The position numbers and the translations under genes were made by a program. This document shows positions 1-64,000 of a stretch of DNA of 64,000 nucleotides, one piece after another (within the stretch, counting starts at the first letter, position 1; every line of letters begins with the position of its first letter). This stretch comes from Oceanospirillaceae bacterium ASP10-02a. Its GTDB lineage: Bacteria > Pseudomonadota > Gammaproteobacteria > Pseudomonadales > Balneatricaceae. The stretch lies in assembly GCA_905182035.1 (NCBI GenBank), contig CAJIZL010000005.1, forward strand, positions 1 through 64,000. Reading direction: 5' to 3'. Under the pieces are notes generated by a model. It searched no databases and was not told where the DNA came from. It worked only from the letters and a program-made list of their open reading frames with translations.

Positions 1-653
1 TTGTAAATTTGTTGGAATAATATTTTAAAATCATCAACGCTTGTGATATGTCCAAAGTTAGACTTTGTTTTAATGTCTGGTATGGGTATGAGTTCAGTTA
101 ACCCACTAGCAGGGTTGGCTTCAATGTCACCCAGTATGAACGCTTCGTTGAATACCTTACGCAGTATGCCTGCCATGCGGAAGGCAGTTTCCCTTGCGCC
201 CCTGTTAGTCATCTTTTCGATAATTTTAAACAGATCTCTAGTTGTATAGTTTGTAAGACATTTACTATCCGTATAAGGGTATAGGTTTTTCTCAATTCGT
301 TGGACTAGATCTTTCCTGGTAGATTCAGCTAGGTTCTGTTTGCTGAGCCATGCTTTGCAGCGAGTGCTAAACAGGATGCTGCTGCCGGCTCCTTGGTTCT
401 TTATGGTTGTAGGGTTGGCCCCAGTCTTTACTAGCCTCCTAGCGGCTGTATGTGCATCTCTAGCTTCTGCCAGGGATGTCTCAGGGTATGTGCCTATTGT
501 ATGGGTCAGGCGCTTGCCACCCAGCCTGTAATCGTATTTCCATGCCTTGGATCCAGTGGGCCGTACAATCAGAGATAACCCACCTTGATCGCTTAACCTG
601 TATTGCTTGTCTTTGGGCTTTGCATTCTTGATTTGAGTGTTTGTAAGGGCCAT
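1..653 (-). CDS. P4-type tyrosine integrase, N-terminal part (runs off left edge)
   Basis: An open frame runs leftwards from an ATG at 653 (AAGGAG upstream) to the window edge, giving 217 residues without a stop. Residues 2-85 match the N-terminal arm-binding domain of P4-type integrases (DUF4102): ALTNTQIKNAKPKDK, then LSDQGGLSLIV, then RLGGKRLTHTIGTYPE and SLAEARDA. Residues ~100-190 look like the SAM-like core-binding domain. The catalytic domain (R..HxxR..Y) lies outside the window, so activity cannot be judged. Such integrases usually sit at one end of a genomic island with the attachment site just upstream of their start, which here would be right of 653. No tRNA or tmRNA is recognisable there. 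Confidence 0.93.
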   Translation of the reverse strand, partial: MALTNTQIKNAKPKDKQYRLSDQGGLSLIVRPTGSKAWKYDYRLGGKRLTHTIGTYPETSLAEARDAHTAARRLVKTGANPTTIKNQGAGSSILFSTRCKAWLSKQNLAESTRKDLVQRIEKNLYPYTDSKCLTNYTTRDLFKIIEKMTNRGARETAFRMAGILRKVFNEAFILGDIEANPASGLTELIPIPDIKTKSNFGHITSVDDFKILFQQIY

Positions 654-675
654 TTGATGCCACTCCTTAATATAA

Positions 676-698
676 CGAGACCGTCATCGAGACCGTCA
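676..698 (+). repeat. 12-bp tandem repeat upstream of integrase
   Basis: Two adjacent copies of CGAGACCGTCA (676-686 and 688-698) have a 12-bp period and lie 23-45 bp upstream of the integrase ATG. Position and size suit an operator or integrase arm-type site. This function is inferred from location only. Confidence 0.6.
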
Positions 699-703
699 AA
701 AGC

Positions 704-794
704 AGTGGATAGTATAATACACAAATCACAGTAAATACATTAAACTGTTATAAAACAAGGGTATGTAGATGTGTAGTGGACAGTATAATACACA
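704..794 (+). repeat. Pair of 20-bp direct repeats upstream of integrase
   Basis: A 20-bp sequence beginning AGTGGATAGTATAATACACA at 704-723 recurs at 775-794 with one mismatch (C for T). The 71-bp spacing corresponds to nearly seven helical turns. Integrases of this family bind arm-type repeats flanking the core site, so these could be arm sites. The TATAAT core could also serve as a -10 element. Confidence 0.6.
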
Positions 795-805
795 TAATAC
801 ATATG

Positions 806-830
806 AATGGCGTTTCTCGGGCGCGCCATT
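806..830 (+). other. 7-bp stem hairpin near presumed attachment region
   Basis: AATGGCG (806-812) can pair with CGCCATT (824-830) around an 11-base loop, immediately after the second direct repeat. There is no long T-run, so it is a weak terminator candidate. It may belong to the recombination site. The role is unknown. Confidence 0.35.
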
Positions 831-890
831 TTAGAGTGGTATCTTGGGTTCACATGGACTCCAGATGAGGGCTTAAACCTTCTCTTTAAC

Positions 891-921
891 AAAGGCTTAC
901 TGAAAAGTAGGCCTTTTTTAT
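891..921 (+). terminator. Rho-independent terminator-like hairpin without an obvious gene
   Basis: AAGGCTTAC and GTAGGCCTT pair with one G-U around a short loop, followed by TTTTTTA on the plus strand. It is a good intrinsic terminator shape, but no plus-strand gene ends just before it. It may have followed a gene displaced by the island, or it may end a short RNA from the 700-890 region. Confidence 0.55.
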
Positions 922-1052
922 TGCCTAAAATTTAGCACGTACCTGTTGTTCATCTCAGGGCTGAGCCAAGAATCGAGCCAAGAAATTAGAGAATCGGACA
1001 AACATATAAACCGCAACTTATATAACTAAGAGCTTTGTTAACTCTCAGTCGT

Positions 1053-1168
1053 CACTACCTATAGTGGCTTTCCAGTCACCTAGGAAGGTAGCAAGGAAAA
1101 ACACCTTCCACCCCGGACGATTTAAGGGGCCTCACACATACCCACCGACGGGGTAGCGGCCCTGTGTA
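1053..1168 (+). other. Heavily structured non-coding region, candidate RNA
   Basis: Several complementary segments follow one another. CACTA/TAGTG pair within 1053-1066. GGAAGGT (1083-1089) pairs with ACCTTCC (1103-1109). CCCC (1111-1114) can pair with GGGG (1126-1129). GGGCC (1127-1131) can pair with GGCCC (1158-1162), enclosing a CCC/GGG hairpin. ACACA (1134-1138) is complementary to TGTGT (1163-1167), crossing the previous stem as a pseudoknot would. No ORF covers this. It could be a small RNA, or a leader of the gene starting at 1296, but I do not recognise a known family. Confidence 0.35.
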
Positions 1169-1248
1169 CGTATAGATATAGAGGAACAGATTTTTATGCC
1201 TAATTATTCCCAGAGAACCTCTAGAACCTCTAGATACCAACACCAGCA

Positions 1249-1288
1249 GATGTATACTGCTTAATAAGAGTTATCGTTAACATAAGGA
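1249..1288 (+). promoter_or_regulatory. Leader motif, copy 1
   Basis: A 40-bp block starting ATGTATACTG, with TAAG and TCGTTAAC following and ending AGGA, sits directly before the ATG at 1296. It matches 28 of 40 positions with 1644-1683. The final AGGA provides the ribosome-binding site. The rest may be a promoter or regulator site shared by the two genes. Confidence 0.55.
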
Positions 1289-1295
1289 GTACGTT

Positions 1296-1625
1296 ATGAG
1301 CATAAGTAAAGCAATGAAGAAGGCCGAGGACGACAAGGATGTTGAAGCGATGATGTCGTTCTACCACGAAGATTTTGAGTTTGTTAGCCACAAATTTGGC
1401 TCTAGCCTAACAAAGCCTGAATTCAAGGCGATGTGTATAAAAATGTTTGCTCACGCCAGCTTTGATAGACTTATGCACCGCGTCATCTATGAAAATGACG
1501 AAATTCTAGTGGTACACTTTGTAATGAGATTTCCTGATGGAACACGGGAGTCTGTGATGGCCGTTAATATGCTAGAGAATGGACAGGTGATCCGACAGGA
1601 GACTGGTGCTACGCCGATGAAGTAA
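1296..1625 (+). CDS. NTF2-like (SnoaL-type) small protein, paralogue A
   Basis: This 109-residue protein starts at ATG 1296 with AAGGAG upstream. An N-terminal helix (SKAMKKAEDDKDVEAMMSFYHEDFEFV) followed by beta-rich segments (VVHFVMRFPDGTRESVMAVNMLENGQVIRQETG) fits the cone-shaped NTF2/SnoaL fold, whose members are small ligand-binding proteins or enzymes. No catalytic assignment is possible. It is ~57% identical by hand count to the equally long protein at 2970-3299. The two probably arose by duplication inside this accessory region. Confidence 0.75.
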   Translation: MSISKAMKKAEDDKDVEAMMSFYHEDFEFVSHKFGSSLTKPEFKAMCIKMFAHASFDRLMHRVIYENDEILVVHFVMRFPDGTRESVMAVNMLENGQVIRQETGATPMK

Positions 1626-1643
1626 TAGAAGCATCTACAACCA

Positions 1644-1683
1644 AATGTATACTGTCTGGTAAGCACTGTCGTTAACGCGAGGA
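1644..1683 (+). promoter_or_regulatory. Leader motif, copy 2
   Basis: This is the second copy of the motif at 1249-1288: ATGTATACTG, then TAAG, then TCGTTAAC, then AGGA with the same spacing. It lies directly before the ATG at 1697. Having one before each of two unrelated genes suggests a common promoter or regulator rather than coding homology. Confidence 0.55.
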
Positions 1684-1696
1684 TATATAGACGCGT

Positions 1697-2017
1697 ATGA
1701 ATAAATTATTAGTAACCTTAGCTTTCTTAATGCTCTTCAGTAATGGAGTTGCAGTTGCTGCATCGGAGATAGATTGGGATGAGATTAAAGATATTAAAAC
1801 AACTGAGCCTACTCAATGTTATGAGGGGGCTATGATAATATTCGAAGGTTTGGGTCTTGGGAATGGTCAAATGGGCATGGCTTTAAGATTATGCGGTGGG
1901 GCAGAAGATGCCACGATGGTAATCGGCTGTCTTTTGAAATCGATTGCGTCTGCTGAAGAGGGTGGTCTGGGGGTTCCTTTAGGACTAGCTATAAAATTCT
2001 GTAAACAAAACGGGTAG
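1697..2017 (+). CDS. Small exported protein of unknown function
   Basis: This 106-residue protein has a clear Sec signal peptide (MNKLLVTLAFLMLFSNGVAVAA, cleavage near residue 22). The mature part of ~84 residues has four Cys (CYEG, LRLCGG, GCLLK, KFCKQ), so two disulfides are possible in the periplasm. It is glycine-rich (FEGLGLGNGQMGMALRLCGG, GGLGVPLG) with short amphipathic segments. I do not recognise a family. The GxxxG-rich pattern could suit a membrane-active or pore-forming small protein, but that is only a thought. No immunity-like partner is obvious. Confidence 0.65.
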   Translation: MNKLLVTLAFLMLFSNGVAVAASEIDWDEIKDIKTTEPTQCYEGAMIIFEGLGLGNGQMGMALRLCGGAEDATMVIGCLLKSIASAEEGGLGVPLGLAIKFCKQNG

Positions 2018-2969
2018 GCTTTCTAAAAAGATTGACCTACGAAGTTCCAGAGAACCTCGCGGCCAAATAAGTCTTGTTAGTTATTGCTAAGCCTTCCATT
2101 TAGGGCTGACACGTATTAATGCAAGTTTCCTACGCTTTGCCCATTGAGTAAGCATAAAGTGAGTAAATACAAGAAAGAATCCAGCGACACAAGCTATAGT
2201 GGTAATCATAAGAACTCCAATGTTAGCACAGAGATATGCGTTAGATTGACCTAAAGGGTTCTGAAGAACCCCCTTGGCCAAAGAAGAGTAGCGCTTAAAG
2301 GCTAGGCTTCGAGTACATCCTATCAGATATTATTTTACCAAACAGTAAAGCTTACATAGATTTACTTTATCTGGATAGGTAATCCATGATGACCATTACG
2401 TAGAGCTAACCTAAAGACTACATAAAACAGGCGGTTACATCTAGTTGTCTAGTTGTCGCCAACTCTTTTATAAACACTTGGTAAACTTTGCTCAAGAATG
2501 GAGTTAATAGTTTGGAGACCGTATTGTCACTGAGGTTACTCTCTACCAAATCATACTGAACTGTTCAATCTTTGTTAGATTGGCTAGGCGTTCTAGAGTC
2601 TTGTCAGAGACAATGTGAAAAAGAAGCATTAAGCTTTCAAATGTTTCCAAATGCTAAGGACAGGAACGAGCCAAGAAACGACCCCAGTTTGGCTCAATAC
2701 AGAGTTGGCTAGTGAGCCACCTCACGGGAAACCCAGTGACAACGGGGTATACGACATTTAGATAACGACCAGATACTCGTGAAGGGAGGTTATTCGGTAG
2801 AAAATATCGGTGTCAATGATTACATTCGATAGGGGTATCAATTTCAAGGTTCTTAAAACCACTTTAGCCTTTTTGATCTACTAATACAGATGTTTTACTA
2901 GCTTTAAACATCGCTCTAGCGCATGCTTTTGCATTATTTTGTATTAAAGGCCACCCGTGAGGATTTGTT
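2018..2969. other. Long intergenic stretch with no convincing gene
   Basis: Nearly 1 kb lacks a convincing gene. Visible items are a perfect palindrome GGGTTCTGAAGAACCC at 2256-2271 without a T-run, and a tandem TAGTTGTC near 2442-2457. There is a 64-codon minus-strand frame (2087-2281, TTG start, one hydrophobic segment, no good ribosome-binding site) that I do not trust. A GC-richer foldable stretch lies around 2690-2780. Short sequences seen elsewhere in the region recur here: CAGAGAACCTC near 1211 and 2046, and CGAGCCAAGAAA near 974 and 2669. The DNA may be decayed mobile-element sequence. Confidence 0.5.
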
Positions 2970-3299
2970 ATGAAACTGTTTAGAGCAATTAAGAAAGCCA
3001 ATGAAGAAAGAGATATTGAGACGTTAATGTCGTTGTATCATGATGATTTTGAGTTTGTTCGCCATCAGTCGGGCACCACTCTAAAAAAGTCAGAATACAG
3101 GGTGCTTATTTCAGGTATGTTTGCTGAGACCAGCTATAAAGAAATTATGCACCGATGCATTTATGAAAATGATGATATTCTGGTGGAACACTCAGTAATG
3201 AGGTTTCAGGATGGATCGCGGGAGTCTTTGATTAGCGTTAAGATGCTAGAAAATGGACAGGTGATACGTACCGAAACTGGCGCTTCTTTAATGAAGTGA
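2970..3299 (+). CDS. NTF2-like (SnoaL-type) small protein, paralogue B
   Basis: This 109-residue protein starts at ATG 2970 after GTGAGGA. It is a paralogue of the protein at 1296-1625 (62 of 109 identical by hand), with conserved blocks YHxDFEFV, MHRxIYENDxILVxHxVMRFxDGxRES and MLENGQVIRxETGA. Invariant His, Tyr, Arg and Glu residues across the two suggest a retained binding pocket. Unlike paralogue A it lacks the leader motif seen at 1249 and 1644, so it may be expressed differently. Function is unknown. Confidence 0.75.
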   Translation: MKLFRAIKKANEERDIETLMSLYHDDFEFVRHQSGTTLKKSEYRVLISGMFAETSYKEIMHRCIYENDDILVEHSVMRFQDGSRESLISVKMLENGQVIRTETGASLMK

Positions 3300-3403
3300 T
3301 TGCCTCTCGCCTTTAACACTACTAACAAGAGTCCATTATTACACATGTACTTCTTAGTCTAGTGCGCCTAGATCTAAACTAACCTAATCAGTGGGCCTAG
3401 GGC

Positions 3404-3808
3404 TTATTGGCTAAGAAGTGTGCCTTGGGTGTAATACCAGCGATCGTCCTGCCATAAAAAATCACTATTTTCATGCAATCGGTAGGCTTGGCCGTGGATT
3501 TTATAACGCGCTATAAATTCTACTTGCCCCTGAGAATCTCCTTGGTTTCCATCATGGGTGGCAACAATTTTAAGCCCCAGCCATTGTTGTTGGGCTTCAA
3601 ACTCTATGCTTTCAGGACGTGTGCTAGGGTGCCAAGTCTGTAGCAAGTAGTTCAGGTTATGCAGGTAAAAGGCTGTATAACGTGAACGCATTAACGCCAC
3701 TGCCGTTTTAGCGGGGTGATTGCCGCTGAGCGCTGGATAACAACATACTTCAAAGTTCACACCAGAATTACAATAACAGTTGGTAGGTTGTGATTCGGTA
3801 GATCTCAC
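3404..3808 (-). CDS. YchJ-family SEC-C metal-binding protein
   Basis: This 134-residue protein starts at GTG 3808. The N-terminal SEC-C motif (C11, C13, C22, C23 in CYCNSGVNFEVCC) is expected to bind zinc. The rest (ALMRSRYTAFYLHNLNYLLQTWHPSTRP) is the YchJ/UPF0225 middle domain, an NTF2-like fold. The normal family has a second C-terminal SEC-C motif, which is absent in this ~130-residue version. The molecular role of the family is not established. It lies 11 bp downstream of the glutathione peroxidase gene on the same strand, so the two are probably cotranscribed. Confidence 0.85.
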   Translation of the reverse strand: MRSTESQPTNCYCNSGVNFEVCCYPALSGNHPAKTAVALMRSRYTAFYLHNLNYLLQTWHPSTRPESIEFEAQQQWLGLKIVATHDGNQGDSQGQVEFIARYKIHGQAYRLHENSDFLWQDDRWYYTQGTLLSQ

Positions 3809-3819
3809 CTACTTTTTGT

Positions 3820-4368
3820 TCATAGCAAGGTTTCAATGTCACGGGTAAGGGACCGAGACGTTGGTGATGTCCATGGGTTATATCGCTCAACCACCACACC
3901 GTTTCGATCAACTAAATATTTACTAAAGTTCCAGCTCGGTTTACCTTTTTGCTGTATCAGGTGCTGGAATATAGGGTGTGCATTATCACCCTTGACTTCG
4001 ATGGTTTGGCTCATCAAAAAGGTAACACCAAAATTAAACAGGCAGATTTTAGCGGCCTCTTCTTCGTTTATAGCTGCTTGATTAAAGGCGTTGCTTGGGA
4101 AGCCAATAATGACCAGATCTTGGTCTTTGTACTCCTGATGTAATTCTTCTAAATCTCCAAATTGATTAGTAAAACCACAGTGGCTTGCCGTATTAACGAG
4201 CAACAGCGGTTTACCAGCTGTTGCGGCACATAAATCTAACGGTATGCCTGAATGGAGTTGCTTAAGGTCGTGTTTGAGCCATGGCGCACATGATGCCAAG
4301 GCAGACTGTGAGGCAGATAGGCCGATGAACAGGCCAAATAAAACATGTATAACGTAAGGTGTAGGCAT
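3820..4368 (-). CDS. Periplasmic glutathione peroxidase-like thiol peroxidase
   Basis: I chose ATG 4368 over an in-frame upstream start because it gives a proper signal peptide (cleavage after SALA, residue 25). The GPx fold is clear. The peroxidatic cysteine is C64 in NTASHCGFTNQF, and the Trp-Asn pair is W146-N147 in WNFSKYL. The catalytic Gln of the classical FPCNQF motif is replaced: the sequence reads FPSNAF with Ala at position 94. Such enzymes reduce hydroperoxides, usually with thioredoxin rather than glutathione in bacteria. Altered chemistry or efficiency is possible because of the missing Gln. Confidence 0.88.
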   Translation of the reverse strand: MPTPYVIHVLFGLFIGLSASQSALASCAPWLKHDLKQLHSGIPLDLCAATAGKPLLLVNTASHCGFTNQFGDLEELHQEYKDQDLVIIGFPSNAFNQAAINEEEAAKICLFNFGVTFLMSQTIEVKGDNAHPIFQHLIQQKGKPSWNFSKYLVDRNGVVVERYNPWTSPTSRSLTRDIETLL

Positions 4369-4623
4369 AATAAAAAAACTATCCAAGGTTGGTATATACC
4401 AATATACATAATCGTGATGATAAAGGCTTTGTTTTGGAACAATAAAACTTGATATGCTCAAACTAGCGATTTGATTTTACAGCAATGGACGAGTTAGATG
4501 AATTCATAATCCTTGTCTAAAGCAGTTCTATTATAAGATTTTGTACATATTTCCGTGGGTATCGAACACGTGGATGATATCATTGCTGATACTTAACAAA
4601 CACTAGAAAAGAGATAAACTGCT

Positions 4624-5037
4624 GTGTCCACTCCAATAGCCACTTCAATACCTGCGCCAACATCCATGCCAGATGGAAACCCATCCTTACGCACCATTGC
4701 TATGCCTGCCGACGCTAACCCAGATGGAGATATTTTTGGCGGCTGGATTATGTCTCAAATGGACATCTCCAGTGGTGTATTTGCAGCCCACGTGGCCAAA
4801 GGCCGAGTGGTCACCGTGGCAGTGGATGCCATGACGTTTCATAAACCGGTGTATGTGGGTGACGATGTGAGCTGTTACTGCAGCGCCGCTAAGCGTGGTA
4901 ATACCTCCATTACGGTCCACGTGGAAGCGTGGGTTAGACGCCATCATAGTGACACGGTAGACAAGGTCACAGAAGGAATGTTTACCTTTGTGGCGGTGGA
5001 CAGCGACGGCAAACCAAAGCCATTACCTAGTGTGTAA
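4624..5037 (+). CDS. Acyl-CoA thioesterase, hotdog fold (YciA-like)
   Basis: This 137-residue protein starts at GTG 4624 with AAGAGA upstream. The motif NPDGDIFGGWIMSQMDISSG (residues ~32-51) carries the conserved Asp of the YciA/BACH hotdog thioesterases, and the following VAVDAMTFHKPVYVGDDV is typical. The enzyme hydrolyses acyl-CoA to free acid and CoA in the cytoplasm. The last 11 bases overlap the convergent oxidoreductase gene. Confidence 0.9.
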   Translation: MSTPIATSIPAPTSMPDGNPSLRTIAMPADANPDGDIFGGWIMSQMDISSGVFAAHVAKGRVVTVAVDAMTFHKPVYVGDDVSCYCSAAKRGNTSITVHVEAWVRRHHSDTVDKVTEGMFTFVAVDSDGKPKPLPSV

Positions 5038-6028
5038 TGACTACTTTGCCTTTGGCTCTGCCCTTGGATAGGTATTCGAAGGCGTCAATGCTTTCGGTAA
5101 ATGGATAGCTGCGGTCGATCACTGCTTTTATTTTTTCCTGTAGATACAAATTAGCTAACTCAGCGAGTTGAACACCATCAGAATTCATGAGGATCATGCG
5201 ATATGTGGCGTTCTTTTTTACTGCAGCTTGGGTGATTTTTCTGGCCTTAAGGCTTAGTATTTTGCGGATGATAAAATTTAACCCAAGCTTTTTGGCCAGG
5301 ATGTCGTCTACTTCTCCGTTTACAGACACTACCCGCCCGCCGTTTTTTATCACTTTAAAAGCATCAAGTGTGTAGACACCACCTAACGTATCAAACACCA
5401 CATCAAAATCACTTACTTGCTCTAAATAGTCTTCTTTTTTGTAATCAATCACCTGATCAGCGCCAAGCTTTTTAACGAGATCTACATTGGCTGTGCTGGT
5501 GGTTGTGGCGACAAAGGCACCTAAGCTCTTGGCCAGCTGGATGGCAATAGTTCCTACGCCGCCAGATCCAGCGTGAATGAGCACCTTTTCACCTGCTTTT
5601 AATTGAACAGTTGTTACCAGGGCTTGCAGTGCGGTGAGGCCCGCTAAAGGCATACTTGCTGCCTCTTCGTGGGTCATTTCTTGAGGTTTTAAAGCTGTGT
5701 GTTGTGCTTCTGAGGCTACATATTCAGCCATAGTTCCCACAAGTTCTTCGTCGATTCGAGATAGGACTGCATCGCCTACTTTCAAATTGCTGACGAGGTC
5801 TCCAACCTCCACCACAACACCACTGACATCACGTCCAATCCCTTGTGGAAAGTTTATTTTTTTGAAGGCTTTAAACTCACCCTTAAGCACTTTGTAGTCA
5901 AATGGATTGATGCTGGAGGCATGAACTTTAATGATGACTTGGCTTGGTGAGGCTTTGGGTGTTGCGATACTTTGGAAGGCGAGGCTGGTGCTAATATTGC
6001 CATATTTGGTCATCATTAAAGCTTGCAT
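5027..6028 (-). CDS. Zinc-free MDR NADPH:quinone oxidoreductase-like protein
   Basis: This 333-residue medium-chain dehydrogenase/reductase has an N-terminal GroES-like domain (SSINPFDYKVLKGEF, FPQGIGRDVSGVVVEVG). Its Rossmann fold contains the nucleotide motif AGSGGVGTIAIQLAK near residues 147-160. No structural or catalytic zinc cysteines are seen, placing it with quinone and enone reductases. It is divergent from the LysR gene at 6182 across ~150 bp, so that regulator likely controls it. The substrate is probably a quinone or an alpha,beta-unsaturated carbonyl; this is inferred from family only. Confidence 0.88.
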   Translation of the reverse strand: MQALMMTKYGNISTSLAFQSIATPKASPSQVIIKVHASSINPFDYKVLKGEFKAFKKINFPQGIGRDVSGVVVEVGDLVSNLKVGDAVLSRIDEELVGTMAEYVASEAQHTALKPQEMTHEEAASMPLAGLTALQALVTTVQLKAGEKVLIHAGSGGVGTIAIQLAKSLGAFVATTTSTANVDLVKKLGADQVIDYKKEDYLEQVSDFDVVFDTLGGVYTLDAFKVIKNGGRVVSVNGEVDDILAKKLGLNFIIRKILSLKARKITQAAVKKNATYRMILMNSDGVQLAELANLYLQEKIKAVIDRSYPFTESIDAFEYLSKGRAKGKVVITH

Positions 6029-6181
6029 GTAAACTGTTCCGTGTTGATGTTCGTTTAGTTTTTTGTTGCTGATATGTATTATAGAGATTGGTTATATTTC
6101 TTGTAGAGGGGTAAAATGAGAAATATACTTGTCTAAAAGACAATAATAGGCACTATTGATTATGTGCTATGTAGGACAAAC

Positions 6182-7087
6182 ATGGATAAGTTACGCGCAC
6201 TAAATTATTTTCTAAAAGTGGTTGAAACCTCTAATTTCACCCAAGCAGCAAAGGCTTTTGATGTGCCTGTCTCTTCTATGTCGCGGCGTATTAAAGATCT
6301 AGAGTCGGAGCTTGGGGTTGAGTTGTTTAAGCGTTCGACCCGAGTGGTGCGTCTCACAGAACAAGGCTCCTTGTATTATGATGAAGTGAAAGAGGCTATA
6401 GCGGCCTTGAGCCATGCTGATGAGTTGGTCAGTCTACAGACAAAAACACCTTCTGGCACTTTGCGAATCACCGCTACACCGGGTTATGGAGAAACTTGTT
6501 TGATGCCTGTATTGACCAGATTTAGGCGACAATACCCAGGCATTACCTTGGATATTCAGTTAACTGATCAAGTGTCGGACCTCACTGGTGATCAAATAGA
6601 TATAGCTATTCGTGTAGGTGTGGAACCTCAAGACAGGGTGGTCTCTCGTAAATTATCAGATAATAATTTTGTGCTAGTGGCTTCGCCTGCCTATCTAAAT
6701 ACTCATGGAACGCCTCTAAATGTAGCGCAACTTAGTAGCCATCGCAGCCTATATTATAGAGGGCCACATGCTGTTTTTTATTGGCAGGCTAATGTTAATG
6801 GCGAGTGGCGGCAGCTGAATAATAAAGCCAATATCATCAGCGATCATGGTGGAGGTATTGTTAAAGCTGCAGTTGAGGGAGATGGTATTGCTTTGCTACC
6901 TAAATGGGGTATTGAAAAGCAGTTGAGTGAGAACAAATTACAGGTGATCAACTTAAGTGATACTGAAGTGGTGATTAGTAGAGGCCCTGAAACAGGTATT
7001 TACTTACTCTACATTAAACCCAAATATCAGATCCAAAAAGTAAAAGTGGCGGTTGATTTTTTAATTAGAGAACTACGCATTATTTAA
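6182..7087 (+). CDS. LysR-family transcriptional regulator
   Basis: This 301-residue protein is read from ATG 6182, which has AGGA at the right spacing; an upstream in-frame GTG at 6164 is less likely. The N-terminal winged helix (RALNYFLKVVETSNFTQAAKAFDVPVSSMSRRIKDLESELGVELF) is classic LTTR. The C-terminal periplasmic-binding-like effector domain begins near residue 90 (GTLRITATPGYG). Subgroup features (VSSMSRRIKDLE, PAYLNTHGTP) resemble regulators found beside oxidoreductases and quinone reductases. It is divergent from the MDR gene and co-directional with the sulfatase 120 bp downstream. Confidence 0.92.
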   Translation: MDKLRALNYFLKVVETSNFTQAAKAFDVPVSSMSRRIKDLESELGVELFKRSTRVVRLTEQGSLYYDEVKEAIAALSHADELVSLQTKTPSGTLRITATPGYGETCLMPVLTRFRRQYPGITLDIQLTDQVSDLTGDQIDIAIRVGVEPQDRVVSRKLSDNNFVLVASPAYLNTHGTPLNVAQLSSHRSLYYRGPHAVFYWQANVNGEWRQLNNKANIISDHGGGIVKAAVEGDGIALLPKWGIEKQLSENKLQVINLSDTEVVISRGPETGIYLLYIKPKYQIQKVKVAVDFLIRELRII

Positions 7088-7206
7088 GCAATTATTATTA
7101 ATAGTAGTGGTTGAACCTTGGGCGAATAACGATGATTATTCTGGACTGAATAAACAGGACACGTATGTTAGTCTAGCATTGATAAATTTGTTGGTAAGGG
7201 GATTTT

Positions 7207-8841
7207 GTGACGCAAAAAAACATACTTTTCATCATGTTAGATCAACTGCGAGCCGACGCCTTGTCTTGTTATGGTAACGGTGTGGTGGATACACCTAATA
7301 TAGATCGTTTGGCACAGAAAGGTGTGAAATTTAACCGCTGTTATGTACAAGGTACCAGCTGTGGTAATTCCCGTGCCTCCTATTATACGGGCCGGCATGT
7401 GCGCTCCCACGGTGCAACTTGGAATGGTTGGCCGAACAGGGTTGATGAGTTGACCCTGGCAGATCATCTTGCAGCTTGTGGCATGAACACCTATTTGATG
7501 GGTAAAACCCACATGAAGCCAGATTTGGCCGGTATGCGACGCCTAGGTCTTGACCCAAAATCGGAGTTAGGGCGGTTTTTAAGCAATGCAGGATTCAGTC
7601 AAGGTGAGCATGATGACGGTCTGCACACCTTGGGTGTGGCAGGCGGCTACGGTAGTGGCACACCGGCTTATTTCGACTACCTGCGCGAGCAGGGGTATGC
7701 AGCACAAAATCCTTGGGCTACTTGGGCTAACGCCATGCAGGATGAAAATGGGGTGCTGCGTAATGGCATGTTTTTAAAACATGGACATTTGCCAACAAGG
7801 GTGGATAGCGCCCATTCAGAAACGGCCTACACCACTGAACGTGCCATTGAAATGATGCAACACATGGGGCAGCAGAACTGGTGTTTACATGTGTCTTATA
7901 TAAAACCTCATTGGCCTTTGGCAGCCCCAGCGCCTTATCATCAAATGTACCGCGATGTGGACTTACCACAAGCGAGTAAGTGCGAGGCCCAAAAACACAA
8001 CGCCCATCCCATTTATCAAGCCTTTATGGCGTTGCCACAAAGCCAAACCTATGCACAAGATGAGTATCGCAATCATGCTTTACCCACCTATTATGGTTTA
8101 GTGAAGGAAATTGATGACAATTTAGGCCGTCTGTTTGCTAGTTTAGAGCAACAAGGCCAAAACAAAAATACCATGATCGTGTTGACGTCGGATCATGGTG
8201 ACTTCTTTGGTGACCACTGGTTAGCAGAAAAAGATCTATTCCATGACGTGGTGACCCGCGTGCCTTTGCTTATTATGGACCCTAGCCCCGCTGCTAATAT
8301 GAGCCGTGGCACAGAGTGTGATCAATTAGTTTGCGCAATTGATCTAGTGCCAACCTTTGTTGATTGGGCCGGTGGTGAGCCCCAGTGGCATTGGTTAGAG
8401 GGTCAATCATTGGTGCCTGTGCTGCATAAAACTGTGGCCATTGACCGAGATTTTGTGGTGTCAGAATGTGACTATGGTGCTATGGATTTTGCTAAACAGT
8501 TAGGCCGTACTAGCAACAACTCCCGCATGACTATGTTGTACGATGGGCGTTATAAATATGTTCATTGCTTGGGTTTTAAACCCATGTTATTTGACTTGCA
8601 AGAAGACCCACAGGAGTTTTCTGACTTGGGTAGGGATGATGGTTATACTGCTGTTCGTGGGCAACTCAGCGAGCAGATGTTAGATTGGTCAGCTGGATTA
8701 AAAAATCGTGTGACCGTGAGTCAGGAAGCCTTCGGCCAGCGTTTAGGCAAGGCTGGGCAGGTGGGTATTTTAATTGGTTATTGGCAACAAGAAGATGTGC
8801 CTCAGGCTCTGCAATTGGAACCAGAAGTTTCGCCCATATGA
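7207..8841 (+). CDS. Sulfatase / phosphonate-monoester-hydrolase-type alkaline phosphatase superfamily enzyme
   Basis: This 544-residue protein starts at GTG 7207 with AAGGGG upstream. Metal ligands are visible in MLDQLRAD (D12) and TSDHGDFFGDHW (near residue 330). The nucleophile region is GTSCGNSRASYYTGR with C52 and R56. Sulfatases need C/S-x-P/A-x-R for formylglycine formation; here the third position is Asn (CGNSR), so maturation may differ. No signal peptide is seen, so it is probably cytoplasmic. It overlaps the following isomerase gene by 4 bp (ATGA), implying a joint pathway, perhaps desulfation then isomerisation of a sugar. Confidence 0.88.
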   Translation: MTQKNILFIMLDQLRADALSCYGNGVVDTPNIDRLAQKGVKFNRCYVQGTSCGNSRASYYTGRHVRSHGATWNGWPNRVDELTLADHLAACGMNTYLMGKTHMKPDLAGMRRLGLDPKSELGRFLSNAGFSQGEHDDGLHTLGVAGGYGSGTPAYFDYLREQGYAAQNPWATWANAMQDENGVLRNGMFLKHGHLPTRVDSAHSETAYTTERAIEMMQHMGQQNWCLHVSYIKPHWPLAAPAPYHQMYRDVDLPQASKCEAQKHNAHPIYQAFMALPQSQTYAQDEYRNHALPTYYGLVKEIDDNLGRLFASLEQQGQNKNTMIVLTSDHGDFFGDHWLAEKDLFHDVVTRVPLLIMDPSPAANMSRGTECDQLVCAIDLVPTFVDWAGGEPQWHWLEGQSLVPVLHKTVAIDRDFVVSECDYGAMDFAKQLGRTSNNSRMTMLYDGRYKYVHCLGFKPMLFDLQEDPQEFSDLGRDDGYTAVRGQLSEQMLDWSAGLKNRVTVSQEAFGQRLGKAGQVGILIGYWQQEDVPQALQLEPEVSPI

Positions 8842-10031
8842 ATACAATGAGACAGCCAAATTTCCGTGAGGCCATTTTTCTCTCCCAACATATTCAAACC
8901 ACCATGGATTTTTACCACCCCCAGGCTATTGACCCAAAAGGTGGTTTTTTCCATCATTTTCGTGATGATGGCAGTGTTTATGATGCTCAAACCAGACATT
9001 TGGTCAGCAGTACACGGTTTATCTTTAATTATTGTGAAGCAGCGCGTTACTTTGACAACGCAGAATATCTTGCTGCAGCACGTCATGGCTTAAATTACTT
9101 ACGCAGCGCACATTTGAATTCTCATGATGGGGGTTACGCTTGGCTCATTAGAGATGGCCAGCAAGTGGATAAAACTAATCATTGTTATGGTCTAGCATTT
9201 GTTTTGTTGGCCTACTCATCGGCTGCAAAAGCCGGCATAACCAAAGCTCAAGACTACGTGCATGAAACCTTTGCACTGATGGAACGGCATTTTTGGTTGC
9301 CTGAACATGGCCTCTATGCCGATGAAGCGAGTGCAGACTGGCAAACACTTTCTGCTTACCGTGGGCAAAACGCCAATATGCACTCTTGTGAAGCGCTTAT
9401 TGCTGCCTTTGAAGCCACGGGCCATGAGCCCTATTTAGACCGAGCAACACTACTTGCACACAATATTTGTGTGCGTCAAACCCAAACCACCCAAGGCCAA
9501 ATTTGGGAGCATTATAACCGTGCTTGGCAGCCAGACTGGAATTACAATAAACACGACCCACAAAACCTTTTTCGCCCATGGGGTTATCAGCCAGGGCACT
9601 TCACCGAGTGGGCTAAACTGTTGCTAATCTTAGATCGCTATCAACCAAAACCATGGTTAGTAACAACTGCCAAAATTTTGTTTGACCAGGCTCTAGAAAA
9701 AGCGTGGGATCATGAGCATGGTGGCATCTGTTATGGCTTTTCTCCCACCGGTGAAATCTGTGACACTGATAAGTATTTTTGGGTACAGGCCGAGTCTATT
9801 GCTGCTGCTGCGTTGCTCGCTGAAAAAACCGGTGAACAACGTTATTGGGACTGGTATGAGAAATTATGGGCCTATGCTTGGGAACATTTCGTAGACCATG
9901 AAAACGGTGCTTGGTACCGTATCCTAACGCGTAAAAATAGCACCTACAATGAGCTTAAAAGCCCTGCTGGAAAGACTGACTACCACACCATGGGGGCGTG
10001 TTACGAAGTGATTAATAGTTTGCGATTATAA
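8838..10031 (+). CDS. AGE-family sugar isomerase/epimerase (mannose isomerase-like)
   Basis: I set the start at ATG 8838, which overlaps the sulfatase stop by 4 bp; the frame is open further upstream but that part is sulfatase coding. The 397-residue product is an (alpha/alpha)6-barrel of the N-acylglucosamine 2-epimerase family. Motifs include GGFFHHFRDDGSV, TRHLVSSTRFIFNYCEA, HLNSHDGGYAWL and the late catalytic-type His in DHEHGGICYG. The closest described types interconvert mannose and fructose or act on sulfoquinovose (YihS). Pairing with a sulfatase suggests a sulfated sugar substrate. The exact sugar cannot be read from sequence. Confidence 0.87.
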   Translation: MNTMRQPNFREAIFLSQHIQTTMDFYHPQAIDPKGGFFHHFRDDGSVYDAQTRHLVSSTRFIFNYCEAARYFDNAEYLAAARHGLNYLRSAHLNSHDGGYAWLIRDGQQVDKTNHCYGLAFVLLAYSSAAKAGITKAQDYVHETFALMERHFWLPEHGLYADEASADWQTLSAYRGQNANMHSCEALIAAFEATGHEPYLDRATLLAHNICVRQTQTTQGQIWEHYNRAWQPDWNYNKHDPQNLFRPWGYQPGHFTEWAKLLLILDRYQPKPWLVTTAKILFDQALEKAWDHEHGGICYGFSPTGEICDTDKYFWVQAESIAAAALLAEKTGEQRYWDWYEKLWAYAWEHFVDHENGAWYRILTRKNSTYNELKSPAGKTDYHTMGACYEVINSLRL

Positions 10032-10036
10032 GTTTG

Positions 10037-10110
10037 TTTATTGTCGATTTAGTGTCCTAGCTTTAATCATTTGAATGTTACTGTGGATAATATCAACCTG
10101 TATTCTATGA
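10037..10110 (+). promoter_or_regulatory. TGTCGAT promoter module, copy 1 (before mmgE/prpD)
   Basis: From TTATTGTCGATTTAGT (10038-10053) through TTTGAATG (10070-10077) to about 10110, this region aligns with the mttB promoter at 19147-19220 at roughly 70% identity by hand. GATase-type AraC regulators such as ArgR bind TGTCG-containing half-sites, so this is a likely operator for the regulator at 18094-19083. The ATG of the MmgE/PrpD gene follows at 10175. Confidence 0.65.
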
Positions 10111-10174
10111 GTGGTTTTTACAGCTAATTAACTACCCCATTATCTACCAATAGTATTAAAAAGGAGCTCGCCTT

Positions 10175-11506
10175 ATGCCAAGTAACCTTTCTGTCCGGCA
10201 GTTTTTATTAGATATTAGCTTTGACACTTTGCCATCAGCAGTCATTGAACAGGCAAAAGTTTGCTGTTATGACCTGCTTGGTGCGGCGGTAGGTGGCGGT
10301 CGTTCAGCCCCAGCATCCATCATTACCCGTCATGCGCAAGATCATTTTGCCGCAGGAGCCAACATTACTGCAGTTCAACCATTACTAGGTGGTGAAAGTA
10401 TAAGCCCTGTGGGGGCTGCCTTGGTGGGCGCAACTATGATTGACGCGTTAGATTGTCACGATGGACAGCGAGAAGTCAAAGGGCATATAGGTTGTAGCAT
10501 GCTGCCTAGCCTCATCGCTGTGCTAGAGTCCCAGTTGCGACCCGTGACGGGTCGTGAGCTAATTAGTTTGATTGTTGCTGGTTATGAAATAGGCACCCGG
10601 GCGGGGTTGGCATTGCATGGAACAGTGACTGATTATCATACTTCTGGTGCCTGGGGCGCGGTTAACTGTGCCGCATTAACGGCCCATGTTTTGGGTCTTA
10701 ATGAAGAACAATTCAATCATGCTGTGGGTATAGCTGAATATCATGGGCCACGCAGCCAGATGATGCGGAATATTGACCATCCTACAATGCTGAAGGATGG
10801 TTCTGGCTGGGGTGCTATGGCGGGCACCTCGGCGGCATATATGGCAGCTGAAGGCTTTACTGGGGCACCTGCCATTACTATTACTGCTGATGATGCAGCT
10901 GCCTATTGGCAGGATTTGGGCCAAAACTGGCAAATCCTTAATCAATATTTTAAACCTTACCCTGTATGCCGTTGGGCTCAACCAGCCGTTGCGGCTTGCT
11001 TAACGTTGCGCCTGAAGCATAATTTTGATCCGAGTCAGGTAGAGCAAATTACAGTGTGGACCTTTCATGAGGGCGCGCGATTATTTAGTGATGTGCCTAG
11101 TGATTCAGAGCAAGCTCAGTATGCCATCAGTTTTCCAATAGCCATGGCTGTTCTAAAAGGTGCTATTAGCGCTGACGATGTTTACAGCGGCTTTAACGAT
11201 GCCCAGGTACGAGACATGATTGGCAAAGTCACGTTAATGGAAGGTGCGGATTATAATGAGGTGTTTCCAGCTGAGCGCTGGGCCCATGCGCGTATACGTA
11301 TGGCTGACGGTACAGAAATGGTATCAGAGCCTCATGAAGCCTTAGGCGACCCTCATAAGCCTATGAGCAAAGAGCAATTTCAGGACAAGTACATTAACTT
11401 ATGTGAACCCGTGTGGGGCCTGCAAAAATCACAACAGGTGTTAGCCTATATTGAACATTTGGAAAAGGGTGATTTAGCTGGCTTGTTGGCCTTAATTCGC
11501 AGCTAA
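10175..11506 (+). CDS. MmgE/PrpD family protein
   Basis: This 443-residue protein starts at ATG 10175 with AAGGAG upstream. It shows the family hallmarks: the N-terminal helical domain (YDLLGAAVGG), DCHDGQREVKGHIGCSMLPSLIAV, KPYPVCRWAQPAVAA, and the C-terminal lid domain (VWTFHEGARLF, FPIAMAVLKG). Members include 2-methylcitrate dehydratase, cis-aconitate decarboxylase and a number of uncharacterised dehydratases or isomerases. The promoter module is shared with the mttB operon, so it probably acts in the same catabolic pathway. The last 4 bases overlap the convergent ABC ATPase gene. Confidence 0.88.
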   Translation: MPSNLSVRQFLLDISFDTLPSAVIEQAKVCCYDLLGAAVGGGRSAPASIITRHAQDHFAAGANITAVQPLLGGESISPVGAALVGATMIDALDCHDGQREVKGHIGCSMLPSLIAVLESQLRPVTGRELISLIVAGYEIGTRAGLALHGTVTDYHTSGAWGAVNCAALTAHVLGLNEEQFNHAVGIAEYHGPRSQMMRNIDHPTMLKDGSGWGAMAGTSAAYMAAEGFTGAPAITITADDAAAYWQDLGQNWQILNQYFKPYPVCRWAQPAVAACLTLRLKHNFDPSQVEQITVWTFHEGARLFSDVPSDSEQAQYAISFPIAMAVLKGAISADDVYSGFNDAQVRDMIGKVTLMEGADYNEVFPAERWAHARIRMADGTEMVSEPHEALGDPHKPMSKEQFQDKYINLCEPVWGLQKSQQVLAYIEHLEKGDLAGLLALIRS

Positions 11507-13584
11507 TTAGACAGCTGGATGACTGGAATCATAGCGCCTAAGAAGTCGTCCGTTAAATGGCATCTAAGCTCATGACCATCGGCCATTAACTTCATTGCTG
11601 GCAACTCCTTTTCACAAAGGTTATTAGCAACCTGTTGCTTGTGCTGGCAACGAGTTTGGAAAGGGCACCCTGATGGTGGGTTCATGGCCGAAGGAATATC
11701 ACCGTCCAAGACAATGTGTTTACGCTTAATGCTAGTATCAGCAATCGGCACCGCCGATAACAAGGCCTCAGTATAGGGGTGATAAGGAGGACTAAATACT
11801 TGGTCTGTGCTACCCATTTCTACCACATGACCCAAATACATGACCATCACTCTATCAGAGATATAGCGAACGATTGACAGGTCATGACTAATGAACAGCA
11901 TGGTGGTTTTATTTTTTCTTTGCAACTCCATTAACAGATCAGTTACAGCCGCTTGAACGGAAACATCTAACGCAGAAACTGGCTCATCGGCCACCACTAC
12001 TTGAGCGTTGCCAGCAAAGGCACGAGCAATACCCACACGTTGTTTTTGGCCACCAGATAGTTGGCGTGGCTTACGCAGGGCAAATTCTCGAGGCAGTTTG
12101 ACTAAATCTAATAGCCCCAACATTCTTTGCTCGCGGTCCTCCTCGTTGGTGCCAACCCTAAAGACTTCAAGGGCGCGTATGATTTGGCGGCCGACACTCA
12201 TGGATGGGTTAAGGGTATCAAATGGGTTTTGAAATACCATTTGAATGGACGACACAGACTCAACCTCACGGTCATGGATCAAGGTGTTTTGAATGTCCTC
12301 GCCCAGTAAGTTAGCAGTGCCTGCGCTAGCTTCCTCTAAACCCAGTAACACCTTTGCCAGAGTAGACTTGCCACAGCCAGACTCCCCAACAATGGCCAGG
12401 GTTTCTGATTCACGTGCTTCAAAGGAGATGCTCTCGTTGGCCTTAACGACACGCTTTTCCCCGCTACCAAACAAAGCGCTCGCAGCAACTTCATAGTATT
12501 TTTGTAGCTTATCAACCTTAAGCACCACTTCACCTATTTCGGTGGATTGCCTATCTGCAGCTGCTACTGGGGGGTTGAGCCAGTCTATTTGGTTGATTCT
12601 TGCACAGCGTGAGGCGTGGCTATGATCGTCTATCAAAGACAGCATGGAAATCTCATTCTGGCCACATGTTTCAGCATCATAATAATTACACCGAGGGCCA
12701 AAGTTACAGCCATTGGGGCGCTCATGGGGTAACGGGAAGTTACCCGGGATAGTGACCAAAGGACGGGCGTTTTTATCAGCACCGGGCAATGGAATTGAGC
12801 GGAACAAAGCTTGCGTATAGGGATGGCGCATGCGCTCAAATACTTTTTCAATAGGCCCGGCTTCTATAGCCTCACCTGAATACATGACACAAATGTCATT
12901 ACAGGTTTCCAGCACTAAACCAAGATTGTGGGAGATAAATAGCATTGAGGTGCCATACTTCTCACCTAACCCTTTGACTAGGTCAACGATGCCCGCTTCA
13001 ATAGTGACATCCAGCGCAGTGGTAGGTTCATCAAGGATCAGCAACGACGGTTTTGACATCAGCGCCATGGCGATGACAATGCGTTGCTGTTGGCCACCTG
13101 ATAATTGATGTGGGTAACTGTTTAAGATCCGTTCAGGGTCAGACAGTCGAACATCTTCCACCACTTGCATGGCCAGATCCCAGGCCTCTTTGGCAGAGCT
13201 CTGTTGATGGATCATGGGCACTTCCATGAGTTGCTTGCCGACTTTCATGGATGGATTCAAGGAAGCCATGGGTTCTTGATAAATCATGGCAATTTCAGAG
13301 CCACGCAAATGCCGCAGTTCTTCTTCGCTCATTGTGTTGAGCTCTCGGCCCTTAAATTTGATGCTGCCACCAACAATTTTGCCGTTTACTCCAAGGTCTT
13401 GCATCACGCCTAAAGCCACGGTGGATTTGCCGCAGCCAGACTCACCCACAAGACCCATAGCTTGGCCTTGCTCTACCACACAAGAGAAGTCCATCACTGC
13501 AGGAATTTCACCCAATCGAGTAAAGAAACTAATGGACAGGTTGTCTATTTCTAAAATAGGTCCATCGTAATCCCATTGTTGCAT
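11503..13584 (-). CDS. Oligopeptide-type ABC transporter, fused double ATPase
   Basis: This 693-residue protein contains two complete nucleotide-binding domains, equal to DppD and DppF fused. The first has Walker A GESGCGKST near residue 47, signature LSGGQQQR and Walker [13 protein letters not shown]. The second has GESGCGKST near residue 410, LSGGQKQR and VVVADEPVSALD. Each ends with the oligopeptide-family C-terminal extension containing Cys motifs (GCNFGPRCNYYDAETC; GCPFQTRCQH). It is the last gene of the minus-strand importer operon, 12 bp after the permease stop. Confidence 0.94.
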   Translation of the reverse strand: MQQWDYDGPILEIDNLSISFFTRLGEIPAVMDFSCVVEQGQAMGLVGESGCGKSTVALGVMQDLGVNGKIVGGSIKFKGRELNTMSEEELRHLRGSEIAMIYQEPMASLNPSMKVGKQLMEVPMIHQQSSAKEAWDLAMQVVEDVRLSDPERILNSYPHQLSGGQQQRIVIAMALMSKPSLLILDEPTTALDVTIEAGIVDLVKGLGEKYGTSMLFISHNLGLVLETCNDICVMYSGEAIEAGPIEKVFERMRHPYTQALFRSIPLPGADKNARPLVTIPGNFPLPHERPNGCNFGPRCNYYDAETCGQNEISMLSLIDDHSHASRCARINQIDWLNPPVAAADRQSTEIGEVVLKVDKLQKYYEVAASALFGSGEKRVVKANESISFEARESETLAIVGESGCGKSTLAKVLLGLEEASAGTANLLGEDIQNTLIHDREVESVSSIQMVFQNPFDTLNPSMSVGRQIIRALEVFRVGTNEEDREQRMLGLLDLVKLPREFALRKPRQLSGGQKQRVGIARAFAGNAQVVVADEPVSALDVSVQAAVTDLLMELQRKNKTTMLFISHDLSIVRYISDRVMVMYLGHVVEMGSTDQVFSPPYHPYTEALLSAVPIADTSIKRKHIVLDGDIPSAMNPPSGCPFQTRCQHKQQVANNLCEKELPAMKLMADGHELRCHLTDDFLGAMIPVIQLSN

Positions 13585-13596
13585 GATCCTGCTCCC

Positions 13597-14751
13597 TTAG
13601 TCTTTGAGTGACTGTTCGCGCAGGCCATCGGCCAACAGGTTGAGGCCCAGCACTAGCGACATTAATGCTAGGGCAGGAGGAATAGCTAGGTGTGGGTATA
13701 TGGATAAGAGTTTGCGGCCCTCGTTTATGGTCATACCCCAGTCTGGGCTTTCTGGGCTAACGCCTAGCCCAAAGAAACCCAAGGTGCCTAATAAAATAGT
13801 GATGTAGCCGATGCGTAAACAAAAATCCACAATCAAAGGCCCTCGTGCATTAGGTAGAATTTCCCACAACATAATATACCAAGGTCCTTCTCCGCGGGTT
13901 TCGGCTGCCGCTACATAGTCGCGAGTTTTAATGTCCAGAGTTAGGCCCCTGACAATACGAAACACCGTAGGTGAGTTAACAAATACCACTGCAACAAAAA
14001 TATTCAGCAGGTTAGGTTCCATATAAAAAACACCTAATGGATCCATATTAAAAGCCAGACCTGAATAGGCCCAAAAGCCCAATACTAGTGTGATGGCGAC
14101 ATAAATATTACGCTTCACAGGCTGGGTATAAAATCGAGATTGAAATAACACAACAAACAATATAATAGGAAATACGAACAGTACTGCAGCCAAATAAATA
14201 GGTACACCAGTTGAGCGAATTTCTGGTGTGACTAACAAGAAAAATAACAAAATTACTGGGAAGGCTAGCACTAAATTGGACAAGAAAGATAAGATCGTAT
14301 CCAACTTTCCAGATCTATAGCCGGCAGGTAGGCCTAAGGTGATCCCTACCATAAAGGCAAACACAGTAGCCGCTGGGGCAATAGTTAATACAGTGCGGCA
14401 GCCCATTACCACGCGAGAAAATATGTCACGGGCCAGGTTATCACCACCTAACAGGTAGAATGTACCTTCCACACCACGCACAGGAAAACCTATGCCTTTG
14501 TTTTTCATACCAGAAATTTGGGCTAAGGGGTCGTGGGTGATAATTAAATCAGCAAGGATAGCCGTTAATACCCAAAACAACACCAGTAGCAAACCCAAGG
14601 TGCCAACGCGGCTATCAAACAAGTGGCCATATAAGCCTAAGCGTTGTCGATAATAAGCAGAGATACTTAAAATTATGCCCATAGCAACCCATACAGGGAT
14701 TAACTGGGTAAAAATGCCAATGGTGATTTGAAGTGCAGTTAATGCTTCCAT
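13597..14751 (-). CDS. Oligopeptide-type ABC transporter permease (DppC-like)
   Basis: This 384-residue inner-membrane protein is longer than usual DppC (~300). It has an extra N-terminal hydrophobic segment, and a central insertion with hydrophobic stretches (IYLAAVLFVFPIILFVVLF; ITLVLGFWAYSGLAF). The permease loop TRDYVAAAETRGEGPWYIMLWEILPNARGPLIVDF carries the EAA-type motif that contacts the ATPase. It pairs with the permease at 14761 and the fused ATPase at 11503. Confidence 0.92.
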   Translation of the reverse strand: MEALTALQITIGIFTQLIPVWVAMGIILSISAYYRQRLGLYGHLFDSRVGTLGLLLVLFWVLTAILADLIITHDPLAQISGMKNKGIGFPVRGVEGTFYLLGGDNLARDIFSRVVMGCRTVLTIAPAATVFAFMVGITLGLPAGYRSGKLDTILSFLSNLVLAFPVILLFFLLVTPEIRSTGVPIYLAAVLFVFPIILFVVLFQSRFYTQPVKRNIYVAITLVLGFWAYSGLAFNMDPLGVFYMEPNLLNIFVAVVFVNSPTVFRIVRGLTLDIKTRDYVAAAETRGEGPWYIMLWEILPNARGPLIVDFCLRIGYITILLGTLGFFGLGVSPESPDWGMTINEGRKLLSIYPHLAIPPALALMSLVLGLNLLADGLREQSLKD

Positions 14752-14760
14752 CAGCGTGCC

Positions 14761-15801
14761 CTAATTGATACGAATACGTGGATTGAGGAATACATAGCCA
14801 ATATCTGAAATTAACTGTGTGATGAGTACCACGAATACCGCCACCATCGAGCAGGCTAACAAGAGGTCGATATCATTGTTGGACGCAGCCTGAACTAGCA
14901 GCCAGCCAAAACCTTTGTAGTTAAACAAGGTTTCTACAATTACCACGCCAGTAAGTAGCCAAGGGATTTGTAGCATGATCACTGTAAAGGGTGCGATTAA
15001 CGCATTGCGTAAAGCGTGTTTAAGCACGATGTTGCTAAAACTAACACCCTTTAAGCGTGCGGTTCGAATATATTGCGCTGTCATAACTTCAGCCATTGAG
15101 GCGCGAGTCATGCGCGCAATGTAACCCATTCCATAGAAAGCCATGGTCATCACTGGTAAAGTGAAATTGGCAATGGTGATCTCATCCATAGCAGAAGTCG
15201 AAGAGCCTTTAAACCATCTTAAGCCCACTGCTGAACTAGCAAATATCACTACAAAGATAACACCGGAGACATATTCCGGCGTTGCGGTGGTGAGGATAGC
15301 AAAAGTTGATAAGTTCCGATCCGTGCGTGAACCTTCTCGCATACCTGCCAGTACACCAATAATGAGCGCCATAGGCACCATCACTAACATCACAAATAGC
15401 ATTAACCAGCCTGTTAACCCAAGGCGTTTGCTAACTATGCTGGCAACATTGTCTTTAAATACTGTAGACCAACCCATGTCAGCCTGCAACACACCACAAT
15501 AGTTGGCAATGAGATCCACACCGGGTTTTACACAACGACCTAACGTTTTGCCATCTTCTCTGACAAACACAAAACCGGGTGTTACCCCTAACCATTCGCC
15601 ATAACGTACCAGTAGGGGCTGCTTATAACCGCGACTCTCCAGCCATTGTTCAACCTGTACGTCGGACATGCGCATACTGCCCTGAGTCTTGGCTAACTTC
15701 TCTAAATTGGGCTGTAAGTTGGTTAAGAAAAACACCAAAAAGGTTAGGCACAGAGCAGTCAATACCATCATGCCCGTTCGCTTAACAATAAATATCCACA
15801 T
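14761..15801 (-). CDS. Oligopeptide-type ABC transporter permease (DppB-like)
   Basis: This 346-residue permease has the standard N-terminal transmembrane helix followed by a periplasmic loop and about five more helices. The EAA loop is MAEVMTAQYIRTARLKGVSFSNIVLKHALRNALIAPFTV. The first periplasmic loop (LEKLAKTQGSMRMSDVQVEQWLESRGYKQPLLVRYGEW) is the usual DppB/OppB insert. It lies 9 bp before the DppC-like gene and ~100 bp after the substrate-binding protein gene, with a terminator hairpin in between. Confidence 0.93.
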   Translation of the reverse strand: MWIFIVKRTGMMVLTALCLTFLVFFLTNLQPNLEKLAKTQGSMRMSDVQVEQWLESRGYKQPLLVRYGEWLGVTPGFVFVREDGKTLGRCVKPGVDLIANYCGVLQADMGWSTVFKDNVASIVSKRLGLTGWLMLFVMLVMVPMALIIGVLAGMREGSRTDRNLSTFAILTTATPEYVSGVIFVVIFASSAVGLRWFKGSSTSAMDEITIANFTLPVMTMAFYGMGYIARMTRASMAEVMTAQYIRTARLKGVSFSNIVLKHALRNALIAPFTVIMLQIPWLLTGVVIVETLFNYKGFGWLLVQAASNNDIDLLLACSMVAVFVVLITQLISDIGYVFLNPRIRIN

Positions 15802-15833
15802 GTGCAGTCCTGGGATGACTAGGGCAGAGAGGT

Positions 15834-15867
15834 GATAAAAAAGAGCAGGCTACTAGGCCTGCTCTTT
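15834..15867 (-). terminator. Intrinsic terminator between binding protein and permease genes
   Basis: An 11-bp perfect stem AAAGAGCAGGC/GCCTGCTCTTT with a 6-base loop is followed on the minus strand by a run of T. It should partly terminate transcription after the binding-protein gene, giving more binding protein than membrane components. Confidence 0.85.
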
Positions 15868-15880
15868 AGAGAAAATTAGA

Positions 15881-15897
15881 GGGCCACAAAGTGGCCC
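15881..15897 (-). other. GC-rich hairpin just after the binding-protein stop
   Basis: GGGCCAC-AAA-GTGGCCC is a perfect 7-bp stem with a 3-base loop, 11 bp after the stop codon of the binding-protein gene. It probably blocks 3' exonuclease and stabilises the upstream message. Confidence 0.6.
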
Positions 15898-15907
15898 AAG
15901 TGTGGGT

Positions 15908-17560
15908 TTAAGACCACCACATTTTTTCTAGATGAAACTCAAACGCAGGATGCATTTCGGCATTCATTAGGCCTGGCTTGTTATGCCGATATAAAGAACG
16001 CCAATATGGCTGAATAATGACGCCTTCATCTTGCATAATAGCCTCGATCTTGGCCATGATTTTGCGGCGTTCATCGGCGTCAGGAACCGCCATAGCTTGT
16101 GATAACAAACTATCAAACTCTTTATTAGCGAAACCAGCTTCGTTCCAAGCTTCACCACTGCGGTAGGCTAGTGCCAACACCTGCACACCCAAAGGACGTT
16201 GATTCCAGTTGGTGGAGGAGAAGGGGTATTTTACCCAGTCATTCCAGAAGGTAGAACCTGGTAAAATGGTGCGCTTAACCTTAATGCCTGCTTGGCGCAA
16301 TTGGGCGGCCACGGCATCTGTGGTGTTGCGGCGCCAATCGTCGTCGATGGATATAAGCTCATGTTCATAATCCCCCATACCGGCTTCGTCCATGAGCGCT
16401 TTTGCTGCTGCACCATCAACCTTCTGGGCAGGCAAGGCTGCATACTCGGGATGAACTGGGCAAACGTGGTGGTTTTCTGCTGGTGTGCCATGGCCAGAGT
16501 AGCCAAGTTCTAAACATATATTATTGTCAACAGCCATCGCTAAGGCCTGACGTACGCGTTTATCAGCATAGGGCTTAATGCCATCCACTTCAGCCTGCTG
16601 ATTAGGACGGATGACTATAGTAGCTGCCGTCACTGCTGACGTTTTTATCCAACCTAAGTCATCAAACATGCCGATAAATTCACCAGCAACGTCGTAGGTT
16701 ATATCAAATTCATCCGCGTCAGCGCCGGCTACAATAGCACCGTAGTCGGTGCCATAGTCGATCATTTCAATACGGTCAAGGTATGCCCCTTCGCCCCACC
16801 ATGAATGGGACTCATTGCGTACCAACACGGCCTTAACACCCACCTCGAGACTTTCAGGAGAGTATGGGCCAGTACCTATGGCATTGCCTATCATATTATC
16901 ACTGTCATGGCTTGAATGGACAATAGCTGCAGGGTAGTCAGTCATGCCTGGAATAATAGAAATATCTGGAGCCAAAAGATTGAGCTGCACGGTATGGCTA
17001 TCCACCACTTCAATGGCTCCTGCTCGTGCTTTGCCAGTATCGGTATCTATTAAGGAATTCATACGACCAGCCATGGAGTTGCCTTCCACGCTCTTGTCAC
17101 ACCAACCAATCATATTGCGAGCCACGTCATCGGCAGTGAAGGCATCGCCATTATTCCAGGTTACGCCCTTGCGCACGTTAAGTGTGAACACAGTAGCATC
17201 GTTATTGGCTGACCAACTTTCGAGCAATTGGCCTTCCATAGTGCCATCAGTATTAATACGTACCAGGTATTCTAACCAACCACGGCTGAAGTTGGCTATT
17301 TGGGACCAGTCATAGGTGCGTGGGTCTTTCATGGCCCGGACTTCCGTTTGATAACGCAAGGTGCCACCCATTTTAGGCGTGCCGGCCATGGCCATTGGCG
17401 CGACTAAACCAATCATGCTGTATGCCGCAATTGCGCTGGCACCCAAGGCAGAGGCACGTACAAAAAATTCTCGACGTGAAAGTTGGCCTTGTAAGTATTC
17501 ATTTTTATACATGTCAACAACGGGATGCGTTGCTTTATCTATGTCAGTGGACTTCGTCAT
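15908..17560 (-). CDS. Oligopeptide-type ABC substrate-binding protein, Tat-exported
   Basis: I chose ATG 17560 (GGAGAG upstream) over the longer frame, giving 550 residues. The N-terminus carries a twin-arginine signal: SRREFF at residues 28-33, then a long hydrophobic stretch ending APMAMA. The mature protein is SBP_bac_5 type ([54 protein letters not shown]). Oligopeptide-type binding proteins also carry opines, nickel, sugars and quaternary amines, so the ligand is open. The inverted-repeat arm at 17848-17970 lies upstream, linking it to the mttB regulon. Confidence 0.93.
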
Positions 17561-18093
17561 TCTATACTCTCCGGTTGTTATTGTTACGGACGGCAAGGTC
17601 CGGTTTTGTAGTCTAATGCTAGACTTTTTCACAGCTGAATATGATAGTTTAGCCTATTACTCAGAGGCATCAATGCACGGTGGTAGGCTAATCTATAAAT
17701 ACCAGATCTGACTACATTTGGCTCAAACCCATTCGCTTCATTTATTTCTTAGAGCTCACGTACTCTCCAAGTCTCTTCAAGTTCTACAGATCATTTGCAC
17801 CCTTGTCAAATTTGCACACTTACCAAATAAGTATCTATGGCAGCACATTACGGCTTATTAAATTAACCTGAGGCATAATACATAGCCTCTCAAGTAATGG
17901 GTTTATACCATACACGATAGCATTCAAGAGATTACAAACTGGAGACTGAATCGACAATAAGTGGAATTAGCATTTTCATAATGATATCCCATCTTTTTTA
18001 TAATGTACGAAAAATCTACATCCGCCAACAATAACGCCTTGATTAGTCCCTGGTGGATAATAAATAATTTGGTTCTTGCTAAAACTGAGACTT
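17561..18093. other. Intergenic region between importer operon and AraC gene
   Basis: This 533-bp stretch lies upstream of the importer operon and downstream of the regulator gene. It contains the left arm of the inverted repeat (17848-17970) and otherwise no recognisable gene. The distance from the TGTCGAT element to the importer start is ~390 bp, unusually long for a promoter-proximal operator. Confidence 0.6.
17848..17970 (-). repeat. Inverted-repeat arm L: decayed copy of the mttB promoter and start
   Basis: Read on the minus strand, this segment matches 19138-19261 at roughly 85% identity with one gap. It includes TTATTGTCGATTCAGT, TTGAATGCTATCGTGTA, GAGGCTAT, GCCTCAGGT and the sequence around the mttB start, where ATGAGCCGTA reads ATAAGCCGTA. 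It therefore copies promoter, ribosome-binding site and the first codons of mttB with the start codon lost. It could still serve as operator and promoter for the importer operon that it faces. Confidence 0.8.
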
Positions 18094-19083
18094 TCAACCT
18101 CCTAAAGTAGGACTAGGTAATTTGTCTCTTGTACGTTCTTGCCGAGGTGATATTAAAAATTTTGATCGGTAGCATTTTGCCAAATAGGAAGTCGAATTAA
18201 AACCACAGGCGGTAGCAATAGCAAAGGTAGAAAGACTGGTTTGTTGTAAAAGTAGTTGGGCTTTGTTGAGTCTTAAATCTAGGTAATACTGCGCAGGCCT
18301 TAGGCCGAAATGATGTTTAAATAGTCGCTCCAACTGACGCAAAGATAAGTTTGATTTGCTGGCAATCTGTGCTTGAGACATAGGATCTTCAGTGCAGCTC
18401 TGCATTAACTCAATAGCTTTGATTAGCGCTGGGTGATGAATGCTTAATCTAGTTTGGGTAGCCATGCGCTGGTGTGCATGGGCATCACGGATGCTAGGGT
18501 GAATGCATTGCTCTGCCACGTCCTTTGCCAGTTTCAGGCCATGTTGTTGGGTGATGAGTTGGAGCATCATATCAAGCCCTGATAAGCCGCCTGAGCATGT
18601 CATGAAGTGGGTATCCATTTCATACAATTCACCAGTAATATTTAACAAGGGGAACTCTTCCTTAAAACTGTCAATGTTTTCCCAGTGGATGGTGCAGGGG
18701 CTTTGGTTTAGTAATTTGGCTCGAGCCAGCAACAAACTGCCAGTTGACGTAGAGCCTAAGGTGATGGAGAGGCGTGATAAGCGCCTCAACCATCGGCTGA
18801 GGACTGGGTCATCATGGTTTTCTACATCGATGCCTGCTACAACGATCAGGGCATCTAAATCTTCTGTATCTGCCATCTCACGCGTGGCAGCAACGTCTAT
18901 ACCGTTGCTTGCTCTCACCGGTAGGTAGTCTTTGCTGTAAAATGACCACTCATACAAATTACACTTGCTAAGCCGGTTAGCTATTCTCAGCGGCTCAACA
19001 GCAGCTGACATGGAGAGCATGGAGAACTGAGCGATAAGGAAAAATCCAATCTGCGTTGGATTACTGGCGTAGTTTGGTTGCAT
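18094..19083 (-). CDS. GlxA-type AraC-family regulator (GATase-like domain)
   Basis: This 329-residue protein starts at ATG 19083 with AGAGGA upstream. The N-terminal DJ-1/PfpI-like domain (IGFFLIAQFSMLSMSAAVEPLRIANRL; DALIVVAGIDVEN; TGSLLLARAKLLN) senses a ligand in this class. The C-terminal AraC double HTH covers residues ~225-320 (QAQIASKSNLSLRQLERLFKHHFGLRPAQYYLDLRLNKAQLLL; IATACGFNSTSYLAKCYRSKF). Characterised relatives (ArgR, GbdR, CdhR, SouR) respond to arginine, glycine betaine, carnitine and sarcosine. Its gene lies between the two inverted-repeat arms, so it is the obvious activator of both flanking operons. Confidence 0.93.
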   Translation of the reverse strand: MQPNYASNPTQIGFFLIAQFSMLSMSAAVEPLRIANRLSKCNLYEWSFYSKDYLPVRASNGIDVAATREMADTEDLDALIVVAGIDVENHDDPVLSRWLRRLSRLSITLGSTSTGSLLLARAKLLNQSPCTIHWENIDSFKEEFPLLNITGELYEMDTHFMTCSGGLSGLDMMLQLITQQHGLKLAKDVAEQCIHPSIRDAHAHQRMATQTRLSIHHPALIKAIELMQSCTEDPMSQAQIASKSNLSLRQLERLFKHHFGLRPAQYYLDLRLNKAQLLLQQTSLSTFAIATACGFNSTSYLAKCYRSKFLISPRQERTRDKLPSPTLGG

Positions 19084-19137
19084 GTTGAATCCTCTGACAA
19101 GCTTAGGGTATCGGTCAATTTATGTTTATACAACTTT

Positions 19138-19261
19138 TAATTCCGCTTATTGTCGATTTAGTTTCTTTTTTTTAATCTTTTGAATGCTATCGTGTACGGT
19201 ACAAACCCGTTACTAAGAGGCTATTTATTAGGCCTCAGGTGAAATTAATGAGCCGTATTGC
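19138..19261 (+). repeat. Inverted-repeat arm R: mttB promoter, operator and start
   Basis: This contains TTATTGTCGATTTAGT (19148-19163), TTTTGAATGCTATCGTGTA (~19177-19195), a possible -10 GGTACAAA and the AGGTGA ribosome-binding site before ATG 19248. It is repeated inversely at 17848-17970, and its upstream ~74 bp recur in direct orientation at 10037-10110. The two TCG-containing half-sites about 36 bp apart are candidate binding sites for the AraC-type regulator. Confidence 0.78.
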
Positions 19262-20807
19262 TGGTCGCCACCGCAGAGTCAAACAAGAAACAATTAATCC
19301 ATGTGCTATTCCCCAGCTCGAGCGACAGGTAAAACGTAACCGCTTTGCACCTATCGCAGCCTTGGAACCAGAGCAAGTGGAGCTTATCCACCAAGCGTCG
19401 ATGGACATACTTGAACAGTTGGGCATCGAAGTTATGGGTCAAGAAGCTCTAGACTTATTCAAGCAGGCTGGGGCAGACGTTGATGATGCTGGTGTGGTGC
19501 GAATGGATCGCGCGCTGGTAATGGAATGTATCAGCAAAGCGCCTGCGCAATTCACCCTAACCCCACGTAACCCAGACAATGCCTTGGAGATTGGATCCAA
19601 CGTGATCCATTTTGGGTTGACCTCTGGCCCCCCCAACGTGCACGACTGCGTGAATGGTCGCCGCCTTGGTAACTTTGCAGATTATGAGCACATGATCCGC
19701 TTTGGACAGTACTTTAATGTTATCGATTTTTTTGGCAACCAGGCTTTGGCACCAACGGATTTACCACCTAATACTCGGCATCTAGACACCACTTTTGCCA
19801 CTCTAACTCTAGCTGATAAGGTGTTTCTTGCCCAAGGCATTGGTGCAGGCCGTGTCAAAGATGCAGTTGCCATGAACGCAATTGCCAATGGCATGAGCTT
19901 GCAAGAGCTGGCTCAAAATCCCGCTACCATGACCAATATTAATATTAACTCACCACGCAAATTGGATGACAGTATGGCCTATGGTGCTATGCAAATGGCA
20001 AAAATGGGTCAGGCCGTCACCGTTACTCCATTTACCCTCATGGGGGCGATGACACCAACCACCATGGCTGGTGCTTTAGCACAACAAAATGCCGAGGCAT
20101 TGCTGGGCATTGCCTTGGTGCAGTTAACCAAAGCAGGTGCTCCAGTCGTTTATGGTGGTTTTACTTCAAACGTAGATATGCGTTCTGGCGCTCCAGCCTT
20201 TGGCACACCAGAAAATTGCCTAGCCAACATGGCGAGTGGACAAATGGCACGACGATATAACTTGCCTTATCGGACGAGTGCCTGCAACGCCTCTAATGCA
20301 GTGGATGGTCAGGCGGTATATGAAACCCAAATGGCTTTGTGGGGCTCTGTCATGGGTCATGGAAATTTGATTTATCATGCCGCCGGTTGGTTAGAAGGTG
20401 GTTTGGTCGCGTCGTTTGAAAAAATTGTTATGGATTGTGAGATGCTCCAGCACATGGCAGTAATGTTGCAACCCCTAAAAATTGACCGCATAGAAATTGG
20501 TATTGAAGCGATGGATGAAGTGGGGCCTGGTGGGCATTTCTTTGGTTCCAGTCACACCATCGAACGCTATAAAACCGCTTTTTATCAACCCTTTTTGAGC
20601 GACTGGAAAAATCACGAAAGCTGGGTTGAAGCTGGGTCTAAAGATGCTACTATGCGGGCTACAGAAATTTGGCAGAAAATTTTAGCTGAATTCGAACCGC
20701 CAAAACTTGATTTGTCTCGGCGTGAAGAACTTGAAGCCTATGTGGCTAAGCGCAAAGAAGAGCTGGGTAGGGCTGAACCTATGCTGGAACCGATCGAAAT
20801 AGATTAG
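19248..20807 (+). CDS. MttB-superfamily (trimethylamine methyltransferase-like) protein
   Basis: I used ATG 19248 (AGGTGA six bases upstream) rather than GTG 19239; the product is 519 residues. Family features include HQASMDILEQLGIEVMGQEALDLFKQAGADVD, the HFGLTSGPPNVHD segment, GAMTPTTMAGALAQQNAEALLG and MGHGNLIYHAAGWLEGGLVASFEKIVMDCEML. There is no in-frame amber codon, so it is the non-pyrrolysine branch. Characterised members (MtgB, MtpB, MtcB) demethylate glycine betaine, proline betaine and carnitine to a corrinoid protein. No corrinoid protein or reactivase is in the window, so the methyl acceptor is unknown. It leads an operon with the oxygenase and aldolase genes. Confidence 0.92.
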   Translation: MSRIAGRHRRVKQETINPCAIPQLERQVKRNRFAPIAALEPEQVELIHQASMDILEQLGIEVMGQEALDLFKQAGADVDDAGVVRMDRALVMECISKAPAQFTLTPRNPDNALEIGSNVIHFGLTSGPPNVHDCVNGRRLGNFADYEHMIRFGQYFNVIDFFGNQALAPTDLPPNTRHLDTTFATLTLADKVFLAQGIGAGRVKDAVAMNAIANGMSLQELAQNPATMTNININSPRKLDDSMAYGAMQMAKMGQAVTVTPFTLMGAMTPTTMAGALAQQNAEALLGIALVQLTKAGAPVVYGGFTSNVDMRSGAPAFGTPENCLANMASGQMARRYNLPYRTSACNASNAVDGQAVYETQMALWGSVMGHGNLIYHAAGWLEGGLVASFEKIVMDCEMLQHMAVMLQPLKIDRIEIGIEAMDEVGPGGHFFGSSHTIERYKTAFYQPFLSDWKNHESWVEAGSKDATMRATEIWQKILAEFEPPKLDLSRREELEAYVAKRKEELGRAEPMLEPIEID

Positions 20808-20840
20808 CATCGCCTTATATAGACAGTTTTAGGAGTTTTT

Positions 20841-21533
20841 ATGTCGCGCATTACCTCCACTGAAGCAGATGCCAAGCAAATGATAACGTGGCTTGAAAGC
20901 AAGTATGACACTGAGTCGGTTGCCAGTTTTAAGGCTGGCCCAGGTATTCAAAAGTTGCAATTAAAGTTTGATATCGACAAGTTACGCCAGTGTTATCATG
21001 ACATGCAAGATCAACTGGAAGACTTAGGTTCAGGTTTTCATGTAATGGCCCTAACGCGGCGCCCGGGTGTCGAGCACCCCACTCCCGAGGACAACTGCGG
21101 TCGGTTTTGGACTAGAGTGGATGACAGCTATGCTGAAGTCCCTCGAGACATTATGGTTGATGAGTCAGCGTATAGTGAGTTTAATCCACTATTTGCAGAC
21201 ACTTATTTAGCCGAAGTTTATGAGCAGCTTATCGCTCGATTTCCCATTGGTCGTATGAGAGTGTTAGGGAAAGATCCTTATAATTGCAATTCTTGGCATC
21301 GAGATCCAGAGCCGCGTTTGCACATTCCTATTATCAGTAACCCCGGCTCTTTATTTGTCGTCAACCACCATTGCACTCACTTACCTGCCGATGGTTCGGT
21401 TTATTTTACCGATACTCGTGGCTATCACACGGCGTTAAATGGGGGTGAAGAATCTAGAGTACATATTGTGGCAGCGCTACCTTATGCTGGGCAGCAGGTC
21501 AGTGACCTACAAGCGTTAGGAAAACAGGTCTAA
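20841..21533 (+). CDS. Asp/Asn-hydroxylase-like 2-oxoglutarate/Fe(II) oxygenase
   Basis: This 230-residue protein has ATG 20841 preceded by AGGAG. The iron-binding facial triad is visible as H153-x-D155 in NSWHRDPEPRLHIPI and the distal H196 in GYHTALNGG; R206 in ESRVHIV is placed to bind 2-oxoglutarate. The arrangement is that of the aspartyl/asparaginyl beta-hydroxylase group (Asp_Arg_Hydrox). Members hydroxylate the beta carbon of amino acid residues or free amino acids. Position between a methyltransferase and a threonine aldolase suggests it makes a beta-hydroxy-alpha-amino acid for aldol cleavage. The substrate is inferred, not shown. Confidence 0.85.
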   Translation: MSRITSTEADAKQMITWLESKYDTESVASFKAGPGIQKLQLKFDIDKLRQCYHDMQDQLEDLGSGFHVMALTRRPGVEHPTPEDNCGRFWTRVDDSYAEVPRDIMVDESAYSEFNPLFADTYLAEVYEQLIARFPIGRMRVLGKDPYNCNSWHRDPEPRLHIPIISNPGSLFVVNHHCTHLPADGSVYFTDTRGYHTALNGGEESRVHIVAALPYAGQQVSDLQALGKQV

Positions 21534-21536
21534 ATT

Positions 21537-22628
21537 ATGACATCACACTACCCATCGGCAGAAACACGAAGCTCTATCAGCAGTCCGATTACCATTGATC
21601 TGCGCAGTGATACCGTTACGCAGCCCAGCCATGCCATGCGCCAGATTATGGCAGACGCGCAAGTGGGGGATGATGTGTATGGTGATGACCCCAATGTTAA
21701 CGCCCTCGAGCACGAAACTGCCGAGTTATTAGGCAAACAATCGGGCCTATTTTTACCCAGTGGCACTATGAGTAACTTAGCTGGCGTGTTGGCCCATTGC
21801 CAGCGGGGTGAAGAGGTTGTGGTGGGTGATAAATACCATATTAGTTGTGATGAAGCGGCTGGTGTAGCAGTGCTGGGCAGTGTGGCTATGCACGCACTGC
21901 AAACGGATGCATTCGGGCGTTTTGACCTTGAACAACTAAATGCTGCTGTGAAACCAAATGATTACCACTGTCCTATGACGCGGCTACTGTGTCTAGAGAA
22001 CACAGTGGGGGGCTGCATTCAAGATCAAGATCATATTGATGCTTTGGTTGACTGTGCCAAATCACATGGGCTTGCTACACACATGGATGGCGCTAGATTA
22101 CTTAATGCTGCAGTAGCCCAAAATGTGCCTCCAGCTCGGCTAGTTCAGTCTATTGACACAGTATCCTTGTGCTTATCTAAAGGCTTAGGTGTGCCTTTGG
22201 GCTCGGTGTTAGTGGGCCCAAGTATAGTCATTGAAAGAGCACGTAGGCTGCGTAAAATGCTAGGTGGGGGAATGCGTCAAGCAGGTATTATTGCAGCAGC
22301 GGGCAGGTATGCCTTACAGCACAATGTGGAGAGGTTAGCGCAGGATCATAAACGAACACAGGAACTCGCCACAGCACTTGAAGGCCTGCAAGGGTTACAT
22401 TTTGACCGGGCTCGAGTACAAACTAATATGTTGTTTTTGCAATCGCCACAAATGCCCGCCTTAGCCAGTTATCTTGCACAGCGTGGTATTGCCATCACCG
22501 CTATTGGGGAAAGTGCTCGTATTGTTTTGCACATGCAAATCGATGATGCTGCTCTGCAGCAGATTACTGAGGCGATACAAGGTTTTTTTACCACGAGTAA
22601 CTTACCCCAGTATGTAGAGCAGGTGTAG
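21537..22628 (+). CDS. Threonine aldolase-family PLP enzyme
   Basis: This 363-residue protein starts at ATG 21537, three bases after the oxygenase stop. Fold-type I features are LRSDTVTQPSHAM, VGDDVYGDDPNVNALE, LFLPSGTMSNL, the PLP-contacting Asp in HMDGARLLNAA (D184), and the Schiff-base lysine K215 in SLCLSKGLGVPLGS. The family cleaves beta-hydroxy-alpha-amino acids to glycine and an aldehyde; fungal members also cleave 3-hydroxytrimethyllysine in carnitine synthesis. Coupling to a hydroxylase fits the same chemistry used catabolically here. The N-terminal ~18 residues are extra compared with short family members. Confidence 0.93.
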   Translation: MTSHYPSAETRSSISSPITIDLRSDTVTQPSHAMRQIMADAQVGDDVYGDDPNVNALEHETAELLGKQSGLFLPSGTMSNLAGVLAHCQRGEEVVVGDKYHISCDEAAGVAVLGSVAMHALQTDAFGRFDLEQLNAAVKPNDYHCPMTRLLCLENTVGGCIQDQDHIDALVDCAKSHGLATHMDGARLLNAAVAQNVPPARLVQSIDTVSLCLSKGLGVPLGSVLVGPSIVIERARRLRKMLGGGMRQAGIIAAAGRYALQHNVERLAQDHKRTQELATALEGLQGLHFDRARVQTNMLFLQSPQMPALASYLAQRGIAITAIGESARIVLHMQIDDAALQQITEAIQGFFTTSNLPQYVEQV

Positions 22629-22804
22629 ACTAAAGGCTCAACATATCAACCATCGTAAAAATTTTAACTCTAAGTTAAGGCCTAATGCACGGGCTCACTG
22701 AGGTCTGATTGATACGGCAAAGCTACTAAAGGTTTGCCTATTACCTCATTATCATGATAATACTAACTGCTGCATCATTAACCTGAAGTCTGTTTTGACG
22801 ATAT

Positions 22805-23479
22805 TTGACTATGCAAACTCTCGCTGTAATCGACGATGATTTAGAAATCCGCCAGCTACTGAGCCAATACCTGAGCCAACAAGGTTTTAAAGTGGTGGCC
22901 TTTGCAGATGGTGAAAAATTCTTACAGGCTGATATGACGCAGTTTGCTTTAGCGGTGTTGGATGTTGGTTTGCCCGGTATAGACGGGCTCGATGTGTGCC
23001 GCAGCTTGCGACAAACGTCCAGCTTACCGGTAATCATGCTCACTGCAGCTAGTGATGACCTAGATCGTATTTTGGGTCTAGAGCTAGGTGCGGATGATTA
23101 TATGGGTAAACCTTTTAATCCCCGGGAATTATTAGCCCGTATCAAGGCCCTGTTGCGCCGAATGCAGGTGCAACAACCCAAGCCAGATTCAGATGCCCCC
23201 TTGCTGCATATAGATGTGCTCAAACGCTGTGTTAGCTATGCTGGCACCAACTTGCCATTGACTGGTGCAGAGTTTGATTTACTCAATTTGCTGTACCAAC
23301 ATCAAGGTGAGGTGCTTAGTCGTGATGCTATTTGCCAAGTTTTGCATGGCCGCAATGCACAGCCTTTCGACCGCTCTATAGATACCAGTATTAGTCGCTT
23401 GCGCAATAAGCTCAATCAGGTGGCAGGAGATAGTATTCAAAATGTGCGTGGCAAAGGTTATGTATTGGTGCTTGCATGA
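22805..23479 (+). CDS. OmpR-family response regulator (GltR-like)
   Basis: This 224-residue protein has a receiver domain with acidic pocket D8-D10, phosphoacceptor D51 in LAVLDVGLPGIDGLD and the conserved Lys in MGKPFNPREL. The winged-helix DNA-binding domain lies at ~130-224 (LTGAEFDLLNLLYQHQGEVLSRD, DTSISRLRNKL, VRGKGYVL). The stop overlaps the kinase start by 4 bp. Position before a kinase and a hexose-type ABC operon is the same as gltR in Pseudomonas, so control of that importer is likely. Confidence 0.93.
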   Translation: MTMQTLAVIDDDLEIRQLLSQYLSQQGFKVVAFADGEKFLQADMTQFALAVLDVGLPGIDGLDVCRSLRQTSSLPVIMLTAASDDLDRILGLELGADDYMGKPFNPRELLARIKALLRRMQVQQPKPDSDAPLLHIDVLKRCVSYAGTNLPLTGAEFDLLNLLYQHQGEVLSRDAICQVLHGRNAQPFDRSIDTSISRLRNKLNQVAGDSIQNVRGKGYVLVLA

Positions 23480-24924
23480 GCTTTGTGACGGGTCTATGGC
23501 TCAGGCTTATACCTAATACTGTTATGGCACGAGTCACATTGGTGCTTTTTTTAGGAATCCTGATCGCCCAGGTGTTTGGCACATGGCTATGGGTTTCGCA
23601 ACTTAAGACCACAGAACACAACCGGTTAATCGAAGTCTCTCAAACCATGGGCTCTCGTATTGGGCAGACCGTAGAGTTTTTCAAAAAGTTACCTGATCAA
23701 TATCGTCATATTGTTTTAGATCAATTGAGGGATATGGGGGGCACGCGATTTTTTGTTTCTGTAAACTCTCAGTACATCGACTTATTGAACATTCCTGAGA
23801 CAGATTTTTCTCAATTGGTGCGGCAACAACTTAGTGCCAGTATTGTTGCTCAAATGGGCCAGACCAAAGGACTGGATATTCAATTTGTTAATTTTGACGA
23901 CTTGAAAATACTTTCTGGTTCTAATTTAATGGTAGATTTGCCACCTAAATGGAAGCGCTTTGCCCTAATAGAGCCTAGTGATGCCAGTCCAGTGGCTGTA
24001 GTGCAACTGCCTGTGGCTAATGAGTGGATATACTTAGCGGCGGTTATCCCCGAAGGCCATATGCTCTCGGGTGTAACCTGGCTTACCAGCGAACGTATGT
24101 TGAGTATTGGTCTAGTGTCTTTAACAGTGTTCTTGCTAACCTTGTTACTGGTGCGCTGGGTGGTGCGGCCACTACGGTTGTTAGCCAGACAAGCAGAAAC
24201 CATTGGCAAAGGACGAAATCCCCGTCATATGCGCGAGCAAGGCTCCAGCGAAATGGTAGCTACCATCCGCGCCTTCAATGCCATGGTTGGGCGTATTCAA
24301 AAATTTACTGGCGACCGAGAACGACTATTTGCCGCCATTTCACATGACCTTAAGACACCTCTTACCCGCGCCCGCTTGCGGGCTGAAATGATTTCAGATA
24401 CCGACCAAAAACTGGCCTTAATAGGTGATTTAGAAAATCTAGAGACCATGGTTAAAGGCAGTTTACAGATGATGAAGGATGATGCCATCCACGAAAATGC
24501 TGAGCGTATTGACCTGAGTCAATTATTGTTGGGTCTAGCGGCACAGAACCAAATATATGGTTTGCCTATCGAGCTAGATATCCAGCCGGGTTTGATCATA
24601 GATGGCCGCAGCATGGCCCTGCAACGCTTATTCAGCAACCTAATTGATAATGCCCTTGCCTATGGTCGAGCGGTAAGTATTATCGCTATCGCCAATGCTC
24701 AAGGTACAGTGATTAGTATTTTGGACCCAGGTCCAGGTTTAAGCGATGCCGACAAAGCTCGAGTTTTTGAACCTTATTACCGCATTAATCAGAAGCCCAG
24801 TGATGATCACGTTGGGCTTGGATTAGGGATTGCGCGCAGTATTGCCAATCTGCATGGTGGTGAATTAGAGCTCAAGGATCGCCGCGGTGGTGGTTTAATG
24901 GTTGAGGTTTATTTCCCTTCGTAA
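23476..24924 (+). CDS. Sensor histidine kinase (GtrS-like)
   Basis: This 482-residue membrane kinase has a first transmembrane helix at ~18-40, a periplasmic sensor domain, and a second helix at ~205-228 (LSIGLVSLTVFLLTLLLVRWVV). A HAMP segment follows (RPLRLLARQAETIGKG), then the H-box AAISHDLKTPLTRARLRAEM near residue 290. The ATPase domain shows N-box LIDNALAYG, G1 LDPGPGLSD and G2 VGLGLGIARSI. It is translationally coupled to the response regulator. In Pseudomonas the equivalent kinase senses 2-ketogluconate or 6-phosphogluconate; ligand identity here is unproven. Confidence 0.93.
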   Translation: MSFVTGLWLRLIPNTVMARVTLVLFLGILIAQVFGTWLWVSQLKTTEHNRLIEVSQTMGSRIGQTVEFFKKLPDQYRHIVLDQLRDMGGTRFFVSVNSQYIDLLNIPETDFSQLVRQQLSASIVAQMGQTKGLDIQFVNFDDLKILSGSNLMVDLPPKWKRFALIEPSDASPVAVVQLPVANEWIYLAAVIPEGHMLSGVTWLTSERMLSIGLVSLTVFLLTLLLVRWVVRPLRLLARQAETIGKGRNPRHMREQGSSEMVATIRAFNAMVGRIQKFTGDRERLFAAISHDLKTPLTRARLRAEMISDTDQKLALIGDLENLETMVKGSLQMMKDDAIHENAERIDLSQLLLGLAAQNQIYGLPIELDIQPGLIIDGRSMALQRLFSNLIDNALAYGRAVSIIAIANAQGTVISILDPGPGLSDADKARVFEPYYRINQKPSDDHVGLGLGIARSIANLHGGELELKDRRGGGLMVEVYFPS

Positions 24925-25023
24925 CCTTTTGTCACACTTCCCCACGTTATGACACTTTGCCGTGTATACACTGCCATACACCGGAGTGTGACTGCCGGAT
25001 AATAAAACTAACGAGGAACTCAC

Positions 25024-26271
25024 ATGAAAACTAAATTAACAGGCCTAGCCTTAGCCACTATGATGGCTGTAGCGCCGAGTGCACAAGCAGGCGAAGTAGA
25101 AGTATTACATTGGTGGACCAGTGGTGGTGAAGCCACTAGTGTAGCCTTTTTAAAGAAGCAATTGGCTGAATCTGGTGTTGATTGGGTTGATTTTGCCGTT
25201 GCTGGTGGTGGTGGTGAAAGTGCCATGACGGTATTAAAATCCCGCGCTATTTCTGGCAATTCACCTACAGCAGCCCAGATTAAAGGCCCATCCATTCAAG
25301 AATGGGGTGAGCTAGGTTTCTTGTCTAGCATCGATGATGTTGCAAAGGCGAATAACTGGGATGAGATTTTGCCAGAAGTTGTGTCTGACGTAATGAAGTA
25401 CAATGGTGAATACGTAGCTGCACCAGTGAACGTGCATCGTGTTAACTGGTTGTGGGCTAACCCAGAAGTATTCCGCAAAGCTGGTGCTACTATCCCAACT
25501 ACTTGGGATGACTTTATGGTGCAAGCTCAGAAGTTAAAAGATGCAGGTTACATTGCTTTAGCACATGGCGGCCAAGCTTGGCAGGATGCCACTGTATTCG
25601 AAGCTGTAGTATTGGGTGTTGGCGGTGCTGATTACTACAATAAGGCTTTTGTACAGGCAGATATGAATGCCCTTAACAGTGCTACCACCAAAGAAGTGTT
25701 TGAAACCTTTGGTCAACTCCGCCAGTTTGTTGATATCAACTCCCCTGGCCGTGACTGGAACTTAGCTACTTCTATGGTAATCAAGGGTGAAGCTGGTATG
25801 CAAATCATGGGTGACTGGGCGAAGGGCGAATTCAAGGTTGCTGGGAAGAACCCTGGTACAGACTACGTTTGTGTCGCAGCTCCAGGTACTTCAGGTGCAT
25901 ATACCTTTAACGTTGACTCATTTGCCTTCTTTAACCAAAGTGATGCTGAAAGTACTCAGGCTCAAAAAGTTATGGCTAAAGAAATCTTAAGCACAGACTT
26001 CCAACGTGTATTTAACCTTAACAAAGGTTCAATCCCAGCACGTTTAGGTATGGCACGTACAGAGTTTGACTCTTGTGCTCATGATTCTATGGACGCCTTT
26101 GTTGCTAGTTCTGCTTCAGGCAGCCTAGTACCAAGTTTCGCCCATGGCATGGCCGTTTCAGAAGCAATTTCTGGCGCTATCTATGACTCTGCCACGCAGT
26201 TCTTTAACTCTGATGACAGTGCCTCTGAAGGTGTAGCTCAGCTTGTAGCAGCAGTTGCTGCTGCTAAGTAA
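25024..26271 (+). CDS. Hexose-type ABC substrate-binding protein (GtsA-like)
   Basis: This 415-residue protein has a Sec signal peptide (cleavage after AQA, residue 22). The mature protein is of the SBP_bac_1 type: VEVLHWWTSGGEATSVAFLKKQL, SPTAAQIKGPSIQEWGELG, VPVNVHRVNWLWANPEVF-like segments and MVIKGEAGMQIMGDWAKGEF. Two Cys (YVCVAAPG, FDSCAHD) may form a disulfide as in Pseudomonas glucose-binding proteins. It begins the importer operon and is followed by a hairpin. Confidence 0.92.
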   Translation: MKTKLTGLALATMMAVAPSAQAGEVEVLHWWTSGGEATSVAFLKKQLAESGVDWVDFAVAGGGGESAMTVLKSRAISGNSPTAAQIKGPSIQEWGELGFLSSIDDVAKANNWDEILPEVVSDVMKYNGEYVAAPVNVHRVNWLWANPEVFRKAGATIPTTWDDFMVQAQKLKDAGYIALAHGGQAWQDATVFEAVVLGVGGADYYNKAFVQADMNALNSATTKEVFETFGQLRQFVDINSPGRDWNLATSMVIKGEAGMQIMGDWAKGEFKVAGKNPGTDYVCVAAPGTSGAYTFNVDSFAFFNQSDAESTQAQKVMAKEILSTDFQRVFNLNKGSIPARLGMARTEFDSCAHDSMDAFVASSASGSLVPSFAHGMAVSEAISGAIYDSATQFFNSDDSASEGVAQLVAAVAAAK

Positions 26272-26278
26272 AAGTAGC

Positions 26279-26316
26279 ATCATAGTCATTATACGGTTAA
26301 TGCCGTAATCTATGAT
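26279..26316 (+). terminator. Attenuator-like hairpin after the sugar-binding protein gene
   Basis: ATCATAG (26279-26285) pairs with CTATGAT (26310-26316), with an inner TACGG/CCGTA stem, followed by TTTTG. It probably limits read-through to the permease genes or stabilises the upstream message. Confidence 0.6.
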
Positions 26317-26443
26317 TTTGTTATTGTGAGGTTAGCGCAGTGATCCAATACCTAGGGTGATGGATTGCTGCATGCCCTAGGCCTTCGCAAGGATGGCTTA
26401 GGCCTCGCAATGGCACATTTCTAAAATCTTATTGAGCTAACTC

Positions 26444-27316
26444 ATGTTCGATTATCTCGAAAAACAATTACCCAAACTAATCATGGCTCCTACCGCTATT
26501 GTTATGTTGGTTTGTATGTATGGTTTCATCGGCTGGACTGCGGTGTTGTCGTTCACTAAAAGCCGTATGTTGCCCCAGTGGGAATTTGTTGGTTGGGCAC
26601 AGTACGAGCGGTTATTTGCTAACCCACGCTGGCACGTCGCACTCGATAACCTACTCGTGTTTACCCTGTTATTTATTATTATTGCCTTATTATTAGGGCT
26701 TATGTTGGCGATTTTATTAGATCGCAATATTCGTAACGATGGTGCTTTACGCACCATCTATCTGTATCCCATGGCAGTGTCTTTTATTGTTACAGGCACA
26801 GCTTGGAAATGGATTCTCAATCCGGGTTTAGGCATCGAAAAAATGGTGCGTGATCTAGGCTTTACTGATTTTGAATTTCGTTGGTTGGTGGAGCCAGATA
26901 TGGCCATCTATACCATCGTTATCGCTGCCGTCTGGCAGTCTAGTGGATTTGTTATGGCCATGTTCTTAGCTGGCCTTAGAGGGGTTGATGACAGCTTGAT
27001 TAAAGCTGCTCAAATGGATGGCGCGTCGACCTTCCGCACCTATTGGCACATTATTTTGCCCGTCATGCAGCCAGTCTTTTTTGGTTCTGTAGTCATCCTA
27101 AGCCATATTGCCATTAAGAGTTTTGACCTGGTTCAGTCCCTCACTGGGGGTGGCCCTGGATATGCCTCTGATCTGCCCGCCACCTTCATGTATACCCACG
27201 CGTTTAGTCGTGCCCAAATGGGTCTAGGTGCTGCCAGTGCGATGGTGATGCTCGCCGGTGTGATGGCGATTATTGTGCCTTATCTCTACTCTGAGTTGCG
27301 GGGTAAAAAATCATGA
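26444..27316 (+). CDS. Sugar ABC transporter permease (GtsB-like)
   Basis: This 290-residue, roughly six-helix inner-membrane protein is of the MalF/UgpA type. The EAA loop is DDSLIKAAQMDGASTFRTYWHIILPVMQPVF. Further matches are SFDLVQSLTGGGPGYASDLPATFMY, typical for monosaccharide permeases of this class. The end overlaps the next permease by 4 bp. The 170-bp gap from the binding-protein gene holds the hairpin and a second GC-rich imperfect repeat (GCCCTAGGCC / GGCTTAGGCC). Confidence 0.94.
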   Translation: MFDYLEKQLPKLIMAPTAIVMLVCMYGFIGWTAVLSFTKSRMLPQWEFVGWAQYERLFANPRWHVALDNLLVFTLLFIIIALLLGLMLAILLDRNIRNDGALRTIYLYPMAVSFIVTGTAWKWILNPGLGIEKMVRDLGFTDFEFRWLVEPDMAIYTIVIAAVWQSSGFVMAMFLAGLRGVDDSLIKAAQMDGASTFRTYWHIILPVMQPVFFGSVVILSHIAIKSFDLVQSLTGGGPGYASDLPATFMYTHAFSRAQMGLGAASAMVMLAGVMAIIVPYLYSELRGKKS

Positions 27317-28179
27317 GTGCCTCAACTACTTCTCATAGGCTTTACAAGGCGCTTTTTATTACGCTGTTATTGGTGTTCGCGTTGGTTTACCTCGCGCCCT
27401 TGTACGTGATGCTCACCACTTCATTCAAAGGCATAGAAGAAATTCGTAATGGTAATATCTTGGCTTTGCCTACAACGCTGAATGGCAGCGCATGGTCTAA
27501 AGCCTGGAGCAGTGCCTGCACCGGTGGTGACTGCTATGGTCTCGCACCGTATTTTTGGAATAGCATGCGTATTGTCCTGCCTGCAGTGTTTATCTCTACG
27601 GTAATCGGAGCACTTAACGGTTATGTGTTATCGCAATGGCGTTTTACGGGCAGCAATTTCCTCTTTGGCGCTTTACTGTTCGGTTGCTTTATTCCGTTTC
27701 AGGTCATTTTATTGCCTATGGCTAAGTTGTTAGCTTGGTTAGGTTTGGCAAATACGGTGCCGGGTTTGGTGCTTGTGCATGTCATCTATGGTGTGGCTTT
27801 CACAACCTTGTTCTTCCGCAACTATTACGTTGGTATTCCGACCGAGTTAGTGCGCGCAGCGCGGTTAGATGGTGCAGGTTTTTTTGCAATATTTAGACAT
27901 GTTTTTTTGCCCCTTTCTGCACCCATCATCGTCGTGAGTATAATTTGGCAATTTACTCAAATTTGGAATGACTTCCTGTTTGGAGTCGTTTATTCGGGGC
28001 CAGGCACTCAGCCCATTACTGTGGCGCTGAATAATCTAGTGAATACCACCATGGGTGGTAAAGAATATAACGTTGATATGGCTGCTGCCGTGATCGCCGC
28101 GTTGCCGACTTTGGTGGTGTACTTAGTCGCTGGTAAATATTTTGTACGTGGCTTAACAGCAGGTGCCGTGAAAGGCTAA
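27313..28179 (+). CDS. Sugar ABC transporter permease (GtsC-like)
   Basis: This 288-residue MalG-type permease has six predicted helices. The EAA loop PTELVRAARLDGAGFFAIFRHVFLPLSAPIIVV is intact. The start ATG overlaps the previous stop. The segment FNSMRIVLPAVFISTVIGALNGYVLSQWRF is typical for glucose/mannose-type permeases in Pseudomonas and Marinobacter relatives. Confidence 0.94.
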   Translation: MSASTTSHRLYKALFITLLLVFALVYLAPLYVMLTTSFKGIEEIRNGNILALPTTLNGSAWSKAWSSACTGGDCYGLAPYFWNSMRIVLPAVFISTVIGALNGYVLSQWRFTGSNFLFGALLFGCFIPFQVILLPMAKLLAWLGLANTVPGLVLVHVIYGVAFTTLFFRNYYVGIPTELVRAARLDGAGFFAIFRHVFLPLSAPIIVVSIIWQFTQIWNDFLFGVVYSGPGTQPITVALNNLVNTTMGGKEYNVDMAAAVIAALPTLVVYLVAGKYFVRGLTAGAVKG

Positions 28180-28212
28180 TAAAAAGATTAAGACAAAGGA
28201 AGAGAAACCGAT

Positions 28213-29316
28213 ATGGGTTCTATAAAAATACAACAACTCACTAAATCGTTCGGTGATACAGAAGTACTAAAAGGCATTGATTTAGACATTAAAGATGGCG
28301 AATTTCTCATTTTAGTCGGACCCTCTGGCTGTGGTAAATCCACACTAATGAACAGCATTGCGGGTTTAGAGGATGTGAGCAGTGGTGACATTCTTATTGA
28401 CGGTGATAATGTTACCGATTTAAGCCCCAAGGAACGTGACATCGCAATGGTGTTTCAGTCCTATGCGCTGTATCCCACCATGAGTGTATCGCGCAACATT
28501 AGCTTTGGTCTGGAGATGCGCAAGGTTCCCAAAGCTGAAATAGCAAAAACTGTAGCCGATGTGTCGCAGCTATTACAAATTGAACATTTGTTAGACCGCA
28601 AACCCAGCGCGCTTTCAGGCGGGCAGCGTCAACGTGTTGCTATGGGCAGGGCTTTAGCGCGTAACCCACGGGTATTTTTGTTTGACGAACCCCTGTCTAA
28701 CTTAGATGCTAAGTTACGGGTGGAAATGCGTACGGAAATTAAGAAGCTGCATAAACGCTTGGGCACCACTATTGTTTATGTGACCCATGATCAAGTAGAG
28801 GCTATGACCCTAGCCGACCGTATTGCCGTTATGAAAGACGGGCAGGTTCAACAATTCGGCACTCCTTATGAAATTTATAATAATCCAGCCAATCGATTTG
28901 TAGCTGATTTCATGGGTTCGCCGCCTATGAACTTTATTGAATGCGTAGTGTTGGATGACAAATTGGTGATTGAAAGCCAAGGTGAAAAGTTTGAACTGCA
29001 CATCAATCATGGTGAGCGTCTTAAGCAAGCAGGTGTAGAGACCGTTATTCTAGGCATTCGCCCAGAGATGATTACCGAACCTAAACCTCATGTTGAAGGT
29101 GCATTAGTGCACAGCATACCCATGCAAGTTGATGTGACTGAGCCCATGGGTCCAGACACCATTGCCTTTGGTCAGTGGAACGGTACTGAAATTCAAGCTA
29201 GATTAAGCCCAGAAGCGGGGGTTGAAGCACAAGCTACAGGGCATGTCAAAGTACAAGTTGATACTAGTAAAGCGGTATTTTTTGATGCCTTTAGTGGTGC
29301 ACGACTGGACGCTTAA
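28213..29316 (+). CDS. Sugar ABC transporter ATPase (UgpC/MalK/GtsD-like)
   Basis: This 367-residue protein has Walker [10 protein letters not shown] near residue 39, Q-loop [14 protein letters not shown], signature [16 protein letters not shown], Walker [13 protein letters not shown] and switch His in [15 protein letters not shown]. The C-terminal regulatory TOBE/OB-fold domain (residues ~235-367) is typical of MalK-type ATPases. It completes the importer operon. The last 4 bases overlap the convergent cupin gene. Confidence 0.95.
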
Positions 29317-29906
29317 GTATCCATGGAATAGTTGTCAAAACTCAAATCGCCACGCCATGCCCATAGGGCTAGAAGGTCTTCATCTCTAGTTAGAGCGGCA
29401 TGATCAATGCGGTCTAAGTGCTCAAAACTCGATCCGGGTGGCCTTGCCTTAAAGTTTTTTTCAGCCATTTGCCAAAGTGCTGTGCCGCTGACAACGTGGT
29501 ACAGCTCAAGGGCATCGTGCCGGTGCTTTGGATAAAAGGTATTGGCTTGTTGCCAATAAATACCAAAACGGAATTGGTCATTTATTAACACGCCTTCTGG
29601 CCCTACCAACTCTATGTATGCACGGTTAACTTCCCGGCTATTGCTGAATACACCACGCTCCATCCACGTTAAGTGGGGAACAATAGCTGCTATCGAGGTG
29701 CGTAGCTTTTCGTCAGTAATAGCGTGGATGCTCATCTCTAAAGGCAGAGAGTGAGGTAATTTGTTCCAGTCTGGATTTATTTTAGCAAGAGGCAATAGCA
29801 GTGGCGCAACTTCAATGCCAATGTCAGTCCCACTGTCAACGAATCGAGTGCAGGCCAACTCAATAAACTGTTGCCAGTGAAGGTTGAGATCTAAATTTTG
29901 TGCCAT
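29313..29906 (-). CDS. DMSP-lyase-family cupin (DddQ/DddL-like)
   Basis: This 197-residue protein is read from ATG 29906 (GGAGCG upstream), not from the TTG two codons earlier. It is a single-domain cupin with metal motif H128-x-H130, E134 and Y136 in [17 protein letters not shown], and H169 in [12 protein letters not shown]. The tail [13 protein letters not shown] matches the PLLAxYxWxG-type ending of dimethylsulfoniopropionate lyases. Known members cleave DMSP to acrylate and dimethyl sulfide using Fe, Zn or Mn, but many family proteins have other or unknown roles. It lies downstream of a GntR gene and divergent from a TTT transporter. Confidence 0.75.
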
Positions 29907-29942
29907 AGTCAAAACGCTCCATTGGGCTTTATTAGGTTATAT

Positions 29943-30677
29943 TTAGCGAATTTCGGTGCGGTAGCTAAAGCTGTCGGCTCGGCCTCTGGTAATTCTAAAC
30001 TCTACTGGCTGGTTGTTTTTGCTATAAGTGAGGCGGTGCAATACCACTAAGGGATCACCTACCTTTATGCCGAGCCGAGAGGCTGTGACTTGGTCAGCTA
30101 TTTCTGCAGTGAGGGATTCTTCTGAGCGAATAATAGGTAGGTTGAATTGATCTACCACCACAGCGTAAAGCAGATCTGGTATGTGTACTTCTTCTTTTTC
30201 TAAGCCACGCACTAAATCGGCAACCCACCAACATTTCTCCACCAATACTGCTTTCTCGTCACGAAAGCCCACCCGTTCGATATAAACCATATCGGTGTTG
30301 GTCGCTACTTGAAGCCGTTGACAAATTTTATCGCTACCTTTACGAAGCTCTCTTACAGGCGTTTGTTTACGAATCCGTACAGGGTTTCCAGAATGAGTAC
30401 CGTAGGAGAAAAAGCGAAATAAACTATTATTAAAATCAATCCTAGAGACGTAGGTGCCTTTGCCTTGATGGCGATATAACAGATTTTGATGGACTAGGTT
30501 TTCAATGGCTTTTTTGACTGTGCCGGTGCTTACGGAAAGACTTTCTGCTAACTGGGGTTCGGAGGGGATTAGATCTCCAGGTGCTAATACGCCCGCTGTA
30601 ATTTGTTCTTGCAGAAAATTTTCCACAACTTTATATAAGGGCGTGCCAGGCACATTTTTGGTGGACCATTGTGTCAT
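29943..30677 (-). CDS. GntR-family regulator, HutC/UTRA type
   Basis: This 244-residue protein has an N-terminal winged helix (VVENFLQEQITAGVLAPGDLIPSEPQLAESLSVSTGTVKKAIENLVHQNLLYRHQGKGTYV). A C-terminal UTRA ligand domain (residues ~85-240; MVYIERVGFRDEKAVLVEKCWWV, LTYSKNNQPVEFRITRGRAD) follows. It is divergent from the TctA-TctB gene across 225 bp, with the cupin gene 36 bp downstream on the same strand. It likely controls both directions in response to the transported substrate. Confidence 0.93.
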   Translation of the reverse strand: MTQWSTKNVPGTPLYKVVENFLQEQITAGVLAPGDLIPSEPQLAESLSVSTGTVKKAIENLVHQNLLYRHQGKGTYVSRIDFNNSLFRFFSYGTHSGNPVRIRKQTPVRELRKGSDKICQRLQVATNTDMVYIERVGFRDEKAVLVEKCWWVADLVRGLEKEEVHIPDLLYAVVVDQFNLPIIRSEESLTAEIADQVTASRLGIKVGDPLVVLHRLTYSKNNQPVEFRITRGRADSFSYRTEIR

Positions 30678-30785
30678 TAACTATTTGAAAACCTGTGTTT
30701 TATTAAAAATTTAGTCTTAGCTTTAACGGGGTAAAGAGTAACAGATTCTTACCGTTTGATGAAAAAATATTATCATAAAAGCTTG

Positions 30786-30801
30786 ACTCATGTATATGAG
30801 T
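30786..30801 (+). promoter_or_regulatory. Candidate GntR operator over the transporter promoter
   Basis: ACTCATGTATATGAGT is a perfect 16-bp palindrome (6-bp arms, GTAT centre) starting inside a TTGACT -35-like hexamer at 30783-30788. AT-rich -10-like sequence follows (TATTATC). The placement fits repression by the neighbouring GntR protein. Confidence 0.6.
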
Positions 30802-30902
30802 TATATTATCTATATAAATGCGCTTATGCTGTAGCTGAGTGAGTTAATAAAAATTACAACACTTTTGGTAGTCATAGACTTACCAACAAGAGGCCAAAGT
30901 CC

Positions 30903-32849
30903 GTGGAAATATTTGATTACATCGGTGTCATATTCAGCCTTAGCAACCTAACAGTGTTAATTCTTGCAACTGCGGGAGGTTTGATTTTGGGTGCCTTGCC
31001 TGGCCTAAGCCCAACCATGGCAGTGGCACTGTTGATTCCATTTACCTTTCAAATGGATGCTGCAACGGGTTTGGTGCTGCTCGGAGCAGTTTACACTGCC
31101 ACTGTAGCAGGCGGCGCAATCAGTGGTATTTTAGTAAATATTCCAGGTGCACCGGCTAACATTGCAACTGTGTTGGATGGCCATCCTATGGCTAAGCAAG
31201 GCAAAGCCACTCAAGCGTTACACTTCTGTTTTATTAGTTCTTTTGTAGGTGGCATTATTGGCGTGCTGGTATTGATTTTCTTCACCCCCCCATTGGCGCA
31301 ATTAGCACTTAAATTTGGGCCCTCAGAAATGTTCTGGATGGCTATCGTGGGTGTCACCGTGATAGGCACATTGGGTTCCAAATCTGTTGTGAAGGGTTTA
31401 TTTTCTGGGGTTTTGGGTTTATGGATTTCTACCATAGGTATAAGCCCCATATTTGGAGAATCACGCTTTGTATTTACTGAACACCTCACGGGTGGGGTAC
31501 ACATTGTTGTGGCTTTGATTGGCCTATTTGCTGTGCCACAAATCTACCAATTGTTGGTGACTAGCCGACAACCCTCAAGTGGCGGATTATTTACCACAGA
31601 AAATAGTTCATTGTGGTCGTCTATCAAATATAACTTGAGCCGTATAAAAGCCCTAGCCATTGGCACTGTGTCTGGTGTGGTGGTAGGTATTATCCCGGGT
31701 GCGGGCGGCCAAATTGCAGGGCTTGTGGCTTACGATCAAGTGCGAAAGTTTAGCCCTGATGCAAGTAAGTTTGGTCACGGGGAGCCTGACGGTGTTATTG
31801 CTGCTGAGTCGGCCAACAATGCCATGGTTGGCCCATCTCTAGTGCCTTTGTTGACCTTGGGTATTCCTGGCAGCCCAACGGCGGCGGTACTTTTAGGTGG
31901 CCTATTGATTAACGGTTTATTTCCAGGCCCAGACTTATTTACTGTGCACGCCGAAGTCACTTGGACCTTCATTGGCTCTTTGCTACTTGCACAAGTATTT
32001 ATGTTAATTATTGGGTTGGCACTCAGTCGCAGTAGTAGTTATTGGGTTATGCGTGTGCCCTCCCAATATATGGCGGCGGCCGTCACGGTACTTGCCGTGT
32101 TTGGCACCTACAGTATTCAGAACAGCTATTCTGACGTGGTACTGATGCTGGTGCTTGGCAGTTTAATGTATGTGTTGAATAAATATGGCTTTAGTGCCGC
32201 ACCCATTGTTCTGGGCATTATTTTGGGACCCATAGCAGAAGATAATTTCTCCATGGGCAAGATGATTGCTGAAGTAGGCGAAGGTGTTGTGCCGTACTTT
32301 ATGACTGGTCCCATTAATCTGGTACTTATATTTATTTGTTTGGTGTCCATTGGTTACAGTGTCTGGGTGGAGGTTAAACAGCGTCGTCAAGTTACACTAG
32401 ACCACAAACGGTCCACGCCGGGCACTCGCGTTGCGGCGGTCGGTGCAGTGGTGGCCTCTATAGTAGTGTTGGCTATGGTGATGTCAGCAGATGGCAGCCA
32501 GGCCTATGATTTCCCATTTTTGTTAGCTGCACTAATGTTGGTGTTTGCAGCCACATTGTTAATTGATGTGCTGCGCACGTGGAGCCGACAAGAATCTGGC
32601 CCCGGGTTAGTGGAATGGTCTGACCTTGGTGCTGGTATCGCTATTATTGTAGGTTACCTGTTGTTGCTGCAAAGTGCAGGTTTCTACTTGGCCTCTTGGT
32701 TAGCGTTCACGGCCATTGTTATGCTCTACACTGCAAGTAAAAGCCGTCAACAAACCATGAGGATATTGTGGGTCTCCTTGGGCTTTATGGCAGTCATTTA
32801 TGCGCTGTTTAGCTTATCTTTAAGGGTTGTAACCCCAGGCTTGTTGTAA
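30903..32849 (+). CDS. Tripartite tricarboxylate transporter, TctA-TctB fusion
   Basis: This 648-residue protein starts at GTG 30903 after AAGAGG. Residues ~1-500 are the large TctA membrane subunit (GGLILGALPGLSPTMAVALLIPFTF, GIPGSPTAAVLLGGLLINGLFPGP, IIPGAGGQIAGLVAYDQ). Residues ~515-648 have four further helices and resemble the small TctB subunit (YDFPFLLAALMLVFAATLLIDVLRTW; GAGIAIIVGYLLLLQSAGFYLASWL). TctA and TctB are usually separate genes, so this is a natural fusion. With TctC at 32941 it forms a complete secondary importer for a carboxylate-like anion. Confidence 0.92.
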   Translation: MEIFDYIGVIFSLSNLTVLILATAGGLILGALPGLSPTMAVALLIPFTFQMDAATGLVLLGAVYTATVAGGAISGILVNIPGAPANIATVLDGHPMAKQGKATQALHFCFISSFVGGIIGVLVLIFFTPPLAQLALKFGPSEMFWMAIVGVTVIGTLGSKSVVKGLFSGVLGLWISTIGISPIFGESRFVFTEHLTGGVHIVVALIGLFAVPQIYQLLVTSRQPSSGGLFTTENSSLWSSIKYNLSRIKALAIGTVSGVVVGIIPGAGGQIAGLVAYDQVRKFSPDASKFGHGEPDGVIAAESANNAMVGPSLVPLLTLGIPGSPTAAVLLGGLLINGLFPGPDLFTVHAEVTWTFIGSLLLAQVFMLIIGLALSRSSSYWVMRVPSQYMAAAVTVLAVFGTYSIQNSYSDVVLMLVLGSLMYVLNKYGFSAAPIVLGIILGPIAEDNFSMGKMIAEVGEGVVPYFMTGPINLVLIFICLVSIGYSVWVEVKQRRQVTLDHKRSTPGTRVAAVGAVVASIVVLAMVMSADGSQAYDFPFLLAALMLVFAATLLIDVLRTWSRQESGPGLVEWSDLGAGIAIIVGYLLLLQSAGFYLASWLAFTAIVMLYTASKSRQQTMRILWVSLGFMAVIYALFSLSLRVVTPGLL

Positions 32850-32858
32850 AAAGATTAG

Positions 32859-32883
32859 CGCTATTTGGGTGGTCCAAATAGTG
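32859..32883 (+). other. Hairpin between tctAB fusion and tctC
   Basis: CTATTTGG (32861-32868) pairs with CCAAATAG (32874-32881) around GTGGT. No T-run follows directly. It may be an mRNA processing or stabilising element that raises TctC levels. Confidence 0.45.
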
Positions 32884-32940
32884 CAGATAAAAAGGCCTCT
32901 CACCTAGGTTGAGTTGGCCACTAATAAAAAGGTAAGTATT

Positions 32941-33915
32941 ATGATACTAAATAAAATAAAATCCTCTTTAGTTACGGCAGCAGTGGCTTCAATACTGTTG
33001 GCGCCCAGCGCATCAGTATTAGCTGCTGAATACCCAACCGCGCCTATCCAAGTAGCTGTGGCCTATGGCCCAGGTGGCGCTACGGATTTCCAAGCGCGTA
33101 TTGCTACCATGATGGCGGGAAATGAAAAATATCTCAATATGCCAATAGTGATCTTTAACAAACCAGGAGCAGGTGGCCAAAAAGGTTGGAATTGGTATGC
33201 TAGCAGTGCCAGCCAAGATGGACATCAACTTGCAGCCTATAACGTGCCGCATTTTATTGCGCAATCACTGAAATTTGAGACCTCTTACAATATTGATAAC
33301 TTAGAGCCTATAGCTAACTGGGGTGCAGACCCTGCAGTACTTATAGTACCTGCAGATAGCCCATTTAATTCAGCTACAGATCTTGTTGCTTGGTCAAAAG
33401 CTAATCCTGGTAAATTAACAGTGAGTGGAGCGGGCCTTTTCGTGGGTCATCATATTGCTAGTTTACAGCTTGATAAAGCGGCAGATATTAGTACTAAGTA
33501 CATTCCTGCTGGTGGTGGTGTCGCTGCTTTAAAGATGGTGCTAGGTAGCCAAGTAATGGCTGGCTTCAACAATTTAAGTGACGCTTATCGCCAAGGTGAT
33601 CGGGTTAAAATCCTTGCTGTAGCAGACAATCAGCGTGAAGAAAGCTTCTTGCCAGATGTACCTACTTTTAAAGAGCAGGGCATTGATATAGATGACTCCA
33701 GTGTGAACTTTCGTGGCATTATGGCTCGCAAGGGCACGCCACCTGAAGTTTTAGACTTTCTTGCTGAACGAGTTCATTTAATGTTCCAAGATGGTAAAGT
33801 GGCCAAAAAAATGAAAGCAGGTGGTTCGCCAATGCGCATTATGACTCGTGCTGAAGTCAAGCAAATGTGGACTGAACGTCAAGCTTATCTTACCAATCTG
33901 TTAGCTGATTTATAG
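32941..33915 (+). CDS. TctC-type periplasmic solute-binding protein
   Basis: I chose ATG 32941 (AAGGTAAG upstream); the product is 324 residues with a Sec signal ending VLA near residue 29. Features of the Bug/TctC family include YPTAPIQVAVAYGPGGATDFQARI, IVIFNKPGAGGQKGWNWYA, ADSPFNSATDLVAWSKANPGKLTVSG and VPTFKEQGIDID. These proteins bind carboxylates through backbone contacts, so the substrate cannot be deduced. A strong terminator follows. Confidence 0.93.
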   Translation: MILNKIKSSLVTAAVASILLAPSASVLAAEYPTAPIQVAVAYGPGGATDFQARIATMMAGNEKYLNMPIVIFNKPGAGGQKGWNWYASSASQDGHQLAAYNVPHFIAQSLKFETSYNIDNLEPIANWGADPAVLIVPADSPFNSATDLVAWSKANPGKLTVSGAGLFVGHHIASLQLDKAADISTKYIPAGGGVAALKMVLGSQVMAGFNNLSDAYRQGDRVKILAVADNQREESFLPDVPTFKEQGIDIDDSSVNFRGIMARKGTPPEVLDFLAERVHLMFQDGKVAKKMKAGGSPMRIMTRAEVKQMWTERQAYLTNLLADL

Positions 33916-33934
33916 TAACCCTGCAGTGCTTGGT

Positions 33935-33973
33935 GCCACTGCTTAGACGCAGTCTTTGCAGTGGCCCTTTTTT
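33935..33973 (+). terminator. Intrinsic terminator after tctC
   Basis: GCCACTGC (33935-33942) pairs with GCAGTGGC (33958-33965), followed by CCTTTTTT. It separates the transporter genes from the sauS/sauT-like pair, which therefore may need its own promoter. Confidence 0.85.
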
Positions 33974-33990
33974 GCCCCAACTAAAACCAC

Positions 33991-34005
33991 ACCGTTAACA
34001 ACGGT
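33991..34005 (+). promoter_or_regulatory. Palindrome before the acylating aldehyde dehydrogenase gene
   Basis: ACCGTT-AAC-AACGGT is a perfect inverted repeat 17 bp upstream of the ATG at 34023 and just after the tctC terminator. It could be an operator. It is unlike the GntR palindrome at 30786. Confidence 0.4.
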
Positions 34006-34022
34006 TTGATGTGGAGATTTAA

Positions 34023-35429
34023 ATGGCACAGATGGACGCTCGTAGCCAAGTAGCCCTGTTAATACAGCAGGCTGGTCAAGCGCAGAATCAGCTAGAAACC
34101 TATGATCAAGCCGCAGTCGATGAGTTAGTGACTGCCGCCGCTTGGGCATTGATTAACCCTGCTAATAATCAAAAATTATCTGAACTTGCTGTGGCCGAGA
34201 CTGGGTTAGGCAATGTGGCGGATAAAATCACTAAGAATCATCGTAAAACATTGGGTTTGTTGCGTGATTTGAAGGATGCTAAAACGGTGGGTGTTATTAA
34301 GCGGGACCCACAACAGGGTATTGTGGAAATCGCCCGACCCGTAGGAATTGTAGGTGCGATTGTGCCGTCTACTAATCCTGTAGCAACACCCATGAATATG
34401 ATTTTGAACGCGCTCAAGTGTCGTAACGCTATTATCTTGTCGCCTTCACCTAAAGGTCAGCCCAGTTGTACCCGGTTGATCGAATTAATATATCTGGAGT
34501 TGGATCGCATTGGTGCACCACGTAACTTAGTACAAGCCTTGCCAACCCCCGTGAGTAAAGACTTGAGTATGGAAATGCTCAAACAAGTGGATCTTGTAGT
34601 AGTTACTGGATCACAAAATAACGTTAGAGCAGCTTATACCTGTGGTACGCCCGCTTTTGGTGTGGGCGCGGGTAATGTGACAAGCCTAATTGATGAAACT
34701 GCAGACTTAGCAGCAGCTGCAGCGAAAATAAAAGCCTCAAAAACCTTTGATAATGCCACTAGCTGTTCGTCAGAAAATAGTTTGGTCATGGTCGATGCTA
34801 TCTATAACGATATGTTAAACGCATTGGAGTCGGTTAATGCGTGTTTATTGACGCCAGAAGAAACGGCCGACTTACAGTCAGTTTTATGGCACAAAGGCCA
34901 TCTGAATGCTGCCATGTTAGCTAAGCCAGTAGGTGTGATGTGTGAACTCGCTGGTATTACCCGCAAGGCTGCTTGTGATGCTGATTTTTTAATGGTCGAA
35001 GAGACGGGGGTGGGTGCCGACTTCCCTTTTTCGGGCGAAAAAATGGCCTTAGTCCTGACCCTATATCGAGCTCAAGACTTTGATCATGCTAAACAGATGG
35101 CAGGCGACATTCTGAACTACCAAGGCAAAGGGCACTCCTTAAGCCTGCACAGCCAGTCCGTTGATCGAGCTGAGATATTAGGCCTTGAGATGCCAGTATG
35201 CCGAGTGATTGTGAATCAGCCCCACTGTTTTGCTGCCGGTGGTAGCTTTGATAATGGCTTGCCCTTTTCCTTATCCATGGGCTGTGGCACGTGGGGTGGC
35301 AACGTAACGGATCAAAACGTACATTACCGTCATTTTATGAATGTTACTAAGGTGGTGCAAACTATTGCTGCTAGAGAAGTCTCGGTTGAGGACATTTTTG
35401 CTGACTACCGACGTAGGTATCTGTCATGA
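34023..35429 (+). CDS. CoA-acylating aldehyde dehydrogenase, sulfoacetaldehyde dehydrogenase (SauS)-like
   Basis: This 468-residue protein has the catalytic cysteine C248 in FDNATSCSSENS. NAD-binding segments are IARPVGIVGAIVPSTNPVATP, NAIILSPSP and VVVTGSQNNVRAAYTCGTPAFGVGAGN. The ending CRVIVNQPHCFAAGGSFDNGLPFSLSMGCGTWGGN is characteristic of acylating dehydrogenases including EutE and SauS. SauS reduces sulfoacetyl-CoA to sulfoacetaldehyde. The 4-bp overlap with an AMP-forming acid-CoA ligase gene is the sauS-sauT arrangement known from Cupriavidus necator sulfoacetate degradation. Other short aldehydes or acids remain possible. Confidence 0.85.
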   Translation: MAQMDARSQVALLIQQAGQAQNQLETYDQAAVDELVTAAAWALINPANNQKLSELAVAETGLGNVADKITKNHRKTLGLLRDLKDAKTVGVIKRDPQQGIVEIARPVGIVGAIVPSTNPVATPMNMILNALKCRNAIILSPSPKGQPSCTRLIELIYLELDRIGAPRNLVQALPTPVSKDLSMEMLKQVDLVVVTGSQNNVRAAYTCGTPAFGVGAGNVTSLIDETADLAAAAAKIKASKTFDNATSCSSENSLVMVDAIYNDMLNALESVNACLLTPEETADLQSVLWHKGHLNAAMLAKPVGVMCELAGITRKAACDADFLMVEETGVGADFPFSGEKMALVLTLYRAQDFDHAKQMAGDILNYQGKGHSLSLHSQSVDRAEILGLEMPVCRVIVNQPHCFAAGGSFDNGLPFSLSMGCGTWGGNVTDQNVHYRHFMNVTKVVQTIAAREVSVEDIFADYRRRYLS

Positions 35430-36985
35430 ACCTGCCTAAATATGTGCCTCCAGCAGCCACAGTTCGAGAGCTTATCTCCCAACACGCTCGGCTACAACCT
35501 AATACGGTGTATGCGGTGTTTCCCGAGACGCAAACTGTCTTAACCTATCAAGATTTGGAACAAGAAGTTCAGGAATATGTGACTCAGTTTCATGCTTTAG
35601 GCTTGGTTCAAGGGGACACCGTTTCCTTCATGATGGGCAACGGTAAGACTGCTTTGATGTTGTTTTTAAGTGCTCTGTATACCGGGTTGATTATTTCACC
35701 TCTAAACCCTGCGGCAGGTCCTGAACAGATTGCTTATGTTTTGCAACACTCAGACACTAAAGTGGTGTTTATATCTGCAGCATCTAAGTCTGTGGTGGTG
35801 AATTTAGAGGATAAATTGCCTAAAGGAATTCAGCTGATTGATGCACATGAGGATCATGGTCCAAGTTGGGCTAAGGCTTTTGTCAGTGCTATTAAGTTGG
35901 CTTCTATTACAGCACAAAACGATGCTTTGTTAATGTATACGTCGGGTACTACAGGCCGTCCTAAAGGCGTAGTGTTAACCCATGAAAATCTGATTGCTGG
36001 GGGTATGAATACGGCGGTAGCGCATGGCCTAACAAACAAAGACCGGGGCTTGTGCGTGTTGCCCTTGTGCCATATTAATGCTCAATGTGTATCTGTTATG
36101 GCATCCCTTGTTAGTGGCAGCAGTCTGGTATTACCCCATGGCTTTAGTTCATCTCGTTTTTGGAATTGGATTATCGAGTCTAGGTGCAGTTGGTTTAGTG
36201 TGGTACCTACTATTATTTCTTACCTAATGCATCAAACCTCTGAAGGTCAACGAGAACGGATACAATTGGCGCCAAAAAAAGTGCGTTTTGGACGTTCGGC
36301 ATCTGCACCATTACCACCTAGCTTGCATGCTGGATTCGAAGAAATGTTTGGTGTTCCTATTGTGGAGACTATGGGTCTTACAGAAACTTCGGCACAGATA
36401 TTATCTAACCCATTGCCCCCCCAAACTAATAAGTACGGTTCTCCTGGGATTGCTTATGGTACTCAGGTCAAGGTAGTAAGTCGGTCAGGACAAGAAGTAG
36501 AGCGAGGCATCGAAGGGGAGCTATTGGTAAAAGGCACGTGTGTGATGCGTTGCTATTACAAAAACCCTAAGGCCACGCAAGAGGCTATTGATGACCAAGG
36601 TTGGTTGCATACAGGTGATTTAGCAATCATGGATGAGGACGATTTTTGCTTTATTACAGGGCGCATAAAGGAATTAATTATAAAAGGTGGAGAAAATATT
36701 GCTCCACGTGAAATTGACGATGTGCTCTATACCCACCCTGCCATAATGGAGGCAGCAGCGTTTGGCATTGAAGATCGGCACTATGGCCAGGAAGTAGCGG
36801 CCTGTGTTGTACTAGCAACGGGTAAAGAAACCACTGAGTTAGAATTAATCGCGTTTTGTGAGAGCAAGCTGGGTCGAGTAAAAACACCAAAGCACATCAA
36901 TTTCCTACACGATTTGCCCAAGGGCCCCTCAGGCAAAGTGCAGAGGCTAAAATTGGCTGCACAAATGGAAAACACTGTGAATTAA
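35426..36985 (+). CDS. AMP-forming acid-CoA ligase, sulfoacetate-CoA ligase (SauT)-like
   Basis: This 519-residue ANL-superfamily enzyme has P-loop MYTSGTTGRPKGVVLTHENL near residue 173, A5 motif ETMGLTETSAQI, A7 GWLHTGDLAIMDEDDFCFITGRIKELIIKGGENIAPREID, and the C-terminal catalytic lysine in PKGPSGKVQRLKL. It activates a carboxylate to the acyl-CoA via an adenylate. Coupled to the SauS-like reductase it would turn an imported acid such as sulfoacetate into the aldehyde. No sulfoacetaldehyde acetyltransferase (Xsc) lies in the window. Confidence 0.88.
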   Translation: MNLPKYVPPAATVRELISQHARLQPNTVYAVFPETQTVLTYQDLEQEVQEYVTQFHALGLVQGDTVSFMMGNGKTALMLFLSALYTGLIISPLNPAAGPEQIAYVLQHSDTKVVFISAASKSVVVNLEDKLPKGIQLIDAHEDHGPSWAKAFVSAIKLASITAQNDALLMYTSGTTGRPKGVVLTHENLIAGGMNTAVAHGLTNKDRGLCVLPLCHINAQCVSVMASLVSGSSLVLPHGFSSSRFWNWIIESRCSWFSVVPTIISYLMHQTSEGQRERIQLAPKKVRFGRSASAPLPPSLHAGFEEMFGVPIVETMGLTETSAQILSNPLPPQTNKYGSPGIAYGTQVKVVSRSGQEVERGIEGELLVKGTCVMRCYYKNPKATQEAIDDQGWLHTGDLAIMDEDDFCFITGRIKELIIKGGENIAPREIDDVLYTHPAIMEAAAFGIEDRHYGQEVAACVVLATGKETTELELIAFCESKLGRVKTPKHINFLHDLPKGPSGKVQRLKLAAQMENTVN

Positions 36986-36986
36986 T

Positions 36987-37016
36987 AGTGCTACACAGAG
37001 CACTCACTAGTTTTTT
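36987..37016 (+). terminator. Weak terminator after the CoA ligase gene
   Basis: AGTGCT/AGCACT pair around ACACAG, with TTTTTT six bases later. The T-run is somewhat removed from the stem, so efficiency is doubtful. Confidence 0.45.
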
Positions 37017-37212
37017 AGCACACCCAAAATATGTTGCAAAACTTCATGAAGCAGTTGTGCAGAGGGCCCGCTAGCTCAATGTTAGAGTTTAATTCCAATG
37101 ACCTGTCGCAGATGTCTTACATTTAGACGGTTGCTGGCTTTTTTTGCGCCCACGCTTACTGCATAATGTGCCATGGACGATTTATAGTATTGCACGGCAT
37201 GAGGATCAATAA

Positions 37213-37770
37213 GTGATTGCAAGTGACAAAACATTAGAACACGATTTTATGCACTGGCAGTGTTTAAGCCGCCTATTCGCAGCACGACAAGCTGCTGGTT
37301 TCCCCTTAGACGAAGCAAAGCCTTTGGTTTGCTATGGCGCCAATGGCGATACAGGTGTTGAGTTAACCATTTTGATCCTTAAGCGCGAACTGGATCACTT
37401 GGTAGCCCAGTATAAGCACAACGCTATAAAGACAGTTGACCCAATTGAACGGTTTGAATGGGTAGTGAAGCAATTATCTGCAGACTATTATCAGAAAGCC
37501 GATAGTTTTCAGTCTACCATGACCGCACTTTGTCCAGCAGAAGCGCCATATGCTCAAAAGTTGTTGGATGAAGGCGAATGCCGTATGGTGTTCCGTGCTC
37601 GTGGTGATGGCTACTTGGTTCCTGCTAAGGTAACTCAGCTAGCAGCAGATGATATTCGTGCACAATTTACCCAAATCCATAACTTCCACTTTAATCACAA
37701 ACAACCGCGGCCCAACGTAATTTTAGGTTTTCAGCCTGATTGGGAAAGAGCCCATAAAATTGCGCCTTAA
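37213..37770 (+). CDS. Conserved-looking protein of unknown function
   Basis: This 185-residue protein starts at GTG 37213 with GAGG upstream. It is soluble, without signal peptide, membrane segment or recognisable motif. It has charged helices (LTILILKRELDHLVAQYKHNAIKTVDPIERFEWVVKQLSADYY) and a C-terminal NFHFNHKQPRPNVILGFQPDWERAHKIAP tail. Codon use resembles the neighbours. The final 48 bases overlap the convergent lnt gene, an unusually long convergent overlap, but the protein ends cleanly in frame. I do not recognise it. Confidence 0.65.
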   Translation: MIASDKTLEHDFMHWQCLSRLFAARQAAGFPLDEAKPLVCYGANGDTGVELTILILKRELDHLVAQYKHNAIKTVDPIERFEWVVKQLSADYYQKADSFQSTMTALCPAEAPYAQKLLDEGECRMVFRARGDGYLVPAKVTQLAADDIRAQFTQIHNFHFNHKQPRPNVILGFQPDWERAHKIAP

Positions 37771-39228
37771 ACCACATAGTATCAAAACAATGCTAAGCAA
37801 AAACACAGGCCAATTGAGACCTGTATTGTAGGGAGTTTTACCGTCCATCAAAGTCACCTTGCCGGTAAGCTCTGCTTGTTGGTACAAGGGGGCGATGTGA
37901 GTAATGTCTCCAGCTGCATTAATTAACGCTGAAACTCCACTATTTGTTCCTCTGACGACGGGCTTACCGTTTTCCAAGGCCCGCATTTGTGCTATTTGTA
38001 AGTGCTGCCATGGAGCAAGAGAGTACTCGAACCAAGTGTCGTTGCTTACCGTAAGGATGATTTGTGCATCTGCGGCTTGCTGGGCGACTAGCTGTGGATA
38101 AGCAATTTCGTAACAAATATTGCCCGCAATGCCTATTTTTTGGGTTAGCAGGCCTTGCTTCTGTAGTGGCAACTTAAATGCCGACATAGGTAAATCAAAG
38201 AAGTTTATTGCCCCTCTCAGCCAAGATTCTAATGGTATATACTCTCCAAACGGCACCAAGCGCTGTTTATAATACTGGCCTTCTTCTGCGCCAAAAGCGA
38301 TGAGTCCGTTGTAATAGTTTGCTTCAGCCTCGGTGTTTTCTCGTATTACCGTACCACTTATGATTTGAGTATTTTGTTCTTTAGCTAGCGCGTTAAGAGG
38401 TTCGAACGCTGGAGCAACACGGTCCCAATAGGTGGCAATGGCTGTTTCTGGCCAAACAATTAAGTCGCTGTCCATATGCAGGTAAGATTGTTTAAAGTAA
38501 TAACCTAATGTGGGGGCTAATGTTTGTGGCAACCACTTATCTTCTAAACTCACATCACCTTGCAGTAAGGTAACTTTAATAGGGTCTTGTGGGCTTGGTT
38601 GAGTCCAGGGAATAGTGCCTAGAGCATAACCTGCAAACCACAAACCCACGAGTAACCCTAGGCGAAAATGTAATTTAGCCTGCGCCCCAACGGCTAACAA
38701 GCCACTCATTAGCAACAATAACGTAACACCGTGTACACCCAATATGGGGGCGTAACCCGCCAGAAAGGTGTCTAACCCGGCGTAACCTAAGTACAGCCAT
38801 GGCAACCCCGTTAGTAACCAGCCGCGCAACAGGTCTAGGCCGATCCAAAGGCCTGCAAACAATAAAGTAGGGTATTGGTGATGTAGTTTAAAACGATAAA
38901 ATAGGCCAGCAAAAAGCACATAATAGAGCGCGAAACCACCACAAAACAAAAATGTGAGAACTGTGGCTAGTAGCCAATGAGTGTCACCATGGTTGACCAT
39001 GCTTACAAACACCCAGCTTACACCCACACCAAAATACCCTAAACCATAGGCAAGGCCGGTAAAAATGGCTTGCTTGGTGTGCTTGCTTTGATTGAGACTG
39101 TGCCAAAATAGCACCACACTTAGCGGTGCTAGGGGCCATAAATTGCTTGGTGCAAGGGCTAGCGGGGCCAGGGCACCGGCAATTATGCTAATGGCTAAGT
39201 TAGCTTTGAGGTGATGGCTCATTAGCAT
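37723..39228 (-). CDS. lnt: Apolipoprotein N-acyltransferase
   Basis: This 501-residue inner-membrane enzyme adds the third acyl chain to lipoproteins. The N-terminal half has several transmembrane helices. The nitrilase-like periplasmic domain shows the triad: Glu in IVWPETAIATYW, Lys in YYKQRLVPFGEYIP and Cys in AGNICYEIAYP. It overlaps the corC gene by 29 bp, as in many gammaproteobacteria where the lnt start lies inside corC. An alternative start is ATG 39222. Confidence 0.96.
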   Translation of the reverse strand: MLMSHHLKANLAISIIAGALAPLALAPSNLWPLAPLSVVLFWHSLNQSKHTKQAIFTGLAYGLGYFGVGVSWVFVSMVNHGDTHWLLATVLTFLFCGGFALYYVLFAGLFYRFKLHHQYPTLLFAGLWIGLDLLRGWLLTGLPWLYLGYAGLDTFLAGYAPILGVHGVTLLLLMSGLLAVGAQAKLHFRLGLLVGLWFAGYALGTIPWTQPSPQDPIKVTLLQGDVSLEDKWLPQTLAPTLGYYFKQSYLHMDSDLIVWPETAIATYWDRVAPAFEPLNALAKEQNTQIISGTVIRENTEAEANYYNGLIAFGAEEGQYYKQRLVPFGEYIPLESWLRGAINFFDLPMSAFKLPLQKQGLLTQKIGIAGNICYEIAYPQLVAQQAADAQIILTVSNDTWFEYSLAPWQHLQIAQMRALENGKPVVRGTNSGVSALINAAGDITHIAPLYQQAELTGKVTLMDGKTPYNTGLNWPVFLLSIVLILCGLRRNFMGSFPIRLKT

Positions 39229-40075
39229 CGTTGCTAATAGGGTTCACTTGCATGAGACGAATTCTACGATTATCTGCAGCCAAAATGAGGAAGTTCAGAT
39301 CCCCTACTTGGATATTTTCATCTTTAGCTGGCAAATGACCAAATTGTTGAGTGATAATGCCACCAATGGTGTCAAATTCTGTTTCGTCGTAGTAAGTGCC
39401 AAAGTGTTCGTTAAAATCCTCAATGGTGGTGAGGGCTTTGACCAAGAAGCCTTTGTCGGAGAAAGGTCGAATATTGCCATCGTCTTCTTCGGCATCAGTT
39501 TCGTCTTCGATTTCGCCAACAATTTGTTCTAATACGTCTTCGATGGTTACCAGACCAGTAACGCCACCGTACTCATCCAACACGATGGCCATATGATAAC
39601 GGTTGGTGCGGAATTCGTTGAGTAAAATAGAAAGGCGTTTGCTCTCAGGCACAAAAATAGGCTTACGCAGCATGGCGTTGAGGTCAAAGTTGTCCATTTG
39701 CTTAGCAAATGCGAGAGGCAACAAATCTTTTGCTAATAAAATACCTAAAACGTCGTCGGGAGATTCACCAATAACAGGGAAGCGTGAGTGAGACGTTTCA
39801 GTGATGGTTTGCATGAATTCCTGGGTGCTTTGGTCAGCTTTCACCACAGCCATTTGTGGCCTTGGAACCATAATGTCACGCACTTGCATGTGTGACATTT
39901 GTAAAGCGCCTTCTATAGTGTCGAGGGCTTCGCGATCGAGTATTTGGTCTTCTTCAGCTTGGCGGATTCGTTCTAGCAGTTCTTCTTTGGTGCCAGGTCT
40001 GTCACTGAGAAAAAAAGAAAGTCTATCCAGCCAGGAGCGTTTGTCCTGACCGTTGGTCGACGCGTCGTCGTTCAT
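39200..40075 (-). CDS. corC: CorC/YbeX-family CBS-domain protein
   Basis: This 291-residue cytoplasmic protein has tandem CBS domains (MVPRPQMAVVKADQSTQEFMQTI at ~66-88 and KPIFVPESKRLSILLNEFRTNRYHMAIVLDEYGGVTGLVTIEDVLEQIVGEIEDE). A C-terminal CorC_HlyC transporter-associated domain follows. It is linked to magnesium and cobalt efflux and membrane homeostasis in the conserved ybeZ-ybeY-ybeX-lnt operon. Confidence 0.95.
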   Translation of the reverse strand: MNDDASTNGQDKRSWLDRLSFFLSDRPGTKEELLERIRQAEEDQILDREALDTIEGALQMSHMQVRDIMVPRPQMAVVKADQSTQEFMQTITETSHSRFPVIGESPDDVLGILLAKDLLPLAFAKQMDNFDLNAMLRKPIFVPESKRLSILLNEFRTNRYHMAIVLDEYGGVTGLVTIEDVLEQIVGEIEDETDAEEDDGNIRPFSDKGFLVKALTTIEDFNEHFGTYYDETEFDTIGGIITQQFGHLPAKDENIQVGDLNFLILAADNRRIRLMQVNPISNDANEPSPQS

Positions 40076-40119
40076 AAGGGCTGTGTTTTCCTAAAAGTTA
40101 ATGAAACCAATTTATACGC

Positions 40120-40617
40120 TTAGTCGCTTTCTTTAGCAACATAAGGGTTGGCTATATTGAGTGTGGCCAATAGCTGGCTTTCAAGAGTTTCCATGACGTG
40201 GGCTTCATCGTCTTTAATGTGGTCGAAACCCTGTAAATGCAAGGTGCCGTGAATAACCAGATGTGCCCAATGGTGTTCAACAGGTTTATGTTGTTGTGCA
40301 GCTTCTTGAACTACCAATTGTGCATTAACCACAAGGTCACCCAAATAACTCACATCGCCTAACTCTGCCGCCATTTCTGCAGCTAGTTCAGGGTCGTCAA
40401 AGTCCGGTTGTTGAAAAGGAAAAGACAGCACATTGGTGGGTTTGTCTTTACCGCGATACTGTAAGTTTAATTCATGGCTTTCCACATCATCAACCATACG
40501 AATGGTTATTTCGGCCACAGCATCTGGGACTTGCAGCGCAAGCTGTGCCCATTGTTCTAGTTGAGCTAGTGTTGGTAATTGTTTACTCTCACTAGCAATT
40601 TGTAAATCTATGATCAT
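40120..40617 (-). CDS. ybeY: Endoribonuclease YbeY
   Basis: This 165-residue protein has the zinc motif HLVIHGTLHLQGFDH (H-x3-H-x5-H), diagnostic for YbeY, plus YRGKDKPTNVLSFPF and LGDLVVNAQLV. It acts in 16S rRNA 3'-end maturation and ribosome quality control. The start overlaps the PhoH-like gene stop by 4 bp. Confidence 0.97.
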   Translation of the reverse strand: MIIDLQIASESKQLPTLAQLEQWAQLALQVPDAVAEITIRMVDDVESHELNLQYRGKDKPTNVLSFPFQQPDFDDPELAAEMAAELGDVSYLGDLVVNAQLVVQEAAQQHKPVEHHWAHLVIHGTLHLQGFDHIKDDEAHVMETLESQLLATLNIANPYVAKESD

Positions 40618-41645
40618 GGTTGTTTGTTTTCAAACGCATCATAAGCATCTACGATGCGCTGGACCAGTTGGTGACGGACAATATCGCCAGACAGAAAGTG
40701 GGTAAAACCAATATCATCTACACCATCTAATACTTCAATGGCATGTTTAAGGCCAGATGCTGTACCTTTTGGCAAATCAATTTGCGTAACGTCACCAGTA
40801 ATAACAGCAGTAGAGCCAAAACCAATACGGGTGAGGAACATCTTCATTTGTTCACGGGTGGTGTTTTGACTTTCATCCAAGATTACAAAGCTGCCATTAA
40901 GCGTTCTGCCACGCATGTAAGCCAAAGGTGCGATTTCTATGACATTCTTTTCTATCATGCGCGCTACGGTTTCAAAACCAACCATTTCATACAGGGCGTC
41001 GTATAGGGGGCGTAAGTAGGGATCAATTTTTTGCGCTAAGTCGCCAGGTAAAAAACCAAGTTTTTCACCCGCCTCTACGGCGGGGCGTACTAATAATATG
41101 CGGCGCACTTCTTCACGCTCAAGGGCTTCCACAGCACAAGCAACGGCAAGGTAGGTTTTGCCGGTACCTGCAGGCCCAATACCAAAATTAATGTCATGCT
41201 TACGGATGGAGCGAATGTAACTCTGCTGAGTTTCACCACGAGGTTTAATGGTGGTCCGTTTTGTACGAATACTAAGACCAGTATCTTGTGGTTGGTTAGC
41301 TTTTGGGGCGACTATATTGGCGCTGGTTTCTGTCATGGTTTGTTGGGCTTCCACTAAGGCGAGATGAACCATTTCTGGAGTCACTTCGCTGGTCTGTTGG
41401 GCTTCACGGTAGAGTTGCTGTAATACGTTTTCACCAGCAATGCGTGCGGCAGCAGTACCTGCTAAATGAAAACGATTGCCGCGGTTGCTGATGTTTATTT
41501 GTAGGCGTTGTTCAATGATACGCAGGTTGCCATCCAACCGACCTTGCAGGCTTGCAAGGTGTTGAGGATTATCTGGCAGCAAACTAAAAATGGAGTCGCT
41601 CTTGTTAACGCCAGAGGTTTTTGAACTATTGGTAGAGTTAGTCAT
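40614..41645 (-). CDS. ybeZ: PhoH-like ATPase YbeZ
   Basis: This 343-residue protein has Walker A FGIGPAGTGKTYLAVACAVEA near residue 155, Walker B SFVILDESQNTTREQMKMFLTRIG and the PhoH block LVRPAVEAGEKLGFLPGDL. It partners YbeY in rRNA processing. It lies 6 bp after the miaB stop. Confidence 0.96.
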   Translation of the reverse strand: MTNSTNSSKTSGVNKSDSIFSLLPDNPQHLASLQGRLDGNLRIIEQRLQINISNRGNRFHLAGTAAARIAGENVLQQLYREAQQTSEVTPEMVHLALVEAQQTMTETSANIVAPKANQPQDTGLSIRTKRTTIKPRGETQQSYIRSIRKHDINFGIGPAGTGKTYLAVACAVEALEREEVRRILLVRPAVEAGEKLGFLPGDLAQKIDPYLRPLYDALYEMVGFETVARMIEKNVIEIAPLAYMRGRTLNGSFVILDESQNTTREQMKMFLTRIGFGSTAVITGDVTQIDLPKGTASGLKHAIEVLDGVDDIGFTHFLSGDIVRHQLVQRIVDAYDAFENKQP

Positions 41646-41651
41646 ACAGAG

Positions 41652-43025
41652 CTATTGCAGCACGATTGGGCCAACAGGTGCAAGCCCATCTAATTCAGAT
41701 GCTATAAGCTCACCTCGTAAAGAGTGTGGGAAAGCCTCCAAAATATGAATTTGGGCAAACTTACCGATTAAGTCTGCATTGATGCTAGCAAAGTTAACTG
41801 AACGGTTGTTTTCTGAGCGGCCAGTAAGTTTACCTGGGTCTTTCTTGGAGTAACCGTTCACTAAAACTCGTTGTAGGCTGCCTACCATGGACTTACTAAT
41901 ATCAAAAGACTGGCTATCAATACGCCGCTGTAACTGAGTTAAACGTTGTTTCTTGGTAGCGTCATCTGTGTTGTCTGGTAATTCTGTAGCTGGCGTGCCC
42001 GGGCGTTTGCTGTATATAAAGCTAAAGGATAAATCAAAACCAATGTCGGTAATTAAATCCATGGTGGCCTGGAAATCAGCGTCTGATTCGCCAGGAAAGC
42101 CGATAATGAAGTCTGATGAAAAGCTAATGTCTGGACGTTGCTTGCGGATACGGCGCATTTTAGATTTGTATTCTAGCGCTGTGTGGCCACGTTTCATGGC
42201 CATTAATATTTTGTCAGACCCAGATTGCACAGGCAGGTGCAAATGGCTTACCAGTTCTGGTATTTGACCAAAAGCTTCAATGAGGCTATCAGAGAATTCA
42301 ACCGGGTGGCTGGTGGTAAAGCGGATACGGTCGATGCCATCGATGTTGGCTACTAAGGCAATGAGCTCGGCTAAATCGACTGTGTCGCCATCATCGGTTT
42401 CACCTTGATAGGCGTTGACGTTTTGGCCTAACAGGTTCACCTCGCGTACGCCTTGTTCGGCCAACTGCTCTACTTCTAGCAGCACAGAAGCAAGTGGACG
42501 GCTTACTTCTTCACCGCGGGTGTAGGGCACTACGCAAAATGTACAGTATTTTGAACAGCCTTCCATAATGGAAACAAACGCTTCTGCACCTTCAACCTTA
42601 GGTGCAGGTAAATTGTCGAACTTTTCTATTTCAGGAAAACTAACATCCACTACTCCCTTGGCTCCAGCGTCCGTTGCGTCGATCATTTCTGGCAAACGGT
42701 GTAATGTTTGCGGGCCAAAAATTATGTCTACGAAAGGGGCACGTTTGGAAATAGCTTTACCTTCTTGGCTGGCAACGCAGCCGCCAACACCTATTTTAAT
42801 ATTTGGGTTGGCTTCTTTTAGTTTGCGCCAGCGGCCTAACTGATGATAGACCTTATCTTGTGCTTTTTCGCGAATAGAACAAGTATTAAGTAATAGTACG
42901 TCAGCATCTGCTTCGTTGTAGGTTATTTCCATGGCATGGCTATCACCCAATAAATCCGCCATACGAGATGAATCATATTCATTCATCTGGCAACCATGGG
43001 TTTTAATAAATAGCTTTGTTGTCAT
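41652..43025 (-). CDS. miaB: tRNA-2-methylthio-N6-dimethylallyladenosine synthase
   Basis: I prefer ATG 43025 (AGGTG upstream) to the ATG five codons earlier; this gives 457 residues. The N-terminal MTTase domain has three cluster cysteines ([32 protein letters not shown]). The radical-SAM motif is [15 protein letters not shown], and a TRAM domain ends the protein. The enzyme methylthiolates position 37 of tRNAs reading UNN codons. It begins the miaB-ybeZ-ybeY-corC-lnt operon. Confidence 0.97.
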
Positions 43026-43161
43026 GTGGCACACCTGCATTAATTGAGGGGTTATTATACATTTAAGGCCACCATTAAACCTAGCTTGAAAACGCTGTTT
43101 TTGGTGCTAATAGGCGCTAATATAGCAGCTAGGCATATCTATGCCCCCCAAAGCCCCTTAG

Positions 43162-43629
43162 ATGACGAAAACTACTATGAGAGATGGACAGCGGATGGAT
43201 GAAGTAGAAAAACATGGTGACCATACATTTCAACTAGATGCTCGCCTTGAATCAGACTGTGAATTTGTAGCTAACTTGGGTTTGTGCAGTTTATTGTTGA
43301 TGAACAACGCCAGCATACCTTGGTTTATTTTGGTGCCAAAAGTTTTTGGGGCCATAGAGCTCACAAATTTGCCAATGGCTCAGCAGCTGCAAGTGTTACA
43401 GGAAATGAATCAAGTGACTGCGATGGTGACCAGCCTCTACACCCCCCATAAGCTTAACATTGGTGCTTTAGGTAATGTGGTTAGTCAGTTGCATATACAC
43501 GTGATTGGGCGTTTTATTGATGATCCTGCCTGGCCTAATCCAGTATGGGGGAAGTTGCCGTCAAATTATTATGGTGACCTTCAACTAGCGACACAATTAG
43601 CCCAGATTCGAGCTTATTTAGCGCTCTAA
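43162..43629 (+). CDS. HIT-family nucleotide hydrolase
   Basis: This protein has up to 155 residues; ATG 43195 is an alternative start closer to the usual family N-terminus (FQLDARLESDCEFV). The HIT motif reads QLHIHVIGRF, in which the first His of HxHxH is Gln, as in the common proteobacterial subgroup with DDPAWPNPVWG after the motif. The enzyme likely hydrolyses dinucleoside polyphosphates or nucleotidyl adducts. It is divergent from miaB and convergent with pepQ by 4 bp. Confidence 0.9.
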   Translation: MTKTTMRDGQRMDEVEKHGDHTFQLDARLESDCEFVANLGLCSLLLMNNASIPWFILVPKVFGAIELTNLPMAQQLQVLQEMNQVTAMVTSLYTPHKLNIGALGNVVSQLHIHVIGRFIDDPAWPNPVWGKLPSNYYGDLQLATQLAQIRAYLAL

Positions 43630-44945
43630 ATTGAAAGGTTAATGGGCTGGTCTGCTACTACAACATTGTCTTCTATACGTACGCCACCTAAAGGCCTTAA
43701 TTGATCTATGGCAGTGTTGTTGAGTAAATGACCAAAACCGTTATCACGCCATTTTTTTAATAAGCTATCAATGACGTAAAGCCCAGGTTCTATGGTTACC
43801 ACCATGTTTTTTTCTAGGGTTCGAGTGCAGCGTAAAAGCCGGTGACTTGATGGTGGTTCTTGTGCAGTGCCTAATTCATCCTGTTGCCAACCACCAATAT
43901 CATGCACCTGTAACCCTAATAAATGACCTAAACCATGGGGAAAAAAAGCGCTACTGATGCCACTGGTAGCTAACTCGTCTCTTGAGCCTTGCACTAACTT
44001 AAACGTTTCAAGTAAATCTAATACCAAGTCATGCATTTGGTGGTGAAGATCGGCGAAATTTACACCCGGTTTCACCATGAAGCAAATACTCCGCTGTGCC
44101 AGGGTCATGGCGTTGATTAAATTTTGATAAAGCTTACTGCCACGACTATGGCAGCGGGTAATATCAGACGCATAACCATAATACTGGGTTCCAGCGTCAA
44201 TCAAAAAGCTTTGTGGTTGGCCCATATCTTGAGCGCTATAGTCATAGTGCTGATAATGTAATACGGCACTGTGGTGGCCAAAGCCAACAATACTCCGATA
44301 GGGTATTTGGGTTTGGTCTTGTTGCACTGCAGCAAGGAACGCGAGCTGAGTTTCAAATTCACTTTTGCCAGCCATAAATGCCTGTTTTGCTGCCTCGTGT
44401 CCTGCAAGAGCAATAATGTTAGCTTGGGTTAAACAGGCGATTTCATACTGACTTTTAATGGCCCTGTTGTAGTGTAAACGGTGCATCAAACCTTGAGTGT
44501 TTATTTTGCTTATGCCTAGTTCTTTAGCCAGTTCAACGTCTTGTCCAATCCATGCTCTTTGTGTGCTTGTGTATTGATATTGGCCTAGTTCGCGTTTTAC
44601 TTGAGCCAAGTCAGAACACAAGTGTATGTCGAAATGATCACACCAAAATCCAGTGGGTGGTTGTGGTGGCACATGCCAAAAATCATCGGCCAAGTGATAA
44701 AGTAATACGGGTTTTTGGCCCGTTTGAATGAGTAAGTAGCAGTGTGGACTCTGGGTCAGTGGTAGCCACCAAACAAAATGTGGGTTAGCCTTATAAGGAC
44801 CGTGGTAATCATCTAAAAAGGCCAGTTTTGGTGCGCCGCTGTGGATCAAAATGCTGTCGCACTGCTCGGCACTCATAGCTTTTTCTGCAATCCCAATTAC
44901 GCGTTGTAGGTGGTCTGGGTATAAGGTGGCACATTGGGTGAACAT
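43626..44945 (-). CDS. pepQ: Xaa-Pro dipeptidase (prolidase)
   Basis: I start at ATG 44945 rather than a TTG six codons upstream; the product is 439 residues. It is an M24B pita-bread metallopeptidase. Metal-binding blocks are SFLIDAGTQYYGYASDITR, PHGLGHLLGLQVHDIGG and NMVVTIEPGLYVIDSLL, followed by LGGVRIEDNVVV. It hydrolyses Xaa-Pro dipeptides and in some proteobacteria organophosphates. It lies back-to-back with the dppA operon, which may supply its substrates. Confidence 0.94.
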   Translation of the reverse strand: MFTQCATLYPDHLQRVIGIAEKAMSAEQCDSILIHSGAPKLAFLDDYHGPYKANPHFVWWLPLTQSPHCYLLIQTGQKPVLLYHLADDFWHVPPQPPTGFWCDHFDIHLCSDLAQVKRELGQYQYTSTQRAWIGQDVELAKELGISKINTQGLMHRLHYNRAIKSQYEIACLTQANIIALAGHEAAKQAFMAGKSEFETQLAFLAAVQQDQTQIPYRSIVGFGHHSAVLHYQHYDYSAQDMGQPQSFLIDAGTQYYGYASDITRCHSRGSKLYQNLINAMTLAQRSICFMVKPGVNFADLHHQMHDLVLDLLETFKLVQGSRDELATSGISSAFFPHGLGHLLGLQVHDIGGWQQDELGTAQEPPSSHRLLRCTRTLEKNMVVTIEPGLYVIDSLLKKWRDNGFGHLLNNTAIDQLRPLGGVRIEDNVVVADQPINLSI

Positions 44946-45194
44946 GAAAGTTGATCCGAGCAAAGACAGTGTTACCTTATTATGATTATGTTGACGGGAG
45001 TACGCAAGTATTGTTGCTAGGCTTTATTGCTGCCATATATTACTGTTTTATATAGCTATTTATTTATATTGTTAAACTGTTTAATTTCTAACTCGGCGTA
45101 TTCCGCAATTTTTATTGCTGCACCAGTCCCTAGGGCGTAAAGTAGGCAGGTCTTTATGACTTTTTTTGTATGTAACCTCTATTAGGAAATAATA

Positions 45195-46784
45195 ATGAAA
45201 AAAACACTACTCGCACTTAGCCTTGGGCTAGGACTCGCGGTATCAGGGGCGGCGCAGGCCAAGACCTTGGTATTCTGCTCCGAGGGCAGCCCAGAGGGCT
45301 TTAACCCTTCGCTTTATTCGGCAGGCACTACCTTTGATGCTTCTTCACAAACCATATTTAACCGCTTAGTTCAGTTTGAGGCGGGCTCAACTAAAGTTGT
45401 GCCTGGCCTAGCTGAATCATGGACTGCTTCTGCAGATGGCTTGGAATATACGTTTAACCTCCGTAAGGGTGTTAAATACCATACGACTAAAGACTTCACA
45501 CCTACACGTGACTTTAATGCCGACGACATTTTGTTCACCTTTAACCGCATGTGGAAAGAAGATCACCCTTACCATGACGTTTCAGGTGGTGACTACAAGT
45601 ACTTTGGTTGGATGAGTATGGGCGACCTGCTTAAATCCATTGAAAAAGTAGATGACTACACCGTTAAGTTCACCCTGAACTACGCTGAAGCACCATTTGT
45701 ATCTAACATGGCTATGGACTTTGCATCTGTATTGTCTGCTGAATACGGTGATGAATTAGCTGCTTCTGGCAACAAAGAAGACATCGATCACAAGCCTGTA
45801 GGTACTGGTCCATTCGTATTTAAGTCTTATCAAAAAGACGCCATGATCCGTTACACGGCCCATGATGAGTATTGGGCTGGTCGTTCTAATATTGATAAGT
45901 TGGTATTTGCCATCACTACCGATGCGAACGTTCGTTACCAGAAGTTGAAGGCGGGCGAATGTCATGTGATGCCTTATCCAAATCCTGCTGATGTGGCTGC
46001 AATGGAAAAAGATCCAGATATCAACCTGCTGCGTCAAGAAGGTTTGAACGTAGGTTATTTAGCGTTTAATACTGAGAAGCCTCCATTTGATCAAAAGCTT
46101 GTACGCCAAGCCTTGAACATGGCTATCAACAAGCAGTCTATCTTGGACGTGGTATTCAAGGGTGCGGGTGCTATCGCTAAGAACCCAATTCCACCTACCA
46201 TCTGGTCTTACAATGATGACGTGAAAGACTACGATTATGATCCAGAAAAAGCCAAAGCTATGCTAGCAGAAGCTGGTGTGTCTGGTCTGAAGACCAACAT
46301 CTGGGCTATGCCAGTACAGCGTCCATACAATCCTAATGCTCGCCGTATGGCGGAACTGATCCAAGCGGATTGGGCCAAAGTGGGTGTGGAAGCAGAAATT
46401 GTTACCTTTGAATGGGGCGAGTACCTAAAGCGCTCTAAGAACGGCGAACACGACACTGTTCTGCTAGGTTGGACAGGTGACAATGGTGACCCAGACAACT
46501 TCATGTATGTGCTGTTGGGTTGTGATGCAGCTAAGGATGGTGGTAACCGAGCGCGCTGGTGTAATGAAGAGTTTGACAGCACTTTGCGTCAAGCTAAGCA
46601 AATTACTGACCAAGCGGAACGGACTACTTTGTACGAAAAAGCACAGGTTATCTTCAAAGAAGAAGCGCCTTGGGTAACTATTGCTCACTCTGTTGTGTTT
46701 AAGCCAGTACGTAAAGAAGTCACTGGATTTAAGGTTCACCCTTTAGGCAGCCACATCTTCTACGATGGTGTTGATCTTAAATAG
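45195..46784 (+). CDS. dppA: Dipeptide ABC transporter substrate-binding protein
   Basis: This 529-residue protein has a Sec signal (MKKTLLALSLGLGLAVSGAAQA, cleavage ~22). It is SBP_bac_5 type with close DppA features: CSEGSPEGFNPSLYSAGTTFDA, LRKGVKYHTTKDFTPTRDFNADD, KPVGTGPFVFKSYQKDA and LLGWTGDNGDPDNFMYVLLGC. Codon use is strongly biased, suggesting high expression. It is the first gene of a complete dpp operon. Confidence 0.95.
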   Translation: MKKTLLALSLGLGLAVSGAAQAKTLVFCSEGSPEGFNPSLYSAGTTFDASSQTIFNRLVQFEAGSTKVVPGLAESWTASADGLEYTFNLRKGVKYHTTKDFTPTRDFNADDILFTFNRMWKEDHPYHDVSGGDYKYFGWMSMGDLLKSIEKVDDYTVKFTLNYAEAPFVSNMAMDFASVLSAEYGDELAASGNKEDIDHKPVGTGPFVFKSYQKDAMIRYTAHDEYWAGRSNIDKLVFAITTDANVRYQKLKAGECHVMPYPNPADVAAMEKDPDINLLRQEGLNVGYLAFNTEKPPFDQKLVRQALNMAINKQSILDVVFKGAGAIAKNPIPPTIWSYNDDVKDYDYDPEKAKAMLAEAGVSGLKTNIWAMPVQRPYNPNARRMAELIQADWAKVGVEAEIVTFEWGEYLKRSKNGEHDTVLLGWTGDNGDPDNFMYVLLGCDAAKDGGNRARWCNEEFDSTLRQAKQITDQAERTTLYEKAQVIFKEEAPWVTIAHSVVFKPVRKEVTGFKVHPLGSHIFYDGVDLK

Positions 46785-46819
46785 TTTATTAATCGCACTC
46801 ATTCTGAGTTGCTAGACCC

Positions 46820-46854
46820 AATGGCTGCATTTGCTTTAAGCAAGTGCAGCCATT
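46820..46854 (+). other. Strong hairpin between dppA and dppB
   Basis: AATGGCTGCATTTGC pairs with GCAAGTGCAGCCATT (one mismatch) around TTTAA or shorter. There is no adjacent T-run, so it is more likely a 3' stabilising structure for dppA mRNA than a full terminator. Confidence 0.65.
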
Positions 46855-46913
46855 CAGCCTAGCTCCTTATTTTCTAGTATCGCTTCAATCCCTTCTATCT
46901 TTGAGTTGTCTCT

Positions 46914-47918
46914 ATGTTTAAGTTCTTATTCAAACGTCTGCTGGTGTTAGTGCCGGTGTTTTTTGGCGTGACCCTAGTGGCCTTTGGCTTTATCAGGGCC
47001 CTGCCTGGCGACCCTATAGAAGTATTGGCTGGAGAACGAGGGGTTTCCCCAGAACGCCATGCTGAGCTGATGGCACAATTAGGTTTAGATGAACCCCTTT
47101 GGCAGCAATATTTCTCCTATGTGGGTGATGTACTACAAGGCGATTTAGGTACCTCACTCATTACTAACAGGCCTGTAGCAGAGGAGTTTTTTGAGTTGTT
47201 TCCTGCAACAGCAGAGCTGGCTATTTGTGCCATGCTATTTGCCATAATTTTAGGTATACCTGCAGGTATTATTGCAGCCGTTAAACGTGGCACTTTGGTA
47301 GATCAAGGTATTATGAGCCTTTCCTTAGCGGGTTATTCTATGCCTATATTTTGGTGGGGTTTGCTGCTCATTATTCTGTTTTCCAACACCTTACATCTGA
47401 CGCCTGTGTCAGGGCGGTTATCGTTTTTGTTTGAGGTGGAACACGTCACAGGTTTCATGTTAATCGACAGCTTATTCAGTGATGAAGAAGGCGCGTTTAA
47501 ATCGGCGTTGCACCACTTGGTGTTGCCCACCATTGTTCTGGGCACCATTCCTTTAGCAGTGATTGCGCGCCAAACCCGTTCTGCTATGTTAGAAGTGCTA
47601 AGTGAAGACTATGTGCGTACCGCCAAGGCCAAAGGTCTTTCTCCTTTGCGTGTTATTGCTGTGCACGCACTGCGCAATGCCATGATCACTGTAACTACTG
47701 TGATTGGCTTACAAGTGGCAGTGCTGCTAGCAGGAGCAATTCTTACAGAAACTATTTTTAGTTGGCCCGGGATAGGTAAATGGATCATCTTTTCCGTATT
47801 TAGCCGTGATTATTATGCTGTACAGGGTGGCTTACTACTTATTGCAGGGTGTGTAATGGTGGTTAATCTCACTGTTGACCTGTTATACGGCCTCATCAAT
47901 CCTCGTATTGTGCACTGA
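46914..47918 (+). CDS. dppB: Dipeptide ABC transporter permease
   Basis: This 334-residue six-helix permease has an EAA loop LSEDYVRTAKAKGLSPLRVIAVHALRNAMITVTTV. The N-terminal FKFLFKRLLVLVPVFFGVTLVAFGFIRALPGDP is the standard DppB opening. It follows dppA after ~130 bp containing the hairpin and precedes dppC by 11 bp. Confidence 0.96.
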   Translation: MFKFLFKRLLVLVPVFFGVTLVAFGFIRALPGDPIEVLAGERGVSPERHAELMAQLGLDEPLWQQYFSYVGDVLQGDLGTSLITNRPVAEEFFELFPATAELAICAMLFAIILGIPAGIIAAVKRGTLVDQGIMSLSLAGYSMPIFWWGLLLIILFSNTLHLTPVSGRLSFLFEVEHVTGFMLIDSLFSDEEGAFKSALHHLVLPTIVLGTIPLAVIARQTRSAMLEVLSEDYVRTAKAKGLSPLRVIAVHALRNAMITVTTVIGLQVAVLLAGAILTETIFSWPGIGKWIIFSVFSRDYYAVQGGLLLIAGCVMVVNLTVDLLYGLINPRIVH

Positions 47919-47929
47919 GAATTAGAACT

Positions 47930-48829
47930 ATGACTTCCATAACAGCAACCACTTCTTACTCAGTGCGCAGCCAGCAATGGCGTGAGTTTTGGTTTTATTT
48001 TAGTGTCAGCAAAACTGCTGTAGCTGGTTTGGTGTTTCTAATTGGTGTAGTGCTAATGGCCATATTTGCCGATGTGATAAGTCCTCACTTACCTGCCGAA
48101 CAATACCGAGAATTTGCCGAAATTCCTCCAGCATGGATGGAAGGCGGGCAGATGCGTTTCTTTTTAGGCACAGACTACGCTGGCCGAGATATGCTCTCTC
48201 GCATCATTCATGGTGCCCGTTTGTCCCTTATTGCGGGTTGTATTGTGGTGCTAATGTCTGCCTCTATCGGTATTTTACTGGGGCTTGTGGCAGGCTTTAG
48301 GGGTGGCTGGTTAGAAACCGTTATTATGCGTATCATGGATACTATTATGGCAGTGCCGGGCTTGTTAATGGCGTTAGTGCTGGTGGCAGTTTTAGGCCCA
48401 GGTTTACTCAACGCCATGGTAGCCATCGCCATTACCTACACACCTTCTTTTGTGCGTTTAACCCGTGCCTCAACCTTGTCGGAGCTTAATAAAGATTACG
48501 TCACCGCTAGCAAAGTGGCAGGTGCTGGACCAATACGTTTAATGTTTATTAGTATCTTGCCCAACTGCATGGCGCCACTAATTGTGCAGGGCACCTTGAG
48601 CTTTTCCACCGCCATTTTAGATACTGCAGCTTTAGGTTTTTTAGGCATGGGCGCACAGGCCCCACTGCCGGAGTGGGGCACCTTAATTGCAGAAAACCGA
48701 GACCTCATGTTAAGCGCACCATGGACTGTTACCTTTCCTGGTATTGCCATATTACTGGCTGTGTTGGCAATTAATCTAATGGGTGATGGTTTGCGCGATG
48801 CCCTAGATCCTAAGTTGAAGAGATCTTAA
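47930..48829 (+). CDS. dppC: Dipeptide ABC transporter permease
   Basis: This 299-residue permease has an N-terminal helix (AVAGLVFLIGVVLMAIFADVISP), then FFLGTDYAGRDMLSRIIHGARLSLIAG. The EAA loop is SELNKDYVTASKVAGAGPIRLMFISILPNCMAPLIV. It ends two bases before dppD. Confidence 0.96.
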   Translation: MTSITATTSYSVRSQQWREFWFYFSVSKTAVAGLVFLIGVVLMAIFADVISPHLPAEQYREFAEIPPAWMEGGQMRFFLGTDYAGRDMLSRIIHGARLSLIAGCIVVLMSASIGILLGLVAGFRGGWLETVIMRIMDTIMAVPGLLMALVLVAVLGPGLLNAMVAIAITYTPSFVRLTRASTLSELNKDYVTASKVAGAGPIRLMFISILPNCMAPLIVQGTLSFSTAILDTAALGFLGMGAQAPLPEWGTLIAENRDLMLSAPWTVTFPGIAILLAVLAINLMGDGLRDALDPKLKRS

Positions 48830-48831
48830 TC

Positions 48832-49815
48832 ATGGCTTTGTTAGAAATTACCAATTTAACAGTAGAATTTGCTACCGCCCATGGGTCATTAAGGGCTGTG
48901 GATCAGGTGAGTTTAAGTTTAGACGTGGGCGATATTGTAGCCATAGTGGGCGAATCTGGTTCTGGAAAATCTGTGGCCATGTTAGCCCTGATGGGTTTAT
49001 TACCATGGACGGCCACCATAACTGCAGATCAAATGAGTTTTGATGGTAAGGACTTACTTACTATGAATGCTAAGCAACGAAGGGCTATTATTGGTAAAGA
49101 CATTAGTATGATCTTTCAAGAGCCTATGACCAGCCTAAACCCTTGTTTTAATGTGGAGTACCAGATTAGCGAAGTACTGGCTCAGCACTTTGGCGGCAGT
49201 CGCCGTAGCCATAAAAATCGTGTGATAAAGCTGTTGGAAAAAGTGGGAATTCCTGCCCCAGAAACACGGCTTAAAGCCTACCCACACCAACTCTCTGGTG
49301 GTATGAGCCAACGGGTAATGATCGCCATGATGATTGCCTGTGAACCTAAGCTACTTATTGCTGACGAACCCACTACAGCGTTAGATGTAACGATACAAGC
49401 CCAAATTCTAGAACTGCTGGTAGAGCTACAACAAGCAAACGGCATGGCCTTGGTTCTTATTACTCACGACATGGCCGTAGTGGCAGAAACTGCAGACCGT
49501 GTGGTAGTTCAGTATGCCGGACAACAAGTGGAACAGCGGGCTGTTATTGAATTGTTCAACAACCCACGTCATCCTTATACCGAAGCTCTGCTCAGTGCAC
49601 TGCCAGAATACGCCAAAGAAAAAACCCTCAATGCTATTCCAGGAGTGGTGCCTGGCCAATTGGATCGTCCAGCGGGGTGTTTATTTAACCCTCGCTGTGA
49701 ACATGCCCAAGACCTGTGCCGACAAAAACCACCACAAAGAAGCGAAGGTATTTTGTGTCATTATCCATTACCACTAAAGGGTGCTACCACTGACCATGTG
49801 GAGGCCTCATTATGA
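48832..49815 (+). CDS. dppD: Dipeptide ABC transporter ATPase
   Basis: This 327-residue protein has Walker [12 protein letters not shown], signature [14 protein letters not shown], Walker [13 protein letters not shown] and switch His LITHDMAVV. The C-terminal oligopeptide extension with [15 protein letters not shown] is present. The stop overlaps dppF by 4 bp. Confidence 0.96.
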
Positions 49816-50780
49816 ATCAACAGGCATTAATCCAAGCAAGAGATCTGCACAAATATTACACTATAAAATCGGGGTTGTTTCAGCCTAATCAAAGCCTACA
49901 AGCTTTATCTGGTGCAAGCTTTGATCTATATGCGGGCCAAACCTTGGCCGTGGTGGGTGAATCTGGCTGTGGTAAATCCACCTTGGCCCGTTTGCTTACG
50001 CTTATTGAACAACCTACGGCAGGGCAGTTAAGTCTAGATGGCATAGATTTAGCCACCGCTAATAAAAAAAGGGTTGCAAAACAACTACGCCAAACTATAC
50101 AGATGGTGTTTCAAGACCCTTTTGGCTCGTTAAATCCGCGACAAAAAGTGGGTGATATTCTACAAGAACCCCTCATTATCAATACTGATCTCAACGCCAA
50201 TCAAAGACGCGACCGCGTATTAGAATTGATGCAGCGAGTGGGTTTATTAGACGAACACATTCACCGCTATCCACACATGTTTTCTGGTGGCCAGCGCCAA
50301 CGCATTGCCATTGCACGGGCGCTCATTCTAAAACCAAAAATTGTGGTGTTAGACGAACCGGTATCGGCATTAGATGTATCTATCCAAGCCCAAGTACTTA
50401 ACTTGCTTATTGAGTTACAGCAAGAGCTAGGATTAGCCTACGTGTTTATCTCTCATGATTTAAGTGTAGTGCGCCATATCGCCGACCAAGTGTTAGTGAT
50501 GTACCTAGGTAAACCTGTAGAGCAAGGCCTTAGTGAAGCTGTATTTAACAACCCCCAGCATCCGTATACTCAAGCATTACTGTCTGCCACGCCCCAAGCC
50601 AATACAGATCGTAAGCGCAAACGCATAAGGCTCACTGGAGAGCTTCCATCGCCTTTAAATCCGCCTAGTGGCTGTAGTTTTCACCCCCGCTGCCAGAACG
50701 CCACAGCACAATGTAAAACCAGCACTCCAGTTATGGAACAACATGGTGATGTAAGCGTGGCGTGTTTATTGGTTAAATGA
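49812..50780 (+). CDS. dppF: Dipeptide ABC transporter ATPase
   Basis: This 322-residue protein has Walker [14 protein letters not shown], signature FSGGQRQRIAIARAL, Walker B IVVLDEPVSALD and the C-terminal NPPSGCSFHPRCQNATAQC extension. It ends the dpp operon. I see no clear terminator in the 85 bp before the next gene. Confidence 0.96.
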   Translation: MNQQALIQARDLHKYYTIKSGLFQPNQSLQALSGASFDLYAGQTLAVVGESGCGKSTLARLLTLIEQPTAGQLSLDGIDLATANKKRVAKQLRQTIQMVFQDPFGSLNPRQKVGDILQEPLIINTDLNANQRRDRVLELMQRVGLLDEHIHRYPHMFSGGQRQRIAIARALILKPKIVVLDEPVSALDVSIQAQVLNLLIELQQELGLAYVFISHDLSVVRHIADQVLVMYLGKPVEQGLSEAVFNNPQHPYTQALLSATPQANTDRKRKRIRLTGELPSPLNPPSGCSFHPRCQNATAQCKTSTPVMEQHGDVSVACLLVK

Positions 50781-50865
50781 TGTTTATTTTTGTCCGTATT
50801 ATTAATACCAAATGGATCAGCTTTTTAAGAGTTTAAAGCAAGAAAATAAATGAGAAGGACTGGTA

Positions 50866-51261
50866 ATGAAATACAGTAACGGCAAGGCAATACCGATCTC
50901 AATAAACCAAGCCTTTGAAAGCATCAAGTTTCTGTCTGATAGAACCCCTAAAACTAATGGCAATAGCGATGGTTTTTGTACCTTGGTGGAGTACCGAGAC
51001 GGTGGCATTTTCCTTGCACATTATGCTGGCAACAGCGAGTGGGAAAGGCACACCAATGGTGATGAGATGGTCATGGTTATGGGGGGTGAAACCGTCTTGA
51101 TTTTATTGCAAAACGGTGACGAAATCTCTAACCCTATGTCGCAAGGCATGTTACTGGTTGTTCCAAAAAACACATGGCATCGTTTTGAATCGCCCAAAGG
51201 CGTTAAGATAATGACGATCACCCCGCAGCCAACAGATCACTCGGTTGAAAGGCCAGAGTAG
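50866..51261 (+). CDS. Small cupin-domain protein
   Basis: This 131-residue protein has AGAAGG upstream of ATG 50866. It is a single cupin barrel with TNGDEMVMVMGGETVLIL and the second motif MLLVVPKNTWHRFESPKGVKIMTI. The usual HxH of motif 1 is reduced (WERHTNGDE), so metal binding may be weak. Function is not deducible. Confidence 0.8.
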   Translation: MKYSNGKAIPISINQAFESIKFLSDRTPKTNGNSDGFCTLVEYRDGGIFLAHYAGNSEWERHTNGDEMVMVMGGETVLILLQNGDEISNPMSQGMLLVVPKNTWHRFESPKGVKIMTITPQPTDHSVERPE

Positions 51262-51351
51262 TCAGCAGTTTGGGCTATTTATGAGCCAGCTTAGGAAAAA
51301 GTTTACAATAACAATTAATTTGATTGTTTTTACAACGTACAGAGAAATATT

Positions 51352-51753
51352 ATGAAAATAGAAGGTGGATGTTATTGTGGTGATATTAGGTATTTAGCTG
51401 AAGGCGAACCTCAGGGTTCAGTTCAATGTCATTGTAGAGAATGTCAGTACATAACTGGCGGCAATCCTAATGTAGTAATGGTCATGCCGTTAGAAGGCTT
51501 TAAATTTTCAAAAGGAGAGCCTAAAGCATTTAAAAGGGATGATTTAGAAAAAGCCGTGACTCGGTTATTTTGTAATAATTGTGGTACTGGCATTGGTACT
51601 AAAAACCCAACAAGACCTAAGTCAATTATTTTAAAAGTAGGTACTTTTGATGACCCTTCAATTTTCATTCCGGCAGTAGCAATTTTCACTATCGACAAGC
51701 AAGAATTTCATCACATCGATGATAGCGTTAAGTCATTTGATAAAAGGCCTTAA
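51352..51753 (+). CDS. GFA-family (Mss4-like) zinc protein
   Basis: This 133-residue protein has cysteine pairs GGCYCGDIRY, VQCHCRECQ and LFCNNCGTGIG that build the zinc sites of the glutathione-dependent formaldehyde-activating (GFA) family. Family enzymes bind glutathione adducts, but many members have no assigned reaction. Confidence 0.9.
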   Translation: MKIEGGCYCGDIRYLAEGEPQGSVQCHCRECQYITGGNPNVVMVMPLEGFKFSKGEPKAFKRDDLEKAVTRLFCNNCGTGIGTKNPTRPKSIILKVGTFDDPSIFIPAVAIFTIDKQEFHHIDDSVKSFDKRP

Positions 51754-51830
51754 CACTGATCTTACATTAACCAAATGTGCATAATCTGGGCACAAACTAG
51801 GGACTCAATTGAGTATTAAAGGTCAGTAGA

Positions 51831-52253
51831 TTGAAACAATCAATATTACATATTGCCATACTCGTTAAAGATTATGATCAGGCACTTGATTTTTATGTCA
51901 ATAAACTCAAATTTGAGCTCATCGAAGATACTTATCAACCAGAACAAAATAAACGGTGGGTAGTTGTTTCACCACCGGGTTCTAATGGTGTTACTTTATT
52001 GTTAGCCCGTGCATCTACGTCAGACCAAAATCATTTCGTGGGGAATCAAGCTGGAGGGCGAGTTTTCCTTTTCTTGAATACAGATGACTTTTGGCGTGAT
52101 TATAATCGAATGGTGTCTGTAGGTATAAAATTTATCAGAGAACCACAACAGCAAGATTATGGGATAGTTGCAGTATTTGAGGACCTATACGGCAACTTAT
52201 GGGATTTACTCCAATTAAATCCAAATCATCCGATAGCATCAAGATCTGTATAA
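51831..52253 (+). CDS. VOC-family (glyoxalase-like) protein
   Basis: This 140-residue protein starts at TTG 51831 with AAAGGT upstream. It has the two beta-alpha-beta-beta-beta repeats of the vicinal-oxygen-chelate fold: ILHIAILVKDYDQALDFYVNKLKFELIED with the metal-ligand-type His, and a final ED in VAVFEDLYGNLWDLLQL. The family includes glyoxalase I, dioxygenases and resistance proteins. The substrate is unknown. Confidence 0.88.
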   Translation: MKQSILHIAILVKDYDQALDFYVNKLKFELIEDTYQPEQNKRWVVVSPPGSNGVTLLLARASTSDQNHFVGNQAGGRVFLFLNTDDFWRDYNRMVSVGIKFIREPQQQDYGIVAVFEDLYGNLWDLLQLNPNHPIASRSV

Positions 52254-52296
52254 ATGGACTATTATATATTTCGGCAAATGTGGGAGATTATAACAA

Positions 52297-52494
52297 TTGA
52301 ATCAATTAACTGAGAAATCTATAGCATGTCCGTACTGTGGTGAAATGATTGAAGTTCTAATAGATTCATCTGACATGGAACAACAGTACATTGAAGATTG
52401 CCAAGTATGTTGTAAGCCAATAAATTTTTTGGTTTCTGAAAATCTTAATGGTGACCTTGCAGTTAGTGTTTATAGTGAAGATGAAGCGTTTTAA
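52297..52494 (+). CDS. CPXCG-motif cysteine-rich small protein
   Basis: This 65-residue protein starts at TTG 52297 with GGGAG upstream. CPYCG and CQVCCKP form a zinc-ribbon-like site, and the acidic C-terminus (SVYSEDEAF) fits the CPXCG family of small gammaproteobacterial proteins. Role unknown. Confidence 0.85.
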   Translation: MNQLTEKSIACPYCGEMIEVLIDSSDMEQQYIEDCQVCCKPINFLVSENLNGDLAVSVYSEDEAF

Positions 52495-52628
52495 TAGATA
52501 CATTACAATCAAATCAACAAGAACAGGTAACGCTTGGCCACTTTTTTTTTGCTATAGGGTTTTAGTCAACAATTACTTAAACAGTTCTGTAGGCGTTACA
52601 GCTAGCCAGTATTTGAGTAACAAGAAAT

Positions 52629-52987
52629 ATGAACATCTCAACTAGCGCCAAAGTGCACGACTTTCTGTCAGATATACAATCTATATCTCCTGAGCAGTTT
52701 GACATGATCATTTCAATAAAAGATATCTTCTTTGGAGCTAATAAAAAATTAGCCGAAGGTATTAAATATGGTGGCTTGGCGTTTAATGTGTCAAATGCAT
52801 TGATTGGAGGTATTTATACTTACAACAAACACATTTCAATTGAATTCAGTAATGGGTCTGGTTTTACTGATACTGATTCTATACTGGAAGGTAGTGGGAA
52901 AAAGAGACGACACAAAAAATATACACAGATGACAACATTGTTCAAAAAAATGTCCCTTATTTTGTTAGTCAAGCAGTGAAGGGCTAA
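52629..52987 (+). pseudogene. DUF1801-family gene with a C-terminal frameshift
   Basis: The frame from ATG 52629 gives a DUF1801 protein (FDMIISIKDIFFGANKKLAEGIKYGGLAFNVSNALIGGIYTYNKHISIEFSNG). After RRHKK the sequence loses the family ending and stops at 52979. One frame over, the expected tail IYTDDNIVQKNVPYFVSQAVKG follows and stops at 52987. Adding one A to the A6 run at 52914-52919 would restore a full DUF1801 domain. It is either a slipped allele making a nearly full-length altered protein, or a sequencing indel. Confidence 0.75.
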
Positions 52988-53168
52988 AGAAACTATTGAA
53001 TGGTAAAGGCAGGGTACACAATCAATTATGCCCAAACTGTAAAGATGGCTTTGTTGTGCTTTGAAAAATAATTTGAAATGAAAAGGCGTTTTCTCACTGA
53101 GAAAAATGACTGTGGATTATTAGATACTAGCGCAAGGGGATATTACAACGTTGGACTAACAATTTGTC

Positions 53169-53672
53169 TCAGTATATTTCGCCATTTAAAGCTAATTGAG
53201 TTAAATATAGGCGCATATCGAATTCGAGCTGATGATAGTCGCTCGACATATGACAACAGAGTTTGTAAAAAGCTTTGTTATGGTCCTTTTCTTTTAAATG
53301 AGCCAATTCATGAACAACAATCATCCTTAGAAATGGTTCTGGAGATGTCCTAAAAACATCACTGATTCTAATTTCGTTTTTACTTTTGAGTTTATTTCCC
53401 TGAACCCGAGAAACAAAAGTGTGTAACCCAAGTGCATTGTTAATCGCGTGAATTTTAGGGTCATAAATCACCTGACTTAATGGTGAAGACTTTTTGATAT
53501 ATTGATTTTTGATTGATACAGCATACTCTCGCAGGGATTTGTCATTCACAAACTGATGGGTTGTAGGGTACTTATTGAGTAAATAATCGGACAGGTTATT
53601 CTGCTCTATTAGTTGCAGAGCTTGGTCTTTTACTTGTTGAGGGTAGTTTGAAAGATATCTTAAAGTGGACAT
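53169..53672 (-). CDS. YgjP-like metallopeptidase-family protein
   Basis: This 167-residue protein has zinc motif VVHELAHLKEKDHNKAFYKLCCHM, the HExxH plus downstream His arrangement of the YgjP/WLM (DUF45) group. The region before it (IRISDVFRTSPEPFLRMI) is also typical. Proteins of this group are predicted proteases, sometimes linked to restriction systems or SprT-like functions. No such partner lies next to it. Confidence 0.88.
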   Translation of the reverse strand: MSTLRYLSNYPQQVKDQALQLIEQNNLSDYLLNKYPTTHQFVNDKSLREYAVSIKNQYIKKSSPLSQVIYDPKIHAINNALGLHTFVSRVQGNKLKSKNEIRISDVFRTSPEPFLRMIVVHELAHLKEKDHNKAFYKLCCHMSSDYHQLEFDMRLYLTQLALNGEIY

Positions 53673-53823
53673 TGGTTAGGTATCGAGTTTGATTAAACTA
53701 ATTTCTTTTTTGGAAAGAAATTACTGATACGCATTATATGCTTGAATAATGCCGCAATCTAGCTATCTAAAAGGTGTTTAGGATGCAGGTTTTAGTCCAG
53801 CTTTACATTCACCATCAAGCCCT

Positions 53824-54714
53824 TTAGTTTGGTAGTGATAAGCTATGGCCATAACTAAAGCACCTTGGTTGCTGGGTCATTGGATCAATAAATTGAAGCT
53901 CCTTTGCCAGCAACTGTAATGGAGCTACATAGTTATCTGCCGATAGAGGATGTAATTTTGGGTAGTATTTATCATTCAGTATGGGCCAACCCAGCGCCTC
54001 CATGTGAAGGCGTAATTGATGGGTTTTTCCAGTAACGGGATTTAATTCAAATAGCGCCTGCTGAGCAGATTGCTGCAGGCATCGAATCACAGAATGACTA
54101 TTTGCTTCGCCGTTGGTCACGCACATGCGAAAGCGTGGTTCGGAATGCACTATACGATTTTTAACTTGCCACTCCTGGCCTATAAGATTTTCACCATGAC
54201 TAATGTTGGCAATTGCCTGGTAGGTCTTATGTATTTGCCGTGTCTGAAATAAATGGTGATAACGATGGCGTGTGCTTGGGTTAGTAGAGAATATGACCAA
54301 ACCGGCTGTCACTCTATCCAAGCGGTGTAACGCTTGTAAGGTCTCAATGCCTGTGCTGAGTCGTAAGCGATTTTGCAGGCATTCATTCACATAAATACCG
54401 CCCGGGGTTACTGCTAAAAAGTGGGGTTTATAGGCTACTAAAACATGCTCATCCTGAAATATAATCTCTTCCTTAAAAGGGATGCTGGGCTCGCTTTCGA
54501 CTTCTCTGTAATAGTAGATTCGTTGTTGTGGTTGAAACAGTGATTGTGCTGTTACCAATGATCGGTCGTGGTAATGTACCTTGCCATGGGCGATGCGCTG
54601 CCGCCAAACCTGAGCATCAATGTAGGGGAATTTAATGATCAGGTATTCCAGCACAGTGGTTACGCCAGGGTTAGTCTGGGGTAAGCTTAGTCGTGAAGGA
54701 TAGTCAGAAATTGC
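53824..54714 (-). CDS. RluA-family RNA pseudouridine synthase
   Basis: I favour ATG 54714, which begins near the usual family N-terminus (SDYPSRLSLPQTNPGVTTVLEYLIIKFP); an upstream ATG at 54762 is possible, and neither has a good ribosome-binding site. The product has 296 residues. The catalytic Asp is in ALHRLDRVTAGLVIF, and PVTGKTHQLRLHMEALGWPILNDKYY is the C-terminal motif. It isomerises uridine in rRNA or tRNA; the target site is not predictable. Confidence 0.92.
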   Translation of the reverse strand, partial: AISDYPSRLSLPQTNPGVTTVLEYLIIKFPYIDAQVWRQRIAHGKVHYHDRSLVTAQSLFQPQQRIYYYREVESEPSIPFKEEIIFQDEHVLVAYKPHFLAVTPGGIYVNECLQNRLRLSTGIETLQALHRLDRVTAGLVIFSTNPSTRHRYHHLFQTRQIHKTYQAIANISHGENLIGQEWQVKNRIVHSEPRFRMCVTNGEANSHSVIRCLQQSAQQALFELNPVTGKTHQLRLHMEALGWPILNDKYYPKLHPLSADNYVAPLQLLAKELQFIDPMTQQPRCFSYGHSLSLPN

Positions 54715-54829
54715 CATTGAAGGAGCCAAATTTTGACTATAACACGAGTTTAAGACCGCCATCTTGAGGGACGATTTTTTTGTCGCTCCACTATACAGCG
54801 TGATATGGCTAAATTCATAGAATAATGAC

Positions 54830-55161
54830 GTGGAACCTAGATTCAGTTTTGTGGATTCTAGTGCAGTTGCTTGGGAAAAACTCCTAGGGGTTAGTGGTGT
54901 TGAGATTAAAAAGCTGTAGGGGCCAATGGCCAGGTAATGGCGCTATATAGGTTTTTGCCTAACATCATATTTCCAGACCATCTGCACGATGCGCCTGAGT
55001 TCCTCTATTTACTAGAAGGCAGTGCCAAAGTTGATGGTCAATGGATACAGGCCCGCTGGGCAAGCGTAGCAGGAATTGGCACTTTAGCAATAGATTTTCA
55101 AAGTGGGGATGCAGGTTGTGTATTCGTCGCTGTATATACTATGGGTACAAACAATATTTAG
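54830..55161 (+). pseudogene. ChrR-like cupin gene broken by a frameshift
   Basis: From GTG 54830 one frame reads VEPRFSFVDSSAVAWEKLLG then VSGVEIKKL and hits TAG at ~54916. The continuing cupin sequence (VGANGQVMALYRFLPN, FPDHLHDAPEFLYLLEGSAKVDGQW, GDAGCVFVAVYTMG) is in the next frame and ends at 55161. Adding one A to the A5 run at 54908-54912 rejoins them into one ~110-residue cupin like the C-terminal domain of the anti-sigma factor ChrR, without the zinc-binding anti-sigma domain. The metal motif HLHDAPEF is intact. Confidence 0.78.
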
Positions 55162-55186
55162 TAGCACGCTAACAGGTGAAAATACA

Positions 55187-55402
55187 ATGAACCAAATTAA
55201 CCCGAAAAAACTGCTCAACAGCAAGTGGACAGCCGTTAAACCTAAAAACAAGGAAAAACACTTCACCGTGATAGCGGTAGAATTTGATGATGACGAAGCA
55301 GTTAGCTCCTGTTTTATTGAAGCTGTTATGTCTAAGCGTGAAACAGACATCCAATGGCAAGAATTAAAAGACATCAGTCAATGGCTGCAGGGTTGGAAAT
55401 AA
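55187..55402 (+). CDS. TIGR02450-type small Trp-rich protein
   Basis: This 71-residue protein starts at ATG 55187 with AGGTGA upstream; the longer upstream frame overlaps the cupin remnant and is not used. The opening NQINPKKLLNSKWTAVKPKNKEKHFTVIAVEFDDDE and ending WQELKDISQWLQGWK match the Trp-rich TIGR02450 family, small proteins often found near photolyase genes in marine gammaproteobacteria. Function unknown. Confidence 0.88.
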   Translation: MNQINPKKLLNSKWTAVKPKNKEKHFTVIAVEFDDDEAVSSCFIEAVMSKRETDIQWQELKDISQWLQGWK

Positions 55403-55449
55403 TACAAGTGTGATCACCTTTTGGGCTGGCGTTATTCTAGAGTTTAAGT

Positions 55450-55794
55450 ATGCGTAAAACTGATAAAAAAATTGATAATCAACTTAGGCTTGTATTGACT
55501 GAGGCTTGTGAAATTGCTTTGAAGGACATTCATGGCTTTCAATGGCTTACTCACTTGGTTAATTATTCGAACTTCCCTAAAAGCTTAAAGGTAGTGTGTG
55601 TTTTTGACACTAATGAAAACCTATCTTGTTTTATGTCCCAAAAAACCAAAACAGAACTTGCCTCTCTTATTCAAATGAAGCTTCACACCGTTAATATTGA
55701 AGTAAAAAATGTGGAGGATCATATTTTTTATGACACAGAACAAAACTGTCACAAAGAGCACCATGGTAAATGGGCCAGCAGGCTGTTGCACTAA
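55450..55794 (+). CDS. Conserved hypothetical protein
   Basis: This 114-residue soluble protein (RKTDKKIDNQLRLVLTEACEIALKDIHGFQWLTHLVNY, SLKVVCVFDTNENL) has a charged C-terminus containing HKEHHGKW. It resembles a conserved hypothetical family in marine gammaproteobacteria that is sometimes labelled Fis-like without experimental support. It lies convergent with the photolyase gene (12 bp between stops). Confidence 0.7.
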   Translation: MRKTDKKIDNQLRLVLTEACEIALKDIHGFQWLTHLVNYSNFPKSLKVVCVFDTNENLSCFMSQKTKTELASLIQMKLHTVNIEVKNVEDHIFYDTEQNCHKEHHGKWASRLLH

Positions 55795-55806
55795 GGCTAT
55801 AGCTGG

Positions 55807-57222
55807 CTAAAAATTCTTGGTACTGCCATAGGCCTCTAAGGCTTTTTGACGCGATTCCTTTATTTGCACAATGGGGTGTGGGTAAGTTTCACCCAGGGTG
55901 ATATTAGCTTGGTTTAATACTTCTGGAGGCGCCTCCCAAGGCCGGAATAAATACTTATCTGGTAGTGCTTTGAGTTCAGGCACATAGAGCTTGGTATATT
56001 CCCCTTGAGGGTCGAACTTTTCGCCTTGGATGATTGGGTTGAATACCCTGAAATAGGGCGAGGCATCTGTGCCACACCCTGCGACCCATTGCCAGCTTGC
56101 ACTGTTGCTGGCTAAGTCTGCATCCACAAGGCAGTCCCAAAACCAGCTGGCCCCTAAGCGCCAGTCAACCAATAGATTCTTGATAAGAAATGATGCAACA
56201 ACCATGCGAACACGGTTGTGCATATAACCTGTTTGCCACAGTTCTCGCATGCCTGCATCAACCAATGGATAGCCTGTTAACCCTTGTTGCCAGCACTTTA
56301 GCCAAGCTGGGTTATTTTCCCATGGAAAATAGTTGAAGTTAGTTTTTAAGTTTTGGTTAGGCAAGCCAGGAAAATGAAATAGTAAATAATAAGAAAATTC
56401 CCGCCAGCGTATTTCTCTCTTAAAGTGCTCACTGTTTTCATCATCAGGTATGGTGAGCAATGCATTGATGATTTGATGTGGTGAAATGTCTCCAAAATGA
56501 AGGTGAGGGGATAGTCTAGAAATTGCTTTTAATGCAGGTCGATCTCTGCCATCTTTGTAATCGTTTATGCCATTAGATAAAAATTTGTTTAGCAGTAATG
56601 ATGCGCCAGCTTCACCTGGCTCCCAACACTTATGCAAGCCAGAATCCCAATTAATTGTAGGTAATAATGTTAGACCTTCTAGGCTTGAGGCATGGGAATC
56701 ATTGATTAACGGTGTTGGCAACTGAGGTGCTGGTAAGAGCGTAATAGGGGGGTCAATTTTGCTCGCCTCACGGTGATACGGGGTGAATACTTTATAAGGG
56801 CTGGCATCCTTCTTAAGCACAGACCAGGGTTCATTTAGTAATGAGCCATTAATGCTGTTAGCCTTGATACCTTGCGACGATAATTGCGTTTTGATGTGCT
56901 GACTCTGCGCGATATGGTTGGGCTCATAACAACGATTCCAGTAGACAGCATCAACTGCAAATCGCTGACATAAATCAGCAATGATGGTTGCGGCATCACC
57001 ACGATAGACATTTAAGGCGTTGCCCAATGACGTATCCAATGCTTTTAATGAATGATGCAGCCACCACCGGCTCGCACCACCCATCTGGTACTGGCCTGCA
57101 TTTTCATCATCGAGTATGTAAATAGGTAGTACATTGGATGCTTCACACGCGGCTATAAGGGCTGGGTTATGGCTCAGGCGTAAGTCTTGGCGAAACCATA
57201 TGATTGATAGTGAACTATGCAT
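55807..57222 (-). CDS. phrB: Deoxyribodipyrimidine photolyase (cryptochrome/photolyase family)
   Basis: I start at ATG 57222, before HSSLSIIWFRQDLRLSHNPAL; a TTG eight codons upstream overlaps the previous gene. The 471-residue product has the antenna domain and the FAD-binding helical domain. Motifs include KDGRDRPALKAISRLSPHLHFGDISPHQI, FKREIRWREFSYYLLFHFP, PLVDAGMRELWQTGYMHNRVRMVVASFL and WVAGCGTDASPYFRVFNP. The intact Trp residues of the electron chain support light-driven CPD repair. It is the last gene of the stress operon. Confidence 0.95.
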   Translation of the reverse strand: MHSSLSIIWFRQDLRLSHNPALIAACEASNVLPIYILDDENAGQYQMGGASRWWLHHSLKALDTSLGNALNVYRGDAATIIADLCQRFAVDAVYWNRCYEPNHIAQSQHIKTQLSSQGIKANSINGSLLNEPWSVLKKDASPYKVFTPYHREASKIDPPITLLPAPQLPTPLINDSHASSLEGLTLLPTINWDSGLHKCWEPGEAGASLLLNKFLSNGINDYKDGRDRPALKAISRLSPHLHFGDISPHQIINALLTIPDDENSEHFKREIRWREFSYYLLFHFPGLPNQNLKTNFNYFPWENNPAWLKCWQQGLTGYPLVDAGMRELWQTGYMHNRVRMVVASFLIKNLLVDWRLGASWFWDCLVDADLASNSASWQWVAGCGTDASPYFRVFNPIIQGEKFDPQGEYTKLYVPELKALPDKYLFRPWEAPPEVLNQANITLGETYPHPIVQIKESRQKALEAYGSTKNF

Positions 57223-57229
57223 AACTAAT

Positions 57230-57784
57230 CTACTCGATCTTTTCAATGACTAACGTTATTTGGCCTACATTAAATCCCCATTTGGTCATTTCAGTTTGGT
57301 TAATCAAGCGAGATTCATCAAGTTGGTAGATCCAATCGTTCAAATCGATGTCCCACGTTGTGCCGTCAACTTCTATAGCTAAGGTATAGCGCCAATTAAA
57401 GGCAAAGCCTTGGCTTACACCTGTAGCTTCGCCCACTGAATCTGATGCTACACCGCTGTATTGATTGTCACCGTGCTTTACAAGATTCCACACTCTGCGT
57501 TGTGTTTCACCATCATCATAAAAAAAGTCTTCTTCTAGCAGGCCGTTATTACCTTCCCATGAGCCTACTAAATCGGCACGAAAACGCCTGATGACCTTGC
57601 CGTCTCTGTTTTGCACCATGCCGTATGCGGCCAGCTTGCCGTCAAAAAAGGTCTTCATATCAAATGCAGGTGTGGTCGATCGGTAATCAGAAATCGTGGT
57701 ACTGCATCCGACCAATAATAAGCCTAAAAAAGTTGCCACAAATAAACGCGAACAATTGTGCATAAAATAGTTAAAAGTAGTCAT
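57230..57784 (-). CDS. DUF3833 lipoprotein
   Basis: This 184-residue protein has a lipoprotein signal (FVATFLGLLLVGCSTT, lipobox LVGC). The mature part (FDGKLAAYGMVQNRDGKVIRRFRADLVGSWEGNNGLLEEDFFYDDGETQRRVWNLVK) is the DUF3833 family, probably a beta-barrel lipid-binding shape. It is invariably found with DUF2878/CFA/DUF1365 genes, so a role in handling modified lipids is likely. ATGA overlap with the previous gene. Confidence 0.9.
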   Translation of the reverse strand: MTTFNYFMHNCSRLFVATFLGLLLVGCSTTISDYRSTTPAFDMKTFFDGKLAAYGMVQNRDGKVIRRFRADLVGSWEGNNGLLEEDFFYDDGETQRRVWNLVKHGDNQYSGVASDSVGEATGVSQGFAFNWRYTLAIEVDGTTWDIDLNDWIYQLDESRLINQTEMTKWGFNVGQITLVIEKIE

Positions 57785-58347
57785 GGTTTTATTCCTATTA
57801 ATTGATTACGTTGTGCTGGTTTTAATGTGTTCTTTGATAGCCAGATGGCTGTAAAAGCAGATGAAAACAAAGGCTCACTTAAGGAGCCAATAAATCGTTT
57901 ATTATAAAAAAAGTGACTAATGCCTTCTTCATCTACATATAATATAAGCTGGTCTTGTGGCGCAATATCTGGCCAAATATCACGCAACCTTGATACCCAC
58001 TCAACGCGATAATCAATATTTTGACGTTCCCACTCATCAATTGTTGATTGTATTAGCTGTTCAGCACTGATGGTCTTTTTATAAAGTAAATCGAGGGATA
58101 GGGGCCATTTATTTAGTTCATATGTACCTGTTGGGGTAAGTACTTTGGCCTCATAAATCTCAAACCAAAGCCACTTCATTTTAGCTGTACCGACTAACTT
58201 GAATGTTGGTACTGGCGTCACCTCAATTGAGGTCTCTAAATTAAAGCTTTGGTGGCTTAATGCTTGAGTGCTATAGGCATAGTGACTAGGCAATAGTACT
58301 AAGCAGAAAAAGATGAATATTTTTGTCTGTGAACTCAGGCTACCCAT
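57781..58347 (-). CDS. Chalcone-isomerase-like exported protein
   Basis: This 188-residue protein has a Sec signal (cleavage near AYS, residue ~26). The mature domain (FKLVGTAKMKWLWFEIYEAKVLTPTGTYELNKWPLSLDLLYKKTISAEQLIQSTIDEWERQ) is the chalcone-isomerase-like fold, whose bacterial members are thought to bind fatty acids. It overlaps neighbours on both sides (8 and 4 bp). Confidence 0.88.
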   Translation of the reverse strand: MGSLSSQTKIFIFFCLVLLPSHYAYSTQALSHQSFNLETSIEVTPVPTFKLVGTAKMKWLWFEIYEAKVLTPTGTYELNKWPLSLDLLYKKTISAEQLIQSTIDEWERQNIDYRVEWVSRLRDIWPDIAPQDQLILYVDEEGISHFFYNKRFIGSLSEPLFSSAFTAIWLSKNTLKPAQRNQLIGIKP

Positions 58348-58831
58348 AGTGGGGTTTCCTCATTAAAATATCTAGCTTGACACATAACGGTAAGAAGACG
58401 CCCCAGATGATGGACACTATTGTTAAAGTCAGCAGTGCGCCGCGAGGCAAATCAACAGCACCAAACTTCCAGCTAGCCCAATAAGCATAGACACCACCTA
58501 ACGCACTGAAGCTGATAAGGTACATCAGCTTGAAGTTACGTAAAAAGCGCATGCTATGACCTAAATTAAGAATAAAAGCGATCCATAAAACGATCAGCCA
58601 TGCAGGCCATTCAGTAAAGCTAAAAAAGCCTAATGTGGTCATACATAAGTCGATAAAAAAGCCACCAAAGGCAAGTGATAGAACTTTGAAATCATCAAGG
58701 CGACTAGGTGTTAAAACAAAATGCATGACTAAAATGGCGACAGGAACAGGTAGCCATTTGTTGCCGCCAAATATCAACACCAGCCACATGATTTGAAAGC
58801 TAACTGGTTGAAACCACTGCCACATTTTCAT
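58340..58831 (-). CDS. DUF2878 membrane protein
   Basis: This 163-residue protein has about five transmembrane helices (FQIMWLVLIFGGNKWLPVPVAILVMHFVL; FGGFFIDLCMTTLGFF; PAWLIVLWIAFILNLGHSM; LMYLISFSALGGVYAYWASW; LLTLTIVSIIWGVFLPLCVKL). It matches the DUF2878 family present in this operon type. Function unknown, probably lipid related by context. Confidence 0.88.
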   Translation of the reverse strand: MKMWQWFQPVSFQIMWLVLIFGGNKWLPVPVAILVMHFVLTPSRLDDFKVLSLAFGGFFIDLCMTTLGFFSFTEWPAWLIVLWIAFILNLGHSMRFLRNFKLMYLISFSALGGVYAYWASWKFGAVDLPRGALLTLTIVSIIWGVFLPLCVKLDILMRKPHYG

Positions 58832-58840
58832 TACGCTACC

Positions 58841-60070
58841 TTAGTATTCGTTCTTAATGAGTTCAATATGGGCTAAGCCAATTGCCGACTCACGAAAGCC
58901 ACCTTCACAGTAGCAAAAGTAATATTCCCACAGGCGGATAAAATCTTCGTTAAAGCCTAACGATTGAATTGCTTCGCGATTGTCTAAGAAACTTACTCTC
59001 CAGGCGTTGAGTGTTTTAGCATAATCAATGCGGTAGTCTGATAACTGTTTCATATACATGTTGGTATTGTTTTTAACTAGATCACAAATCACACTGACAG
59101 AAGGCAAGTGGCCACCAGGAAATATATTACGTTGGATAAAGTCCACGTTGTTAACATAGCTATCGTAGCGTTGATCATTCATTGTGATTGCTTGGATAAA
59201 GGATGTTCCACCTGGTTTTAATAATTTATCCAACGTTTTAAAGTAGGTAGGCATGAACTTATGCCCTACGGCTTCAATCATTTCAATGGAAACAATTTTG
59301 GAGTATTGGCCCGTTAAGTCCCGGTAGTCTTTTTTTAATAGTGTAATTTTATGGTTAAGATGTGCATCACTGATACGCTGTTGTGCTAAGTCAAACTGGG
59401 CTTCTGATATGGTTGTCGTAGTGACTTGGCAACCATAATTTTTAGCTGCATAACAGGCTAAGCCACCCCATCCAGTGCCTATTTCTAGTAAATGATCATC
59501 TTTAGTGAGTTTTAATGCATCACAGATAGTTTTGAGCTTATGCTGCTGGGCCTCTTCAAGCGTTGTCGTTTTATGAGGGAATATTCCAGATGAATATTGC
59601 ATCGCTTCATCTAAAAAGAACTGATACATTTCATTGCTTAGGTCGTAATGGGCGGCTATGTTTGTTCGGCTTCCAGCTTTACTATTTCGATTTAGCCGGT
59701 GCTTAAACATATTTATAATGTTCAATAAAAAACCAAAACGTTGTTCGTGCTTTTCCAGTGTTGCTAGATTTCGAGAGAATAGTCGAATCACGTCGACTAA
59801 GTTATCACTGCTCCATAAGCCTTCTACATAGGCTTCGCCTGCACCAATGCTGCCACCCCATAAAATACGTGAGTAAGCCTTTTGGTCATGAATAGTGATG
59901 GTTACGTTGATACTTGCATCAGGATTACCAAACAAAACCTCGTGACCATTCTCCACTAGCCGAATATGGCCATCGATTAACTTTTTGAGTAATGAATACA
60001 CTATTCTTTTACTGAGCGAGGGTTTCCCCATTTTCTCAATGTCTTTGGTGTTGGGCATGGGCATGGTCAT
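58841..60070 (-). CDS. cfa: Cyclopropane-fatty-acyl-phospholipid synthase family enzyme
   Basis: This 409-residue SAM-dependent enzyme has the SAM-binding core HLLEIGTGWGGLACYAAKNYGCQVTTTTISEAQ near residue 200. It also has YDLSNEMYQFFLDEAMQYSSGIF, VSIEMIEAVGHKFMPTYF and RNIFPGGHLPSVSVI. It transfers a methylene to unsaturated acyl chains or a related modification such as furan fatty acid precursors in singlet-oxygen-stress clusters. Overlaps the DUF1365 gene by 4 bp. Confidence 0.94.
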   Translation of the reverse strand: MTMPMPNTKDIEKMGKPSLSKRIVYSLLKKLIDGHIRLVENGHEVLFGNPDASINVTITIHDQKAYSRILWGGSIGAGEAYVEGLWSSDNLVDVIRLFSRNLATLEKHEQRFGFLLNIINMFKHRLNRNSKAGSRTNIAAHYDLSNEMYQFFLDEAMQYSSGIFPHKTTTLEEAQQHKLKTICDALKLTKDDHLLEIGTGWGGLACYAAKNYGCQVTTTTISEAQFDLAQQRISDAHLNHKITLLKKDYRDLTGQYSKIVSIEMIEAVGHKFMPTYFKTLDKLLKPGGTSFIQAITMNDQRYDSYVNNVDFIQRNIFPGGHLPSVSVICDLVKNNTNMYMKQLSDYRIDYAKTLNAWRVSFLDNREAIQSLGFNEDFIRLWEYYFCYCEGGFRESAIGLAHIELIKNEY

Positions 60071-60930
60071 GATTTACTCTTTGTAGTGGACTTTCTAATC
60101 GACAAGGTAGGTGATTCGGATTTTTTTATTTGATATGGCACGTAACGAATGCGTTTTAAAAACAGCTTTAATGCCTGCCAATAAATAGCTCTAACAATGC
60201 TTACAGATACGATTGGCCAGCGCAGAAATACAGCAGTTAATTTTTTAGTGTTAATGTTATACCGCGTTGCTGAAAACGATGCAGTAAATAGGTGGTGCCC
60301 ACGCCAGCTTTCTATATGGATGTTTGTACTTGAAGTTGGCTCTTTAACACGCCACCGGTATTCCATGTCTAAATCCATAAAGGGTGAAACATGAAATGCT
60401 TTTTCGGTTGGTGCGGGTGATATTAAATCGATTAAGTAACAATGGCTATTATTCCAAGGTGTGTTGCTTACTTCGGCAATGAGGTATCTGGCAGTAACAT
60501 TTTCATACAAAAAGAAAAAATTAATAGGACTAAAATAAATGCCAAAGCAGCGTAATTGCGCTAACACGCATACGCGGTTGATAGTGCTAACGTTTGCACC
60601 CAATGAGCCCGCTATAGCAATGGCACGGGCCTTTAACATGTGCCCAGTATCAGATAATGACTCATCTATATTTAGTGGTTCATTTCTAAAGTAATCTGAT
60701 ATCTTGATCTGCAAAGGTGCCCATCGCTGCGATGAAAACCACCAGTATTTGCTATTAAGTAACGAGACCTCATCGAGGTCTAAAAAATTCATATAGAGTG
60801 GATACGTGAACTCATGCACTTTTGGGAAGAAACGCTTATGGAACACGTGACCAATATAAAATGCACTTTTCAGAGCAGGTTTTATAGTCTTATGATGAGC
60901 CGTTTGGCTATGTGTCTGAGCGTTATGCAT
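60067..60930 (-). CDS. DUF1365 protein
   Basis: I place the start at ATG 60930, whose ATGCATAA overlaps the FAD-protein stop, with AAGG upstream; the frame is open further. The 287-residue product shows SAFYIGHVFHKRFFPKVHEFTYPLYMNFLDLDEVSLL and INFFFLYENVTARYLIAEVSNTPWNNSHCYLI, the DUF1365 signature. It is nearly always adjacent to FAD oxidoreductase and CFA synthase genes. Biochemical function is not established. Confidence 0.9.
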   Translation of the reverse strand: MHNAQTHSQTAHHKTIKPALKSAFYIGHVFHKRFFPKVHEFTYPLYMNFLDLDEVSLLNSKYWWFSSQRWAPLQIKISDYFRNEPLNIDESLSDTGHMLKARAIAIAGSLGANVSTINRVCVLAQLRCFGIYFSPINFFFLYENVTARYLIAEVSNTPWNNSHCYLIDLISPAPTEKAFHVSPFMDLDMEYRWRVKEPTSSTNIHIESWRGHHLFTASFSATRYNINTKKLTAVFLRWPIVSVSIVRAIYWQALKLFLKRIRYVPYQIKKSESPTLSIRKSTTKSKS

Positions 60931-62230
60931 TTGCTGTGCCTTGTTGTGTAGCAGCATCAGTTGTATCAAGAGTGATATCAAAGCGTTGGCATACATCTAA
61001 AGCGCTTTTCACACCATCTTCATGAAATCCGTTGTACCAATATGCACCACAAAAGTGAGTTAAATTATTACCACAAATAGTGTGCCGTTGGTTTTGAGCG
61101 GTAATAGACTCGAGTGAAAAAACGGGATGTGCGTAGGTAAATTGACGTAAAATATGTTGTGGATCAATGCGTTTTGTTTGGTTAAGAGTGACACAAAGGT
61201 CTTGCTCAGTTTTGAGCCCTTGCAAAATGTTCATGTTGTAAGTTAGCGTTGGTAACTCATCGACTAGCGGGTCAATACAGTAGTTCCAGCTAGCGTACGC
61301 CTTTTTGCGTTTGGGCAGTAAACTATTATCTGTATGCAGCACTACGTCATTGGCGCGGTATTTAATGGCGCCCAACACTTCAGTTTCGTCCTGACTTGGA
61401 TCTTTTAATAATGCCAGCGCTTGGTCTGAGTGGCAGGCAAAAATAACCTCATCAAATAATTCAGCCCCACTTTGACTGATAACTTCAACATGGTCCCTAT
61501 GACGCGTGACTGACTCTACTGCCGAGTTAAGTCGAATGTCTTGTATAGCTTTGGTTAATCTTGGTATGTAGCAACGCGAGCCACCTTCAATCACATACCA
61601 TTGAGGACGGTTAGCAATGTCCAGTAAACCGTGATTACTCAAAAAGCGCAGGAAAAATTGTAATGGAAAGTCTCTACAACTGTTAATAGAAGCTGACCAA
61701 ATGGCTGCAGTCATTGCGAGGACATAATGGGTAGCAAAATAATCACTAAAACCATGCTTATCAAGAAACTCCCCTAAGGTGCCTTGGTTATTCTGGCTCA
61801 ACAGATGAGCTTTTTTTGACAGCCTATTGAAGCGTAGAATTTCGATAATAAAGTAATAAAAGCGTGGCTTTAATAAATTACGACGCTGTGCAAAAAGGCT
61901 ATTTAAACTATGCCCGTTGTACTCAAGCCCCGTGGCTTGGTTATGCACGCTAAAGCTCATTTCAGTCGGTTTGCTAGTGATCCCAATTTGATCCATCATT
62001 TTAATGAAATTAGGGTAAGTACGATCATTAAATACGATAAAACCAGTATCCACTGCTAGGGTTTTACCGTCTATATCAAGGTCGATGGTTGCTGTGTGTC
62101 CACCCAAATGGTCGTTAGCTTCAAATAGAGTCACCTGATGATGTTTGCTTAGCAGATAGCCACATGTTTGTCCTGAAATACCACTACCAATAATAGCAAT
62201 GCGCCTTTGTTTGGGATGTGAATATGTCAT
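60923..62230 (-). CDS. FAD-dependent amine-oxidase-fold oxidoreductase
   Basis: This 435-residue protein has the N-terminal dinucleotide motif IAIIGSGISGQTCGYLLSKHHQVTLFEANDHLGGHTATIDL. VDTGFIVFNDRTYPNFIKMMDQIGI and the terminal CGNNLTHFCGAYWYNGFHEDGVKSALDV are typical of the FAD proteins paired with DUF1365 and CFA synthase. It may oxidise a lipid substrate. ATGA overlap with the SDR gene. Confidence 0.93.
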   Translation of the reverse strand: MTYSHPKQRRIAIIGSGISGQTCGYLLSKHHQVTLFEANDHLGGHTATIDLDIDGKTLAVDTGFIVFNDRTYPNFIKMMDQIGITSKPTEMSFSVHNQATGLEYNGHSLNSLFAQRRNLLKPRFYYFIIEILRFNRLSKKAHLLSQNNQGTLGEFLDKHGFSDYFATHYVLAMTAAIWSASINSCRDFPLQFFLRFLSNHGLLDIANRPQWYVIEGGSRCYIPRLTKAIQDIRLNSAVESVTRHRDHVEVISQSGAELFDEVIFACHSDQALALLKDPSQDETEVLGAIKYRANDVVLHTDNSLLPKRKKAYASWNYCIDPLVDELPTLTYNMNILQGLKTEQDLCVTLNQTKRIDPQHILRQFTYAHPVFSLESITAQNQRHTICGNNLTHFCGAYWYNGFHEDGVKSALDVCQRFDITLDTTDAATQQGTANA

Positions 62231-62961
62231 TCGGCTGTCCTGATCATTTTAACAGCAAGGCGTCGCCAGAGTGCGTTGGGTAATAACGATAATATTTTCA
62301 TAATGAAAAAGAATATCTTTGGAAAATTAATCTCCAACTTTCTCTGTTCAAGACCTTGCATAATGTACTTGCAGGCCTGCTCGCCAGAGATGATGCCAGG
62401 CATGGAGAAAGTGTTTTTTTGTGTTAAAGCGGTATCTACAAATCCTGGACGAATAAGTGAAACAGCGATACCTCTTGGACTTAGGTCAATGGCCAGTGTG
62501 CGTGTTAAATAATCTAACGCGGCTTTGGAAGCACCATAAGCTTCAGAACGTGTGAGTGGCAACATGGTGACTGATGAGCTAACAATGGCTAGCTGGCCAC
62601 CTTGGTTAATGTTGCTTAATACTCCCTCTAAGCAATACCCTGTGCCAGTAACGTTGGTGTCTATGACCCTTTTAAACAGCGCACTATCAAATGACAATGG
62701 ATCATCCATGTATTCACATGTCCCTGCATTGAGTATCACGGCATCAAGCGCTCTGAATTCCTTAAGTTTGTTTATTACCTCAGTGCGCTGGTTAATATCA
62801 AAAGTGCACAGGATTAATGCTGGGTGTGTTGCTTTAATAGCGCTTTGTAATTTACTCAATGACCTACCACAGGCAATGACCTGCCAGCCAGCTTCTAAGT
62901 AGCTGTTAGCAAGGTGCATACCAATACCAGAGCTTGCCCCTGTAATTAAGATACGCTTCAC
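62227..62961 (-). CDS. Short-chain dehydrogenase/reductase
   Basis: This 244-residue protein has the Rossmann motif ITGASSGIGMHLANSYLEAGWQV, NAG in VILNAGTCEYMD, and the catalytic Ser...Tyr-x3-Lys in VSSSVTMLPLTRSEAYGASKAAL. It uses NAD(P)(H); substrate is unknown but the operon suggests a lipid-related compound. ATGA overlaps at both ends. Confidence 0.94.
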   Translation of the reverse strand: MKRILITGASSGIGMHLANSYLEAGWQVIACGRSLSKLQSAIKATHPALILCTFDINQRTEVINKLKEFRALDAVILNAGTCEYMDDPLSFDSALFKRVIDTNVTGTGYCLEGVLSNINQGGQLAIVSSSVTMLPLTRSEAYGASKAALDYLTRTLAIDLSPRGIAVSLIRPGFVDTALTQKNTFSMPGIISGEQACKYIMQGLEQRKLEINFPKIFFFIMKILSLLPNALWRRLAVKMIRTAE

Positions 62962-63383
62962 GCAGCCAACCTTTTTTTAAGCATGCTAATCACTTTTTTG
63001 AGTATCGGTACGTGTTCATAAAACATACTGCCGAGGTCAAAGTAATCTCTTTGGTAAGTGATGCGGTCACTAAACTTCACTTGGCTCACACCAAGCACCA
63101 TAATCTCTTGGTGGTTATTTAACTTTGGGTGAGCAAACTTCATAGTCCAACTAATAAACCCTTGGGAATCGTCACTCACCACCTCCGTAATTTCGAAGCG
63201 GCAATAGGTGACATTAGACATCATTTGACTAAAGTGACGTTTAAGGTGGTTAAGGCCTTCAATTTTTTTACCAATAGGGTCTTCAAAAACCGTTTCATGG
63301 TGGTAAATTTCACCAAGCCCAGCAATGCTTTCTTGGCTGAACTCTTTGTAATAGAGGCATAACTTTTCAATTATTGTATTCAT
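62958..63383 (-). CDS. NTF2-like (SnoaL-type) protein of the stress operon
   Basis: This 141-residue protein (LCLYYKEFSQESIAGLGEIYHHETVFEDPIGKKIEGLNHLKRHFSQMM) ends with RITYQRDYFDLGSMFYEHVPILKKVISMLKKRL. It is the nuclear transport factor 2-like protein usually at the head of the SDR-FAD-DUF1365-CFA operon. It is not related closely to the two island NTF2-like proteins near 1.3 and 3.0 kb. Confidence 0.88.
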   Translation of the reverse strand: MNTIIEKLCLYYKEFSQESIAGLGEIYHHETVFEDPIGKKIEGLNHLKRHFSQMMSNVTYCRFEITEVVSDDSQGFISWTMKFAHPKLNNHQEIMVLGVSQVKFSDRITYQRDYFDLGSMFYEHVPILKKVISMLKKRLAA

Positions 63384-63410
63384 AATGTGGGTACTCTAAT
63401 CGTTAGCTCA

Positions 63411-64000
63411 TTAAAGGTATCGAACCATTGGGCTTATTTTTTCCGGGTAAGGCTCTAAATATCGCTGGTCTTTAATGTACGCAGAGCCGTGTTGCATCAA
63501 ATGATGTTTCAGCAAAGTTAAAGGTGTAGTCAGCGGTGTGAGGCCTTTATTATAATTGTGAATAATTTCAACGATATGCTCACGTCCCATTGAAGACAGG
63601 TTGCCTTTTAAGTACCCTAAAATATGAAATAGCGCATTGGCATGGTTTTTTCTGCTTGCAGGCTTGGAAAGCGCCTCAATGAAAGAGCTAAAATAGGTAT
63701 GGGTGAGCTCTTCAAGTGATTCATTTTTATTGGCACCTAACAACCTTCCAAGTGTACGGCATTTGTCTTGATTATGTGCCATTAAGAGGTACTTATAGCG
63801 ACTGTGGAACACCATCAGCTTGTGCAAGCTGGGTTGTTCCAAAACCTCTTTGCGAAAATTGCTATAGGCATAGACACGCAGGACAAAATTATCAAATAGT
63901 TTATCGTCATGTAGGCGCCCTTCTTCTTCGATTGGCATTAGCGGATATTGTTCTTTTAATGCTTTGGCGAACACACCGGCAGTGCGAATTTGATGTGGAT
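63411..64000 (-). CDS. YbgA-like protein (DUF523-DUF1722 type), C-terminal part, runs off right edge
   Basis: The frame continues past the window: upstream of the apparent start it still encodes PHQIRTAGVFAKALKEQYPLMPIEEEGRLHD, the end of a DUF523 domain. The rest (FDNFVLRVYAYSNF, VFHSRYKYLLMAHNQDKCRTLGRLLG, AFIEALSKPASRKNHANALFHILGYLKGNL-like) is the DUF1722/YbgA domain. So the annotated internal GTG at 63974 is not the true start. YbgA is associated with photolyase genes in E. coli, consistent with this operon. Confidence 0.9.
   Translation of the reverse strand, partial: PHQIRTAGVFAKALKEQYPLMPIEEEGRLHDDKLFDNFVLRVYAYSNFRKEVLEQPSLHKLMVFHSRYKYLLMAHNQDKCRTLGRLLGANKNESLEELTHTYFSSFIEALSKPASRKNHANALFHILGYLKGNLSSMGREHIVEIIHNYNKGLTPLTTPLTLLKHHLMQHGSAYIKDQRYLEPYPEKISPMVRYL

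Follow-up and report, generated by a model that had tools for sequence, protein, structure and literature searches.

The gene for a GbdR-like AraC-family regulator in the 64-kb window (the whole stretch of DNA that was analysed, 64,000 nucleotides) is enclosed by the two arms of an inverted repeat, which appear to be two copies of one regulated promoter; the copy on the importer side probably recruits an ABC importer to GbdR-type control. Recruitment of a gene to a regulon is usually credited to point mutations that create an operator or to mobile elements.

Pairwise alignment of the two arms finds 122 of 148 ungapped columns identical (82.4%), with three gap columns, over ~150 bp, which bears out the original prediction of a ~120-bp inverted repeat with an identity, estimated by hand, of roughly 85%. 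The coordinates first assigned to the arms, 17848-17970 and 19138-19261, denote the same pair and fall a little short on its upstream side. The local score of arm against arm is 88.5, as compared to 22.5 for the best of 300 mononucleotide shuffles, and elsewhere in the window the sole other clear score, 33-38, belongs to a third copy located 5′ of mmgE/PrpD. A repeat search independently recovers the arm pair (I1, 94 nt at 81%; I2, 45 nt at 87%), and BLAST inside the genome's own assembly returns the left arm at E 7e-33 together with the third copy (Table 1). Because the left arm is also found in an independent assembly, that of the related genome G090, it is not an assembly artefact.

The homology begins 5′ of the TTGTCGAT element and continues through the promoter and a leader with its Shine-Dalgarno sequence to about codon 7 of mttB. 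Common to both arms are TTGTCGATT(T/C)AGT, TTGAATGCTATCGTGTA, the leader, the Shine-Dalgarno sequence (CAGGT) and, 3′ of the start, AGCCGTA. The alignment thereby agrees with the earlier description of a shared TGTCGAT element, ribosome-binding site and first mttB codons, in which the ATG of mttB is replaced by ATA in the left arm. A search of 17000-20000 for a riboswitch or other known structured RNA in Rfam yielded sub-threshold chance matches only. A hairpin in the leader by the Shine-Dalgarno sequence, GAGGC...GCCTC, folds no better than shuffles (z −0.2 to −1.2), and compensatory change, looked for in seven species, was seen in 0 pairs.

As had been predicted, each arm faces outward, with the regulator gene in the middle. 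To the right of the arms lie mttB and a gene for a threonine-aldolase-like enzyme; to the left lie the family-5 ABC importer operon and then mmgE/PrpD. The regulator has the broad GbdR-like AraC layout, namely a DJ-1/PfpI domain (PF01965, 28.6 bits) followed by an AraC helix-turn-helix (PF12833, 66.7 bits). Its closest NCBIfam model is GbdR (NF052371), to which it scores 314.9 bits, short of the 480-bit equivalog cut-off; the second GbdR-like gene of the genome, on contig C13, scores 324.3 bits and is also under 480. Between mttB and the aldolase gene, 20841-21533 encodes a conserved 230-aa protein without a Pfam or NCBIfam match, whose histidine layout leaves the impression of a β-hydroxylase-type enzyme that might feed the threonine-aldolase-like enzyme.

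Table 1. Positions of the repeat arms, their regulatory elements and the surrounding genes in the window (own genome, G000)
Feature	Position	Strand	Evidence
Left arm, the copied promoter block, directed towards the importer operon	17838..17986	-	82% identity to 19121-19270; also in G090, half in G102
Right arm, parental operator-promoter-leader-start of mttB	19121..19270	+	Found 5′ of mttB in seven species of the genus
Fossil start codon, ATA for the ATG of mttB	17856..17858	-	Sequence and alignment
Putative composite operator and extended -10 (TGTCGATTCAGT...TGCTATCGT), left arm	17914..17956	-	Pattern match; 18/19 conserved columns kept
Putative composite operator and extended -10, right arm	19151..19193	+	Pattern match
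Third putative composite operator and extended -10, 5′ of mmgE/PrpD	10042..10084	+	BLAST E 1.8e-6, pattern match; kept in G090, G102 and G091
GbdR-like AraC-family regulator, DJ-1/PfpI and HTH_18	18094..19083	-	Pfam; NCBIfam GbdR model
mttB-family methyltransferase	19248..20807	+	PF06253 E 1e-194; TIGR02369 303 bits, under the cut-off of 525
Solute-binding protein of the importer (SBP_bac_5), encoded first in the operon	15908..17563	-	PF00496 E 9e-54
Remaining importer operon: two permeases and a fused double ATPase	11503..15801	-	ORFs; synteny in G090, G102 and G096
MmgE/PrpD-family gene under the third operator copy	10175..11506	+	PF03972/PF19305
Sigma-70-type promoter of the importer, TTGACA-N17-TAGAAC	17781..17809	-	97.6% identity between G000 and G090 over 17770-17810; present in G102 and G096

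The core common to these sites was delimited from 12 arms, with the left arms left out of the set: 19 of 43 columns are kept in at least 11 of the 12, with the outline TGTCGA(T)TTAGT ... ATGyTAnnnT. The first part looks like an operator half-site and the second like an extended −10. The composite pattern TGTCGNNTNNGT-N14-22-ATGYTANNNT is restricted to the cluster, as all of its 14 matches in 15 congeneric genomes fall there, and the reversed pattern has one match. The genes behind these 14 sites are mttB, mmgE and those of two kinds of importer, family-5 and, in G091 alone, family-3. While the distal TGTCG site is invariant in the 14 copies, a second half-site is recognisable only in the mttB copy of G096 and, one base closer, in the left arm of G090. 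Around the third copy of the window, similarity extends more widely than the core, over 10026-10120. The original prediction had seen the two arms, both of which are real, and had overlooked this third copy and the local regulon. The half-site TTGTCGATTTAGT taken alone and searched genome-wide with two mismatches gives fewer matches than its reversed control, and is therefore uninformative for a regulon search.

Several sites in relatives were noted alongside the pattern. The family-3 ABC importer of G091 (L052 4040-7883) replaces the family-5 importer, bears the same operator/promoter, and adjoins an arginine-deiminase-family gene and an intact mmgE. In another genus, G016 carries a 25-bp operator match of 96% identity (L056 6046-6070) ~260 bp 5′ of a BCCT-type transporter gene, which adjoins genes resembling a dimethylglycine catabolism/electron-transfer set. 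A 35-bp match in G072 was discarded, as it lies inside a coding frame.

The relatives compared are marine Oceanospirillaceae/Pseudomonadales MAGs. An orthologue of the regulator at the level of at least 80% is present in six genomes of the genus, the own genome counted. The mttB-side arm is found in all six and additionally in G097, and thus in seven species, whereas the importer-side arm is found in three: intact in G000 and G090, and partial in G102. In G102 the leader half (GAGGCTATATATGGGGCCTCAGGT) is kept and the operator half is replaced by ~1.3 kb; in G096 the same importer adjoins the regulator with no arm. In a maximum-likelihood tree, which is small and approximate as to the attachment within the right arms, the intact left arms form one group with a support of 81, beside the right arms of their own species. 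Their branches measure 0.12 and 0.27, as compared to 0.02-0.03 for the right arms of the same species. The wider distribution of the right arm, the fossil start, and the monophyly of the left arms together establish mttB to importer as the direction of copying, and the simplest reading is that the right arm was the source of a single duplication, which took place before G000, G090 and G102 diverged.

The ~1.3 kb of G102, in the gap between regulator and importer (L051 9626-11340), holds a broken mmgE fragment and the gene for a TauD-family dioxygenase related to trimethylaminoethylphosphonate and γ-butyrobetaine dioxygenases. The joint of the insertion lies inside the left arm, and a second, intact mmgE lies 3′ of the importer operon. 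In G097 (L055), mttB has the operator with no adjacent regulator orthologue and a different gene upstream.

The divergence between G000 and G090 allows the parts of the left arm to be compared. Four-fold sites differ by 39-46% in araC, mttB and oppB and by 19% in the gene for the solute-binding protein. Within the left arms, the fossil start region, which provides an internal neutral control, differs by 46% (54% identical), the neighbouring spacer by 44%, and the operator/−10 part by 23%. At the conserved columns the two left arms differ in 2 of 19, where ~42% would be expected from four-fold sites (binomial p = 0.003), and at the variable columns in 11 of 24; the left arms retain 36 of 38 conserved-column cells as compared to 32 of 48 variable ones (p = 0.001). 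These tests rest on gapped alignments, and because the sites are few and the sets of columns were defined only once the arms were known, they provide moderate evidence, in keeping with an operator-promoter that is retained as its cargo decays.

A further promoter, TTGACA-N17-TAGAAC, lies in the interval that separates the importer gene from the left arm. The 41 bp from 17770 to 17810 contain a single difference between G000 and G090, and no other non-coding part of the region is as well conserved. A consensus promoter scan flagged neither this promoter nor either arm; the scan demands T at the last −10 position, and TAGAAC ends in C. Since this promoter is nearly invariant and is present in the arm-less G096, the importer most likely had a promoter of its own, independent of the arm, before the arm arrived. 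It follows that the left arm would be at most an added, regulated promoter. The proposed reuse of a complete promoter consequently stands as an inverted duplication with a fossil start, but not as the statement that the arm is the importer promoter.

This proximal promoter also raises the question as to whether the left arm is needed at all. The near-invariance of the former could make the latter superfluous, most arms have a degenerate proximal half-site, and the operator half has been lost from G102. The left arm might accordingly be a non-functional relic, a chance segmental duplication that decays neutrally, with the importer relying on TTGACA-N17-TAGAAC alone as it must in G096; the several-fold faster evolution of the left arms relative to the right arms points the same way. 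However, both intact left arms keep the conserved operator/−10 columns, while spacer and start drift approximately neutrally, and a relic is therefore considered unlikely, though it is an explanation to be taken seriously.

The arms are predicted to be GbdR-type operators, an assignment supported by family knowledge and by distribution: it draws on the published site architecture, on a site at contig C13, and on the occurrence of the motif. The half-sites of CdhR read GGTCGC with a 15-bp spacer, and the sites of GbdR, SouR and ArgR are very similar (PMC5806209). The GbdR-like gene of C13 is divergent from a sarcosine-oxidase-like gene whose upstream region has TGTCGG-N15-AGTCGT, a site of the same architecture. 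The left arm of G090 (L050 4554-4596) has a consensus-like second half-site, GGTCGTC, which is absent from the parental right arm and resembles the site 5′ of the sarcosine-oxidase-like gene. Given this resemblance, the similar type of site at the promoter neighbouring the C13 gene, and the mttB arm of G097, whose assembly has no orthologue of the local regulator, the arms could be operated by the C13 regulator rather than by the flanking one, or by both. Yet the composite pattern occurs in 6 of 6 genomes with an orthologue of the local regulator and in 1 of 9 without (Fisher p = 0.0014), despite widespread paralogues of ~55% identity in the genus, which makes a role for the C13 regulator rather improbable.

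Two further readings concern the origin and the geometry of the repeat. As the homology extends into mttB codons and mttB paralogues exist elsewhere in the genome, the left arm could be the 5′ remnant of a deleted second, inverted mttB gene instead of a promoter-only copy. The left intergenic regions of G000, G090 and G102, however, contain no coding similarity past codon ~7, and the other mttB-family genes are just 28-43% identical, unlike the arm, so that this origin has little probability. The suggestion that recombination between the arms could invert the regulator gene and so act as a switch has nothing but geometry in its favour (~150-bp inverted repeats ~1.1 kb apart) and is very hard to credit: the regulator is unrearranged, being divergent from mttB in 6 of 6 genomes that carry it and codirectional with the importer wherever the two adjoin, the arms share no exact run longer than 17 bp, none of the ORFs of at least 120 aa listed in 8000-28000 stood out as recombinase-like, and the arms would still face outward after flipping.

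The preferred reading, recruitment of the importer by a copied promoter, suggests the following history. The parental copy would drive mttB from a predicted GbdR-type AraC activator site and extended −10, the activator most likely being encoded by the regulator gene that the arms enclose. In the ancestor of the three species, an inverted copy of the ~150-bp block from the operator to codon ~7 of mttB was placed beyond the regulator, 5′ of an ABC importer operon that most likely already owned a sigma-70 promoter. There the copy would most likely act as a second, activator-dependent importer promoter, as a result of which importer, mttB and mmgE/PrpD would share a response to one inducer, probably a quaternary or methylated amine. 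The copied start and codons, being useless, decayed; two species retained operator and −10, and the third lost them. In this history, regulator binding, a working left arm and the kind of inducer are predictions from sequence. It is conceivable, and put forward tentatively, that genes enter the local regulon in this genus mainly when an entire operator-promoter block is copied from one of them to another, with mmgE and the family-3 importer of G091 as probable further cases. The cargo would then decay, while the operator would be retained or, as with the second half-site gained by the left arm of G090, even improved.

The genomes compared display the parent promoter and its copy, a relative that lacks the arm and has the older importer promoter, another in which the copy has decayed, and the fossil start. 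The succession of changes that made up a single rewiring step thus becomes readable and testable, and the cluster would offer a small, clear case of a pathway rewired by copying an existing switch.

Among known systems, invertible DNA switches likewise have inverted repeats flanking a segment. Here, by contrast, the arms have diverged (82%), no recombinase is seen nearby, relatives show no inverted form, and the segment is a gene and not a promoter. The GbdR, CdhR, SouR and ArgR circuits of P. aeruginosa (PMC5806209) are similar in possessing an AraC-family regulator with a DJ-1/PfpI-like domain, GTCG half-sites, and control over an importer and quaternary-amine catabolic genes, the regulator being divergent from the catabolic operon. 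The present system differs from them in that its regulator scores under the GbdR cut-off, the proximal half-site is degenerate, and the operators within the cluster are recognisable as copies of each other. Promoter propagation and mobile promoters have been described in prokaryotes (Matus-Garcia et al. 2012, as cited in PMC8049555 and PMC5906472), and the copying of existing promoters is discussed in PMC5906472 as a known evolutionary process. Unlike mobile promoters, which form a dispersed family, the three copies here all lie within 10 kb, and no mobile element was seen. As in promoter propagation, an existing promoter has been copied 5′ of a non-homologous gene, from mttB to the importer, with a shorter copy at mmgE. 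The usual form of that process differs in that the copy here is a predicted activator-controlled promoter that was inverted and travelled ~1.3 kb without leaving its catabolic cluster. What the comparison of these genomes reveals is a real, datable promoter duplication in a cluster that appears to be of the quaternary-amine catabolic type, and an instance of a known process.

Follow-up and report, generated by a model that had tools for sequence, protein, structure and literature searches.

What does the tightly packed group of genes for an MttB-superfamily methyltransferase (MttB), a 2-oxoglutarate oxygenase (OXY) and a threonine-aldolase-type lyase (ALD) do in Oceanospirillaceae bacterium ASP10-02a, and how far does the functional unit around it extend? 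The window analyzed here is a stretch of 64,000 nucleotides (contig CAJIZL010000005.1, positions 1 to 64,000). An earlier note, made from the sequence of the window, treated the interval 19248-22628 as the whole unit. This interval is too short, as it omits an MmgE/PrpD-family gene (MmgE) and a Dpp transporter. On balance, we lean slightly toward reading 10175-22628 as a unit for the aerobic catabolism of one imported N-methylated (onium) amino-acid-like compound, for which we infer the reactions, their order and the substrate. The relevant features are as follows.

7207..8841, + strand: sulfatase / phosphonate-monoester-hydrolase-like enzyme (PF00884; nearest PDB entry 4upi, 1e-170)
10175..11506, + strand: MmgE, MmgE/PrpD-family protein, the most constant genomic partner of OXY (PF03972, PF19305)
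11503..13584, - strand: Dpp/Opp-type ABC importer, fused ATP-binding subunits, DppD-DppF (two ABC_tran plus oligo_HPY)
13597..14751, - strand: Dpp/Opp-type permease, DppC (PF00528)
14761..15801, - strand: Dpp/Opp-type permease, DppB (PF00528)
15908..17632, - strand: solute-binding protein, family 5, DppA-like (PF00496, 9e-54)
18094..19083, - strand: GlxA-type AraC-family regulator, GbdR-like (HTH_18, DJ-1_PfpI)
19248..20807 (ATG; alternative GTG start 19239), + strand: MttB, MttB-superfamily corrinoid-dependent methyltransferase without pyrrolysine (PF06253)
20841..21533, + strand: OXY, Fe(II)/2-oxoglutarate oxygenase, Cpz10-like, Asp/Asn-hydroxylase fold (sequence, residues, predicted structure)
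21537..22628, + strand: ALD, PLP-dependent threonine-aldolase-type lyase with K215 (NF041359, LtaE model, PDB match)

Family assignments of the encoded proteins

MttB, OXY and ALD lie on the same strand with intergenic gaps of 33 bp and 3 bp. Relative to L014, L016 and L053, the third codon position is the one that differs most often and the frames contain no internal stops, as expected for genes under purifying selection, and the tight packing described earlier thus involves real, intact genes.

OXY has no Pfam or NCBIfam match at E 0.001. With E up to 1 it matches the Asp/Asn beta-hydroxylase family PF05118 at 16.7 bits, under the gathering cut-off of 22.6, and 15/15 members of the OXY family match the same model at this threshold, the best with 3.5e-6. 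The nearest solved structure is Cpz10, at about 30% identity (phmmer 3e-22; Foldseek 3.5e-12, using a structure model of mean pLDDT 72 as query), and AlkB-family N-demethylases come next in the fold search, with E of about 5e-5. Residues H153, D155, H196 and R206, from which an Asp/Asn-hydroxylase-like 2OG oxygenase had been proposed, are invariant in all 15 OXY sequences and constitute an HxD...H iron site and a 2OG arginine; they align with the iron ligands H115, D117 and H160 and with R170 of Cpz10, as described in PMC9814697. The same source presents Cpz10 as the caprazamycin beta-hydroxylase, whose target is the beta carbon of an alpha-amino acid. A TMLH/BBOX-type assignment was rejected because a TauD-family (PF02668) domain match is absent, in agreement with the earlier note.

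The threonine aldolase assignment of ALD was likewise upheld. The protein matches Beta_elim_lyase (4e-94), is a member of the GntG family by NF041359 (422.6 bits, cut-off 230), exceeds the LtaE model cut-off (354 bits against 312), and matches an L-allo-threonine aldolase in the PDB (2e-101). K215, which we take to be the PLP lysine from the conserved SKG motif, is invariant in 10 aldolases.

MttB belongs to its superfamily by a match to PF06253 over residues 12-510 (647.7 bits, cut-off 25; 1e-194). It was rejected as a pyrrolysine trimethylamine methyltransferase (TIGR02369, 303 bits against a cut-off of 525; the frame is open, with no internal stop). It was also rejected as the glycine betaine methyltransferase MtgB: of the pocket residues predicted by docking (Y94, N199, R309, H345, F/Y353; PMC6855144), N, R and H are kept, but Y94 is replaced by S and F353 by G, in a comparison whose numbering was shifted by one to fit and whose reference residues are themselves predictions. 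Among 12 aligned close homologs, the Y94 position is S or A and the F353 position is G; the S. meliloti protein 4yyc keeps the pocket Y, and G is also present. The genome encodes four MttB paralogs. In the phylogeny obtained, MttB groups with a protein from G190 (92/98), and the tree gives no firm placement relative to Acidimicrobiia proteins.

Genes for MtgC-like, MtgD-like, MetF-like and RamA-like proteins and FolD are grouped at C12 in the same genome. The domains of these proteins (B12-binding/B12-binding_2, Pterin_bind, a RACo/AcsV-like activase) indicate a corrinoid methyl-transfer system, in which the MetF-like protein scores below the MTHFR cut-off, and the set resembles the core of aerobic marine MttB-type demethylation as described in PMC12478193. 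For the regulator, GbdR, a choline/betaine regulator, is by far the best model (315 bits), below the equivalog cut-off of 480. An N-methylated substrate, as the earlier note had implied, is therefore likely, considering the quaternary-amine family of MttB, the corrinoid partners and the GbdR-like neighbor.

MmgE exceeds the cut-offs (32.1 each) of PF03972 (6e-36, 124 bits) and PF19305 (1e-28, 101 bits). Its nearest PDB entries are B. subtilis IRG1 (6e-14) and IDS-epimerase (1e-9), and profile A2 matches IRG1 (8e-31), IDS-epimerase (3e-29) and 2-methylcitrate dehydratase (1e-12). The superfamily includes 2-methylcitrate dehydratase, cis-aconitate decarboxylase and iminodisuccinate epimerase. 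Identity with the first of these (PrpD) was rejected at 20.5 bits against an equivalog cut-off of 575 (NF006943, the only named equivalog matched). MmgE represents a distinct subfamily tied to OXY and MttB. The DppA-like protein has only distant PDB relatives, the best at 2e-18.

Conservation of the gene set across genomes

OXY and ALD are adjacent in all seven OXY-bearing genomes of the window's genus, and the pair is still adjacent in L052 and L053, at 57-61% identity and with different flanks. In the DNA examined around OXY outside the genus, ALD adjoins it in none of 15 OXY genomes. A whole-genome search, which covered 12 of these 15 (G981, G1023 and G1035 lay outside it), recovered a threonine aldolase homolog elsewhere, at 39-51%, in all of the 12 except G381; in G373 and G383, roughly 7 kb separate the unlinked homolog from homologs of MtgC and MtgD.

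Of the genomes examined, many of them incomplete MAGs in which absences are soft, 18 of the 22 with OXY have MmgE, as does 1 of the 16 without OXY. Within the genus the proportions are 7/7 and 1/8 (Fisher p 0.0014), and within Acidimicrobiia 10/14 and 0/8 (p 0.0017), the eight controls being those that scored best among the 18 other genomes in which MttB had a match; these Fisher values ignore shared ancestry, and 11 of the genomes were picked for having OXY. In G981 and G1023, the OXY and MmgE genes touch or overlap.

A close MttB homolog, meaning one that reaches about 590 bits or more, or is split, occurs in 9 of 14 OXY-positive Acidimicrobiia (54-62% identity). Among 292 OXY-negative class-sample genomes there is none at 590 bits (p 3e-14), a cut-off chosen after the scores were seen, and there are four at 550 bits (p 2e-11); for the random sample alone the corresponding values are 0.014 and 0.066. 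MttB proteins at 51-53% and 550-570 bits are encoded by the OXY-negative Acidimicrobiia G902, G1053, G992 and G984. No close homolog was found in 6 of the 22 OXY genomes, and within the genus, where 3 of 8 OXY-negative genomes also have one, the association is not significant (p 0.12). Because OXY-negative genomes carry homologs scoring just under the cut-off, we slightly lowered our estimate that MttB acts in the same pathway as OXY and ALD, which we still consider probable.

In terms of gene order, the ORFs of MmgE and MttB share 4 bp in G190 (L043), are neighbors in G374, G376, G378 and G379, and have a regulator-like ORF between them in G380 and G382. Dpp genes are kept beside the unit in L015/L054, L016, L017, L052 and L053, and DppC is 11-24 bp upstream of OXY in L023-L025. 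An ortholog of the sulfatase-like gene adjoins OXY in L015/L054, and L053 has a different enzyme, a choline-sulfatase that scores above cut-off, between the Dpp genes and OXY; the enzyme at 7207..8841 is at most a candidate accessory. Synteny in L017 and L054 extends to genes downstream of the unit (RR, HK and a sugar-type SBP).

The trio named in the earlier note is found together in 4 of 22 OXY genomes (the window, L014, L016 and L017), all of one genus, so its expected conservation held only in part: OXY, MmgE and a close MttB homolog do recur across two phyla. Since ALD adjoins OXY in one genus only, MttB is separable and MmgE is the most constant partner, the trio is not the unit, and co-occurrence and conserved neighborhood place MmgE and the importer beside it. 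OXY, ALD, MmgE and Dpp very probably belong to one pathway.

Predicted pathway and competing explanations

In the scheme that we propose, the Dpp/Opp-type importer would bring in an onium amino-acid-like compound, OXY would hydroxylate the carbon beta to an alpha-amino acid center, and ALD would split the resulting beta-hydroxy amino acid, releasing glycine and an aldehyde. MttB would take one methyl off a quaternary nitrogen, of either the substrate or a product, and hand it to MtgC, the shared corrinoid protein; from there the methyl would pass via MtgD to tetrahydrofolate, where the MetF-like protein and FolD could oxidize it. MmgE may perform a carbanion-type step on an intermediate (dehydration, epimerization or decarboxylation); that it has no obvious step here counts against the scheme. 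It is plausible that an imported onium amino acid is beta-hydroxylated and cleaved in this way and loses a methyl group to a B12-dependent enzyme. The stable OXY-ALD pair in the genus and the Cpz10 precedent support the hydroxylate-then-split logic of the earlier note, but outside the genus ALD is not beside OXY in the DNA examined; we think it rather likely that the two enzymes act in sequence. Whether the whole amounts to an unreported aerobic route in Pseudomonadota and Acidimicrobiia, uniting a Cpz10-type OXY, a dedicated glycine-releasing aldolase, B12-dependent MttB and an unprecedented step by a novel MmgE/PrpD subfamily, is doubtful, though conceivable. The substrate of that route would be trimethyllysine-like or a 3-amino-3-carboxypropyl onium.

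The genes might instead form two modules, with OXY, ALD, MmgE and Dpp serving an amino acid or peptide that is not methylated, and MttB together with the GlxA regulator being an independent betaine demethylase. In G393 (L054), MttB and its regulator are indeed separated from OXY by about 11 kb, on the far side of the Dpp genes; MttB is on another contig than OXY in G397, no close homolog was found in G387, three genus genomes have MttB without OXY, and L052 keeps OXY-ALD-MmgE-Dpp without MttB. This division is nevertheless unlikely given that MttB and MmgE also stand side by side in another family and in another phylum and that the MttB homolog is enriched in OXY genomes.

We consider it quite unlikely that OXY is an N-demethylase that removes, as formaldehyde, the methyls left after MttB takes the first from an alpha-N-trimethyl (betaine) amino acid, with ALD cleaving the free beta-hydroxy amino acid. 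Cpz10, the sole strong homolog of OXY, hydroxylates carbon, and family scans of some genes and inspection by eye recognized no formaldehyde-processing gene beside OXY in the window's genus. Such an order would meet the need of ALD for a free alpha-amine and would suit the AlkB-family fold matches, and in L019 a zinc alcohol dehydrogenase, of a superfamily that includes formaldehyde dehydrogenases, lies between OXY and an MttB paralog.

Catabolism of trimethyllysine, favored by the earlier note, or of laminine is one of many candidates and appears improbable; no observation points to trimethyllysine in particular. Here OXY would yield 3-hydroxytrimethyllysine, ALD glycine and trimethylaminobutyraldehyde, and an aldehyde dehydrogenase gamma-butyrobetaine, to be demethylated by an MtyB-like MttB. 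The OXY-ALD pairing and the retained N, R and H pocket residues fit this route, as do the reports that E. coli threonine aldolase cuts hydroxytrimethyllysine (PMC11016064) and that MtyB, of the MttB superfamily, demethylates gamma-butyrobetaine (PMC8604678). However, a rough motif scan, run alongside a positive control, recognized no aldehyde dehydrogenase among the ORFs around OXY, MmgE is left without a role, OXY is not of the TauD/BBOX type, and carnitine biosynthesis is described in PMC8085414 as unobserved in prokaryotes. The scan's one match at an OXY locus, in L028, was judged by eye to be a short-chain dehydrogenase, and a truncated aldehyde dehydrogenase was seen by eye 3.4 kb past ALD in L014.

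That a generic threonine aldolase lies by chance among unrelated genes of a streamlined genome, as the commonness of such aldolases and the likewise syntenic downstream genes might suggest, is largely refuted and highly improbable, since OXY and ALD stay together where identity is down to about 60% and the flanks differ.

Comparison with known systems

Carnitine biosynthesis (TMLH and HTML aldolase) has the same order of chemistry, with beta-hydroxylation preceding an aldol cleavage that yields glycine and an aldehyde, whereas the window has another oxygenase family, MmgE and Dpp, and no aldehyde dehydrogenase recognized nearby. In the guanitoxin route, GntD hydroxylates before GntG. ALD scores above the GntG cut-off of NF041359, a subfamily-level model and not proof of function; GntG performs a retro-aldol step within a multi-enzyme route (PMC10367076). 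Opp-like ABC import of a betaine has a precedent in Prb, a proline betaine importer of Sinorhizobium cited in PMC11337228. Cpz10 is nearest to OXY in sequence and fold and shares its iron ligands and 2OG arginine, but serves antibiotic biosynthesis (PMC9814697), whereas OXY would act in catabolism.

The gene set probably feeds on one methylated compound from seawater. Marine bacteria are reported to have "multiple (up to seven)" MttB-type genes (PMC12478193), often several without assigned substrates, and the OXY-ALD-MmgE-importer set offers a testable handle on one of them, which bears on the link between dissolved organic nitrogen and B12 demand in the ocean. With MtgBCD glycine betaine demethylation in aerobic marine bacteria, as described in that source, the genome shares an MttB-family protein with several paralogs and one corrinoid core with MtgD-like, MetF-like and RamA-like genes. 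The window MttB differs in having Ser and Gly for the aromatic Y94 and F353 of the glycine betaine enzyme, and it is found with OXY, ALD and MmgE, whereas MtgBCD is found with dimethylglycine/sarcosine demethylases.

Three packed genes and the distribution of the oxygenase

The earlier note had described three co-directional, packed genes, and the same spans and gaps were recovered here (33 bp between MttB and OXY, 3 bp between OXY and ALD). These genes and two further features of the window are as follows.

MttB: 19239 or 19248-20807, same direction as OXY and ALD; corrinoid-dependent methyltransferase, PF06253 (Pfam/NCBIfam)
OXY: 20841-21533, same direction as MttB and ALD; Cpz10-like Fe(II)/2-oxoglutarate oxygenase of 230 residues, with no curated family above cut-off
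ALD: 21537-22628, same direction as MttB and OXY; threonine-aldolase-type PLP lyase, GntG/low-specificity threonine-aldolase group (Pfam/NCBIfam)
MmgE: 10175-11506; MmgE/PrpD-family protein
Dpp: 11503-17632; Dpp/Opp-type ABC importer

Codon-position differences between the window genes and loci L014, L016 and L053 peak at the third position, and promoter and terminator scans gave signals at background level. The Fe and 2-oxoglutarate residues that the note had named in OXY are invariant among the homologues compared. The nearest solved relative of OXY is Cpz10, which also came first in a structure search with a model (mean pLDDT 72, pTM 0.75) that drew on 15 homologues; AlkB-type structures and proline cis-4-hydroxylase followed, with Asp/Asn-hydroxylase lower.

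The OXY homologues with 87-95% identity belong to MAGs of Oceanospirillaceae or Pseudomonadales, which places the window in a gammaproteobacterium of this group; judging from the MAG names, the carrier organism is probably pelagic marine. In the class sample, 9 of 369 genomes had an OXY match, which was full-length only in the source genome of the window (a 2.09 Mb assembly, 89% complete) and in genome G190 (65%); the remaining seven matches were short (61-106 residues) with 28-36% identity. Only the source genome passed 1e-20 in the phylum sample (1/398), and the OXY threshold was passed in 4 of 296 genomes from the class of G374, which is that of the Acidimicrobiia carriers. A scan of the genome collection returned 15 loci, four from Oceanospirillaceae/Pseudomonadales and 11 from Acidimicrobiia or Actinomycetota MAGs, all 11 being called Acidimicrobiia below. 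OXY occurs in 7 of the 15 genomes of the window's genus, four of the seven being those of loci L014-L017. The resulting set of 22 OXY genomes comprises these seven, G190, the 11 Acidimicrobiia of the collection scan, and three further carriers from the G374 class sample (G981, G1023 and G1035). Some overlapping genes (OXY in L067, MmgE in L044, ALD in L058) were placed by tblastn.

Genomic neighborhood of the oxygenase

Within the genus, ALD adjoins OXY and MmgE is present in all seven OXY-bearing genomes, and a Dpp/Opp-type importer lies on the contig of OXY in six of them, none being seen at the L014 locus. At L053 the genes DppA-B-C-DF, choline-sulfatase, OXY and ALD follow one another in the same direction, and a betaine-type ABC ATPase precedes them; at L054 the genes run MttB, regulator, Dpp, a second oxygenase-like ORF, MmgE, ALD and OXY. 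MttB adjoins OXY in four of the seven genomes, lies 11 kb away in G393 (the genome of L054) and on a different contig in G397 (67%), and a close homologue was not found in G387 (best match 47%; genome 87% complete). A strict operon of the three genes is ruled out by this separability of MttB. The catabolic operon of methyltransferase, oxygenase and aldolase proposed in the earlier note was half right; it overlooked MmgE, the hub gene, and the Dpp importer. The unit in the window exceeds the three genes, since the genus-constant neighbors of OXY are ALD, MmgE and, mostly, the Dpp importer.

Outside the genus, in G190, the ORFs of MmgE and MttB (67%) overlap by 4 bp with a GlxA-type regulator adjacent, and OXY is on a separate contig without the other unit genes. 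A close MttB homologue (54-56%) is present in 9 of the 14 Acidimicrobiia OXY genomes (9/11 from the collection scan, 0/3 for G981, G1023 and G1035), that of G377 being fragmented (47% and 62%). MmgE is present in 10 of these 14 genomes versus none of eight OXY-negative Acidimicrobiia, chosen as the best-scoring MttB carriers of the G374 class sample. It adjoins MttB in G374, G376, G378 and G379, is separated from it by a regulator-like ORF in G380 and G382, and in G981 and G1023 directly adjoins or overlaps OXY. At L023, L024 and L025, the gap between DppC and the downstream OXY is 11-24 bp.

ALD was not found near OXY in any of the 15 genomes outside the genus within the available sequence, which at L026 and L027 extends only a short way in one direction. 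Unlinked ALD homologues (39-51%) occur in 11 of 12 such genomes searched, and OXY, MmgE and MttB were not found in the stretches around six of them (L055-L060). Two Acidimicrobiia homologues lie about 7 kb from homologues of MtgC and MtgD, a corrinoid protein and its methyltransferase partner (L055, G373:C24; L056, G383:C101), and MttB paralogues (35-36%) lie 11-13 kb from ALD homologues on the same contigs in G373, G376 and G383, the distance being 11-12 kb in G373 and G383. Opp-type genes are found about 5-8 kb from the homologue in G377 (L059), and a GlxA-type regulator about 2 kb from that in G190 (L060).

Overall, MmgE is present in 18 of the 22 OXY genomes versus one of 16 OXY-negative genomes (eight from the genus, eight Acidimicrobiia), where incomplete assemblies can hide genes (three of the genus genomes are 67-83% complete); a close MttB homologue is present in 16 of the 22. 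In Fisher tests, which ignore common descent, the association of MmgE with OXY gave p 0.0014 in the genus and 0.0017 in Acidimicrobiia, and that of MttB with OXY gave 0.12 in the genus (not significant), 3e-14 (590 bits) or 2e-11 (550 bits) in Acidimicrobiia with selected OXY genomes, and 0.014 (590 bits) or 0.066 (550 bits) in the random Acidimicrobiia sample alone. The MttB cut-off matters because, in the G374 class sample, one of 296 genomes reaches at least 590 bits, itself an OXY carrier, and four OXY-negative genomes, included in the eight above, fall just below (51-53%, 550-570 bits).

Several other neighbors were observed. The second oxygenase-like ORF, seen in one genome between MmgE and the Dpp genes (L015 9375-10373, the same region as L054 12447-13445), encodes a protein of 332 residues that by eye may contain an HxD...H oxygenase motif; it had no Pfam match and no PDB match up to E 0.1. 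Also in one genome, an arginine-deiminase-superfamily protein (L014 4471-5346, PF02274; dimethylarginine-hydrolase-like by eye) and an amino-acid-type ABC system lie just upstream of MmgE and the three genes. Window positions 30903-36985 likely encode a sulfoacetate pathway, with a SauS-type acylating sulfoacetaldehyde dehydrogenase (NF047625, 700 vs 600 bits), a CoA ligase and, by eye, an apparent tripartite tricarboxylate-type transporter. In G190 (L034), a gene that by eye resembles kynureninase lies close to OXY; it was set aside because two ORFs intervene and the two genes form no operon.

MttB homologues and the corrinoid module

In the MttB phylogeny, the window protein groups with that of G190 (support 92/98), and the Acidimicrobiia sequences form a separate group. 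The tree, which has some long branches, does not settle how these two groups and a paralogue on contig C3 of the source genome are joined, and we therefore refer to close homologues rather than proven orthologues. Three more MttB paralogues are encoded in the source genome (L031, L032 and L033, on C18, C3 and C11); those of L032 and L033 adjoin sarcosine-oxidase/GcvT-like proteins, and that of L031 has amino-acid-oxidase-like, aldehyde dehydrogenase and DapA-like genes nearby.

The same genome contains the following feature.

Corrinoid module: 6346-15244 of L035 (C12:76000-95900); compact aerobic corrinoid methyl-transfer module

Its order is FolD (by eye), MtgC-like corrinoid protein, DUF1638, a small ORF, MetF-like, MtgD-like (Pterin_bind), RamA/AcsV-like activase, another protein and a GlxA-type regulator (by eye). 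Given these genes together on C12, it appears that MttB can function in this genome. In the source assembly (89% complete), PF02607 matched only the corrinoid protein of this module, so a MetH-type domain was not detected.

Proposed chemistry and substrate

Cpz10 is described as acting on the aminobutanoic acid moiety of its substrate, which it hydroxylates at the beta carbon (PMC9814697). Because of this activity, and because ALD lies directly downstream of OXY, the best reading for the genus is that OXY would hydroxylate a beta carbon, after which aldol cleavage by ALD would release glycine together with an aldehyde. Threonine-aldolase-type enzymes require a free alpha-amine, and therefore the methylated nitrogen would sit in the side chain, as the earlier note had also argued. 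Enzymes of the MmgE superfamily abstract protons next to carboxylates, which hints at a dicarboxylate-like intermediate; MmgE as a true PrpD, IRG1 or IDS-epimerase was set aside, the similarity being only distant.

The note had favored trimethyllysine, and the E. coli threonine aldolase is indeed described as active on 3-hydroxytrimethyllysine (PMC11016064). This substrate is nevertheless not singled out by any of our data, since MmgE, the most constant partner of OXY, has no role in that route and no aldehyde dehydrogenase was recognized near OXY in a loose-motif scan of picked ORFs, a crude method that would miss truncated genes (the positive control in L031 was detected; ORFs in L028, L035 and L058 were taken as chance matches). 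The likelihood of glycine betaine as the MttB substrate is lowered by the pocket residues: of the betaine pocket predicted by docking, not from a ligand-bound structure (PMC6855144), the window MttB keeps N, R and H, but has S and G in place of two aromatic residues, and this points to a different and perhaps larger substrate. In the window, sulfatases are found near the unit; they also occur next to it at L015/L054 and L053 (6519-8021, a choline-sulfatase co-directional between the Dpp genes and OXY; TIGR03417, 594 vs 433 bits cut-off), and 9.5 kb from MttB at L047, but a sulfated substrate was set aside because the window/L015 and L053 types belong to different subfamilies.

Among titles and the beginnings of abstracts, we found no description in print of the gene combination. 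The unit in the window is a conserved, putative catabolic unit in which known families occur in a new combination.
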